Assembly (NCBI GenBank): GCA_947561395.2
Contig: OX387184.1
Coordinates: 5,208,001 to 5,272,000, forward strand
DNA length: 64,000 nt
DNA from: Buxus sempervirens
Taxonomy: Eukaryota; Streptophyta; Magnoliopsida; Buxales; Buxaceae
Direction of reading: 5' to 3'
This document shows positions 1-64,000 of this stretch, in pieces. Under the pieces are notes generated by a model. It was not told the origin of the DNA. It searched no databases and was given only the letters and a program-made list of their open reading frames with translations. The translations under genes were made by a program, and so were the position numbers. How positions within the stretch are numbered: position 1 is the stretch's first letter; each line of letters starts with the position of its first letter.

Positions 1-3000
1 TTTCTTCAAGAGCATGGGATTGTTGCCCAATACACCATGCCTGGTTCACCGGACCAAAATGGTGTAGCAGAAAGAAGAAACAAAACATTATTGGACATGG
101 TGCGGAGTATGCTTAGCAACTCAAATCTTCCTAAATCCTTGTGGACTGAAGCACTTAAGACGGCAGTGTATATTAGGGCTGCAACTTGGGTCGGTTAAAA
201 CCAAACCGATTCAACCCGACTTTGGGTTGGTTTGGTTTGGGTTATATAGTCTTTGGGTAGGTTTTGGTTCTAAAAATAGAGAACCGAATTTGTTTGGTTT
301 GATTTTGGGTTGAAGGCTCGGGTTAACCAAACCAAACCGAACTGCCTAAGTGTAAAACCAAACCGAAATATAATAATATATATAAAATAGATAAAGTTGT
401 AATAATAAAATATAACTTATAAATTATAAGTTATAAAATAATGAATAAGATTATTATTTTATAAATCTTTGTAGTTAATTATTAAATTGATTCATGAGCT
501 CAAAAGTACAATCCAAAACAATTAACATGTGACTTGGGATTCTAAGCTCTTTGCTCCATCTTATGTATGCATGTGAACTACTTAAGGGATTTGACCGCAT
601 ATAAGTGATGATCCATTAAATTTATTGTGTGTATTCTTTAAATTTTTTTTTTTTTTTGGCAAAAGTGGGAATCTCTCTCTTGATAACAGGTTTTAAGTAT
701 GGAAAAATGACCCAAACCGAACCGAACCGAATTTCAAGGGTTACGGGTTTTCTTTAAATAATCAGTTCGGTTTCGGTTTCGGTATTTCAGTTCTGAGGTC
801 GATTCGGTTCGGGTTTGGGCCAACCATCAATAACCTTGGTTTGGTCTTGGTTTGAGGCCAACCCAAACCAAACCGCATCGAGTTGCAGCCCTAGTGTATA
901 TATTAAACCGAGTTCCAACCAAGGCTATTCCTAAAACGCCATTTGAATTATGGAAAGGTTGGAAACTGAGTTTGCGCATATGGGCATTTGGGGATACCCG
1001 TCTGAAGTGAGGAATTATAATCCGCAAGAGAAGAAGCTAGACCCAAGGACCATTAGTGGGTATTTCATTGGATATGCTGAAAGGTCTAAAGGTTACAGAT
1101 TTTATTGTCCATCTCACAGCACTAGGATTGTGGAATCAAGAAATGCAAAGTTTCTTGACAATGACTTGATTAGTGGGAGCGATCAAACCAGGAACATAGT
1201 TTCTGAGAAGGATCATTCAGAATCTCAACCTTCCACCTCAAATGATAGATTGGTTATTGTTTACAACACCCCTCAAGTACAAATTGGTGTTGAACAACCA
1301 ATCATTGAAGTTCCACAAGCTGCTGACGACATTCCAGTAGATCAGGTAGTTCAAGAGTTGCCAAGAACTTTTGAACAGCGAGTTGAACCACCTACTTCTC
1401 AGGAATATGATGGTACAACATTAAGAAGATCTATTAGACCAAAGAGATCAGCAATTCCTGATGATTATGTTGTGTATCTGCAAGAATATGACTACAACAT
1501 TGGAGCCGAAAATGATCCCGAGTTCTTTTCACAAGCCATGAGTTGCAAAGAATCAGAATTATAGTACAATGACATGAAGGAAGAGTTAAATTCTATGAAG
1601 ATTAACGGAGTCTGGGATCTTGTTGAGTTGCCTATTGGTGTAAAAGCCATTGGATGTAAATGGGTCTTTAAGACAAAGAAAGACTCATTGGGCAACATTG
1701 AGCGATACAAGGCAAGACTCGTTGCTTAGGGATTCACTCAAAAAGAAGGAACCGATTACACGGAGACTTTTTCTCCTATATCTAAGAAAGATTCCTTGCG
1801 CATTATTTTGGCATTAGTAGCCCATTTTGACTTAGAGTTGCAACAAATGGATGTGAAAACGGCATTTCTCACTGGAGATCTAGAATAGGAGGTTTACATG
1901 AAACAACCTGAAGGATTCCCCTCTAGTGATGGTGAACAATTCGTTTGCAAGCTCAAGAAATCCATATACGATTTAAAACAAGCATCCCGCCAATGGTATC
2001 TAAAATTCCATAATGTAATTTCTTCATTCGGTTTTGTAGAAAACATTATGGATCAATGTATATACCAGAAGGTCAGTGGGAGTAAAATCTGTTTTCTTGT
2101 TTTATATGTGGATGACATTTTGCTAGCGACCAATGATAAGGATTTGCTGCATTAGGTGAAACAATTCCTCTCTAAAAATTTCAATATGAAGGATATGGGT
2201 GAGGCATCTTATGTCATTGGCATAAAGATCCATAGAGACAGATTTCGAGGTATCTTGGGTCTCTCTCAGGAAACCTATATTAATAAAGTTTTAGAGAGAT
2301 TTCGGATGAAGGATTGCTCACCAAGTGTAGCTCCCATTGTGAAGGGTGATAGGTTCAATTTGAGCCAATGCCCGAAGAACGAGCTTGAAAGGGAACATAT
2401 GAAGAACAGTCCATATGCTTCTGCTGTCGGAAGCCTAATGTATGCTCAGGTCTGCACAAGACCTGACATTGCATTTGCTGTGGGAATGTTGGGACGATAT
2501 CAGAGTGATCCAGGTTTAGACCACTAGAGAGCTGCAAAGAAAGTAATGAGGTACCTTCAATGAACCAAAGACTACATGCTTATGTACAGACAGACAGACA
2601 ATCTGAAAGTAATTGGCTACTCAGATTCTGACTTAGCTGGCTGTATTGATTCACGCAAATCAACATCAGGATACATTTTTTTGATGGCCGGTGGAGCTGT
2701 ATCATGGAGGAGTGCCAAACAGACTTTGATTGCCACTTCCACTATGGAAGCCGAGTTCGTCTCTTGTTTTGAGGCTACCTCGCATGGTGTATGGCTTAAG
2801 AGTTCATTTCTGGGCTTAGAATTATGGATTCTATCTCTAGGCCATTGAGAATGTATTGCGATAATTTAGATGTTGTTTTTATGGCTAAGAACAACAAAAG
2901 TCGAAGTCGAAGTAAACACATTGACATTAAGTACTTAGCCATAAGGGAACGTGTCAAAAAAAAGAGAGTGGTCATTGAGCACGTCAGCACTAAGTTAATG

Positions 3001-3384
3001 ATAGCTGATCCTTTGACTAAGGGCATGCCACTGTTGAAATTCAATGATCATGTAGTGAATATGGGACTTGGTTCCATTATGTAATTTTTCATTGTATGGA
3101 CAATGTTGTTTTAATGAAATTCTTAATTATTGTGATGTTTTTCTCATATTTATGTGCACCTTGATTTTGAGAAAATTCATCTGTGTTGAGCCAAGAATGA
3201 ACATAGGGTTCATTCATTAAGAAATTGTTGAATATTTAAGAAATAAATACATAGTAATACATAGAAGGTACTACTCGTCATTAGAGGACCTATCACCATG
3301 ATTCATGTATTTATTACTTAAATACAGATTATTGATGGGTTTAAGATGAGACATTAGATTAGAATTGTGGACCAAGTGGGAGAA
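1..3384 (+). mobile_element. Ty1/copia retrotransposon, 3' part of pol (integrase, RT, RNase H), dead
   Basis: This is the downstream half of a copia polyprotein; gag, protease and the 5' LTR lie outside the window. Bases 2-173 encode the end of the integrase core (motif GSPDQNGVAERRN). Reading resumes after the nested MITE at 902. Reverse transcriptase follows, with MDVKTAFLTGDLE near 1848 and the catalytic YVDDILLAT near 2106. RNase H follows with SDSDLAGCIDSRKSTSGYIF near 2622 and STMEAEF near 2740. Nearly everything from 902 to about 2820 stays in one frame but is broken by TAG or TGA codons at about 1562, 1727, 1886, 2153, 2525 and 2561. A frameshift near 2820 moves the RNase H tail (SRSKHIDIKYLAIRE) to another frame ending at 3084. 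A polypurine tract (AAGTGGGAGAA) ends at 3384, just before the LTR. It is clearly a pseudogene. Confidence 0.93.
174..893. mobile_element. hAT-type MITE nested in the copia integrase
   Basis: The element is 720 bp. Its ends are inverted repeats beginning TAGGGCTGCAACT on the left and finishing AGTTGCAGCCCTA on the right. It is flanked by a perfect 8-bp target-site duplication GTGTATAT at 166-173 and 894-901, as expected for the hAT superfamily. It has no transposase coding. The interior is AT-rich in the middle, with AACCGAAC/GGTTCGGTT-type repeats near both ends. Removing the element and one duplication rejoins the integrase coding of the host copia element, so the MITE is younger than the copia copy. 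Confidence 0.9.
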
Positions 3385-3670
3385 TGTTGACCGTTTCTCA
3401 TGAAGATCAAGCTTCCCTTGATTTTAGGAGTCGTTGAAGTGGTCCACAACTTCCAATCACGAGTCTTCCTCGCGTTCATGGAGCAGTTAGAACGTGCTCA
3501 TGTTAATCTGAAGCAGTATACACATAGCCACCAAAAGCTTGATAGAAGCTTGGCTATAAATAATCAGTTTGGTCTCCAAACTCAATTACATTTAATCTCT
3601 TTCAGTCTTACATCATCTAAAGAGAGTAATTAAAGTTTGGAAGTGCCAAATATCATTGAGAGAACGCAGC
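3385..3670 (+). mobile_element. 3' LTR of the copia element (right edge uncertain)
   Basis: The LTR starts with TGTTGACC immediately after the polypurine tract. A TATA-like CTATAAATA sits at 3554-3562, as expected for an LTR promoter. I do not see a clear CA end or a target-site duplication. The right boundary is therefore a guess and the LTR may be truncated. The 5' LTR is outside the window, so the two cannot be compared. Confidence 0.6.
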
Positions 3671-3716
3671 AGTAACGTGAAAAACATCAATGGTTGGAGG
3701 TACAGATTCCTTGGCA

Positions 3717-4130
3717 TTAAGCTTTTTTCGATTCAGTTTTAAGTTTATTCGGATTCGGTTTTAAGTGTTTATTCCGCATAATTAGAATCTTCGTGTTTTT
3801 AACAATTCCCACTTCTGATATTGATACATAATCACATAGCAATGCTTGTTTGTTCTTGCACACACTATAAATCAATGGATGAGACTCCTTTAACTTAGAA
3901 TCCCCACACCAAACATCGTCCCAAAACCTTATTCTTCTCCCATTACCCACTTTAAATTGGCACAATTCCTTCATAGACATGTACAAATTCGCTATAGGTC
4001 TCCAACGACTACATCCAAAAGAATATTTTGAGGGGATAGGAAACCACCCATTGGTGGAAGCTCCATATTTCTGAAAAATTATTTTCCTCCATAAGTTGTC
4101 CTTCAACAATATTTTGTGAGACAGACACAA
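3717..4130 (-). pseudogene. L1-type LINE fragment (C-terminal zf-RVT neighbourhood)
   Basis: A reading frame of about 137 codons contains KVGNGRRIRFWDDVWCGD, the stretch that lies between reverse transcriptase and the zf-RVT domain in plant L1 elements. Upstream it has WRKIIFQKYG and downstream a short, unrecognised tail. Reverse transcriptase and endonuclease are absent, so it is a small remnant. It lies between the copia LTR and the first exon of SF3B4, in the same orientation as SF3B4, and probably sits within that gene's first intron. Confidence 0.7.
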
Positions 4131-4579
4131 CTCTTGTGGCGATAACTTTTAAAAACGAAGTGATCTGCAACAAGAACAATCAACGACTCCGAAAAATCCC
4201 AAAGTCCCTCGCTCACAAAAGTTTGCCAACAGAACCGAATTTCGACGAATAAAATAACGCGATAAGCGCCAGACTCGGTTATTCCCATAAACAACAACCT
4301 ATTAATGCTACACACAAAAACTTCGTTTTGAGATCAAAAGTCATACTCTAATGCAGCAATCGGGACCTCAATCAGCTCCATTTCGCTCGACAACGAGCCG
4401 TTAAAGATAATTAATAGAGAAATACAAATGCGGTTGGCAGATTTTAAAAACCCTAGCATGGATATAAAGACTAAAACCCTAAAATTACCGAGTTCTACGA
4501 CGGGTTGAAATAGAAGATACAAAACTTGAAGATTGTAAAAACAATAACAGAAAGAAGGATGGAAACAAAACAACAACAC

Positions 4580-4684
4580 CTGAGGGTCTAGATTGCCGAC
4601 ATAGGCAGTAGCGTCTTGATTCCTCTCGGCAGAATGTTGGCCTAGTAGATTCGCTCCAACGCCCGGAGCTATACGAGTCGTCAT
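4580..4684 (-). CDS. SF3B4: Splicing factor 3B subunit 4 (SF3B4/SAP49), first coding exon only
   Basis: SF3B4 is a component of the U2 snRNP SF3b complex that contacts pre-mRNA near the branch site in the nucleus. The 35 codons begin MTTRIAPGVGANLLGQHSAE and end with the start of RRM1, including the RNP2-like YVGNL. This matches the conserved N-terminus of plant SF3B4 as I remember it. The start is the ATG at 4684. The exon ends in CTCAG followed by a GT donor at 4579-4578. No further exon (rest of RRM1, RRM2, proline-rich tail) is visible in the 4.5 kb left to the window edge, which is filled by a LINE fragment and copia sequence. Either intron 1 is long and transposon-filled, or this is a truncated copy. 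A PIF/Harbinger element lies 165 bp upstream of the ATG. Confidence 0.8.
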
Positions 4685-4848
4685 CACAGTGTCTCCAGTC
4701 CAATCTCCCCTTCGTCGCTACTGTCTCGCTCTTTCCCGTCAAATAGCCTCGATGACGTGTGGCTTTTAAGCCGTTTCCGGTGCATAAACCGACTTTGAAT
4801 TTTGAATTTTCTATATTTTCCTCCTTTCAAAATAATATAGCAATTTAA
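4685..4848 (-). promoter_or_regulatory. SF3B4 5' UTR and remaining proximal promoter
   Basis: These 164 bases between the SF3B4 ATG and the PIF/Harbinger insertion are all that remains of the native upstream DNA. On the minus strand the stretch nearest the ATG is purine-rich (AAAGAGCGAGACAGTAG), as in many plant 5' UTRs. No convincing TATA box is seen. Confidence 0.4.
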
Positions 4849-5157
4849 GGCTGCGTTTGGTAACGCTTTTGTTTTTTTGCTTCTAAAAGTAAGAAAGCAA
4901 AAAAGCAATTTTATGCTTTTTGAAAGATCTTTTTTTAAAGCAAATGCGTTTGGTAAACTTTTGCTTTACTTCTAAAAAGCAAAAAATCATGTTTAGTAAT
5001 TGCAGTAACATAGAAATTACTTTTTGCTTCCATAAAAGTATTGTACACAATTTATGTATTGTACTTAAAAATATACTCAAAAATATAATTCAATATTATA
5101 AAAGATTCATAAAATAGTCATTTAATTACATTCAAATAACTAAACAAATATCTAATA

Positions 5158-5882
5158 TCACCATTGTGCTAATCCATATGCACTAGCTAGTCTACGTGCA
5201 ATTGAGTCTCTTAATTCTGACATCTTTCGTCGAGATCTAGCCGTCACATCAATCTCTATGGTTTGTTAGAACTTAAACCTGCTAGCTCATCTTCGACCAC
5301 CATTTCCTCATCTTCAAATTCTGTGAATAAATTATCTTCATGTGCTTGCATTCTGATAAAATTATGTAATGCACAACAAGCAATAACTAGAGCTGGCAGC
5401 GGGTCGGTTTGGGTCGGGTCATACTCGGGTTGGGGTTAATTGGGTCATAATCGGGTTGGACTAAATTAAGGCGGGTTGGAAAACCCACAACCCAAACCCA
5501 ACCTGCCAATAAACGGGTTCAACCCGCCAACCCGATTTTATTTTATTTTTTTTCAAAAAATATTATTAAAATAGGGTTGGGGGTTTACTTGGCTCGGGTT
5601 GTACCGGGTTCGGGTCGGGTTTTGGGGTTAATCAGGTCAAAACATGATACTTTTGCCATCTTTTTTTTTTCGGGTTACCCGTCGAGTTGGCGGGTCATAA
5701 TCGGGTTGACCAGATTACTGGAGGATTAGGGAAACCCCAACCCAATTAATAAACGGGTCAACCCAATCCATTTATAATCAGGTTGACCCATCGGGTCGGG
5801 TGGCATTTTGCCGGCTCTAGCAATAACAATACATTGTTGCTTCTTAAGTGAGTGTGGATGCATCATATTTAATATAGGAATA
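5158..5882 (-). pseudogene. PIF/Harbinger transposase, C-terminal fragment
   Basis: Read on the minus strand, the sequence encodes FPILNMMHPHSLKKQQ, then IVIACCALHNFIRMQ, then an acidic stretch (EFEDEEMVVEDELAG). After one frame change comes RRKMSELRDSIARRLA, close to a stop at 5158. CCALHNFIR is the conserved motif near the end of Harbinger DDE transposases. The reading is split between the last QQCIVIA residues and CCALHNF by the hAT MITE at 5388-5819. The catalytic DDE core is not present, so it cannot be active. Confidence 0.8.
5388..5819. mobile_element. hAT-type MITE nested in the Harbinger element
   Basis: The element is 432 bp, with ends TAGAGCTGGCA on the left and TGCCGGCTCTA on the right. 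A perfect 8-bp duplication GCAATAAC lies at 5380-5387 and 5820-5827. The interior is rich in GGGTCGGGTT and AACCCGAC-type motifs and has no coding capacity. It inserted into the transposase remnant, so it postdates the Harbinger copy. Confidence 0.9.
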
Positions 5883-6505
5883 AAGCAATAGGGGTATCAA
5901 GGGGTTTTGAAAGCAATAAAGCAATTTTGTAAAAAAATTGAGAAGCAATGTTTTGTTGCTTCTAGTGAAAAGCAATAAAATTGCTTCTTTGCTTTTAGTA
6001 AATTGCTTCTCGTGTGCGTTACCAAACGGTACTTTTGCATTTAAAAGCAATTTTTTGCTTTCAAAAGCAAAAAAGTACTTCTGAAAAATGTTACCAAACG
6101 CAGCCTAAAAAACTAATGTTGTTGGAAGAATCTATTAATTTGTACACGTATGCTTTGTATGTGCATATGTGGATATATATCAACTTTGGCAATAACATGC
6201 CATAATAAATCCTTATTTTAAGATTAATCTTTGCAATTATTCAAAGTAGCAAATTGCACATGCAATACTGCATGTATGTAAACTTCCTTCGAAGTTGCAA
6301 TTAGCTGCTCGGTGTCTTCCGTCCCCAGCCTCCTTTTCCTTTGAGATCCACCCATGGTTGCCAGCTAATCGGGTTGTCGTCCTCTCTCCCTCGTTGCCTG
6401 GAGTGTTCTCTTTGATCCTAGGCTCCCTCGGTGGTTTGGTCGTTTTCTCTTTGGTTTTGTGTGTTGTGGAGTCGGTTGCCGCTCTTGCCCTCGTTGCTCT
6501 ATCGG

Positions 6506-7917
6506 ATGGAAGATCTATCGCTAAAGCTCCAAAATCTCTTCATTCCCCCCAGACCTGATCGGGTCTTTAAAGTCAGTAATGAAGACCGAAATAGAATTGA
6601 TGGAAAGTGGGCGAATCTTGTGGTGTGCGAAGTTTGTGATGAAGATTTGCAAATGAACTCCTTTAGGAACGCCTGTTCCAGGCTTTGGAAAGATATCAAG
6701 GCTCCCAAATGTCTTAAGGTGGCGCCCAGAAGATTTCTTGTTGGGTTTTAGGACTCATGTGACAAAGACAAAGTCCTTAGATGCCAACCTTGGGTCATTA
6801 ATTCATCACTCCTATTGATGGACAATATCATGGAGGAAGATGAAGCTGCTACCTTTTCTTTCAAAACGATTACGGTGTGGATGAGAATCTTGAACCTCCC
6901 CAAGAAATATCATGATGAAAAGATCATCATGGACCTGGTTAATCTTTTTGGGGTTGGCCTGGTGGTGGAGATAGAAGAAGAAGTTCTCTCATCTTTGGAG
7001 GTGTCTGTCAAAGCGCAGCCTATTGACCAATCGATCCCGTCTGGTATCCTCTTTGAGGGTCAGCAAGGTTCTAATTAAGTGTTGGTTAGATTTTAAATAT
7101 GAAAATTTACCTTCGTTTTGTTTTTCGTGTGGCCTCATCGGGCATTCAATCCTTAACTGCACTAACCCTTTTATAAGCAAGCCGGAAGATGCAAGTGCCC
7201 ATCAATCCAGAAAGTATGTTGGTAATCTCTCTATCCCGATGAGCCGAAGAAGAAACCCCCTCACCAAAGCGGCCATGAAAGCTGCTCCGAACCTTGTGAG
7301 TCATGGGATGAGTCAGGGGGCGCCGAGTCGGGCTCCGAGTCCCCCTGACCCCTGACGAGGATGGGACGCGCAGCATCCCCGAGGTCTGCTTGTCTGATGC
7401 CGTTGGGCAGTGCTCCAACAGGTCTAATGGGGCTAAAGGGGATTCTGGAATCGTGTCTAATGGGGCTAACGGCTCTTTTTCTGTGGATGGGCCGAAGTGG
7501 GATGGGCCTAATCTTCTTCTATCTAATTTCTTTAAATTTGGGGCCAACCCTCTTAACTCGGGCCCCAATATCTCTCTCAAAGTCTCGCCACACTTAACTA
7601 TTAGTGAAATGGACATATCTCAGCTTAGTAGCTCTAGCAAATCCCTCCCCTCTAACCATCTTAAGCCCAAGCCCGGTTTGTCTAGATTGAAGCCTAGTGT
7701 AGGTAAATCTGATGGGTCCAAATCCATCTCTTGTTTGGGTAAGTCGTGGATCAGAGACTCCTCCGTGGTTGTTGAGGGAGAGGGGGGTGAACCCCCCTCC
7801 AGAAAAAAGCGAAAAGCTTCTGGTGTGGTCATTTGTGACCTAAGTGAAGTGCCTGGCGACCTGAGTGGTGGTCCTTATTCCTATCCCGGTTGTTCGCAGC
7901 CAGGATCTAGAAAATGA
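6506..7917 (+). pseudogene. LINE ORF1, DUF4283/zinc-knuckle nucleic-acid-binding protein, broken
   Basis: The likely start is the ATG at 6506 (MEDLSLKLQN). The first part resembles the DUF4283 region of plant L1 ORF1 proteins: RNACSRLWKDIKAP, then after a TAG at 6749 in the same frame KVLRCQPWVINSSLLLMDN and TVWMRILNLPKKYH. A CCHC zinc knuckle CFSCGLIGHSILNC lies near 7120 in a second frame. The proline/serine-rich tail is in a third frame and ends at 7917. There is thus at least one stop and two frameshifts. The product would bind LINE RNA as part of the retrotransposition particle. Its stop overlaps the ORF2 start as ATGA at 7914-7917. Confidence 0.8.
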
Positions 7918-10483
7918 AATTGCTTGCTTGGAACTGCCGGGGCTTGGGTCGAGCCCCGGCTCGGCTTCATCTGCGAAGCCTCATTCACATGAATCGACCC
8001 AATGTTCTTTTTTTGTCTGAGACTCTCATGGATAATCCAAAATCTGCAAGGTTCATTAGAGGGGTTGGTTACCCTAACTATTGGTGGAAACCGGCTGATG
8101 GTAGAGCCGAAGGATTCTTGATCCTTTGGGATACTTCATGCACATTAACAATACAAAATATCAAGAGCTGGTGTGTGCATACAAGCATAAGAAGCAGGTC
8201 AGGTGAGACTTTTGACCTTACATTTGTTCATGTGAGTTCTAACTTTCTTGTGCAGGAATCCCAATGGGAAACTTTAAAGAATTTTGCCAACTCAAGTAAC
8301 GAGGCCTGGTGTGCTGTGGGGGACTTCAATGTAATTCGGTATAGCCATGGGAAGAGAGGAGGTAGTCAGGTGCAACAAAGGAAAGCTGATCTTTTTTCTG
8401 AGTTCATCAATGAGTGTAATCTAGTGGACTTGCCGAGCAAAGGTATGAAATACTCATGGTGTAATGGTTGGATGGGAGGAGGGAAAATTAGAGAAAAGAT
8501 TGATCGTGTTCTTGTCACCACCGATTGGCTACTGAAGTTTCCAAACTCCACCCTTTGGCAGGATCCTATCATGGGATCTGATCACGCGCCACTATGCCTA
8601 ACGCATGTGTGAGACATGGGAAAAAATCACCGGAGTGATCGTCCCTCCGTCAACACACGGGCTCAACGCAAAAATTGGGAGAGTCGCCACCATTCATGAT
8701 TTTGGGGTGAGAATGGACACTAAAGAGTTCAAAAATATGCAAAAATAGCCAAAAGACAAAATCTAGGGTAAAAATAACCCTACTTGAAAATCAAGTCCAG
8801 AGATGGGTAAGGGGATTAGATTATGAACGGGGGAAGGTGTTAGGCACCCCCATTCATCCACACGAAGTGGTTGCCAAGTGTATGTTCATGCTAAAAAGAA
8901 AATAAGAAGCTTGCTAAAAATCATGAAAAAGCCTTGAAAAAGGAACAATGTATGATATTTTCACATGAAGATCTAAATGGATTTTAGATCCTCTCTTATG
9001 TCAATATCACTTCTGGAATATCTCAAAAGATGGAAATCAAAGCAAAAGTGGCAAAAACCAAGTTAAATCAAATTCGGAAAATTTGGTAAAAAGTATACCA
9101 TTTGCCTTGAAATCATTCAAATCCAATTCTAAATTGACCCAAACCAAATCCATTTGAAAGATTAGGGTAAATAAGAGTCTCATGCAAAATTTCACTTCAT
9201 TCCGATGAAAAATCTAGGAGTTATGCTCCTTTGAAGTTGCTGTTGGGGATTTTTAAAAGTGGTAAGTGGGCAACTTTGGAAAATTGTCTAGAAAAATCCA
9301 CTACATAGAAATCCGTGAAATTTGGTGTGATTGAAGTCTGTATGGCCATCTTTCAACAGAAACTAGCCTCATACAAAAATCCCTTCGGATGTGCCTTGGG
9401 TGGTCTCCCGAACAGGCCCCGAAGATCACAGATTTACCCAGAAAAATGCAAATGAGCAGTTTTGAGTAAATCGGCTACCAATAATTCAAATGGAATCCAA
9501 AAAATATGAAACCAACTGGATTTGAAAATAGACTCATAAAGGAGTACTCAGAAACAAAAATCACTCGAATCGGACTTAAAACGAACACATGGCGGTCCGT
9601 CGAAGTGACAAGTTCTGTACTTGGACCTGAACTGTCCACTCAACTTCGACAGAGAGGTGTCAAAAATCGGCTAGATAGAAAATCATGAAATTTGGTGGAC
9701 ATAAACTAGACAGCCTCACCTTTCCCATGGTTCTGGAATCGCCCCAAAATTCATCCGGATGATGAAGTTACGGACGTCCGAAGTAGGGGTACAGGTGCTG
9801 TCAAGCTAAGCCACTTTTGAGTAAAACCAAGTCCGAAAATTGATAAAAATGAAATTCGTGTAAGATGAACACAAATACTTTAAAATCATCCGAAAAGCAT
9901 TTCAGAATTGATTGAGGTCATTTATTTGAGATTTATCACAATAAATGCAATAAACCCCAAATATGAGCCTACCCCGCCAAAATAGTGATATGTGTGAAAA
10001 AGTGAAAAAAACCAAGCAAGATCCATACACATGCATATAGATTCAACAAAATAGGTTCTAGCATAGCTTAGGGTTCCGTTCCATTATCGTTTCCCTCTGT
10101 TCTCTTTAAGATAATCAAGGGTACTTTGAATATGGAACGGTTTACAATCAATCAAAAAGGCCTTATGCTACATAGGTTCTAGCACTAGGGTCAATCCCCA
10201 GTCTCGTTTCTCCTAGATCCGCCTTCACGTTTTACGGCTAGGGGAGTCTTGAGATACTTTGAGCCGGGGAAGGATTTCCACACATACAAACAAGGCTTTA
10301 CACTACAGAAAGGTAGAAGAAGAGATCTAGATCTAGGAATGTAAAGACAGAAAATAAAAAGAAAAGTTGAGGCTTACCTGAGTGCTGGAGACGATTCCAC
10401 AGCGGTTTTCTTCTTCTCTTGGAGTTCTTCTTTGCGAGAATTCAAAACAAGAGTTGTGTGTCATTTGCTTAAGGAGGAGGCTC

Positions 10484-10494
10484 CTATTTATAGG
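10484..10494 (+). promoter_or_regulatory. TATA-like box of the solo LTR
   Basis: CTATTTATAGG lies about 400 bp before the LTR end, preceded by GGAGGAGGCTC. This is the expected place for the U3/R boundary promoter. Transcription would run rightwards through the hairpin array into LINE sequence. Confidence 0.5.
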
Positions 10495-10659
10495 CAAGGG
10501 CTAGGGTTAGGGTTGGTGAGAATGGTAGACACAACATAATGTCTATAGCCCACCAACCTTAACCCTAAGGCTATTTCCGAGATTTCCCTTCATTTAATGA
10601 AGGACATGATGGTAAAATGTGAAAACTCTCGGAAAACCCTAATTTTGAGCAAAACTAGC

Positions 10660-10802
10660 GTATCCGGTATATCAGACCGGATAACAAAGGGCCTTAAGGT
10701 ATCCGGTACATGGTACCGGATACATTAAGGCTCACATGTATCCGGATAATCATTCCGGATACATGAAGGAGTACTTGTATCCGGATTGAGTATCCGGATA
10801 CA
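10660..10802. repeat. Array of four TATCCGG/CCGGATA palindromes in the LTR
   Basis: Four imperfect palindromes lie at about 10660-10683, 10699-10723, 10737-10763 and 10776-10802. Each has arms built on GTATCCGG and CCGGATAC with loops of 3-8 bases, spaced 13-15 bases apart. The second is nearly perfect (GTATCCGGTAC, ATG, GTACCGGATAC). They fall downstream of the LTR TATA box and so would be transcribed as serial hairpins. Confidence 0.85.
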
Positions 10803-13800
10803 GGTAAAAGTTTATTTTCTTCAAATTCTGTGCTGGCTTTCCAGGAGATAATGATTTTTGATGATTGTTTGTGCAATTTGGGGTGTCTACAGCATGATAA
10901 CAGATTAAGGAAAAGGGGAACAGTCTTCCGATTTGAGAAATTTTGGATGGATAAGCCGAATTACAAAAATGTCATTAAGGGTAGTTGGAGAAATAGTGGA
11001 GGAAGCCTCACTAGGAAGTTATCCCATCTGAAGTTTTGTCTTACAGATTGGAATAGAGATACTGTAGGAGATGTTAACAGAAGAGTTCTGGTTATCTATA
11101 ATGAGCTAAAGTACACTCAGAATCAGCTTGAAGCTAGGGAGGATCACACCCTTGAGGAAAAAGAAAAAGCTCTTAATAGGGAATCCATTGATGCGCTTAA
11201 AGCCCAAGAAAGCTTACGGATGCAGAAATCAAGAACTAAATGGCTCAAAGATGGAGATCTTAACACAAAGTTCTTCCACCTATCTACCATCAATAGAAGA
11301 CACAAGAACAATATTTTGTCCATCAAGAATGAGCTCAACGAAGAAATCCAAAACCCGGCAGAGATTGAAAGCACAATTGTGGATTTTTCTGAGATATCTT
11401 CACTGATGACGTTAAGGATAGAGACTTTTCTCTATTGTCTCATATTATTCCATCTGTGTCTCAAGGCGACAATGATCAGATCGCTAGACCTGTCTCAGAT
11501 CATGAAATCTGGCAAGCTGTTAAGTAATTGGGAGAGCTTAAAAGCCCAGGGCCAGATGGATTTCAAGGTATCTTCCATCAGACTTATTGGGATACGGTGA
11601 AGGACGAGGTAAGCTGTATGGTGAAAAACTTCTTTTTAAATGGTTGGTTTGAGGAGAAAGTTAACCACACTTATATCATCCTTATTCCTAAATGTGATAG
11701 CCCGAGGAAGCTGGGTGAATATAGGCCAATTAGCCTATGTAACTTCTCCTACAATATCATTTCTCGGATTTTAGTGGATAGGCTTAGACCGTTCATGAAT
11801 AAACTTATTTACCCTCACCAGGGAGCCTTTGTCCCCAGCAGAATGATTCAGGAAAATATTCTTGCCACCCAGGAGTTGTTTCACACTATAAAAAGCAAGA
11901 AAAGGAATAAAAAGAACGGTCTGTTTGCGGCCAAGCTAGACCTGGCTAAGGCCTAGGACAGATTACATTGGAATTTTATTGAGAAAACTCTGATTACCTT
12001 TGGATTCCAGTAGCACATTGTGAACCTTATCATGTTTTGCATTCGTACAGTCTCTTATAGTGTCTTGATTAATGGAAAGTCATGTGGCTTCTTTAAACCT
12101 TCACGGGGCATAAGACAAGGGGACCCCCTGTCCCCGTATATTTTTATCCTGACTCAACAAGTGTTGTCTTATGCGCTCATGAAGGCTGAGCAAGATAACT
12201 TTATCCATGGCATTAAGCCTACCAGATTGGGTGAACCTGTGAGCCACTTGCTTTTTGCTAATGACCTCATCCTTTTTGGTAGAACTGCTGAGACAAATAT
12301 AAATCACTTTCTGGCAATTACTAACTCTTTCTGTGAGATGGCAGGACACAAGTTAAATCTTGCAAAGTCGGAGTTATTTTAGAGTCCATGCATCAAAGGA
12401 AAAGCTAAAGGAAGAGTGGCGAGGAACTTTGGGATTAAGCCTTCAAAGGATCCAGGAAAACACTTGGGAATGCCGATTCTACTCAATGCACCAAAAATCC
12501 ATCATTTCAAGGGGCTCATGGAAAAGATTAACAGCAGGCTTGCGGGGTGGAAAGCTCAACCGTTAACACAAGCTGGAAGGCTCACACTGATTAACTCAGT
12601 GATGCTTAGCACAAGTCAATACATGATGAGTAGCCTTAAAATCCCAAGTGCTATTGCGGAAGAAATTGGAGACTCGGAAATTCTTATGGTACAAATCTGG
12701 GAGAGAAAGAACCATACACACAATCTGCTGGGAAAGGATCTGTCTTCCTTTGAGGTATGGAGGACTTAACATTAAAGACTCAAAGAAGTTTAATAAGGCC
12801 ATGCTTGCCAAAGTTGCCTGGGCTCTTGCGAAGGAGGATGAGAAAATCTAGACAAACATTTTAAAAGCGAAATACTTCCCAAACCATAGCTTCTTCCAAG
12901 CTTCAGTTAAGAGGAATGCGTCATGGCTCTGGAGACAGCTATCCAGTATCAAAGAAATCCTTGAATTGGGGAAAAAGTGGTTGATTGCAGATGGTAAGTG
13001 CATTGATATTTGTGAAGGAGGTTGGATTGATGAGGCTTCTATTATGCAGGTACGAAATCTTCAGCAGGCAGGGAGCCGTGGGCAAGTTAAGGTGGCTGAG
13101 TTGATTGAGCAGAACACTAGGTGTTGGAAGATGGATAAGCTCAAAGAGCTCTGGGCGAAACAAATTGCAAATCAAATATGGTTAACACCAATTAGTAAGT
13201 ATGAGGCTAAAGATATGCTAATCTGGAAAGGCACTGCATCAGGTAAGTTCTTTGTGTCTTCCACATATAAACTAATGTGTAATGTTTCATCCTCCAGAAC
13301 TGAAGAGAACCAATGGTTAAAGATTTGGCACTTGCCGTACCCCCAGAAGATTAGGTTTTTCCTTTGGAAAACCATTAAAGGGGGTAACTTAACAAATGAT
13401 ATTTTGCAGTCTAGGGTGGGGGTTCCATCCGAGTTATGTGGGTTGTGCAATTCAGAACAAGAATCCCATGTACATCTATTCTACAAATGTGACCTGATTA
13501 GAGCCTTGTGGTTTGGGCTATTGGGGGGCAGACTTGTGGTAGACTTGAACGTGAGCAATTGTAAAGAGTGGGTGTTTGAACACATTCTCAATCTTAAAGG
13601 AGCTGATGGCAGTGATGACATGTTAATATGGGCAGATTGGGCGAATTTGTGCTGGACTGTTTGGATCGCAAGAAACAAATTGATTTTTGAAAACAGAAAG
13701 CCTTGCATTAAACTGATGATTTCCTCTCTTTTTATGTTGCAGGCTGACTCGAGCAGGTTGCATGACATCAAGAGGGGCGGGGACAGTGCAAAGAAGCAAG

Positions 13801-14377
13801 AGATCACCATCAAGCGGATGAGACCGCAGGAAGGATGGGTCAATATAAACGTGGATGGTGTGGCAGTGAGAAGTCAAGGAGTAGTTGCAATCGGGGGTGT
13901 AGCAAGGAACTCAGACGAAAAGGTGTTTTGGCGCTGTGGCAAGCCTAATAGGGGATGAGGACTCTTTAATGGCTGAGGCAATGGCTCTTCTTGAAGGACT
14001 TTGAATGGGGATGGCGTTAAGTTGCAGTAAGGTGATTGTTGAGAGCAACTCCAAGGTGGTGGTTGACTCCTTCCATAACTTTGGTGCTACTCCATGGAGA
14101 ATCAAGCATGTGATGGAGGAAGCGAGACACATGAGCGGCCTGTTCATAAGGTGTCAAATTGCCAAAATCTACCGTGAGGCCAACTGCGTTGCGGATGGAC
14201 TTGCATCCTTTGCTTTAAGTCAATTCGGATGCTTTTGGTTTTCAAATGTTCCGCAGTGTATTAATAAGCTATCATGGGAGGACTTTGTGGGTTGAACCTA
14301 GACTCGACTTGTTCTGGATTAATATATAAATTGAATATGTTCTCATAAAAAAAAATAAAAAATATTGCACGCATGTA

Positions 14378-15420
14378 GAAAAATAAGGAAGGGAATAATT
14401 GTAAAACCGCTCAAGTTTTAAAAGAATTTGACTGTTATGACTATTATACCCCTTTTATTAAGAAATCTTAAGAATGATTTGTAAGGGTTTTTCAAGAAAG
14501 ATGCACATTAAGATTGGAACAATTCCCAAGGAGCCTTTTCTCATTATATATAATATAGATATAGATATAGATATGGTTACAACGGGGTTGCAAATTATCA
14601 AAGGAAAAGACTTGTGCGTCCGTTTGAAACCTTTAATTTGTAAAGAAAATAAACAAAACAAAATACCGAAAGAATAATAAAAGAAATGAAACAATTCACT
14701 GAAAAAAAAAAGGAAAGATATTGTTACACTACAATATTTGGTGCCAGCATGCAAACTCTATTCACACTTAAGACAAGGACGATACTATCTGTCGCGCATT
14801 TATTTTTGCTATCCATGTGGTGAATGTAAGATAGTTGGGCATTTTTTGCTTTCAACAAAATTTTATTTTTTATATTTCAAAAGCAAGATGCTTGCAATCG
14901 TTGGATGTTTATGTGTTTGCATTTGAATCAAGTGGCATTAGCATCTGTAATAAAATGTGCAGATGATTTCAAAATGCAATTTTTTTCTTTTGTAAAATGT
15001 CTCCAACCATTGTTTGCTTGGTACATAATTGGGATTCACATCCTCACACATTAAATTTACCTCCACGAAGAATGCGGTGTCAACGAAGTTGCATGACTTG
15101 CATCGGGTGACAACTCAAATGACTGCCTCATATTTGCTGGACGCAGGCTACGAGTGATCTCTTTTTATTGGTAATTAGGGGGCTGCGCATAAAAAATGTG
15201 GGCCCACTTAGACAAATAGAAGTAGTTACAACATGTTTAAAATAGCGATAAATTGTTTTGTTTGGAGAGGTTAATGTTAGAAAAAATAAAAAAAAAACCA
15301 AAATCTAAAGGGAATACTAGCCCGAGACTTACCACCAACGTAGGCGGCAACCTTCGATGATTTCAAACTGCTTGGGACATCATAGACGCGCCTTGATGCA
15401 ATTCATATACTGAAATGAAA
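14378..15420. other. Intergenic stretch upstream of the Claspin-like gene
   Basis: No gene is seen. The stretch holds a short ATAGAT repeat at about 14545-14573 and A-rich runs. The last 100 bases are presumably promoter/5' leader of the next gene; no clear TATA box is assigned. Confidence 0.4.
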
Positions 15421-15426
15421 TTTTTG

Positions 15427-15434
15427 CCGCCAAA
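15427..15434 (-). promoter_or_regulatory. E2F-like site upstream of the Claspin-like gene
   Basis: TTTGGCGG on the minus strand fits the E2F consensus TTTSSCGS. It sits in a small palindrome TTTTTGCCGCCAAAAA at 15421-15436, about 115 bp upstream of the preferred start codon. E2F control would suit a replication-checkpoint gene. A single short match is weak evidence. Confidence 0.35.
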
Positions 15435-15546
15435 AATCATAATCCTCGTGTTACTCTTCCATATAGCAGGTCAGTCCGTACCTCTCACTTGTGATTTTGT
15501 GATACCCAAATCCCTAATCCTTCCGTTCTTCAGAGGGAAGACAACA

Positions 15547-18500
15547 ATGACGGACAGCGACGACGATTACCAATCCTTCTCACCTCTCGAGGAAGCTTCG
15601 TCTCCTTTCCGAACCAAGAAGCTGAAACGATTGAAGAAAGCGGCTAGTGTCCCGAATGATTCCCACGGTCAGAGGCTAGATCCGGGGCCCTCGACCAACG
15701 TGACCGGGGCTCTCAATGACGCTGATATCGACCCATCAGAAACCCTAGATCGTCGGCAATTGGAGGCTTCAATGCTGTCTGTATCAGCGCCCGAGGATTT
15801 GAACGTTGAAGGAGATTCGAATGATGGGTTTGATGATTTGTTCGTTTACAGGCAGGAAGACAGAAGAGATCTGGATGTCCGGGAAGGAATTGGGTTGGGT
15901 ATTTCAGATGCTGAAACGGAAGAATTCGGTGGTAACGAAGATGATCGAAATAAGCAACTGGAAGAAGTAAGCGTGGACTTGAAACCAAAGAAATCTGCAA
16001 AGAAACGAAATAGTTTGGAAGGACTTAAAGAGAACAAGGAGAAGAAGAAGAAGAGAGTTAAGGAGGTTGGTGATGTTGGAAAAACCAAAGCACCCGCTCA
16101 CTCGGAGAGGAGGGCCGATAAGGTAATCTACAGTAGTTTCCACCTCCCTTTTGTTCTCTATATATCATATAATATTTTATCATGAACTGGTGGCGGAACT
16201 TCAGCCGCTGTTTCTAATTTTTTAGGTAAGAAAGGCTCATATTGAGCAGCTTCACGCTGAAACTCAGAGACTCCTTCGAGGTATAAAATTCATTTGTACC
16301 TATAATTTTAGCATTAGTTCATTCTTATACCAGTTTTATTCCTCCCGTTGACTTATTTCATATAGCACGGTTAAAGCAGACGAGGTTTCTAGATTTTCAT
16401 CACAGACCACAGTAATTGATACTATTTACGATTTCATCATCTATCATCTATTTTTTTTTTCTGGCTGATGAAAATATAGTTGTGTTAAGAAAAAAAATGG
16501 AATTTTCAAATTGGTCAGCACCAAAACTACTTAAGGCAGTACATTAGTTGAATCCACTCATCACAGCACAACAGATAGTCCCCTTATAAGCCATGTTTGC
16601 CAGGATACCTACTAAATCATTGGCTGATCTTGGTTCCCTAGGAATTTGCATTCACTGCTGATACCAGGGATTTGTATAGTTTTAGGATGTAAGACAGCCT
16701 CCAGAACCCAGCAGAACAACCCATTCATCATTAAGCATGCCTTTCGTCATATGGTTGATGTTGGCTGCACAGATCCTGTTCAGGTTGCCAAGAACTGGGA
16801 TGGATGATACATTAGTGGTTATCAGATAACAGTAACACAACGATGATATACATGCCTCTTCTGCATAATAATGTCCTGTCTACGAGGAGCAAGGTTTTCC
16901 AGACCGGGATTGGGGTACAAACTGTACCAGACTGGCTAAAAAAATTTGAAAAAAATTGATTTCTTTTGGATCGGCTGGTACCAATCTGATACCGGTTCTG
17001 GTACCAATCTGATACCGGTTCGGTCCAGAATGGTACCGTCTGGTCCGGAAAATTCATTTATAAATGTTATAAATTATAAATGATTGATATAAGACGTAAT
17101 AAAGTTAAAAATCTATGTTAAAATGTTAAATTATAACATATAATTTGATATGTTATAATTATAACAAATAGTATGTTATATTTTATAATTTGACATTATA
17201 GTATAATTTGACATATAATTTAACGTTATAAGTTGTTTTAAATATAATTTGACATATATCAAATTATATGTTATATGTAACTTTTTGTGATAATATAAAT
17301 CGACAAATAATTATATATTATAATATAAAGATATAATTTGATATTATAACATATAATGACAACTTTATTATATTTATATCAATCATCTATAATTTTTAAC
17401 AATTATAAATGATTTTTTCTTATTTTTAGATTTATTGCTATTTTTTGAATTTTTCGATTGGGCTGGTTATAGACTGGATCGGACGGACTGGACCGGTACC
17501 GGCCGGTCCAAATTGATCCTTTTAATCGGATGATCCTGATCTGGTAAACCATGACTAGGAGCCAATAGCAGTATCTGTCAATGATTTACTGATGAGAATG
17601 ATAGTTCAGCACTGTGTTTATGATGAAAAGAAAAATAGAGCAAACAGAAAGCCTTCCCCGCAATGTTGAACCTGTTGGACTGATAGTGAATTCAGGATGA
17701 ATCTGATCATGGCTGTTGCCAGCATGCAATTGGTCCACATATTGACCTACATGATGGGGAACTGAGGTATCAATTTTTCTCTAGAGATAACTGTCCTAGA
17801 GATGTTTTACACAAAAAACTGACACACCAGTGTAAAGCATTTCTAGAACTGTTTTCTACAAATAAAATTATAATACCCAGTTACTGGCTATGTTGATGGA
17901 TATATGGACCATTGCCACTGCCATGATAGTGATCAGTAATGGTTTTAACCCAGTAATTTCTGTCAATAATTAGCTTATTAAAAAATGATAATTTAGAATC
18001 ATGCATCAAAAATAAGAAAATGAGAGTAAAACAATGGAAAGCATTCCTGCATGGTAACAGTGGAGTTTTTTTTGTGGTAAAAGTGACAACTTAGAACTGC
18101 ACTTCAAAGAAAAGAAAGAATAGAATACCGTCTGCCACGTTTGATTTTCATTAACAAAAAATACAATTTGATATTATCATATGACACCACATATAAACCT
18201 TTTTTTTCCTCTCTGAGTCAGAAACTAGAGATGCAGCATTTAAACCTTTTCCTCTTGTACAAAAGCCCGTATCTTCAGTTCTGGAGAAGATCCGGCAAAG
18301 AAAGCTAGAAATGTTGAAAAAGTGAGTATTTGTTTAGTCTGCCAATTTGTACATATAGTGTATTTGATAATTCCTTTTTAAGGTACTATATTGTTACTGT
18401 TATGATTGGTGGCAGAGCTGGCCTTTCAAATGGTAATGATTATCTTGTTGATGATAACGGTTCTCCAAAAGAGGTTGTTATGGACCTTTGCACGGTGCAG

Positions 18501-21500
18501 GGCCAAAAAAAGGGCCAAGAGTACGATAAGCGCCTAGGAGGGGTGAGTTTTTATTTGGAGCACAATCTTATTTTGGCTTATATCATATAGTCCTTATGAC
18601 ATCTGAATGTTATTATTGCTGCAGGAGATAGCTTTACAGCATCTGAATGCAGAAAGTAATTTAGATTCTACTTATGCGGATGGATCTAGTGGCTCTGAGA
18701 TTGGTATCCATGAAAATAATCCCTCCCACTCAGTGAGTAAGATGCTTGAATTGAATTTTTAGTACAAGGAGTAACTTAAGCAGGAATTAAGCTCTCAGAA
18801 TTTAATAGATGCATAAGTTTACTGTTTTCGTGTATGCTATATGATATTGCAATGTATAGTTATACATCATCTATCATGCTGTAAAAGTGGATTAATACAT
18901 ATACATTAACATATGATGTACTTTCATTTTTTTTTTTTTTTGGGGTAAAGACATATGATGTACATTCACACACATGCATATGTGCCTCTGAGTACTTGTG
19001 AATGTACATCTGCACACTTTTGTAACTATTATCCCATTTGATTGCACAGCAGTGTAAATATCACTGTCAAATAGTGCCACCTTGAAACTGTATGAGTTGT
19101 ACAATTTTCATAGCAAGGAACATTATACGTGGATAGAGTTAAATGTCAGCGTTTCAATAGCTCTGGCATGTATTTTTTATTCATAACTATGAACATGGCA
19201 TCTCATTGGTTAACTTTTCCTGATCCCTCCATAATGGTTGGGTTTGGTAATTCATAAATCAGGTTAGGTTTTATTCCAACCGACTCAAACCTGCCAAAAT
19301 TTGACATTAATCCATTAAAATATATATTTTTCACATATTTCCCATGTAATTAATTTATACATATTATATGACAGTTTATAGTATACTTAAGACAACCTGA
19401 CCCTCTCTGTTACTAACCCGATAGGGTAAAGAGCGGGCTTAGTACAGCTAATCCTTTTAGGGGCAGGTTAGGTTTAGCCCAAAACCCATCCTGATGCGAT
19501 CCCTTAGCAATCAATAGACTAGGGAAGATTTGCTTGGCCTTTGAGACTCTGGAATTGTTTCTTGATATAGAGCCTTCTCCTTCTATCCTATTGCAGGCAT
19601 TGGATGAGGAATCTAAATGTACATTTCGAGCTCCAATCAATGACACTCAGGTCAGGTTCACATGTTTAATTGCTTTATAATTTTTTTTTTATGTTCTGAA
19701 TGACTTATAAGTTGGGGATGATGGCTTGTTATCTCATATTTGCATGTGATTCTCATAGGAGCTGTTTTCTGATTCCCAAACGAGTGGTGATGAAGAATGG
19801 CAGCCAAATGATCTATCCAATAGTCGCGTTGAAGAAGTTCTCACACCATCACTACTTACAATGAACTTGAAGCTTGATTCTGCACCTCCTGAGGATATGT
19901 AAGTGTTTTGAGGTTATCTTAATATATATTCTCACCATCCTTATCCCTATTCCGGATATTGTTATGCTTTTAATACTGAGTTTCTTTCTTCCATTCCAAA
20001 GAGAGCAGTTGTATCAAAAAGGTGAAAATAATCCTATACTAAGTTTAACTAGTTTGTCCTCCGTTTCTTTTATCGTATGAACAGCAACACAGAACTAATT
20101 TTTCTGACATTTTTTTGTATGTTTAGATTTTATTCAAGCTTCTTGCAAGAGTTCTGGAACTTCTTATTTGAATATAAGAGGTCTATTTACCTAAGAAAAG
20201 AATAATAGCAGACTATTGTCAAGAAAAGATGTAAATATTTTATGGAAGTTTAATAAAGAGCTAGTTGTGATTTATACTTGCACATCTAGATAGCTTATCT
20301 ATTATCCCAACAGATATTTCCCTGTTTGCTTGAAAATATGTTAGGAAAATTAAATAACGAGCTATTTATAATTCTGACTTGCAAAATTGATTAGCTTATC
20401 TATTGATTCTAAATCATGTTTCCTTTTTTTCTTTGGTAAATACACGAGCATGCACACACTTATGCATATATTTGATATCCCCAGTTTTATATTTTTCCTT
20501 TTCTGGTGGTGTTAGGAGGTGCACATATCATGGTGTAGCTGTCCCTTTCATGAAAATATGATTTCATCACCAGTTATTTCAGCTCTTCGAATTAAAGTGT
20601 TTTCCTTGAGCAATCCTAAACTGATATAGGTTTTTGCTTTCTTAGGGCATGATTGCGAATAGAATGTTTTGAGAAATAACATCAGTGATTGCTGATGGCA
20701 TGTATCGATGTTGCAATTCACAATAGGCGTATTTATTTGATGTGCTTAATTCTTTTATTTAGTTCATGACTCTGATTTATTTATTTTTGTGGTAACTTTT
20801 TTGATCAGATAGCTTTTATGTCATTTTTGTGCAAATCTGAGGAATAAGCTTTTGTTCTCTATTACATTCCATAAATGCAAGCTTATTGTTTATCTTATTG
20901 AGCACTTGAATTTATATTTATACATATTTTTTAATCTTACCAGTTCCTTTGGTGAAGAGGATGGCACCAAGGAGAACATTGATCCTCATCAGCACAATCT
21001 AGTCAGTGATGGTTTGTCTCCAAAAGGTGATCCAGTTAAAGCCTTTGTTGATGATGAAGCTGTTGAAGAAGATGACAGTGACAATGATTTGCGATTTGGA
21101 GAGAATGATGAAGACGACGAGAACGGAGATACTGAAGAACTAAATGATCTTATTGTGACTGGATACAAAGAGAAGATGATAGACTGTGAAAGACGTGATC
21201 AACTTCATCAGAAGTGGCTTGAAGAGCAGGATGCAGCATCAACAGAAAATGTTTTGCAGAGACTGAAATGTGCTTGGAAACAGAGAGAGCTGAAAACACA
21301 TGAAGATGAAGAGGAAGAGGGTGAGAAAGACCAAGAGTTTAGTGAAGAATCTATGAATGAAGCTACATATGACACTGCTTTTACAAATAATACCCGAATA
21401 AATTCAAAAAAGGCGAAGCAGTTGATTCCTCAGATGTTTAGTGATAAGGATGATGTTTTCTTATCTGATGATGAGGAAACAGAACATAGGCTGGCTAGAC

Positions 21501-23664
21501 AGCTTGTACTTGAGAAAGTTGTGAGTTCTTGGCATTCTGTTGGTTTAGGTTTACTGAAAAATTTTATCTTTTTCAAGGATGTTTGTCTAACTAAAATTTT
21601 AAGTTGTGAGTGCTTTTCCAGGATGTTTTTGCAACTAAAATTTTGTCCAAAAGTTATATGGGATTTATTGCTTTTCTTGTTTTGCTTTCAGTTTCTGTTA
21701 TGTTGATTTAGAGCAGTAATTGAACTCTATGATCTGGAACAGGAAGAGGAGGCCTCGTTCTTGTCTCCAGCTGAGGATGAGAATTCCAGAGAAGTATTTG
21801 GTCTCATAAAGAAACTGAATACTGTGCATGATGCGAATAAGAAGGGAAAAACATCACGTAGAGTCTATCCTTTTTCTGTTTTCATTCACTGTTTACGGTA
21901 TACCAAACATATTGTTCCTGATTTTTATTTTGTATGCAGCTTTCTTCGACATGCTGATCACTGGGGGAAACAGCAATAGCTCCTCAAAGGTAAAATAATG
22001 GGCATCATTTGAATTAATTGTAAGAGTTTCTGTGTCATCTGCGTTAGGTTAAGTCATCCAATGACCTTGGTGGCAGCAGTTATTATTCATATGAATTCCT
22101 ATATATTAATGTTATCGGCATTGCTGCTATTATTTGGATAACCTGTGACTTAGGTTGATATCCTCTCACCTAAAGGTGTTCCATATCCCTTGTCTTAGAG
22201 CTTTTACTTTGTTGCTTACAATCAGAATGATTTGTGACCATTTTTGAATATCTTTTATGATAGGATTTGATCGCGGTCTGTTATTAGTTCTCTTTCCCAT
22301 TATTAGTTCGGATTATTGAAGCACCTTGGATGCCCTATTCAATTTTTTTATTTTTGTCATCATGTCTTGTCCTGTCAGTGATCTTCTGCTTGCCATATTT
22401 GTCAAAAGCTAGTGGAACCTGCTTATAGTAATAACGTTCTTTAAGAAAAGGACCATAAACCAGTTCAAGTCCTGTTGCATCAGGAACCTTCCCAGGGAAA
22501 GGGGAGAGGGTGGTTGGGGATGTGTGAGCAGGCTGGCAATTTATCCAGTATTTGGCATTTTATATATATATGGTGGCTACAAACTAAAGCCTATGTTGTC
22601 ACGTTGGCAGCCTGAGGCTTTCACCATCACATCAAGTGATGGTACCTAGTAATAATATTCTTTATTTGTATAAGTAAGACATCTCAAGAATGAGTTGGAA
22701 ATAATATTCTTTGTTTGTATTAATTTGACATGTCAAAAATGATTTGGAAGAATCCTTGTGTTATGTCTTCCCTACAAGTCCTTGCTGCAAATTGAGTCCC
22801 CAGTCCATATTTTTATTCATAAAATATTCATTATCAATTTGTAGCTAGAGTGGAGACAAGATCATGGTACTATTCCGTCAAATCTGGATCAGTTAAAAAA
22901 AAAAATTATAAGTTCTTGTTTTTAACTTTGAAGTGGCACATATTTCAGTCATCTTTCTTGGGTCGAGCAGCAAACAATTCCCTACCATCATCCCATAGGC
23001 AAGGATCAAGCACTGCCCGATCCTTTATCTTTGGACGTGATGATAGCAATAGCAGGAGTGCAATGTCATCACCAGAGGTTTCTTCAGATGTGGTAAGCTT
23101 TTCGGCAGTAGCCAATGTAAATACTGTGACTATAAATCATGCAGATGAACTGATTAATAACATCATTTCATACTTGCACTACTTATATTTTTCTTTTCTG
23201 TTTGAATTTATCAAATTATTGGTGGATCTTCTAATGTTTGGGGAAAAATGAGAAGCTTTTCCATAATCTCACAAATAAACTTGCTCCCAAGAACCAATCT
23301 TACAGCTCTGTGTGATTGACTAACATTGCAAACAGCTTTAATTTTTCAGAAATTGTGAATTCCATTTCATGCAATGCGATTTCTAGAGATTGTCTCATAT
23401 AATTTATTCTTGCCCTTCTATTTGAAGCCGCAGAGCCAGAAAGAAAAAAGGAGTGCATCTTCAAAGTTCAGCAATTCTCGAGCAACATCCAGCCAAAACA
23501 CAAAGATGTCAGCGCAAACAGTTTCAGGTTCTTCACTTTTTGAGATACTGAAGGGTTCTGTGCAGTCCGATCGCTGTACTCGGACTAACATGCTTGGTCA
23601 AACTCAAACTGTGTTTGCTGCGTTTAAATCCGGAAAGAAGTCGATGAAGATAGAAAGAACTTAA
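15547..23664 (+). CDS. Claspin/Mrc1-like replication checkpoint mediator (12 exons, about 758 aa)
   Basis: Exons: 15547-16122, 16226-16280, 18222-18321, 18416-18542, 18625-18732, 19597-19650, 19759-19898, 20944-21520, 21743-21857, 21940-21989, 22949-23092, 23434-23664. All junctions are GT-AG, phases close throughout, and the stop is TAA. The N-terminus (MTDSDDDYQSFSPLEE) is acidic, followed by a lysine-rich stretch (KKSAKKRN, KENKEKKKKRVK, about residues 145-180) that could be a nuclear signal. Exon 8 encodes the most diagnostic part: AFVDDEAVEEDDSDNDLRF, ELNDLIVTGYKEKMIDCERR and LHQKWLEEQDAASTENVLQR. This resembles the MRC1-like domain of Claspin homologues. Such proteins travel with the replisome and relay fork stress to checkpoint kinases. 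The C-terminus is Ser-rich (GQTQTVFAAFKSGKKS). The fold is from memory of the family and not searched. An in-frame upstream ATG at 15415 would add 44 hydrophobic residues and is less likely to be the start. Confidence 0.72.
16890..17553. mobile_element. hAT-like MITE in intron 2 of the Claspin-like gene
   Basis: The ends are CAAGGTTTTCCAGACCGGGAT and, reversed, CATGGTTTACCAGATCAGGAT, inverted repeats with about 17 of 21 matching. The flanks ACGAGGAG (16882-16889) and ACTAGGAG (17554-17561) form an 8-bp duplication with one mismatch. Inside are duplicated GGTACCAATCTGATACCGG segments near the left end and a long AT-rich core with TATAATTTGACAT-type repeats. No coding capacity. The divergence suggests an older insertion than the two MITEs at the left of the window. 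Confidence 0.72.
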
Positions 23665-24810
23665 TGCGAATCTATCAGTTTCTATCTTTTTTCTTTAATC
23701 GGTTAAACAACTCTTTCTATATCATTATAGAGGTTCGAGAAGCTGAAACGTGGAAGTAAAATCTGTTCCTCACGTGGGCTTCACTCACTCTTATAGGCTG
23801 CAAATTGCATAGAATAAGTTCTATTATTGGCATGCTAAACGTCTAAAGGATCAGCATCTGTTGATGCTATACTTGGAGGAGGTCGAGTGTATTAAAAAAA
23901 AGGTTTAACTATAGAGTGTGATTTAATTTTGTTTTATTTAGAAACTATTAAATTTTTGAAAAGAGCAGGAAAATCAAATTCTGAAAAATTATTTAATCAT
24001 GGGCAACATGTTAAATCTTTTCTTTAAAAATATGTTATGGATATCTTTCAATTCTTTATTGTGTGTACATTGAACATAGTCCTGTGTAGCTGGATCTCGT
24101 TTCAATGGAAGTAGGGTTGTTGAGAAAGACACGTGTTATGAAAACCTCGTCCGTGTCATTTAATCCGCAAATAAGAATAGACAACACTTTGTTCATTTCA
24201 GCTGGTTCCTCACACTGGAACATCTACTGGTCCAACGGTGGAGGGTGTGTACACATAGGTTTTACGCACATACGTAGACATGTATTTCACCATTATACCA
24301 ATAGATGTTCTAGCCAAGTGCTCAAGTAGATCTCATCTCGCCGCTGATCGGTTGGCGGTTTCGTAACATTTACTGCGAAGCAACTACTTTGTCCAAAGAT
24401 CCTATTTTTGTGTTTGAAGAGTTTTGTTGTTGTACTCCTCAGGGAGTATTATACCCCATGCGCACCCAATCATGGATAAACAAGCAGGACACTACGTCAC
24501 TGCAACTCAGCATCTAAGGAGGATTGAGATCAAAGTAATCAACACACGCTACAGTGGACGAGATCGAACGGTGTTCACTTTGGGAGTACAGCTACGGTGT
24601 ATTGCCTGAGGGGATACAAGTTTATTGAATTTTTACAACTTGCCGCTGACGAATGTTGACCCGGAGACAAAGTTTTTGCCGGAAGGGACTTCCCTTGAAA
24701 CGTAGCAGCGTCGTCAGCTACAAAAGCCCCAGATCGCAGCAGAAGCCAGGAATCGTATCGGTGTAATCTAATCTGTACTAGATTGCGTTACAACGCCTGG
24801 ATTGAAAGCA
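23665..24810. other. Intergenic: 3' flank of the Claspin-like gene and upstream of the membrane-protein gene
   Basis: No gene is recognised in these 1.1 kb. It presumably contains the 3' UTR of the upstream gene and the promoter and leader of the downstream gene. Short open frames exist at 24105-24329 and 24424-24609, but their residue composition gives no family signal. Confidence 0.4.
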
Positions 24811-24825
24811 ATGGCGGAGCTCTGA
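24811..24825 (+). CDS. Four-codon upstream ORF in the leader of the membrane-protein gene
   Basis: ATG GCG GAG CTC TGA encodes MAEL and ends 45 bases before the main start. Its context AGCAATGGC is as good as that of the main start TTCAATGGC, so it could reduce initiation downstream if transcription starts above it. The transcription start is unknown. Confidence 0.35.
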   Translation: MAEL

Positions 24826-24870
24826 GAAGGGAGAAAACGATAAAAGGAAAAAGAAATTGCCGCTTCTTCA

Positions 24871-26859
24871 ATGGCGGTTTCACATAAAGGCAAGGTTTTT
24901 ATGCGTTGTTTGTTTTTTGTGTTGACTCTTCAGTCCGTGTTTAGGTTTCGAGTTTTTGTGATCTGTGAATCTTTATCAGCTGAAATCGAACACGACCACA
25001 AACATGAACTTGAACAAGATGATAATAGCGTAAGCCTAGTGGATCGGCAGGAAATCCAATTGAAGAAGCTGGAAGAACTAGTGGGAACACTTTCTGATGC
25101 TTTAGCTAGATTTGATACGCTGTTTTCGGATACTCGAAGGGTGGGATCTGTTGAGGAGCATCGTAGCCTTGAGGATTCGCGTTTCGGTGTATCGGACAGG
25201 GCTAAGATTGATAGAAGCAGTTTTGATAATGATGGATGTTCGAAACAAGCTGAAGATGGGGGTTTTGAAGGTGCTAAACCGCTGGAGGGTGAAAGAGGGA
25301 GAGGGGTTTCGGTGACGAAGTACAATCCATCTTGGTCGGAGAGATTTCAGTTCTTATCTGCTGTGAAACTCGATTCTGAAGCTACATGCATTAATGTTTT
25401 GCCCTTCGGAGATTATGAAGGATTCAGCAAATATGTTGCTGTCGGAGATGACAGAGGGAGGGTTTATATCTTCTTGTCGAATGGAGACGTATTGGTTGAG
25501 TTCTACACAATGTCAGATTCTGCCATTACGGCCATGCTCTCGTACTTGTCCGTCAACAAGAATGAGAGTGTTTTAGTCACCGGACATAGAAATGGAGTTA
25601 TCTTAGTTCATCGGGTTTGGGAGGTTTCGAATGCAGAAGACTGGCATTCTGTGTCCATGGAAAATTTCAGGGCATTTGCTTCACCGGAAAGAGGGGAAGA
25701 GGGTTCGCCTGTGACGATCCTGGAGGTACATCAAGTTGGGAGGACGAGATACATTCTATCTTCGGATATAACCGGGAAGATTAGGGTTTTCCGTGAGAAT
25801 GGAACAGTATATGGCTCTGCCATATCAGTGAGCAGGCCACTTGCGTTCTTAAAGCAAAGGCTTTTGTTTCTGACGGAGAGTGGTGCAGGGTCGTTGGACT
25901 TGAGGAGTATGACTGTTAGGGAGTCCGAATGTGAAGGGCTGAATCACTCTCTTGCCAGGAACTTTGTTTTTGATGCCGCAGATCGTTCAAGAGCATATGG
26001 GTTTACATCAGAGGGTGATCTGATTCATGTGATCCTGCTGGGTGATATAGTTAACTTCAAATGTAGGGTTAGATCTAAGAGGAAATTCGAGATGGATGGA
26101 CCTCTTGTCCTTCATGCAATAAAGGGGTACTTGTTTATTGTAGAACAGGAGAAAGTTTTTGTTTATAATGTATCTTCTCAGCATTATATTAGGGTTGGTG
26201 GTCCTCGGCTTCTTTTCACCGCGAGTCTTGATGAGATTAGATCATCATTTCTAAATTCGCAGGGGATGAATGGGAATTCCAAAAGGAGACTGGTGCCTTT
26301 AATTGCCAGTGACCGTGAAAAACTTGTTGTTCTTGGTCTTGGGAGTGGGTATGTGGGGATGTACAGGTCAAAACTTCCACTATTCAAGGCAGAATTCAAT
26401 ACGATGCTTTGGACAAGTCCTGTTCTCCTTTTCATTCTCTTCCTGTTTGGGGCATGGCATTTCTTCAGCAAAAAGAGGGAATCTCTTACCTCTTGGGGAC
26501 CGAATGATCCTTTCAATTCCACATCAGTAGCAGCGGGTGCCCCGTTAGGGTCTGGCTCGGGGGAGAGAGCTTTTGTGGATTCATCTTCAAGGGATACTGA
26601 TCTAATGGAACTAAGAGGAAGTGATCTGAGAGGTCCATCAAGAAGGTATGTCTCTCCCTCCAGCTATCCTGGTGGAGCAGCCATTTCGTTTAGGCCAAGT
26701 TCTACTGATTCTAACTTCAGACCAAGTTCTGCTGATCCCAATTTCAGGACAGCCACTGAACTGAAATACAGGGGCTCGAATTTGGAAACTGCAGGCTTTC
26801 CTAAAAGAAGAGAGGCTCTTTTTTCAAACCATCAAGTTGTAGAGGACACCATTGAATGA
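24871..26859 (+). CDS. Single-pass membrane protein with beta-propeller-like luminal/extracellular domain (662 aa)
   Basis: Intronless. A hydrophobic N-terminus (about residues 9-34, CLFFVLTLQSVFRFRVFVI) looks like a signal peptide. An acidic and coiled-coil-like stretch follows (QEIQLKKLEELVGTLSDAL, about 60-80). Residues about 145-505 form repeated beta-rich units reminiscent of WD40/quinoprotein propellers: YVAVGDDRGRVYIFLSNGDV, VLVTGHRNGVILVHRVW, YILSSDITGKIRVFRENGTV, LVVLGLGSGYVGMYRS. A transmembrane helix lies at about 514-532 (SPVLLFILFLFGAWHFF), followed by a basic KKRE and a roughly 130-residue Ser/Gly-rich tail with an FRPSS.D.NF duplication. It looks like a conserved but uncharacterised plant family; I do not recognise a name or function. 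Topology predicts propeller outside the cytosol and tail inside. Confidence 0.85.
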   Translation: MAVSHKGKVFMRCLFFVLTLQSVFRFRVFVICESLSAEIEHDHKHELEQDDNSVSLVDRQEIQLKKLEELVGTLSDALARFDTLFSDTRRVGSVEEHRSLEDSRFGVSDRAKIDRSSFDNDGCSKQAEDGGFEGAKPLEGERGRGVSVTKYNPSWSERFQFLSAVKLDSEATCINVLPFGDYEGFSKYVAVGDDRGRVYIFLSNGDVLVEFYTMSDSAITAMLSYLSVNKNESVLVTGHRNGVILVHRVWEVSNAEDWHSVSMENFRAFASPERGEEGSPVTILEVHQVGRTRYILSSDITGKIRVFRENGTVYGSAISVSRPLAFLKQRLLFLTESGAGSLDLRSMTVRESECEGLNHSLARNFVFDAADRSRAYGFTSEGDLIHVILLGDIVNFKCRVRSKRKFEMDGPLVLHAIKGYLFIVEQEKVFVYNVSSQHYIRVGGPRLLFTASLDEIRSSFLNSQGMNGNSKRRLVPLIASDREKLVVLGLGSGYVGMYRSKLPLFKAEFNTMLWTSPVLLFILFLFGAWHFFSKKRESLTSWGPNDPFNSTSVAAGAPLGSGSGERAFVDSSSRDTDLMELRGSDLRGPSRRYVSPSSYPGGAAISFRPSSTDSNFRPSSADPNFRTATELKYRGSNLETAGFPKRREALFSNHQVVEDTIE

Positions 26860-28206
26860 CCTGAGCAGTCAGTTGTATGATATGAGTTTTGTTCGAAGAA
26901 CTAGTCTTCAAATTTTGATGATGTAATTTTATGTTTTGTGGGGAAACATTGGTAAGTTTTAAGTGCTGTTTGATCCATTCTAATAATTTAGCGTTGATCA
27001 AAAGATTGGTTGACCATGTTTCTGGCTTGTAACTTATTTCATAAAAACTCCCCATCCTTTTTAAACAACCCTTCAAGATAATAGTATAAGTCAGTGTGTA
27101 GCATGATCCAATTATTACCTAAAAAATCTGTTAGGTGAAAATTACCTGGTGGCTTGATTTAATATAGTTCCTCTTTGTGCCATCTATCTGCTTGTTACCC
27201 TAGATTTATTTGTCCAAAGATATGCTGAAAAGTCAACATTTTGGTATGATGTGTAGTTTTAGAATATGACCTGGTTAAGAAATTCCTCAGGCTTTGGTTG
27301 TTTGTCTTGTTGCCATGCTCGCCCTCTGCCATGGATTTGAACAGAATATAGAGTAAATAATCTCCGCTTCTAAGTAAAACCTATTTACAGAGGTGATATG
27401 ATAATGTTAACCATAATGTCCACTGAAACCCACTTCTTAAGTTCCTCAATGTCCATGCTCTTCTTCATCTCCTTACCATCTCACTGCATTTGCCACTAGA
27501 AACAAAGTAAAAATTAGCCAATTTCACCTGAGTTCCTTCTTGTCCTTCTGCCAAGGTTTCTCCTCTTCTATTGCTGACATTGTATTTTCTGTTCTTCAAC
27601 AAGCATTTAGAAACCCCAGTGTCCCAGCCTCTACGAATTATTGCAAATGGGAGTGATCAACCTGACTGATAAATAATTGATCTTCCCTAATGGACTGGTA
27701 AGTACTCTTCCCCTAACTCTGGCTAGACATCATGGCCACTAGATGAAAGAAGGTTGAGGAAGGGGTTTTGATTGTGTCAAGCTTGATAACTTTGTCAATT
27801 ATGCTGTTTAATCGCCAACTGATAACTCTTTGGATTTGCTTCATTCATATAAATGACTTGCGTTCCGTCAGAGAATGCCAAACACTGGTAGTCCACTTGG
27901 TTTCTGGTGTTGGATGAGATAGGGGAAACAGAACAGAAAGAAGTTGAAACCATGTTTTAGATTCTTTGTGAATCTAGTCGAATGTTTCCAAATTCGATCT
28001 CATCAGTTGTGATACTGGTTTTGAGTTCACACGGTTGGCTAGACGTCGGGCTGATAACGGAATTAAGGATGTCTATACTCATTTCTCAAAACACGTATGG
28101 ATTCAAATTTCAAATCCCCGACCGATGAAAAGGTTTTGGAGTGAATCCCAGATGCAAGCAGCATCCTGTGTTTGGATATGACTCTTGAGAACGAGAGAAA
28201 GATGAG
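26860..28206. other. Intergenic between membrane-protein and PPR genes
   Basis: No gene, tRNA or transposon ends are recognised. The first 150-250 bases are likely 3' UTR of the membrane-protein gene. Confidence 0.4.
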
Positions 28207-30270
28207 ATGAAGACTCTCAAAGAGGGCCTAATACAACTTGCCCACACCATAAAAAAGGGTCTCGTTCCAACTGTTTTCACGTCCAATCAACTCATCCATC
28301 TCTGCTCCAAGCATGGCCTCCTGCATAGCGCTCGTAAGCTGTTTGACGCAATGCCTGAACGGAATGTTTTTACCTGGAATGCTATCATCTTGGCACATAT
28401 CAAGAAGCACGACTTGACACAAGCCCGATCCCTCTTTGATGCCACTCCTCACAAGGACTCTGTCACTTATAATTCCATGATCTCTGGATATTTAAGTACC
28501 AATGGCTTTGAAGCTGAAGCTATGGAACTCTTTGCTGAAATGCAAGCTACACGGACCCTGTTAGATGAGTTCACCCTGACAACTATGCTCAACTTGACGG
28601 CAAAGCTATTGCTTTTATCATGTGGAGAGCAGTTGCATTCTTTCATGGTGAAAACTGCTAATGATTCAACCAGGTTTTTTGTGAGCTCTTTGATTGACAT
28701 GTACTCAAAATGTGGTTGTTTTGGTGAGGCCTGTCAAGCGTTCAATGGATTGGGCATGATGTTGGATTCAGTTTCCAAGAATGCCATGGTTGCTGCTTAT
28801 TGTAGAGAAGGTGAGATGGATGCGGCTCTCAATCTATTTTGTACAGATCCGGGATTAAATGATACAGTGTCTTGGAATACATTAATCTCAGGCTACGCCC
28901 ATAATGGCTATGCGAAAGAGGCATTGGAGTTGTTTGTTTGTATGGCGGAGAATGGAATCCGATATAACGAGCACAGTTTCACTACTGTCTTGAGTGCTTG
29001 TTCGAGATTAAAGAGTTTGAAGCATGGAAAGGAAGTCCATGCTTTGGTTTTGAAGAATGGTTTAAGTTCAAATATGTTCATAAGCAGTGGAATTGTTGAT
29101 GTATACTGCAAGTCTGGCAATTTACAGTACGCAGAATTGGTTCATGGAGCCACTGGAACAGATAATGCTTACTCCATCACTTCGCTGATTGTAGGGCATT
29201 GCTCACAAGGAAACATGGCAGAAGCGCGGAGACTTTTTGATTCATTGAATTTTAAGAATTCTGTTGTCTGGACTGCTCTGTTTTCAGGGTATGTTAGATT
29301 GCAGCAGTGTGAAGCTGTTTTTGAACTTTTAAATGAGTTCAAGGTGAAAGAAGCTGTTGTTCCTGATGCTTTGATCCTTGTCAGTGTGCTTGGTGCCTGT
29401 GCAATACAAGCTGCTTTAGATCCTGGAAAACAGATTCATTCTTACATACTGAGAATGGGGATCGAGATCGAGTTAGGAGAGAAGTTGGGCAGTGCTATGG
29501 TTGATATGTATGCTAAATGTGGAGATATAAAATATGCAGAACGAATTTTCCAAAGAGTTGCATACAGAGATCAGATTCTTTACAATGCAATGATAGCCAG
29601 TTATGCGCATCACGGGTGTGAAAGCGAAGCTATTTTGCTGTACATGGAGATGTTGAATTGTGGAATTAAGCCCAGTGCAGTCACCTTCATTGCGCTTCTT
29701 TCTGCTTGCCGACATGCCGGATTAGTAGAAGCAGGGGAAATGTATTTTGATTCTATGACAAAGGACTACTCAATAGATCCCGAAATAGATCACTATTCAT
29801 GTATGATTGATCTGTATGGAAGAGCCAGTCAATATGAAAAGGTGGTGGCATTAATGAGAAAGATCCCAGTTGAGATGGATGCTGTAATCTGGGGATCGTG
29901 TCTGAATGCCTGCAGGATGAATGGGAATGTAGATTTAGCAACAATGGCAGAGGAGGAAATTTTGAAGATAGAAGGAGATAGTGCAACTCGATACGTGCAG
30001 TTAGCTAATGTGTATGCTGCAGAAGGAAAATGGAGTGAGATGGGGAGAATAAGGGGGAAGATGAGAGGGAAGGAAGTCAGAAAGTTTGGTGGTTGCAGTT
30101 GGCTTTATGTGGAAAATAGAGTAAATGTATTCACCTCTGGTGATAGGTCTCACTCAGAAGCAGAGGCTATTTATTTTGTATTAGACTGCTTGAATGTGCA
30201 GTTTGAAGGAGAAAAATCACTGTATACAGATACTAAGAGCCCTACCCATCTTTTATATGATTGTGGTTGA
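28207..30270 (+). CDS. Pentatricopeptide repeat protein, PLS class, E/E+ subgroup (687 aa)
   Basis: Intronless, as is usual for plant PPR genes. PPR repeats of 31-36 residues tile residues from about 20 to 610, for example FTSNQLIHLCSKHGLLHSAR, SVTYNSMISGYLS, TVSWNTLISGYAHNGYAKEA, LGSAMVDMYAKCGDIKYAER and SAVTFIALLSACRHAGLVEA. The L and S variants mark the PLS class. The C-terminus has an E domain (SATRYVQLANVYAAEGKWSE, GKEVRKFGGCSWLYVENRVN) and a short E+ part, with no DYW deaminase. Such proteins bind specific organellar RNAs, usually for C-to-U editing with a deaminase partner in trans. The sequence reads like the orthologue of Arabidopsis At3g18840, from memory. The start ATG at 28207 gives a short N-terminus without an obvious transit peptide. 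Confidence 0.92.
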   Translation: MKTLKEGLIQLAHTIKKGLVPTVFTSNQLIHLCSKHGLLHSARKLFDAMPERNVFTWNAIILAHIKKHDLTQARSLFDATPHKDSVTYNSMISGYLSTNGFEAEAMELFAEMQATRTLLDEFTLTTMLNLTAKLLLLSCGEQLHSFMVKTANDSTRFFVSSLIDMYSKCGCFGEACQAFNGLGMMLDSVSKNAMVAAYCREGEMDAALNLFCTDPGLNDTVSWNTLISGYAHNGYAKEALELFVCMAENGIRYNEHSFTTVLSACSRLKSLKHGKEVHALVLKNGLSSNMFISSGIVDVYCKSGNLQYAELVHGATGTDNAYSITSLIVGHCSQGNMAEARRLFDSLNFKNSVVWTALFSGYVRLQQCEAVFELLNEFKVKEAVVPDALILVSVLGACAIQAALDPGKQIHSYILRMGIEIELGEKLGSAMVDMYAKCGDIKYAERIFQRVAYRDQILYNAMIASYAHHGCESEAILLYMEMLNCGIKPSAVTFIALLSACRHAGLVEAGEMYFDSMTKDYSIDPEIDHYSCMIDLYGRASQYEKVVALMRKIPVEMDAVIWGSCLNACRMNGNVDLATMAEEEILKIEGDSATRYVQLANVYAAEGKWSEMGRIRGKMRGKEVRKFGGCSWLYVENRVNVFTSGDRSHSEAEAIYFVLDCLNVQFEGEKSLYTDTKSPTHLLYDCG

Positions 30271-31011
30271 AAGCTCCACCACATCTGGTCCAAAAATTTG
30301 TGAATTGTTTAGGATGCATTGGGTGCAGGACAAATTCATAGTCTTCTAAACGTTTTAAGGATAGTGATCAACAATTATGTGCAGGTGGCAATGCAAGTCA
30401 CCTTTGTGCTATCTCACTGTAAAAGTTACCAAGCCAGAACATCAATTGCTTGGATAATCTAATCATTCCTGTTGTCTTATTTTGGAGGATGGTTTGAGAG
30501 GTCTCGTGAGAGTACTGTGATCAACGAATCCTTAATCTGCACAAGATCACGTGGAAGACAATGCCGGCTGATTTTCTGAACAGAACTAAACGATTTTTTT
30601 GTACAAAAATACCAACTTTCTTAAAATTAATGCTATGGCAAGATCAGGAATACCCATTTTGAAAAAGAAACAACCGGTGCAAGTCAAGATGAAGAGCTCT
30701 TTAAATCTTGTAGAACAGTTCGTGCAACAGAGTTCTGACAATCATTATACACATCTGTAACTCTTGTTAATTGACCCTTCGGAATAAGTCCCTCTGCGTT
30801 TTTGACTATCCGAAATTTCACAGTACCTTCAGAATTTAATTTCATTTGAATATATGCTGATATTTACTAAACACATGCGATTAAGTTCCTTCTCTTGAAA
30901 ATAATTTTACCTGAAAATATCATTTTCAAAACTCTTTTAATATTTGGAAAACAACCTTCCGAAAGTAATAAGAATTTCTCAGCAATTTCACCTTTGGACT
31001 TCAAACTGAAG

Positions 31012-31137
31012 GCTGCATTGGGGATTGCTTAATAGCACTTAATTTCAACTTATGGCTTATTAAATCATTTTTTAATAGTAAAAAAAAGATTTAATAAGCA
31101 ACAGCCATAAATAGCTGTAGAAATTGAAAACCAAACA
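31012..31137. mobile_element. Possible small Tourist/Harbinger-like MITE
   Basis: The left end GGCTGCATTGGGGATT and the reversed right end GGCATCTATGTTTGGTTTT are loosely similar to Harbinger ends. The interior contains an inverted pair GCTTATTAAATC and GATTTAATAAGC around an A/T loop. No clean target duplication is seen. Confidence 0.35.
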
Positions 31138-31188
31138 TAGATGCCGTGCAAAATTTCTCCATTTCTCATAGTTCAGAAATTGATACAT

Positions 31189-31366
31189 CAGAGTTCATAC
31201 CAGCTACGGGATGAAATTTACAATTTCTGGATCAAAAAATTACGACTGAAGGCTTTTTGGCTAACTAGAGAACATCCAGAGTTCATACCAGCTACGGGAT
31301 GAAATTTACAATTTCTGGATCAAAAAATTACGACTGAAGGCTTTTTGGCTAACTAGAGAACATCCA
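31189..31366. repeat. Exact 88-bp tandem duplication
   Basis: Unit 1 (31189-31276) and unit 2 (31277-31364) appear identical, starting CAGAGTTCATACCAGC and ending AGAGAACATC. The match runs two bases further (CA). Perfect identity implies a recent event or an assembly artefact. It lies about 150 bp from the RPC5 stop codon, in the likely 3' UTR or terminator region. Confidence 0.9.
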
Positions 31367-31513
31367 TGGCACTACTGCCATGGTGGTCAATACTGCCGCA
31401 AATATTTTTTTTGGTTACAAAGGAGTCCATTAATTTGCTTTCTTTCAATACCCGGAAGGATAACATGTCATCAATCTGAAGGACCACAAAAGAAAAAGAA
31501 TTTCTTTTAGTAT

Positions 31514-34500
31514 CTACACTGTCTTCAAGACCCAGGCAGCGCCTCTAGAAATGCAGAGTTCACCTAAGACCTGCCAAGTGCAAAAAACAAATGAAAACAA
31601 GTACTGCTATTTGTAACTGGAACAGATATCAGTGAGCAGGATATGAAACTCAACTAACAAGTGGTTCATATCAATTACAAAGCTGATCAATGAAAAGCAG
31701 TCTTCAAATGGAATTTTTGATCACTTAAAAGGGGCATCATATTAGGCCTCCTCCTGAGTTCTAGCAGAATCCCAGTTCTCAAAAGGCATGCAAGATACAG
31801 CAATTCCTTTTACAATAGATGAAGCCTAGTAAGATTTCATGTTGAACTTCATTGCCATAAGCAAAAACTCCCAAGTATTCTTGCCTAAGAGCATCTGCTG
31901 GGGCATGTCCCAAGCATGTGATATTGCAAACCAGAACACCCGTACATTCATGTGTTCAGATTCTACAAGGTCCAACCAGATTATGACATAATAGTTTTTA
32001 TCAATCCAGAGCCCTTACAAGAGAAACTCTTGTATTCTGATTAAGAAATTTGTGTTTCAACTTTAGGCCATTCAGAGGGGCCCACAACCCAGTTGAAGCT
32101 CAGAATGATAGAAAAAGGAATGATTTTTGACAAAGTCAGAATATTCCACGGATGATAAGTTTCTTGATGCATGAATGAAACTGAATGCTATCATTGTGAT
32201 GGTATCGCATTCTAAAGTTTTAAGTGGCCCTATTATATTTCCCATAAAAGAGAGAGAAAGAGAAGAAAAACATGGTGACCTTGTTATATTCATTGGTAGT
32301 GATATCCCTTTTAAGTGAAATCTTGGCAGCTTCAACAATGTCTGCCTTCCGCAGTTTTGCATCAGGCTCCTTGGCACATAAAAGATTGATTACAACTTTC
32401 CTGCAATGGAAAAACCACAATTTAGTACAACAGGAAGAAATGCTCTGTAAGACAAAAATAGATCATGACACAAACAAAAATAGATGACGAATAACCTTAA
32501 TGGATCATATTCTGGATGCTCTGATGATGTCTTTGAAACATAAACACCATGGATATTTACTGCAACTTGACTTAAAGCTGCTTGGAGCACCTCTGGATGG
32601 CAATCATCAACACCATAGGCCGCAGATACTAAAACTCTAGGATCTGACTTTGGAATACTTGATTTTGAAATTGCCATATCCCGCAAACCTTGTTTAATTC
32701 GATCAAAGCTGTCAATATAATCACGCATCATGCTAATGTTAGAGCTTAAAAACTTCAAGAATCACATATGCACGAATTGTGCTGTAATGAAAATGGATGC
32801 TCTTCTAAGACTATTTCAAAAATAATTTATTTCCAAAAGAGGGGCAGCAGAATCAATGAAAACTTTGTAAAGTATATTTTACTTTTCTTCTTTCAAAAAG
32901 AGAAGTAATAGGAATATGTCAGAGAGAGAGAGAGAGAAGGGGGGAGGGAGGGAGGGAGGGCGGGGTACACATAAAGGGAAACAGCTTAGGTTTTGTGTTA
33001 TAATCCAACCCAGCGAGCTATTGTCTGCTTTGGGCCTAAGCTGGCATGGTTTTGTCCCCAAAAGGCGCCTCGCTAGTTAGAGTGTTCTCCCTAACTCTTA
33101 TACCTTTCTGAGCATTCATCCGTTTCCGATGTGGGATCAGGATGTCACATTTTGGCACTCAAATTTGCAATAGCAATCACATTTCTCCAACCAAACTACA
33201 AAACCCTCAAACGTGATGTTTTACTATCTCAATTCGATGTTCAATAATGGGAATAAAAGTTCTATAGGAATTGATTTGCTCTAGTTTTTGTATCGTCTGC
33301 GTTGATCCTAGGCAACCATAATTTGGTTCTCGCCACTGAAATTTGTAGCTGGCATTTTATATATTAAAATATTTTCCTAGTAGAAAAGGGAAAAAAGAAG
33401 ATGAAGAAGATACTTCAGCTTTGGAAACTAGACTGTCAAATTGGGTGAAGAGATCTCGAAAAAATCATCATGTTGATTGTGACATTGATCGAAGCAGTAT
33501 CTCAAACATGTCTTACTACCCATTCTGAATGGACTTATTAATGGACCAGTAAATAATTTAACAGTGATACTTAAAAACTATAAATTGAAAAGGCTTTTAA
33601 GTCTTGTTTTTAGAAGCAGAAAGCAACATGTACATGCAACTCATCAAGGAAAAGCAAAAAAAATAATTTACTGTGGAAACCTACCAGACTAAACCTTGGT
33701 TCAATGTCCCTTGTATATGGGTGGAGCTAGGGTGAGATGCAGGGGGGCCATGCCCCCTCATACCCAAGTTTCCTTTTCCTTTAAATGTTGTAAAGGTGTT
33801 GCGTCAAATCTGAACCAAGTCTGATTAGATGAATGATGGGCCTAAAGTCTAGAAATAAGAAATGTTTCTGGAAAATCTTTTGTTAGCTTATATTTTATTA
33901 AAAATCTTTGTTTTCATGATGGTTCATATAAACCTCGTATCATTTGAAACAGTAGTTAGGAGTCTCAATTATCCTTATACATCTATACATCAAAATTCAT
34001 AGGTTTGGTAGATACACAACAAAAAGGCTTTGCATGAATGTATTCTAGTAGTGGCATAATTAGGACAAGCTAGCTGAGTTTTGCCCAAGCCTGATCCCAC
34101 AACGTTATGAAGCAATTTTAAAAAACTGAGCAAAGTACAAAAATTAATCCTGACTGGGCTTATTTGGAGATTTAACAAACACAGTGGATTCAAATATCAC
34201 TATGGCAAAAAATTAAAAAAACCTTACCTGCAAATCTTGTGAATCTGGAAAAGTTTCTGCAGGGCCTTTAACAAAGCATCTTGAGTTTCACCAGAGCTGG
34301 CTTTTGTGCCAACGTTAAGTGCCCCATTTACACCTCTTGTCGCAACATGATCAGAATTGATAGAACTTCCATGTCTGAAACTCCTCATACCAGGTCCACT
34401 CTTTCCAGCACCATGGATAACATCTTTTATCCGCTTTTCAGAGCCTTCCCAAAGTTGCTCCTGTTCCCTCACTATGACTGGATTTTGCTTTATAAATGTC

Positions 34501-37500
34501 ACATCTGGAGGCTCTTTTAAGATCCAATCCTTGAAGGAAGGTCTTTCAAAAGCCAATTGATTGAGTATGCGGTTTGCATTTTCTCTGAGACCTTTTAAGT
34601 CATCTAATTGTGCATGCTTAATTATCCGACTCTTGCTAAACAGACAAAGAATGTAATCTCTAGCTAAAGCATCACCTCCTTGACACAGCAATGAACTTTT
34701 TGGAACCCACAGTCCTTGTACCAAATGAGCACACTGTCGAAGGACTCCCAGAACAGTTTCAACAGAATCATCAGGAGCAAGGTGCTTCAGAGCATTAAAT
34801 CGATGCAGTTGAGGTATCTATAAAGAGGAAATGTTCAATAAAAAAACATACACAACAATAAGGGGAGGTTTCAATTGTTCACATATTAAATAGGGAAATT
34901 TTTAACAAAAGATCATACATGAAAACCCACTCACTCAGGCAAAATGCCAAGAACTTGGTTATCTAACCCATACTTTTCATCCAAACATATAAAAAGGTAA
35001 ATTTTGGACCAAAAAATACGGGGACAATTTCAGATTTTCCATCTTCCTCTGGACGTTAGCAACTTAGCATTTCCGCATATGTATGAAGTTCTCAATGGTC
35101 TCAAGAACTAGGTTCACTACAAATTCGGCAAGAAAAGATCTAAACATCACACATATCTACCGGAATGTAAATCTTTTATGCTATAGTTGACCACAAGGAC
35201 AAGTAACACCACAGTAACAAAATAAAAACATGGGCTTCTTATCAGGATCTACCCAGTCAAACAATAGATCCCACCCAACAGTTTGCAGCTTATGCATTGG
35301 AGTGAAACAGATTAACCAGCATTGGTTCTGCATCAGGATCTCACATTTTCTTTGCTCTATCTCAAAAAAAAAGTGCATACAATTTTATACAATCTGTTAG
35401 AGGAAAAATGGTAATAAAGCAGATTATCATCAATGAAAAAAAGGAATAGCACATAATAGTGTGATTTAAATTCAAAAAATAAAATAAAAACTCATATAGG
35501 TAGACCAATAGACATAAATTAAAAATCTATTTTATTTTTGAATCCTTCTCAGTACATTATTAGACAAAAGTATTGGATAGATCAATAAGGAAATATTTAG
35601 AGCATGAAACTATTAGAATTGATAATCAGGATATCCCTTTAAGGAATAAATTCAGATATCTTGGATTAGTAGTACAAAAAGATAGATAAATTGATGAAGA
35701 TGTAGCACATAGGATTAAAGCTGGTTGTCTTAAGTGGATGAGGTGCTTCTAGGGTATTGTGTGATAAGCGTATTCCAATTAGTTTAAAGAGTAAGTTTTA
35801 TAAGACAGCAATTAGACCAACTATGTTGTATGGTATATAATGTTTGGCAACAAAGAAACATCAACAGGTTCAGAAGATGAGTGTTACCGAGGTCAGGATA
35901 TTAAGATGGATGTGTGAAAGAACTAAAAAAGACAAAGTAAGACATGAACATATTCAAAAGTAGTTAGGCATAACAGGCATTCAGGATGAAATTGAGGAGA
36001 GTCGCTTAAATTAGTTTGGACATGCAAGGCGAAGGAAGACCTAGAAATGCACTAGTAAGAAGGTGTGAGAGGATGTATATTTATGGTCCTAAGAGATCAG
36101 GAAAAGGACCTAAAGGGACATGGATGGAGTTAATAAAATAAGACTTACATAAATATAAACTAATTGAAGATATGATTTCTATAGAACGGATGGAGAGACA
36201 AGATTCGAGTCACCAACCCCAATTTGGCAGGAACTCGCTTATGTTGATGATGATGATGAAACTATGATGTGATTATACATAGTTACATACATGTATATAC
36301 ACACAAGCACAGAAATGCACAGATACACATACAGACAAAAACACACATAAAAACAATATTCAAAATTGATACAAAGACAGATTAGATATTAATTAATTTT
36401 TTTTCTGAAAAAAAATAAAGATAAAGGAAAAATGGATGGTTCTCTTGTTAATCGGAATAAATGTTTCTTTGTGGAGGAACGAGATATCAAGTTAATCTTG
36501 TGGAATATCCACCAAAAAGAAAATTCAATTGGAAATATTGGCAAATTCTTGCATACTCAAAGAAAATAAATAGTATGTGTGTAATAAGTGTGATCCCCAG
36601 ATGGAAAGGTAGATTGTGGGATCAAGTCGAACCAAGGTATTTATATAGTTTCTTCTTTTGTGTATGTGTGCGTGTGCAGATAAATGTACACACATAAATA
36701 CATTATATATATATATCCAGTCATGAATTGTCACTAATCCAAAAAGGAAAACACAGTTATAGTGTGTAATGAGAGGCTACAGACCTCACGAAGCTGTGTT
36801 TCTAATCGTTTTTCCAATGGCAGTGAAAGCAAGTACCTGAAAAAACATCCGCACAAAATTTAAACATGCTATAACCCAAAGTAATACAGAGTAACTACCA
36901 GTCAAATGATAAATAAAAAAAATATAAGACTGACAAAATAAAAACAGAAAGCTACTAAGTAGCAGCATAGAAAGAGCAGAAAATTGATCAAAGACAGCAA
37001 AGAACAACTTTAATAAAAAACTGAGCAATGATCACAAACACCTGGCACTCAGTTTCATGGTTAAATTCACAACGAACAGAGTAAAAGGAGAGGAAACCAA
37101 CAAAAAAAAAAGCAGAATTAGGGTTCTTGCTTTCCAATCCCACCCATCATTAAAATGCTAGCAAGCATCACAGAAAGCATCAAGATGCAACAGCATTACT
37201 TCTCAAAAGCTACTCAGATATCTACTTATTCTCTATACAGGCAATCACTCATCTTTTCTAAAATGTTTACCCAACATTCATTTTCCACCATTGCTTGAAC
37301 AAAGAGGACCAAAGGAATAGAACCAAATATTCAACCTCTGAAGAGAGTGGCCTAAACGAGTTCTTTTTTAAGAGTTACAGAGATAGTCTTGGCTTGTCAA
37401 ATGCCAAGATCCTAGAGGATCAGCTAAAAAGGGGGTTGGTTTCATGCAAGCTATGATATTATTTTACAAGGTGTTATGGGGGTTTTCTCTAAGAGCATAA

Positions 37501-40500
37501 CATTCTTTTTCTCTCAGTTGAATATTTTTCTAAAAGTTTCCATTCTCTAGATCCACTTCTTTCCTTCTTGCAATTTTTCACAAATTATTATGAGATTTCT
37601 GTTTCATATGTTTGATGCTAATAAAAAAGATTACCTGACTAAGCGAAAAACATGAACTTTATGGGTATCAGTGATATATTTCGCTTCAAGGACAGAAAGG
37701 AACATGGGAATCTTTCAGGGGAAGGAGAGGAATAATGAAATAAAGAACTTGATGCTCTTTATCCTTTTTAGGGGAAGCATTAGTCTGGAATTCAAAAATA
37801 TTTCTTTTTCTAATATTAGTTTAGAATGGGGAGGTTGTATTAGTTTTTTCTTTTTCCCTCGTTGTATATTCCTGATACCCATGAAGGTTTCGATTCTAGA
37901 ACTCAGTTTTTTTCTTCCACTAATATAATCTCAATATTTGCTGATCAATAAATATGCATATGTACATATATAGAGCAGAGTAATAACACTTGATATCGGA
38001 AAGGCCCTAAAATGTCATTGGAGTTACAGACCTGAAGAATTTTGTACACTAATTTTCTTTATTCCTAACTGAAAACCTACACTATTTAATAGTCCATAAA
38101 CAAAAAGGATAGCATTTCTACTGACCACAAAAAAATCTATCACAACATTAGCAAAAACATACAACTCCGCCAAGCAGCAAAACAAAAATACAAATGACAT
38201 TTCTACTGTGGATTATAACTAAAATAGTGCTTCAACATCAATAGTTCAGTTACTTCATTACCCTAATTTCTTCATGCATGCATATTCAACAGTAAAGACA
38301 TGATTTTACCTTGGAAAAAAAAAATCCCAGTCTGACTAAATAATTGCGTATTGTGTATGACAGTATATATATATTTTTGGATAGATGCAATATATATGAA
38401 GTCATTGACAGTTAAGAATTGCTCCCTTAATAAGACCGATACGACGCATACGATTGTCAACCGTACAACCATAATATGCTCTGCTTCCACTTTACCAGCA
38501 CAAATTCCATATAAATCTTGACTAAAATATTAATGACCTTCTGGTAATTAAACTTTTGTTGAGAATCTTGAGATCTGTTCAATGCCTATAGTATTGCCCA
38601 ATATGCCAGCCATTAAGGCTAACTTATGATAAAGTACAACTATACAGGATCAGTGCAGTCAATTGAGCTATTTCCATCAAAGATGATGATATATAACTAG
38701 CAACCAGTATCTGAAGGCACATACACTGATTACGTTTTGTAAATCATAAAAAGGTCATATAATGATCCAAAATGGAGTTGAAAGAATTTTCATATGGGCA
38801 ACAGGTAAGCCACTGGTTTTGAATGACTATACCTTTTCGACAGACCATTTGCTCTGCTGCTGTCAGTAGAAGTTCCAGGACACAAAGAGTTGATGTAATC
38901 ATACCTTCAAACATAATGGAGGGAGAAAGAAAGAGAAATTTAACACAATAATTAATCAAGATAAATTTTGTTTGAGATTGAATATGTATTAGTGTAACAA
39001 CAAGATTTTCAACTAAAAGTGTATCGTACATACGGGCTCATTGAAAAGGGAATAGAAGCACACTCTTGTGCTGCCATTTTCTCCCGATATTTGGTTGAAA
39101 ACCCACTGTACATGCCGTGATACTCAAGTGGAATCCAAGACTGGTAAAAAAAAATAAAAATAAAAAACCAAAAAAATCACTTCAAAAGAACAAGGTAAAA
39201 ATTGTACTAGAACTCTTCTATAGCATCATGACAAGAAACAGAAAAAAAGAAAGGATAGTGATAACTATCAGATATTGCTTAATGAAAGAAGCAATCACCA
39301 AAGTATTAAATTAAATATGGCAGAACCGATGGCATTAAATATGGTACAAGGGTAAAAAGATGATTCAACAAAAAGAGAAGAAATATAGTATCAGTTATCT
39401 CAGGTACCATAAAGAAACAGATTAACATTGGCCAATACAATGATTTATCCTCGTATCAATCTGTCATCTAACAGATATACATTAGCTTCGGCCGATATTT
39501 GGTCCCATAGTCCAAATCATTTGCCTTAAAATAACACTATATCATTTATTATGAAGGTCATGGTCTCCCTCCCCTTGACCGAGTAGGAAAATTCACCTTC
39601 CAGGATTTGTGGAAGAATTGTAGACTAATGAATAAAACAGATGACAAATTTCTTTTATATAAGGTCCAGCAAGGAGTTAGGAACAATACAAAGTCATGGG
39701 GAGAGTTGGGAGAGGGAGAGGACGAGAGTAGGAGAAGAAGAAATGCAAAAAGGGGAAATGATGGAGAATATAGTCAGGGTAATTGTAGAAGCAAGGTAGG
39801 ATGGAAGGAAAAAGGACAGCCATTTGGGGTTATAGAAGACCAGATGTCCATGATCATCCTTGGAACAAACTCGCTAGTTGAACTGGTTCTAAATGCATTA
39901 AAAACTTTGTGTGTGAACCAAAGCAGATAACACAGAAGTCTACAGTGAGATGAAAAGGTCATGCACTGATCTTTTCCTATGTTCGCATCAATTCGAGGTT
40001 CAAAAATCTGCAAACAGTAGCTACAATCATATTTTATAATGGCATAATATGTTACTTCTGGCCATAAAATTTTCAGTGCTCCTCCTATTCAACATTAGAA
40101 TTTAAACAAATTCCAAAAAAAATAGAAAAAATACCAACAGGAAAGGAAAAAAAAAACATCACACTTGATACATAAAATGACAAAAACATGATAGTCACAA
40201 TTGAAGCTCTTGGATTTAATACAATTGGTTTGCAAAATCTATGGAAGAAAACAACAAGAACTTTGGAAGAAAACAACAAGAACTTCCCCATCATTCATGA
40301 AATATTTGGTGTGCCATTGGCACATCAAACGTCTTTCCATAATTGGAGACAGAGTGTGAAATCCTTAGTCAATTATTTGAATGAAGATATACCAGATGCA
40401 TATGAAAATTCTGGTAGAAAATCATTTTAAGCAAAAGATCGAAGACTAAATTGGAACTATCAACAGAGTGCCCAGATAAAATTCAATAGAAGGGCATGAG

Positions 40501-43500
40501 ACAGATAGTTGAAATCAGACAACTAACTGTACTAGTCTGAACCCAGATTTAAAAGACAACACCATACAAAAGCGAAACAATATTTCTTAAAACAGAAATG
40601 ATCTAATTAGTTTTTTTTTAATGAATAATGAAACTTTCATTAGATCAAAAGGAGAGAGGAGCACCTCACAAGGAGTGAGAACACCCCAAAATACATAATA
40701 AAACCACAAAAAACCAAAAATAGAAGACTCTAAGGGTCCTCCAACATGATAAACTACATCAAAAAACCGTCACCAAAGCAAAATTTTACTAAACCACCCC
40801 AAACTACATATCGGTGAAAGACGTCCATTTCCTGATGATGTCCATAGATGTGTATGAATCAAAATCCTTCGGCCTTGAAGCCCAAAAAGCAGATAACCAT
40901 AACACCTGGTCTACCACACTAGACCTTCTCACCTTCTCGTCTTAAAAAATACACCTATTCCGCACCCTCCATAATGTTGCAAAAAAACATCCCCTGTAAA
41001 GTTTTCTCCCTAACCTACTGAATCCCAAAAATCGCCACTGAAAAGCTAACTCCCGTATGGTATAAGGAAGTACCCAAGAAACATTTCCCAAATACAATAA
41101 ATGCCTCCATACGTGATCAGCAACAGAGCATCTAAGCAGAAGATGATCCACCGATTCGGCCTCCTTCATACACATCGGGCATACCTGGGGAGACAAAGCT
41201 ATATGAGGCTGGTGATGCTGTAATACATCCAGTGTGTTAATCTTATAGTGCAAAATAGTCCAGACAAAAACTTTAATTTTAGAAGGAATGGCAGCTTTCC
41301 ACAAAAAGGAGATGGGAAAGGCCACCGAAGGGATATATGCTGATTTTGCCAAATGAGTGAAAAAGGAAGCAACAGTAAAACTATTACCAGAGTTAAGAGT
41401 CCAACCCCGCCTATCTGAAATGAAAGAATGGGATAATGATACCTCATTGAGATTATTCAAAAGATTTGCCAACTCATCTAGTTCTGCAGGATGGAGGTCA
41501 CATTTAAAATTCAGATTCCACTTGACTCCATGAGATGATGGAGAAAGAATCTCACAAACCAAAGGATCAGGCAACACACGAACTCTATAAAGCCTAGGGT
41601 ATAAAGAAGAAAGAACCCGACCCTTCCACCAAATATCAGACCAAAACCTGATGAGATTACATGCACGCAATTTCAATTGAACGAAAGGGAAGAAAGCTTC
41701 AGCAAGACGTAAGACTGCATTCCATGGACCATGCCTCCAACTTCGACCACCTGTTTTCACCTCTAATCCATTATGATGGATCCCATAAAAGTTTGCCATG
41801 ACCTCACACCATAATGTCTCCCTTTCCTCCCCAAACCGCCAAAGCCACTTGCCAAGTAATGCCTTATTCCGGGAACTGAGATTTCCTAAAGATAATCCTC
41901 CATCGTTCTTATGATGACTCCCCACTCTCCAATTCACAAGATGAAACCTTTTTTTCTCTCTCCCTTCCCACAGAAAATCACGATGTATTTTTTCAATTCT
42001 ACTTAACACTTTAGCTGGAGCCCTGAACAAAGACAAATAATAAGTCGGGATATTCTCTAAAGTTGATTTAATCAACGTAAGACGCCCTCCAATAGACAAA
42101 AACTGTCTTTTCCAATTACCCACTCTCCTAGACACCCTCTCCACTACCGGATCCCAAAAACTAAACAAGTTTGATCTCCCCCCCAACGGAAGGCCTAAAT
42201 ATTTCATCGGCAGACTTTGAAAATTACAACCTATACGAGACACAAATTCGTCCATCCTTTCCTCCCCAACGTTAATACCCGCCATACTACATTTTGACAC
42301 ATTCACACTCAACCCTGACATAATCTTGAAAACTTTCAAAACACATTGACACCAAAAGACATTCTCCATTTTGGCTTCTAATAGTAATAAAGTGTCATCT
42401 GCGAATTGTAAGTGAGAGATCTGATTTCCACTTCTGCCAATAGCAAAACCTTTAATTTTATCCATTTTTTCGCCCCAAATAAATAACCTACTTAAAACAT
42501 CACTCACCAAAGTGAACAGGAAAGGCGACAAGGGATCACCTTGCCTAAGCCCACGACTTGACGGAAAAAAAACCTCTAACTTGACCATTAAGAAGCAACG
42601 AAAATGAGACCTTATCCAAACACCCCTCCATCCACCTTCGCCAACGATCTCCAAAACCTTTCCAACTTAACACTGAATCAATAAAACTCCACTCAACCTT
42701 ATCATATGCTTTATCCAGATCAATTTTCCATATCAATCCCTGTTCCCCAGACCTCTTCTTGTCGTCCACACATTCGTTAGCAATAAGTACAGTGTCCAAA
42801 ATTTGTCTGCCCCCTACAAATGCACTTTGATATCTCGTAACAATCCCATCCATCACCTCTTTCAATCTCAAGGATAACAACTTGGCGATAATTTTGTAAA
42901 GACTGGTGGTAAGACTAATTGGCCTGAAACAGATAAAAGTTGCATTCATTGCCTTATTTATAACTCCACTATTATAGAATTCCTCAAACACCAGCATCAG
43001 ATCTTCTTTGACATTTGTCCAACACTCTCGAAAGAATGCTATGGAAAAACCGTCTGGCCCTGGAGCCTTATCCCTACCCAAATCTTTTATTGCTGCGTAG
43101 ATTTCCTCTAAAACAAAAGGTTTCTCCAGAGCTTCTTGTTGACTTGCTTCCAACTTAGGACCCTCTAAATCCTTTAAATCAAAGTTAAAAAGAGACTCAG
43201 ATGAATAAAGCCTAGAAAAATGATTAATCAATTTTTCCTTTCTCACTGAATTCCTCTCCATCTACTTTTAGGTGATTAATTGCATTTTCTTTCCGCCTCC
43301 CATTTGCTATTCGGTGAAAAAACTTAGTGTTTCCATCTCCCTCCTTTAACCATTTAACCCTTGCTTTTTTTCTCCAATTTATTTCGTCTAGCCTCAGAAC
43401 TGCTTCCAAATCTCCTAAAACAACACTTCGCTCTGTTCTTTCTTCCAGCGACAACTCCCTCACCTCTTCTTCTCTATCGAACCACTGAATTTTCTCCTGT

Positions 43501-46500
43501 AACTCTTGAATGCGATTATGCAACATCCCAAACTCGACTTTATTCCATATTTTGATTCTTTCTTTAAGACCTTTTAACTTTTTCAAAAATCTATGACCCG
43601 CCCAACCTTCACGACACTCTTTCATATCCCCCTGCCATCGTGTAACCAAATGATCTAATTAGTTATTTGTGACAAAGAAATGCAATCCCCTAGATTAACC
43701 AGACAATGGCAAAAAGGAGGTAACCAATACCTGTTATAATATAAATGCTGTAATTAGTTTGCCTCACAAAGTACCGCAATCAAGTCCAAAATGATATGAA
43801 CCAATTTTTAACAGATCGCAGGGAACATAATATGCATCCGTATACAAGCAGAAGCAAAAGAGACCAATTCAAATAGTGCATTAACAAGTAAACTGAAGAA
43901 GCATGGCATAATTGATGGAACGAAATCGTCTGCAATTCTTACCTGAATTGCAGACTGCTGTTTAGGTGGGATGCTTCCACGCGGAGCATCCCACGACTAG
44001 TGTTTTTCTGAGTGGGCCCCACACAAAACACTCATAAAAAGTTAAAAACACTAGCCGTGGGATGCTCCACATGGAAGCATCCCACTTAAACAGCAGTCTG
44101 CAATTCAGGGAAGAATTGCAGACGATTTCATCCCATAATTGATATACTGATAAAGCAAAGCATGTTCACACATTTCTAACAGATCATGCCCAAGATTAGA
44201 GTCATAAAGCATGAAAGGAAGCATGCATCACAAGTCAAACAACAAACATGCAAACAGAGGATTGCATCCCCATTCAAAGAAGAAAAAAAATAATAATAAT
44301 AATTTCAACTGCGATAGTAAATGATCATCTGCCAGACCTCATCATCATCTGTGTTCTGATCATTCAAAATCCCAACCCGCTTTCCCTGCACAAAGAATTC
44401 ACCTAACATGTCAAATTCATAGTCTATAGAAGAAAAAGCTAAAAAACAATTGTGTAGACAAATAGAAAATTATGAAACAAAGCCGTAAACACCACATTTC
44501 CAAGCACTAACATAGTTTTTTTTTTTTTGGTGGGGGTGGGTGTAGGGCCAGAGATTTGATTACTGAAGTCAACATTTGTTTGTTTTGGTAAACAAAATAC
44601 AGGTCGCCTTGGACAACATTCACCGATTAGGTAGCTGTATAATTAATTTAAAGCAGTTCTTGTGAATTCTACCAAACAAGTCCAAATAGGTTATGAGTGA
44701 CAGGAAAAAAAGTCAAAAAAAATATTAGAAAACAAATGGAATAAGAACCAAGATTGTGATGTTCGACCAGAAATTCAAACAAACATCCTCATATTCCATC
44801 ACACATAAACCATAGAGTTCCAAAGTGTTATCACAGCAGGAAAGAAATTCACCTGCTTCTTTGATGGCCCTGCAGCTTCATTAGTCTCTACAGAGTTGCC
44901 TATTGCTTCTCGAGTAATATCGCTCTTCTTCTTTGATAAACCAGGCTTGAGATGTTCCATCGACGGCCGGAGCTGCACAACTGCATGAACAGGATTGAGG
45001 TGTAACTGCAAGATAGAAAAAGACAGCTTCTCTTACAACAAGATGCATTTGGGCATAGTTACAACTGCAAACTTATCGGCCCTTAACTACTTGTAATATT
45101 ATTATCAATACTCTCACACGCATGCAACAATTACGTATGAATCACTCACAAAATGATTAATGACACATGAAGGGACATCAAAAGGCATCCTTTCGGATGG
45201 GTCCTGTTGGGAAGACATTAAATATGAAAATTATAAGGATGGAAGATTGGATATTCATTCAAAAAAAAAAAAAAATTGGATTGGACGAGGGGAAGGGGGG
45301 GAGGAGTTGGTGTGGGTGGGTGGGGGGTACAGAGCCACCCTAACCAAAAGTACTTTATCATTCCATATTTGTAATCCCAGCTCAATTGCAAACCAAACAA
45401 AAAATTTGCTTATGGAATGGCTTGGTGGGAGAAAACAAGTTTCACTCTGTAAGCTGGAAGAAGGTGTGTGACCCAAGAAGGATGGGTTTCAATTTAAGAT
45501 CTTATGTGGGTTTAACACTGCTCATCTTTGGGAATGGCCATGGCGGTTCAGAAATGAGGGGGACATATTATAAAGAAACTTCATAAATAACAAATACAGA
45601 AATGTAATGGGTGGCTTGAACACATGAATATAGGGCTACGGTGGGATTTCAGAAGTTTATTACTACAATTTAGACTACCTTTGCTAAAAAAATACATTTT
45701 GGTGTGGGATAATCCGCTCATAAAACATTTTCTCAATTTTTGTAAGGCAGCCCAAAATGAAGAGGCTGGATTACTAATGCCATCATATGTCATGAAAAGG
45801 ATAATGCTTGGCATCTGCCTATTTCATTCTCTTTATTCAACTGGTGTTAACCTCAATAAATCTGATTTTTTTCCCTTATGAACATGAAGAGGGGCATTGA
45901 TTCAGATATAAGGAGACAGATTCCATGGATTCATGAAAGGAATAGATAATTTTCAATCTCGATTTTTCTATCAGCCCCTGGTGAAAAAGGAAGGGAGATG
46001 TAATGCATACAAGCTGATACGGAGTCATTTAACCCTTCAAAAGTGGCTTTTTTCCTTTGACAGCTGCTACGAATAAGATACTTCCAATTGATTACTTGAT
46101 GAATAGAGGTTCCTCTATCCCAAATAAATGTGGTGCATAAATGTCAGGTGGATTTTCTATCACAACTTTTTGTACATTTTCAGTTGCCACAAGCCTTTGA
46201 TCTTATATGTTAAATAAATTTGCCCTGACATAGGCTCATCCCAAGAACCTTGAGGATGTTCTTCCCACATGGGGATGTACATGGAGAAGTAGGAGACATC
46301 TATGGGATATGTGTCCAGCTGCAATCTGTTTGGTAATTTAAGAAGGGAAAAAAGATGAAAGAATCTTAGTTTATACCTCAAGAGACTAGAAACTCTACCT
46401 GATTACCAAAGATCTATATTTGAGGAATTTAAAGGAGGGTTACATAGCATGTAAGTACTTAAACGATGCTGGCTGGTGGTCAGCTGGCCTAACACATACT

Positions 46501-49467
46501 CTTCATATACGAATGGCTAAGGCCTATATAGAGTAATGCGATACTAATACCATCCAATATATGTAGTCAAGTCATTTGTTTGATCATCCAATTTCAGAAC
46601 AATCTAATGCCAATTGGATCATCAGGATGAAAAGTATAAAAAGAACCTAAGAAAGACACCATGATCTTACTAGAATAGCCTTCAAAAGACCAGCAGTCCA
46701 CCTGCCCTACATAAATTAATGTGGATCTACAAAGATTAACCCTAAGGTCAGATACAATTCAAACACTTCCATGTTTTATTCTATATCTGACCATGTCTGC
46801 AAGCCCATTCAAACCTATTGTCGAGCATAGAATTAACTGAATGATGTAAATAATCTTACTCTCCATAATTAGAAATCTCATTTCTTGATCAAAGATTCCA
46901 ATCTTGTTATGCACTGATAAATAATCACTTAATTGCAATGACATTTTGACCTTGGGTCAAAGGTGTGGGACTGCCTGGTTTTCATGCCTAACCACTCTAT
47001 CACATGCTACGCACCAAGGTTCATGACTTCAAAAGCAGCTCCTGGATAAGAAGCCCCCTTTTCTACTAGTAATACTAATGAGAAAAAGAACAGTTGCACT
47101 TCCACAATGCACAAAGTTGGCACATCACAGATTTAAAGTGTTCTTTCTCTGTTACATGAAAGCAAATCTGAAAGATCATATAACATCAACACTTTTAAAA
47201 GGCTATTAAAATTTGAAAAAAAAAGGGAAGAAAAGGCTATGAATCCTTAGACCAACCTTGTTGCCCATCAAAACCCCAATAGCATACCCAGTGGTAGAAG
47301 GCGGTTTCCATGATGACAACAATGTCTGCAAGGAAAAAAAGAAGAAGAAGAAATATGTTACATTGTATTATTTATTACCATACCATAAACACAGAGCAAA
47401 AAACAGTAAGTACTAAGTAGTGCATAAAGAAATATCAAAAGAGATGAAAGATAACAATATAAAGCCATTAATATCGAAACAAGATAAAATGATGGAAGGA
47501 AGAACATGTTGAATACTTACACCACATGGATAAATAGATAAGTAACTAATTCATGGCGTTGAGCTAAGGCTCCATTTGTTTTAATCTAAAATAAGATGCA
47601 GAAAGCATTTCAAAAGGAAAATATATTTTTGGAATGTTTCTTTCAATGCAAAATCATATCCAAATGCATCTCATTTTTCAAACAAAAAAAAATAATAATA
47701 ATGCAATTTTCTGTAAAATGACATACCTTTCAAAATTTTGAATGTTGTTATTCAAAAAATCTCTCGATTAAGTCAACATCACCTAATTTTTTTCCCCTTT
47801 TGTCATATCTAAGCCATCATTAATGTCTATACCCCCGCCACCTTTAGTAACATCACACACACTTCTAGCGGTTGCACCACCGCTGATGGTTGCATACCAC
47901 AACTTATACTGAAAGGATTAAATTTTTTCAAGCCAAAAAATTTTAGAATCTAATGCATCTGAACAAGATTTCGAATTTCAAATATCAGCAATCAGAATCT
48001 GGATTTTGAGAATCGAAGCTTATAATCTAAATCCAGAGTCCCCAACAAATGCTCACCTTTAGTCTTTATATACAAATCCATCTCAACATTCTCATTGCTA
48101 GAGGAGACGCAAAATCTAGCTCCTCATCCAACCCTAAAACTAATCCAGCAACCCATTTGCAACAATTGACTTATGAATTATGCATAAAAAACATTCATAT
48201 TCAGAAGGCGTAGCTAAAAGATGGCAACCATTACTTCAAATTCCCAATTCTATAGATAAACATAAGAAGGCTGTTAACTGAAGAACATAAATGTTTATTA
48301 ATCATGGGCAGTAGAGGACAACCTTTATAAGACTTATATCTGTATTTAAAGTTTCTCCACTTTAGTTATCCGTTCAACAATTAGATTTACCTCTTTGGAA
48401 CTCACATCAGAAGCTATGAATTATATTTAGAAAAAACAATAAAAATAAAGAGCTTCTTCTTCATTCTATTCTGCTCCAGTTAAACCACCAATTCACTCCT
48501 ACCATAACTCCACTAGATTAAGCTTCAAACTCTTTACAATATGGGCAACCAGGTATGTCTGACTGATGCATAGCTCAAATGGAAGAAAAATACTAGCAAC
48601 ATGGAATCAATTAAAATAGGTAAATAAAGATAAAAAAAAAAGATGAAAATGGAGAATAAACTATACTTCAGAGTCACAATGCTTTTAGAATATCATAAAA
48701 GAAAAAGGGGCAGAATTTGAATGCAAACCTGCTTTTTTATCCTTAAATTGTCCGAAACATCAGCGTCATAATTTTTGGGATCAAGATTCAGAGACAAATC
48801 AACCTCGACTTGTGAACTTTTTGGTTTCACCCTAACCTAAATCATCAAAGCATAATTCATCAAACATATATGGCCAAAATGCATAACAAATAAAACTGAG
48901 GAAAAAAAATAATAGAAAACCTCTTGACAACGTTCATCCAATTCATACGGTCGCCAACAAGGTCTAAGTGGATATTGCAGAACATATAACTGCCATTAAA
49001 AATGAACATCTAGCTGCAATTAAAAATGATTAAAAAGGAAAAAAAAATTAACTTAAGAGACTAAAAAATATCCATTCCAAATAAGGAGACAGATCTGGAA
49101 TGAACCCTACTTGCGTGTTGCTATCGAACGGAGGAGTAAAGAAGACGTCAATTTCTCTGACAACTCGATCTTCGTCGTCGTCTTCTTCCATAGGGTCCTC
49201 CTTCAAATCCTCCTGTTTGACAGTGTCGTTAAGAGAGGAAGAAGGCGAAGGTTCGGAGGTGGCGATATTGATGGTGGCATGTGGCGGGAGTTGGGTATCT
49301 TCTTGTTTCGTAATCTGAGGAGCACCAACTACTGGTTCTGCTTTGGGTTCTGTTTTGGGTTTGGGATTGAGCTTTGAGGTTTTCGGTTTGAACTTGGAGC
49401 CAATGGAAGGTTTCGAAGACGCCTGAGATGGACCATCTAAATCGAGAGCATCCATGTCCAGGTCCAT
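31514..49467 (-). CDS. RPC5: DNA-directed RNA polymerase III subunit RPC5 (13 exons, about 671 aa)
   Basis: Exons in transcript order: 49111-49467, 48921-48989, 48729-48836, 47257-47325, 44853-45005, 44338-44385, 39034-39140, 38833-38904, 36785-36836, 34228-34817, 32496-32708, 32280-32400, 31514-31570. All borders are GT-AG and phases close, ending VLGELCISRGAAWVLKTV and TAG. The N-terminus (MDLDMDALDLDGPSQ) is acidic and Lys/Pro-rich. The RPC5/Sin-like core starts at about residue 101 (RVVREIDVFFTPPFDSNTQ) and continues LYVLQYPLRPCWRPYELDER. Exon 7 has SWIPLEYHGMYSGFS. Exon 10 encodes a long module (GLWVPKSSLLCQGGDALARD, FSKSRIIKHAQL). The conserved C-terminal helical part is in exons 11-13. 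RPC5 (POLR3E; yeast C37 counterpart) pairs with RPC4 as the TFIIF-like dimer of Pol III, acting in initiation and termination on tRNA and 5S genes in the nucleus. Introns total about 16 kb and are full of transposons, but all exons are intact. Confidence 0.92.
32920..32965 (+). repeat. (GA)n tract followed by G-runs, potential G-quadruplex
   Basis: A GA dinucleotide run at 32920-32938 passes into successive runs of three or more G separated by single A or C (32939-32965). It lies in intron 10 of RPC5, with the G-rich strand being the transcription template. Confidence 0.7.
35560..36265 (+). mobile_element. RTE-type LINE 3' fragment in RPC5 intron 9
   Basis: Interrupted frames encode HETIRIDNQDIPLRNKFRYL, then AHRIKAG, FYKTAIRPTMLYG, VQKMSVTEVRILRWMCERT and KDKVRHEHI. 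This is the C-terminal part of a plant RTE reverse transcriptase polyprotein. It ends in a short TTGATGATGATGATGA repeat at about 36244-36258, a typical RTE 3' terminus instead of poly(A). Many stops are present. It is antisense to RPC5. The 5' edge is approximate. Confidence 0.75.
40613..43647 (-). mobile_element. 5'-truncated L1-type LINE in RPC5 intron 6, recent insertion
   Basis: The insertion is flanked by a perfect 17-bp target duplication AAATGATCTAATTAGTT at 40596-40612 and 43648-43664. The 3' end is a T-run on the plus strand (A-tail on the minus strand) directly after the left duplication. Only the region from just upstream of RT to the 3' end is present (3035 bp); endonuclease and ORF1 are missing. 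It has the same orientation as RPC5. The perfect duplication and long open frames indicate a young insertion. Confidence 0.92.
40942..43647 (-). pseudogene. LINE ORF2 fragment: RT and zf-RVT, with few breaks
   Basis: Three overlapping frames cover it: 43224-43647, 42545-43261 and 40942-42654. Motifs in order: KARVKWLKEGDGNTKFFHR, APGPDGFSIAFFRECW, FRPISLTTSLYKIIAKLL, WKIDLDKAYDKVEWSF, SRGLRQGDPLSPFLF, and the intact catalytic LQFADDTLLLLEAKM. The zf-RVT region follows (AAIPSKIKVFVWTI, CPMCMKEAESVDHLLLRC). Between NATFIC and FRPISL the usual stretch containing the LIPK motif is missing, suggesting a short in-frame deletion. Two frame changes and the loss of endonuclease make it non-autonomous. 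Confidence 0.88.
43917..44133. mobile_element. Foldback Mutator-like MITE in RPC5 intron 6
   Basis: The 217-bp element is almost entirely an inverted repeat. Arms of about 95-100 bp begin GGAACGAAATCGTCTGCAAT on the left and, reversed, GGATGAAATCGTCTGCAAT on the right. They run through AATTGCAGACTGCTGTTTA and GTGGGATGCTTCCA to a short loop around 44020. It is flanked by a direct repeat CATAATTGAT at 43907-43916 and 44134-44143 (9-10 bp), the size expected for Mutator elements. It is transcribed with the RPC5 pre-mRNA and would fold into a long hairpin. Confidence 0.88.
45285..45329 (+). repeat. G-rich tract in RPC5 intron 4, potential G-quadruplex
   Basis: GGGGAAGGGGGGGAGGAG followed by GGGTGGGTGGGGGG gives at least four G-runs within 45 bp, on the strand opposite the RPC5 coding strand. 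Confidence 0.6.
45395..46200 (+). pseudogene. Heavily decayed L1-type LINE remnant in RPC5 intron 4
   Basis: Short pieces in shifting frames resemble the RT-to-zf-RVT part of L1 elements: KFHSVSWKKVCDPRRMGFNL near 45436, WPWRFRNEGDI and NNKYRNVMGGLNT near 45535-45620, and KVAFFPLTAATNKILPIDYL near 46040. Stops and frameshifts are frequent. It is antisense to RPC5 and much older than the LINE in intron 6. Confidence 0.6.
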
Positions 49468-50232
49468 AATCGAGGTTTCTACAGTTCAGAGATGATACTA
49501 ATAAGTTTAAAGAGAAACTCAATGGAGCCTTTGCCAAGGAACAAAAATAAGCACGTCAGTGCATAAGAATTCTCGTGTTTTGATTATCAGTGAGTTTCAG
49601 GTTAAACAAATAGACGCGTGTGCTCATCCGAACAGGCGATATTTGCCGTCTCGCACTGCCTCCGGTAGCGGGCACGCCGTATGACTTATTAATCTAAAAT
49701 AGGTTATAATTAGAAACAAATGGAGCTATAACTGTTCATCTCTTTCTTCCCTTACAGATGAAAACGATTGGATGCCGCAGCGGAGCAATTCGATGGAGAT
49801 TCCGGCGGAACGTTCGTTCACAACAGAAGAAGCCTAGGGTTTCTCTAGTTTCGATCACCTGAAAAAACGAGCGAGTATTTTCGGTTTCATCTTATAGAAT
49901 AGGAGGAGGAGGGGAAGGGACCAGGCACTGAAAGGGAAAACGGAGGAAAAAATTGGAAACTAGAGAGAGGAAACGAACGCTTTGTTGAATTGTTTATGTA
50001 AAACGTGCCGCGGCCCCACAACCGTGCGGAAGCACGGTACCTGCATTGTTCTCGTGCCATGTCGTGCTGAGCACTATGGGCCGTGGGCTCAGGAAATCAC
50101 AAGCTAGCTGACATTTCGGCCAGCACGGGCACGGCAAGCCCGACCAGCCCAAGCGTGCCGAGTATGCCAAGCCACGTGCCCCTATGTTTGGGCCGTTAAT
50201 GGCCAACTTGTGTGCTCGGTGCTACCCCGCAC
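49468..50232. other. RPC5 upstream region and GC-rich repeat remnant
   Basis: 49468-49990 is the RPC5 leader and promoter; no TATA box is assigned. 49995-50232 is GC-rich with repeated GGCACG/CGTGCC and GGCCCGT-type motifs, resembling the ends of common plant hAT MITEs, but no clean inverted termini were found. The Mutator element inserted at its right edge. Confidence 0.4.
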
Positions 50233-50632
50233 GACCCCATATCAGCTGGAGCGGGACGCTGGAAGATCGGCTGGAGCTTTCGCCGATTTCCGCCACGCAT
50301 CCCACTCCAGCTCATGACTAAAATGGAGAGTCTCCGTTAACAGTCACAGGCCAAATTAACGGAGACTCTCCGTTACGCCCATCTTCCCCAAAAACGAAAT
50401 CCCCAAAATCAAAACCTTCCGCTCCCGCCAGAAACCCAAATCCCAAATCAAGCGAAAATCAAAATCCCTAAGATCTGCTTGCATACTTCGACCTCGGGGA
50501 TGATGGAAGTAGGCAAACCTTAACGAAAGCACCTTGCACTGCAAGTACTGAACAACAAGCTCTCTTCGTCTGTGGGATGCAATCAGAAGCCAGGAGGCAA
50601 TCTGGTAAGTCCATGTTTAATCATATACTATC
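50233..50632 (+). repeat. Left terminal inverted repeat of the Mutator element
   Basis: It pairs with 58986-59371 in inverted orientation along its length. Shared blocks include GGGACGCTGGAAGATCGGCT, AACGGAGACTCTCCGTTA, CAGGAGGCAATCTGGTAA and CCATGTTTAATCA. Small indels and substitutions separate the arms. Confidence 0.88.
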
Positions 50633-51465
50633 TCTGATTCGATTTGACAAATCTCTTCAACTTCTTTGCTTTTTCATTAATCTTTTCTAGATTTGCCCTT
50701 TTTCGTTTTTCCTTGATTCTTGAACTTTAAAATCTGGTACTAAAGAAGATATAATGTCCCAATTCCATAATATAATTGTTTTGAAATGAGTCTGGAAGAT
50801 CTTGCTGTCTTCTTAAGTGAAAGGATTGATAGACCTTGATTGATTATTGAACATCTTTCAGTCATTTTTAGCTCGCTCAAACTATTTTTTTCCCTGTTCC
50901 CTACAGTAAAAGTACTGGCTTAGATACTCTCCCATAGTCCCATCAATCAGTGCATCTTCTTCGGCCATCAAATTAAGGGATGCACCTGAGATTTGGCATA
51001 TGGTACAATGAGAATATGGTTTTTCAGGTTCCACATTTGGAATGAAGAGATTGGGTATCACCAGTTAGTCAACTGATAATGAATCATAAAGTAACCCATC
51101 ATCAGCTGTGATTACTGATTTTGGACATCTTTGAATCCATTTTGATGAGTGGGGTTCAAGACCATTAGGAAACATCTGTGGATATTATGCTTAATGGAGT
51201 AGTGGTTATTGTTCCATGTGTCCAGATGTTTGTTGTGGCCATCACTTGTGCTAGAAAAGTACTCAAGCATGACTCCTTTGGTGAGTCGTTGCAAATTGAC
51301 AAAAATGTATTACACTTGAACTGAAAGTTTCATATAAAGTACAAGTTTACTCAACATTTTCATATTTCAAAACTATGATTCTTAATTTATGATTGGTTGT
51401 TCCTAGTCAAGACAAGAAAATTTTTCAGCTATTGAACTTAAGTTTCCGTTCAATATTCATTGCAG

Positions 51466-53390
51466 CTTGTAATGCCAAAAAAATTGGGTTGGAGGTGGCT
51501 ACTTGCACTGTCTTCTGTACCAACATCATTTCTGCTGTTCTTTTATGGTTTTACACCAAAGTCACCGAGGTACATTTGCTTGAAAGGTAGAACAGTTGAT
51601 GCACTAAACATTTTGGAAAAGATAGCCAAAATGAACCAAAAAGAACTGCCTTCTGGCATGCTTGTTTCTGATAATATAGTTGAGTCATATACTCCATCAG
51701 AAGATACTTGTTTAATATCACCAGAAGGAAACGGAGCTACATCACCTGGGAGTGTAGATTCCAAAACAGGAGAAGCCACTTCAATTTTTACGCTACTGTC
51801 ACCAAAATTAATCTGATCAACTCTTCTCCTATGGCTGGTATTCTTTGGAAATTCATTTGCATATTATGGCCTTGTGATGCTGACCTCTGAATTGAGCAGT
51901 GGCAATAATAGATGCAATCCAACTGCCATGTATGTAGAAAAATCCCAGGATGTTATCCGCTATAAGGATGTTTTTATCACTACTTTTGCAGGTATGTTCA
52001 TGTATATATGTACAATTTATTGTATCATGAAGAACTTATTCACACTTTGATCTAACCAAATTATTCCTTAAACCCTAAACAAGATTAACATATAACTTCG
52101 ATGTATTGCAGAATTTCCCAGGCTTCTTATAGCAGCAGCAACTGTAGACAGAATTGTTCGCAAGCTTTCAATGAGTTGTTGTTTCTTTTTATGTTGCGTT
52201 TTCCTTCTCCCGCTGTTATTTCATCAGCCTGAGGGTTTAACAACAGGTCTTCTTTTCGGAGCACGCATATGCATAATGGCAACCTTCACAATTATCTTTA
52301 TATATGCTCCTGAAGTAAGTCACGGGTGCATAGCTCTTCATGAAAGGCTACTATTTTTTACTATATTATCGTCCTTTTGATTATTATAAAGATACATAAT
52401 TAAGGAAACATATTTTTCATAAAACTTCTATGAAACTGGTATTTTTAACATTAAAGGCCAAGGTCTTTCTGGTGGTTGCATCCTAAATTTTGTTTAGAAT
52501 TTTGTGCATGAACATCATTTAGTCATGAAAGTGGGACACCCTGGCTTGTGGACAACCATAGCTAGCAGAGCCTTTTACTACGTTTTGCTCATTTCTTTTT
52601 TTCCCTTTCATTACGGAGATTAGCTAGTCGAGAAGACCTAGATCTGTACTTGCTTACAATGTAATGTATTTTATAAGTTATCTAAGCCCAGAAAATAAAA
52701 CTGTTATCTCCTTTTTTGACTTTACTATTTAGGGGAATCTTTTATATTTTCTGCCAATTCTTTTTTAGTGCTTTTTTTTAATGCTTTTTGTTAAATCTCG
52801 TTCTTTTGAACAAGCATTTATTTTGCACAATAGATCAAAATAGGGTTGCTACTTTCCACACAGAAATAGAAGCAGTTTTACTTTTGATTATACCTTAGTA
52901 AATGAGTTTCCAGACTTTAGCATCAACTTTAGAAAATTTGACACACAATTTTAGGAGATGATCCATAATGTTTAAAACTATATTATAAGCCATCACAGGT
53001 TTCTTTTTTTTTTTCTTTTTCTTTTTTTCTTTTTTTTTTTCTTATCTTGTTGACTTCTGCAAGACCATGTACTCATCCAAAATGACATTCAGAGTTCAGG
53101 GGAAAGTGATTGATGATTATGTGTTTTACTTCCTTGCTAGATATACCCAACCTCGATTAGGACGACTGGTGTTGGGATTGGGAGCTCAGTGGGAAGAATT
53201 GGTGGAATGGTTTGTCCTCTTGTAGCAGTGGGATTAGTGCATGGTTGCCATCAAACTGCAGCCATTGTTTTATTCGAGATTGTGATCTTTTTTTCTGGCA
53301 TATGTGTTTATCTTTTTCCCGATTGAAACCAAGGGCTGTGAATTGAGCAACACTGTGTCTAACAGAAAACAAGCTGTTCCAGCATTTTGA
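51466..53390 (+). pseudogene. NiaP-type (OCT7-like) MFS transporter, captured C-terminal half
   Basis: Three exon-like segments with intact splice sites encode the second half of a major-facilitator transporter: 51466-51991 (LGWRWLLALSSVPTSFLLFF, FTPKSPRYICLKGRTVDALN), 52112-52314 (EFPRLLIAAATVDRIVRKLS, YAPE) and 53141-53390 (IYPTSIRTTGVGIGSSVGRI, PLVAVGLVHGCHQTAAIVLF). The sequence closely resembles plant NiaP, a nicotinate/organic cation transporter (Arabidopsis At3g13050), from memory. The N-terminal six helices are missing. A TGA at 51814-51816 replaces what should be an arginine codon, and one extra T in the run near 53312 shifts the frame before the expected FPIET. It is a dead fragment carried by the Mutator element, oriented inward from the left terminus. 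Confidence 0.85.
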
Positions 53391-53728
53391 GATTGGGATC
53401 TTCTTCGACAGAGAGCTGATTGCAATCTTGTGCTCCTTTGCTGCTCGTCATCGAATTCTGCTGTACATGGTTCTCCCCACTTAAGATAGTTTTCTTTCTG
53501 TTGTTAGTTTTCCATTTTGTTTCTAATAAACATGTAGGTTATCTATCAGATGATGCAGTGTTTTCCAGCTACACCAAATATGATATTCCATTTTCTTTTG
53601 CTGAAAAATTGAAGGTGATTTTGGATAGAAATGCAGCAGAAGCCTTTCTCCAAAAGTTGTCTTCTCTGTTGTATTCATTTCCAACTTACATTTTCCAAGC
53701 CAACATGATCTACTTCTCACACAAAATC

Positions 53729-55026
53729 CAAGTCAGCATTAGGGTATAACACTGCTAACAAACGTGCGTACAACCCAAAATAGCATGGGGTACAACCCAA
53801 GTCAACATAGGATACAACACCGCTAACAGACGTGGGTACAACCCAAGGTAGCATGGGGTACAACCCTCTTAGCAACGGGTACAACCCAAGTTAGCATAAG
53901 GTACAACACCGCTAACAGACGTGGGTACAACCCAAAATAGTATGGGGTACAACCCTCTTAGCAACGGATACAACCCAAGTCAGCATAGGGTACAACACCA
54001 CTAACAGACGTGGGTACAACCCAAAATAGCATGGGGTACAACCCTCTTAGCAACGGGTACAACCCAAGTCAGCATAGGGTACAACACCGCTAACAAACGT
54101 GGGTACAACCCAAAATAGCATGGGGTACAACCTTCTTAGCAACGGATACAACCCAAGTCAGCATAGGGTACAACACCGCTAACAGACGTAGGTACAATCC
54201 AAGGTAGCATGGGGTACAACCCTCTTAGCAACGGGTACAACCCAAGTCAGCATAGGGTACAACATTGCTAACAGACGTGGGTACAACCCAAGGTAGCATG
54301 GGGTACAACCCTCTTAGCAACGGGTACAACCCAAGTCAGAATAGGGTACAACCCTCTAAACCATGTGTTAGTGGTGTTGTACCCTACGTTGACTTGAGTT
54401 GTACCCGTTGGTAAGAGGGTTGTACCCCATGTTACCTTGGGTTGTACCCACGTCTGTTAGCGGTGTTGTACCCTATGCTGACTTGGGTTGTACCCGTTGC
54501 TAAGAAGGTTGTACCACATGCTACCTTGGATTGTACCCACGTTTGTTAGTGGTATTGTACCTTATGCTGACTTGGGTTGTATCCGTTGCTCAGAGAGTTG
54601 TACCCCATGCTATTTTGGGTTGTACTCACGTTTGTTAGCGGTGTTGTACCCTATGCTAACTTCGGTTGTACCCGTTGCTAAGAGGGTTGTACCCCATGCT
54701 ATTTTGGGTTGTTCCCACGTCTGTTAGTGGTGTTGTACCCTATGCTGACTTGGGTTGTATCCGTTGCTAAAAGGGTTGTACCCCATACTATTTTGGGTTG
54801 TACCCACGTCCGTTAGCGGTGTTGTACCCTATGCTAACTTGGGTTGTACCCGTTGCTAAGAGGGTTATACCCCATGCTACCTTGGGTTGTACCCACGTCT
54901 GTTAGCGGTGTTATACCCTATGCTGACTTGAGTTGTATCCGTTGTTAAGAGGGTTGTACCCCATGCTATTTTGGGTTGTACGCACGTTTATTAGCGGTGT
55001 TGTACCCTAATGCTGACTTGGGTTGT
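53729..55026. repeat. Inverted duplication of a seven-unit GGGTACAAC satellite array
   Basis: The left arm (53729 to about 54356) holds seven tandem units of about 89 bp. The right arm (about 54357-55026) holds seven units in reverse orientation. Each full unit is a tetramer of 21-24-bp monomers that all start GGGTACAAC: one continuing ACCGCTAACAGACGT, one CCAAGGTAGCATG or CCAAAATAGCATG, one CCTCTTAGCAAC and one CCAAGTCAGCATA. Unit-specific variants occur at mirror positions in the two arms: CATTAGGG plus AACGTGCGTAC in the outermost units, AATAGTATGG in the third, ACCACTAAC in the fourth, TACAATCCAAGG in the sixth. The array therefore existed first and was then duplicated in inverted orientation. 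The first left unit lacks one monomer. The centre lies near CTCTAAACCATG at 54353-54364. Confidence 0.92.
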
Positions 55027-55586
55027 TAATGATGATATATTATTATTACGAACAAGTCCATTTCCTTAATTTTCACTACCTATATCCGATCAGTGTGAAT
55101 GGATTAAGAACAATAAAGAGATAAAATTTTCCTGTCAGTGGAAGCTACCTATCCATATTTCTAATATTAAGCAAGGAATTGAAACTTAAATTAACAAAAG
55201 AAGTGGTACGTACATGTGAAGGAGAACCAAAACATGGATCCATTGAGAACCAAAGGTAAATATTGAAAAACCTATGAAACAAAACATGATCCATTGAGAA
55301 CCAAAAATTAGATATTTCTCTACAGTATGTCCTTTCTTTCTAACGTTCAACTACACCCTGTATTAACAATTAAACGTCATCTCTGATCAACAATCACATT
55401 CATACAAACTCATCCACCGCTACGGAGCCACATAATATCCACAAACCAATCATAGTTTCCTCTCTCCCTTGAACAACAAAGGTCATATACAGGACCACAA
55501 AGTAAAAGAGGAGAAGCAACAAAAAAACAACACCGACATATTCCTCAAAACTATTTGACACTCAACCTCTAAGCATACCCAAGGCA

Positions 55587-56206
55587 TCAATTCTCGACAC
55601 TCCCATCATTGAACTTTAACCCGCTTGCGGTACCTAGAACCCCAAAACCACTGCAGTACAATGACCTGTTAAAACAAGTTTACATAAACAGTTCAGGTTG
55701 ACTTTTTAAAAAACTTGCCTATGATTAGATTTGTATAGAATGCCACTTACCATGTTGATACCAGCACGGATCTGCCAAGCTTGAACAAATATGAATTGTT
55801 TGCATGAGGTAGTGAGGTAATCCGGTCAATTCCTCCCCATTCTGAAGTCACAAAACATTGAGAAGGTCATCCAATAAAGCTACAGTTAGCAATAGAAACT
55901 CTCAATTTAAATAATTGTCTTATATCCTTGTCTTGTACCTTCATTTCTCCCAATAAGAGAACCAATTGATTCGGTGACTCCACTATCAGATTGAACAATG
56001 AGGTCTGAAATGAGCTTATCGTGAAAGTACTTAATATTATCCTACAAAAAGAAACGTAGTGTATATATTTAAGCTAAAGAATGTTCGGCAAGACAAATAA
56101 AACTAAGTGAACATCAACCATGGTCTTTACTTGTGTAAATTCTGTTGTCAATGATGCTCCATCCCAAAATTCCATGAACTTTATCAAAAAGGCACCGCAA
56201 TCAATG
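55587..56206 (-). pseudogene. Ulp1-like SUMO protease (C48), C-terminal fragment in the Mutator element
   Basis: Four exon-like segments with GT-AG borders and continuous phase: 56131-56206, 55939-56041, 55751-55841, 55587-55665. The first encodes IDCGAFLIKFMEFWDGASLT, matching the catalytic-cysteine block (DCG.F..K.ME) of Ulp1 proteases. The second has DNIKYFHDKLISDLIVQ, as expected downstream of it. The last two (EWGGIDRITSLPHAN, then FGVLGTASGLKFNDG and a stop) are not recognised. The catalytic His and Asp upstream are missing, so it cannot be an active protease. Ulp1 genes are known cargo of plant Mutator elements (Kaonashi/KI types), so this may be ancestral element coding, not a host capture. 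Confidence 0.6.
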
Positions 56207-56951
56207 CTATAAAAACGTAGTGTATATATTTTTTGGTTCTCTTTTCTATATTGGAATCCATATCAAAAACTATCTGGATAACATTGGAAATCAACATTAA
56301 TAAGAAGCCTGTATAGACCTGACAGTATCTTGAAGCTACTCTTTTGTCTTCATCAATGCTAAGAATCTCTCTTTCTTCTCTGTTTTTCCTTTTATTGAAG
56401 TCAATTGAAGTTATAAAAGATAAAATATTATCAATTACATTGAAAAAGACCATTATTTTGCCAGAAAATAAAGTTTGATACAAACAAATAAAACCATCAC
56501 AGCATCATGTTTTAATCTAAGAAACAATGCCATTAGCTTTTCCAAAAGAAATTATAACCTAAGTGGCGAGACAAGAAAAATCAAAAAGAAAGAAAATCAA
56601 AGATCCAACATAAAAACAGAAAATTGGAAAAAAAACAAGTCTCATTTAGAAAGTTAATAATAATGGTGATTGAAAGTCAAATACAAAGTGATTATGAAAT
56701 GCGAAAACAGTCAAAAACATCACAAATGGCAATCTCAAGGTATTTGTCTATCGATCATCTTCTAGAACAACGTTTAAGCAAGCAAGTATACATCTCATTA
56801 GTTTAGACAGTAAAAGAAGCATCAATCAATAATATAACAATTATTGGGCATGAAATGATGGGATCAATGAGTCCCCACACTCCGAATTTTAAGTGCATGT
56901 GACAAGTCATAATGTAATGCTTAAAATCTGGCTAGGGAAGAAGTCATTAAC

Positions 56952-58566
56952 CTGAAGAATACTGAGAGCAAGGACAAAGATTCCAATACCTCTGTGAGTC
57001 GACACTTTAGCATGCATTTTATCATAGAGGAGCTTTCCAGCCACCACAGCAGCAAGGCCAATGAGAAAACCTACAAACTGAATAAATGTATGAAGATAAT
57101 ACCACAGAGGATCCCGGTGTCTATAGTATCTAGCAATGATTGAACCAGATGGAAGGAGAATCCCCCATCCAATCAAAGCCAGTACGCCATGGTTCTTCTT
57201 CATCTTGTTAATGGCTGGGAAGGTCTGAAATGCAGAAGCTGTGAAAGAACATTTTCAGTAATTGTCCTTTGTGCAAGAACAATATTATACACCATTTGAT
57301 TTTATCATAGAAGTAAATTATTTCAAATACATAATAAAAATTGATGAAGAGACAATGTTTAGATAGAAGTTTCTTAGATAAAAAATGCATATGTAACCAG
57401 TAATAACAACTTCCCAGGTTATATTACAATAATATAAAATTCCTGTTAAATTCACCCAAATAAATTATCTCAAAAAAATATAATTAATGATTTATATAGA
57501 AAAAATGTAAAAGAAAATAAATCATAAATATGTTGAAGACAAAGATGTTCAAGACAAAGGGAGGAACTCTTGCACTCATAACATAAGGCCAGAGATATTT
57601 TATTTCCACAAGACTTTGTAATATTAGAATAAGGTACAATAAGATAAAATCCTAAAGAAATTTTCCAAATTTAGGTATGGGATCCTACGAAATATATGGA
57701 GTAAAAGTCATAATGCCGTTCCCATGAGATTGGAAATTTTCTGCCTCTAGCTTAACATAATACCAGTAAAAGGTAAAGGTGGACAAATAAAAAAGAAGAA
57801 TCCAATTGTAACAACAAACTATATGTATACTCAATTGACCAGTACATTTGTAAAGTTGTCACAGTATGCACAGTTTGGACACTTAATTCCCCTGCATATA
57901 AAGAAGAAATAAGCCCTCATAGTGTGGAAAAATCAAGAAGATTTTAGAGGATGATATTTTACTAAATATACTAGAAGGGAAAGCAGTCCCCATTCCAAAA
58001 TAACCAAGACTGGATACATACTATCTTGTATAAAAAAACCACAGGCCTGGTCAAGTTCTCTTCATTTTGGGCATCAATATTGTGTTAATAATACCTATGA
58101 ACTCTCTTAAAGATGTATCTAGCACATATTGCCCCAATGATGGCCATCTTTTCACCTCAAATAAAATAAACAAAATGGAGACGCTCCAGCCGATCTTATC
58201 TTCTTATGTTGTTAATGACCAAAAAATGAAGATGTTTCTAGCTTCATATTCTAAATGTCTTCATTCCCAAAGCCCAATTTCCTTTAGAAATTTCAACAAA
58301 CACATGATATGCAAGCTGTTTCAACAATACAAGATCAACTCAAAAAATTAAACACGCAAAACTTCAGAAAATTTTACATAATTAATGACGAATTTTCCTA
58401 GAGGCATATGATTGGAAAGCAACGAAGTCGAAAAAAAAAGAAACAAAAATGACAAATAAAAATTTACCTCATAAGTTGAATGTACAACCCTGTGAGCTTG
58501 TTGATAAACAAAAGGTAGAGATAATGCAACCAATACAAAAATATGCAAACACAGCACGTATTCCAT
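56952..58566 (-). pseudogene. Cytochrome b561-domain protein, captured 5' exons
   Basis: Exon 58468-58566 encodes a signal-peptide-like start (MEYVLCLHIFVLVALSLPFV) of 33 codons in phase 0. Exon 56952-57224 (91 codons, phase 0) starts TFPAINKMKKNHGVLALIGW and continues GILLPSGSIIARYYRHRDPL, WYYLHTFIQFVGFLIGLAA and STHRGIGIFVLALSILQ. This is the b561 core with heme-ligand candidates in KNHG, YYLH and THRG. The fourth helix with the YHHW-type histidine is missing, so the transmembrane electron-transfer domain is incomplete. Both exons are free of stops. A canonical donor follows at 56951, but the next visible acceptor is in the Ulp1-like fragment, where phase 0 entry meets a stop after one codon. 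It is oriented inward from the right terminus of the Mutator element. Confidence 0.75.
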
Positions 58567-58985
58567 TTGATGTTCATGGCTACCATTAGTTTTAATGATT
58601 TTCCCGTTCTTTTTTTTGGCCCCTTTTGTTGCTTCTTTAAAGTGAAGAATCTGATGGTGGTTATACCTGTGAGCCCAATTTATATATTAAACAGAATAAT
58701 TTTATCATGATAAGGGGATATATCAGATAATGCATTAACTACATAGTTTGTTAAAATCATTGGATTAAATGGGAATTTGGTCGAAGAAATCCTTATGGAA
58801 TGGTTGTCTTTTTTTTTCTGAAGTATAGAACGCAAAAGAAAGTCCAAGTTTGAAAGCCAAAGCAATTGAGAGATGTTGGGGAAATATTCTTCACCACCGT
58901 GGGATGAGGAATGGGAAATGGCGGATAGTATTTGATTAATCACCGTTTCAAGTTAGAAAATGAAACACGAAAACTAGCTAGTAAA

Positions 58986-59371
58986 GATAGTATTTGATTA
59001 AACATGGAGTTACCAGATTGCCTCCTGGCTTCCGATTGCATCAACAGACGAAGAGAGCTTGTTGTTCAATACTTGTAGCGCAAGGTGTTTTCATTAAGGG
59101 TTGCCTGCTTCTATCATCCCCAAGGTCGAAATCTGCAAGCACGATCTGGGGATTTTGATTTTCGTTCGATTTAGGATTTGGGTTTCTGGCGGGAGTGGGA
59201 GGTTTATATTTTGGGGAAGATAAGCGTAACGGAGACGTCTCCGTTAATTGGAGGGGACGTTCGTTAACGGAGACTCTCCGTTTTTTTCAAATGTTGGAGT
59301 GGGACGCGTGGCGGAAATCGGCGGAAGCTCCAGCCGATCTTCCAGCGTCCCGCTCCAGCTGATGTGAGGTC
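58986..59371 (-). repeat. Right terminal inverted repeat of the Mutator element
   Basis: It is the inverted partner of 50233-50632. An extra AACGGAGACGTCTCCGTT palindrome near 59229 shows local divergence from the left arm. Confidence 0.88.
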
Positions 59372-59380
59372 ACCCCGCAC

Positions 59381-60704
59381 GTAGGCATGCGACTTATTTA
59401 ATATTTATTTATTTTTTGGTAAAAAAAAAAAAGGGACTTTTAAAGCCTTGTCTGCCGATTACTTTTACCATTTGTACAAGAATATAAGATAAATTTTTAT
59501 AATATTTAGAAGAAATACCTCCTATATTGTTTAGCAACCATAATGGACCTAATTGAAATATGATTTTTTTTATAATATAGTTCAATCATAATTGAAATAT
59601 GATTGAACCAATGTTTTATTCATAGTTTGGGTTCGGTGTTTCATTTTGGAACTCGGGATATCTGGACCAGCTTGCACACACACCATGATTATTAATCCCT
59701 GAGGGATTATCAGGCCAAAGACCTTGGGATAGCCCCAAAGAATTGATAACACCTAATTGGTTCAGTTTTGGTTAAAAAAGGGTTCAGATTGAATTAGTTT
59801 GATTCATTTCACAGTTTAGGTGGCTAATAAATTGAATTGAACCAAAAAACCGAACTATATTATATAATAATATATATACGAAAACTAAATTTTGTAGCGA
59901 TCAAATTTATGTTCTTTTATAGCAATCACTTTCCACCATTGATGTGTGAATTGCTTGTGAAAGGTGCAAATAAGCTTTCAGTTTTTCATTTCGGTTTACG
60001 GGTTAATCAAATAATTTTGATTCGACTTTCAATTTAGAATCAGTTTGGTATGGCTTTCAGTTTTAATCAACATAATTCGTTTTAGTTTAGATTTGGCACA
60101 AAACCTAAATTAAACCGACCAAATTATACCCCTAATTGAAGCTATAAATGAAAAATACTTCTCGCACAACAGATATGAGTAAAACAAGAAAATCTTTTGC
60201 CAACACGTTTTCATGAGTATACTAATCAAACATCACTACTACAAAATGATTCTCCATGTAATGTAATAAATTTTGGAAGAATGAAATAAATGAAATCTAA
60301 TAGTGCATTGTCAGAATTAACTATGTACATAAAAGCCCCTAACTACAATTATTAATATTAGGTAAAGAAACACATGGATTCTTTTGATGTTTTGGTTTGG
60401 TGGAAGCATATCCATAGGAAGGTTTTAAGATTTCTTAACAGATCCTGGAAGCTTAACCTGCAGCTGCGCAGCATCGGCTGAGAGAGACCTTATAAGGCAG
60501 AAATCTCAAAACAGGTTTATCAGGAGGATTGAAGTATACCTCTTACAACAAGAGTGCCCTCATTGTAGCCTGGCTCTAAATATCAGGCATAGAGGAATAA
60601 GAGGATTCTCAAAGTCATGATGTCGTGAAATGTTGCTACAAGATAAAAAGGACACTACATAATAAAATTACATGGAAGGAACAAAAAGAAGCCATTCAAA
60701 ATTT
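59381..60704. other. Intergenic to the right of the Mutator element, 3' flank of the DUF4091-type gene
   Basis: No gene is seen. 59740-60125 is rich in GGTTTAGTTT/AAACCGAAC-type motifs, with a right edge ending GACCAAATTATACCCCTA. It resembles a decayed hAT MITE, but no matching left end or duplication was found. 60200-60704 is presumably 3' UTR and flank of the next gene on the minus strand. Confidence 0.4.
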
Positions 60705-61732
60705 TTAGGATCGACATGCATAGAAGATCTCTCCCCGCATAATATCTATTGGCAAGTGATCATGTGTGTAGCGCTCTGGTCCCAAGTAAACACCCGTCTT
60801 CTCCAAAAGGGTAAGCCCTTCCTCTCTACCAAATCTTGATGCGTAGAGCTTTAAATACTCAATGTCCTACGCAGCACAGAGAAACCATTAGCAAAAGCAA
60901 ACAAAAGAGAACGTGGTATATACACTAATTTCTAAGGGATCATTCTCTAGAATTGAAGACACTTAACCAAACATGCATATCAAATTGAAGCATATCTGAT
61001 ACAATGCAAGAATGGTTTGCTCATGCAGAAGCATGCGTGCAGTAGCAATCCAAAGACCAGGCAATAGGACAAAAAGAAACCCACATTTGATTTAAATCAC
61101 ATTTTCAAGGCTAAACCGATCACAGATTGGAATTGACATACATAATTTTGGACATATTATTTAGCCTTCAAGAGGAAAAAGGAGTACATATTGCAACTCT
61201 CAAACCCTCAAATATAGAGCAACCAGTTAGATCATTTATCTGTGGTAGCAAATACCTGCAAGCCACTGAGAACGCGCTCTAGGCGAACTGAAGCAACAGG
61301 TTCATGTGAAGATGAGAACACTTCTCCAGGATAAAACAGAACCCCATCACCTGGGGGAAGGCCGCGCCGGAATCTTATCTACAGAATAGAAAAATGCTCA
61401 CAGTAATGCAAATTGATAAAAAAAAAGGCCAAGGGGATCATTCTACTTATCGATGGGAACATAAATAAACAAAATACATCTTTGCTGGCAACTGTTGCAG
61501 TGGTAATGCAAATTGGTAAATCAGACCTATTCAGTGGGGATGCAAAATTATATAATACCTCTGCACTGGCAATGGTTGCCTTCTCATAGCAGTTTGCACC
61601 CCAATACAGAAACCCTGTGCCACCTTCTTTCCATACCCGCCACATAACTGCACGATGTTGCGTGCCCCGCATCCCAAGATGCCAATTAGGGTGAGGATCA
61701 GATGGTCCCATGCACACATACGTCCACCATTC
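60705..61732 (-). CDS. DUF4091-type (glycoside hydrolase-like) protein, last three exons
   Basis: Exons 61559-61732 (58 codons), 61256-61378 (41 codons) and 60705-60866 (54 codons with TAA) are all phase 0 with GT-AG borders. They encode EWWTYVCMGPSDPHPNWHLG, VMWRVWKEGGTGFLYWGANC, RFRRGLPPGDGVLFYPGEVF, SVRLERVLSGLQDIEYLKLY and a short tail ending ACRS. The pattern (Trp-Tyr cluster, DGFLYW-like block, PG..LFYPG, R.E.L..GLQD.EYL) matches the DUF4091 domain at the C-terminus of glycoside hydrolase-like proteins, from memory. The enzymatic function in plants is unknown to me. Upstream exons are not visible before the window edge; the intervening DNA holds RTE and copia sequence, so intron or upstream structure is unresolved. 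Confidence 0.7.
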
Positions 61733-62324
61733 CTACAAGAAATGACAAACTCATTCATTTCTACTAAAAGTAATGACAAGAGCATTATCCAAATAGTTGG
61801 GGTCAGCAACTCAAATTCTGTTCATCCATCCAAATCTTTGAAACACATCATCTTCAGACAGGTATAAGGACCCAAATCTTCCACTTATCATGTGGGAAAT
61901 ATTTAACATTAAGCATGCTTACACAAATCAAAGAGCAAGTCATTGTGCTGTAACGGTGCTTTATTCAAACATATATGCATAAAAAAGGAAAAGTTCAAGC
62001 TTCAAGTAATCCTTAGATGCAGTAAAGAAGTTTTCCAGTCTACTTGAATTCCATATGTATTTGCAAGTAAATACAATTAAAATAAAAAAATAAACTAGAT
62101 CAAAATTATTTTGTTAATGACAAAGAATGAATTCTAACAAGAACAGTTTTTAGGTGAGATAAAAATACATATGAACTAATTTATGTTTCAAAATAAACAC
62201 AAATATGCAAGTGATCTATGCCACAGTTCTATATTTCCTTTCTTAAGATACATTCCAATGTCAATAAATATAAGTTTTGATTTGGTATATATTTGGGTCA
62301 ATCAACCTTCTTATTTATACAATT
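61733..62324. other. AT-rich intronic or upstream DNA of the DUF4091-type gene
   Basis: It begins with a proper acceptor for the downstream exon (TTGTAG before GAATGG on the minus strand). No other exon, transposon end or RNA gene is recognised. Confidence 0.4.
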
Positions 62325-62480
62325 ATAGGAGAAGTTTAGAAAGAAGAGACGGGCTTTCATTGACCTAGAAAAAAGAACATACGATAAAGTCTGACGGGAA
62401 TAATTTTGGTGGATTTTGGACAAAAAGGGAGTATCCATAAGGTATATTCAAGTTATTAAAGACATTAATAAAGAAAGGGC
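62325..62480 (+). pseudogene. RTE-type LINE reverse transcriptase fragment
   Basis: The reading RRAFIDLEKRTYDKV, then (after stops) FWWILDKKGVSIRYIQVIKD, matches RT palm motif A and following residues of plant RTE elements. It is isolated and broken by TGA and TAA. Confidence 0.65.
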
Positions 62481-62829
62481 TGACAAGGGTAAGAGTTTAG
62501 GAAAAAAAATTCAGGGGTCAGAGAGGAAATGTAAAAATTTCCCAAGAACTAAAATAAGCTATAAAATTGATCAGTTTTTAACCCAGGACTCAAAATGCTT
62601 AGCAAAAAAACATCTAGAGATCAGATATCATGCCACCCCAAATGCTTTGGAAAAAGCAATGCTGCTTTTGTTAATTGAATACACAATGCAGCAATGAAAT
62701 AAAATATATGATTATAATTAAATTCAAGGCCCACTTAAAGATAGTATAAGATGGCCTCTGGGGCTTAATACAGCTGCTCCACATGAATTAAGAGAGTTAA
62801 CCCATGATATGAGGAATCATCCCAAGTTT

Positions 62830-63810
62830 CAGTAGCGATCATGGCTTTCTTCTTTTTACTTGATTTTACTTTGTTAAGACATTCTGAAGCCATATGACCA
62901 TACTTTCCACATTTATAACATTGAATCTCTTTTGACTTAGTTATAGTACTTTCTTTGTATTAATTTTTCTTGTCAAAAGAGTATCAATTCTAGTTGATTC
63001 TTCCTCTTCTCTTAAAGAATTTAAAATTTTTTTTTGCTAATAAGGTAGTTTGTTCTTCTTCATCTAGTTCTTGTTCTGATTCAGGTTCAGATTCTTTGAT
63101 TTGTTCATTTTTGAACTAAAGGATTTAAGACCAATTGACTTTTCCTTTAAAGAATAAAAGTGGAGTTCATATGTTTGAAAGGACCCTACAAGCTCATCAA
63201 TTTTCATGCTATCTCGGTCCCTACATGCCTCAATTGTAGTTACTTTCGAGGCAAACCTATTAGGAGGAGATCTTAAGATTTTCCTACAGATTCTATCTTC
63301 TGGTATCCTCTCACCACGTCCCCACATACTGATGACAATGTCATTAAGACAGCTATAGAAGTCCACAAAGGACTCACTTCCCACCATCCTAATGTTAAAT
63401 TTGGTGGTCAGAAGTTGAAGTTTTGACCTTCTAAAAAGAGAAGTTCCTTCATGGGTCATTACAAGAAAGTCCTTAGCTTCCTTAGCTGATCTACATGAAC
63501 AAATTCTTTTGAACTCATCAAGTGAAATCGCATAAGTAATGGCATTAAGTGATTTTGAGTTGGCCACGTTCTGGGCCTTCTGAGTATCAGCCCAAAGTTT
63601 GTAATTTAATTCTTCTATTCTTTTAATTCCATGTTTGTCAATGATTTCTATGGCTGGGGATGTCCATCCACTTAAAACACTTCGCCAGGAAGCTTCATCT
63701 CAAGCTTTGAGAAATATTTTCATCCTATAATTCCAATAGGCAAAGTTGTTTCCAGGAAAGTCTAGAAACAAAGAACCCATCTTTAGGCATATTTAGGTGC
63801 TTTTCCAAAA
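62830..63810 (-). pseudogene. Ty1/copia gag (UBN2-type) with zinc knuckle
   Basis: On the minus strand, gag begins near 63805. After frame breaks it reads NFAYWNYRMKIFLKA, SGWTSPAIEIIDKHG and ELNYKLWADTQKAQNVANSK. The longest open frame is 63064-63567, with SCRSAKEAKDFLVMTHEGTS and LLTTKFNIRMVGSESFVDFY. A CCHC knuckle CYKCGKYGHMASEC lies at 62879-62920. This is the capsid and nucleocapsid region of a copia element whose pol is absent; coding fades near 62830. At least one stop and two frame changes are present. Confidence 0.8.
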
Positions 63811-63847
63811 TCCCAGTTCAGACGGTAAAGTCCTAAAAAAGTGTCAA

Positions 63848-63859
63848 GCTCTGATACCA
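63848..63859 (-). promoter_or_regulatory. Primer binding site (initiator tRNA-Met) of the right-hand copia element
   Basis: TGGTATCAGAGC on the minus strand is the standard complement to the 3' end of initiator tRNA-Met used by plant copia elements. It lies two bases inside the LTR edge at about 63862 and about 45 bases upstream of gag. Confidence 0.85.
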
Positions 63860-63861
63860 AT

Positions 63862-64000
63862 TGAAAGTACACCTGACTATGCCCTAGAGGGGGTGAATAA
63901 TAATAATTCAAATTTTATTTCTTTTAGACTCAAATTTAACCAATCACCCCCAACTTTGATTTTAGGTCGCACAGCTAATTATTTGATCAATATACCAATG
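63862..64000 (-). mobile_element. 3' end of a copia 5' LTR, cut by the window edge
   Basis: On the minus strand the LTR ends CACCCCCTCTAGGGCATAG then GTGTACTTTCA, directly before the primer binding site. The rest of the LTR lies beyond the window. Confidence 0.7.

Follow-up and report, generated by a model that had tools for sequence, protein, structure and literature searches.

The window, a stretch of 64,000 nt from Buxus sempervirens, contains a Mutator-like element (MULE) of 9,139 bp, which is bounded by terminal inverted repeats (TIRs) and flanked on both sides by the target duplication ACCCCGCAC (9/9 match). Its features are collected in Table 1; loci elsewhere in the genome that carry the same array are designated by L numbers. 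The TIRs of about 400 bp align with 341 identities, 41 mismatches and 24 gap positions. Together with the 9-bp duplication they bear out an earlier note on this DNA, which had placed the array inside a Mutator element.

Table 1. Features of the MULE and of its array (window coordinates).
Feature	Position	Strand	Evidence
Left target-site duplication ACCCCGCAC, 9 bp	50224..50232		Identical 9-mer outside both TIRs
Left TIR of the MULE	50233..50633	+	Alignment with right TIR
Captured transporter-like gene piece	51442..53323	+	Pfam Sugar_tr and weak MFS_1
38-nt flank common to other array loci	53686..53723	+	Matches in L012, L022, L016 and L017
Left arm of array	53725..54365	+	Seven units, the first without one D monomer
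Asymmetric centre	54352..54384		Common to 8 other two-armed loci; 0-2 substitutions in 33 against the typed core
Right arm of array	54366..55026	-	Seven units, order and orientation reversed
Family flank, U side	55027..56215	-	84-97% matches close to the array at many loci
Captured fragment of a possibly cytochrome b561-like gene	56910..58686	-	Sub-cut-off PF03188
Right TIR	58985..59371	-	Inverted-repeat match to left TIR
Right target-site duplication, 9 bp	59372..59380		Identical to left 9-mer

In the transporter-like piece, Pfam identified Sugar_tr at 51442-51813 (3.5e-9) and, under its cut-off, MFS_1 at 53141-53323 (0.0072). A copy of 53420-53685 with 96% identity lies on another contig, at C11:488151-488416, and is a putative donor; three further copies are weaker or shorter. 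The 38-nt flank is 94.7% identical to its counterpart in L012, about 40 nt from the array of that locus; it recurs in L022 (94.7%) and L016 (84.7%), there 0.9-1.9 kb away from the array, and was recognised by eye close to the array of L017. To the right of the array, no convincing Pfam match was obtained for 55027..56215, where we read putative exon-like minus-strand frames directed at the array. The string DCGAFLIKFMEFW on this U side may resemble an Ulp1-like protease, but Pfam, the Protein Data Bank and a protein search gave such a reading no support, and it was rejected. PF03188 matched at 56910-57254 (E=0.0008; 20.1 bits, under the curated 23), and 58351-58686 gave no Pfam match. A scan of 20 of the 62 open frames listed for the element revealed no transposase, and the element looks non-autonomous. 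Nothing in 50200-59400 reached the Rfam gathering threshold, one frame read through the array had no predicted-protein relatives, and an exact 32-base array string did not occur in the viral and prokaryotic contigs.

Elsewhere in the window, an endonuclease/exonuclease-type piece as in LINEs (7911-8612) is followed by LINE-like ORFs (10767-13958), and remnants of a LINE-type reverse transcriptase lie at 40942-43261 on the minus strand. An unbroken PPR frame of 693 residues is located at 28189-30270 (nearest among the matches listed: Tetracentron sinense, 74%, which points to a probable eudicot beyond the core groups), an RPC5-like frame at 34224-34817 on the minus strand, and a Copia-type gag piece at 63064-63699.

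The array extends over 53725-55026 (previously given as 53729..55026) and consists of two arms of seven 89-bp units facing head to head, with end pieces beyond the seven units in either arm. Each unit contains four monomers of 21-24 bp (B24+C22+D21+A22 = 89 bp), headed by GGGTACAAC or by a sequence close to it. The window contains 39 exact copies of GGGTACAAC, all of them within the array, against 0.25 in shuffles. Tandem Repeats Finder detected a period of 89 bp on either side of the join (53781-54359 and 54366-55026), and an inverted-repeat search returned arms of 572 nt, 94% complementary, with a spacer of 23 nt. When one arm was locally aligned with the reverse complement of the other across the join, 621 of 660 aligned positions were identical and 39 mismatched. 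Two single-base gaps lie close to the centre, and a single gap of 21 bp reflects the loss of about one D monomer from the outermost left unit. These three analyses agree with the seven mirrored tetrameric units per arm described in the earlier note, and the unit-specific markers named there do sit at mirror positions.

The seven mirror unit pairs differ at 32 sites in total, which is the unique best among all 5,040 pairings (mean over all 51.7). Taken one by one, the units pair less perfectly: L1-L5 find their best right-arm partner in the mirror unit, L6 and L7 their second best, and among left-arm partners the mirror unit ranks first for R2-R6, second for R1 and third for R7. Mirror partners share a non-consensus base at 15 unit positions, although several of these variants are present in more than one unit. 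The two innermost pairs are more divergent than the outer five (15/178 against 17/424 sites, p 0.044). When polarised by the consensus, 24 of the 32 private changes in the array are C>T or G>A. Over 53742-55007, the heads of monomer A alternate between GGG and GGA through several units in succession, and both arms show the same order, which hints at a 178-bp dimer.

A search of the 676 Mb genome of the same plant, as the earlier note had proposed, gave at least 130 array matches (the best 40 of 128 candidates scored), and the array recurred at 37 other loci examined. Of these 37, 18 are two-armed, every one with a plus arm followed by a minus arm as in the window, and the other 19 have a single arm or a single arm plus a stub. 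Arms comprise between 2 and 19 unit hits and differ in number within a locus. The asymmetric centre, with 0-2 substitutions in its 33 positions, is common to the window and eight others of the 19 two-armed loci, and it is present with an apparent indel in the one-armed L021; it was not seen in the other 10 two-armed loci. Hence the inversion was inherited by at least those nine loci and was not made in the window element. The head-to-head copying proposed earlier is therefore retained as regards the two mirror arms, but not as an event private to this element. Given the ten loci without the shared centre, a second inversion event is possible. The array appears to be the shared central part of a dispersed Mutator-type family, beyond a single palindrome.

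TIRs of the window element's type were found on both sides of 7 of the 19 two-armed loci (window, L009, L013, L014, L016, L017 and L018) and on one side of five (L011, L012, L015, L019 and L025), and the TIR evidence at L026 is one 74-nt match of 82%. They were not seen at L010, L020, L023, L024, L027 and L028 (6/19) in a search that scored the best 40 of 90 candidates and covered about 2 kb of flank outside 17 loci. Among the seven two-armed elements in which both ends were read, four have 9/9 duplications (window, L013, L014 and L017), L013 and L014 after a 3- or 2-nt shift at one end; L009 has 8/9 and L018 7/9 (read by eye), and L016 has 6/9 at best, with 7/9 in the one-armed L031. The MULE transposase domain PF10551 lies inside L013 and L016 on the strand directed at the array (the best 150 of 1,051 candidates scored). 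L013 is 21.9 kb long, and its transposase frame of 813 residues is open and stop-free. The family thus combines TIRs, a target duplication of about 9 bp and a transposase with PF10551, as MULEs do. Two further TIR pairs, C9:20607436-20624068 and C12:14703152-14723053, showed no array match among the best 40 of 128 candidates.

The family also includes short elements of about 0.8-0.9 kb, in which a TIR match of about 180 bp is followed by one arm with about six units, by the other arm reduced to a stub, and by a TIR match of about 78 bp. Among those testable at both ends, 8 of 10 have 9/9 duplications, L039 has 8/9 and L029 is out of register. Eight short elements are 97.4-98.6% identical to L033, and two more, beyond the 37 loci, also bear the array. 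Every one of the nine short TIR pairs that the TIR search listed bears the array (9/9), so its presence does not merely follow from array-based searching. The shortest derivatives seen have thus retained TIRs and array. Two local arrangements were also recorded: at L009:7036-7058 a short array-bearing MULE starts about 21 bp past the end of the sister copy of the window element, and at L036:3129-4702 two short array-bearing MULEs lie side by side with their arrays oppositely oriented.

The halves on either side of the array were then compared between loci. Nine strict half classes were obtained at thresholds of at least 500 nt and at least 93% identity, with the shared piece no more than 60 nt from the array, and these gave 34 half-pairs. 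Two-armed loci account for 21, and in 9 of those the partner halves share less than 150 nt within 1.8 kb. Because halves recur with unrelated partners, the array behaves like an exchange joint. Against this count the 12 of 21 half-pairs that retain related partners, and the window/L009 pair, whose discordance is confined to the 1.8 kb beside the array. Differing halves could also result from gene capture or deletion beside the array rather than from exchange. Element E018 illustrates the pattern: it matches the right half of the window element over 4.3 kb at 96%, from the TIR to the array edge, and the left half in TIR stretches only (161 nt at 80% plus 56 nt at the inner TIR end), and beyond its array it carries 78 and 104 nt of the window right flank as two short pieces. 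We labelled as T the halves related to the side of L013 and L016 that bears the transposase, and as U those sharing parts of window 55049-56215; both the labels and the half exchange itself are inferred. By matches, L012, L014, L015, L016, L017, L023, L025 and L009 would be T-array-U and L018 would be U-array-U, as L011 and L019 probably are. The left side of the window element retains 38 nt of U-type flank.

Mirror register holds for units 1-6 of the window (0.953; mean 0.920). The arrays of the window and its sister L009 showed no clear register, though their shared outer halves are 96.5-96.7% alike. A further 13 two-armed loci had enough units for this comparison; in only 4 did the best offset coincide with the outer or centre register, and there it was at most 0.010 above the mean; L016 has a strong register (0.944 vs 0.886) at a different offset. 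The window arms differ by 6 transversions in 628 sites, and the halves shared by the window and E009 by 57 in 6,150; arm transitions per site are 2.2-fold those in the flanks, with transversions equal. The equal transversion distances place the origin of the mirror state at about the time of the window-E009 split. The two arrays lack clear collinearity, so one has probably been rebuilt after the split, and such rebuilding would fit repair or conversion within the array.

The monomer head is the better conserved part of the repeat. Across 253 units outside short elements, head variability was 0.048 and tail variability 0.127 in a profile built from five window units, so that some bias is possible. 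The contrast holds separately in G/C (p 0.019) and in A/T columns (p 0.028), and the least variable 9-nt windows begin at -1 to +1 of the head. It was not significant in the 13 window units alone (p 0.10) or in a divergent subfamily of 84 units (head 0.081, tail 0.109, p 0.16). According to passages of PMC5735166, VANC proteins of Arabidopsis bind a nine-base motif in tandem repeats of non-coding MULE regions. The dense short motif in non-coding MULE tandem repeats is likewise found here, and a VANC protein of the family is not: the VANC domain DUF1985 gave three sub-threshold hits among the best 150 of 205 candidates scored, none of them in array elements.

Based on these sequence comparisons, we lean, with confidence somewhat above even, toward the array being the central non-coding domain of a TIR-type MULE family, with an inherited inversion, a function as exchange joint and a likely role as protein platform. 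Judged from its members, the ancestral order would be TIR, transposase gene, head-to-head array, second gene directed at the array, and TIR. The inversion would predate the spread of the family and may have arisen by a copying error in an already tandem array, for instance by snap-back or template switching in break repair. A break in the array could be repaired from its own arm or from another element, which would both keep mirror units alike within an element and join halves of different elements. Most likely the array would serve in addition as a dense binding platform for an element-encoded protein, as the well conserved 9-bp head and the TIRs plus array of the shortest derivatives suggest. 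Counting against this reading are the two-armed loci without the shared centre or without a TIR, the imperfect duplications of L016 (6/9) and L018 (7/9), the divergent subfamily and the weak register at other two-armed loci. More tentatively, and perhaps at odds of the less favourable kind, the palindromic array of 9-bp motifs may both recruit an element-encoded protein (an anti-silencing factor or the transposase) and act as a built-in exchange joint that swaps halves and shuffles captured genes; exchange in the array would then even yield like-halved elements (L018, and probably L011, L019 and the window).

Other explanations were weighed against this one. The array might be a passive, functionless satellite that changes size by slippage and unequal exchange and is carried along by mobile elements. 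The variable and unequal arms agree with this, as do the array order not retained between sister elements and the private changes in the heads of the window array (11/32 by hand count, about 13 expected). The lower variability of heads than of tails family-wide, in both base classes, and the retention of the array by short derivatives that lost all else speak against it, and we regard it as a possible but less probable account. Alternatively, read-through would give a 0.6-kb hairpin whose small RNAs silence the family, as proposed for Mu killer of maize in parts of PMC3440606, which offer a precedent. The predicted fold has 615 of 651 possible pairs (-1190 kcal/mol), and the prevalence of C>T and G>A among the private changes, with the 2.2-fold transitions, is as expected of methylated DNA. 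However, the array is more G+C-rich (0.478 vs 0.355), the transition/transversion ratio alone is not significantly different (p 0.15), and methylation can occur without a hairpin. As the predicted hairpin contains neither TIR nor transposase sequence, it could act on array-bearing copies only. A role as hairpin source is hence rather unlikely.

Two more candidates were rejected. A foldback transposon nested in an unrelated MULE would explain the inverted arms of tandem subrepeats, and both window arms do stop at the same monomer position; but target duplication at the array edges was not above chance, array flanks are common to several loci, and the same MULE TIRs lie outside the array elsewhere, which makes it very improbable. 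Near-perfect palindromes are also a known type of assembly artefact, arising for example from a read folded back at a missed adapter. Here the arms are about 6% divergent, the flanks are unrelated and non-palindromic, and the same centre occurs at eight other sites of the genome, so we give an artefact practically no credence.

If the preferred reading of a central domain with an exchange joint holds, a fixed joint inside gene-capturing plant transposons would give them a route to recombine their cargo, and the idea that motif arrays are targeted by transposon-encoded factors would extend to TIR MULEs outside Arabidopsis and to both orientations. The origin of satellite-like arrays also becomes testable on dozens of copies in one genome.

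The earlier note knew of no described element with such a structure, and this is too broad: passages of PMC4079207 and PMC3169594 describe inverted arrays of tandem subrepeats in the foldback elements Tetris of Drosophila virilis and Tm1 of root-knot nematodes. These resemble the present family in their inverted tandem-repeat arms, 8-10 bp target duplications, variable repeat number and a Mutator affinity, suggested or shown. Their arrays are terminal, within long terminal inverted repeats. In contrast, the window element ends in ordinary MULE TIRs that lie kilobases off its central array, with unrelated gene-bearing halves in between; short derivatives with a TIR adjoining the array come closer to the foldback layout. 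A literature search, judged by titles and the openings of abstracts in mostly non-subscription journals, gave no plant MULE with a central palindromic array. The novelty would lie in a MULE family built round a palindrome with partner-changing halves, more than in a single palindrome.

Like the Pack-MULEs, the window element bears host-gene-like pieces between its TIRs; one contains the transporter domain, and the 96% copy of 53420-53685 would be a candidate donor. A conserved central palindromic array is not a described feature in passages of PMC13317346. Mu killer is likewise a Mutator-connected inverted duplication with a proposed hairpin RNA, but according to parts of PMC3440606 it duplicates transposase and TIR sequence, neither of which the window array holds. 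The VANDAL MULEs and their VANC targets, in passages of PMC5735166 and PMC10398659, share with our family a dense nine-base motif in non-coding tandem repeats that are gained and lost between copies. VANC21 motifs are arrayed in one orientation there, whereas two arms face each other here, and the likeness concerns the manner of work only, as the VANC domain was not found in array elements. The chimeric copies of Galileo, as described in parts of PMC3573991, also contain pieces of different subfamilies and point to exchange between repeat-rich copies. Galileo belongs to the P superfamily, and its chimeras join terminal repeats and central regions, whereas in this MULE family the halves meet at the central array.
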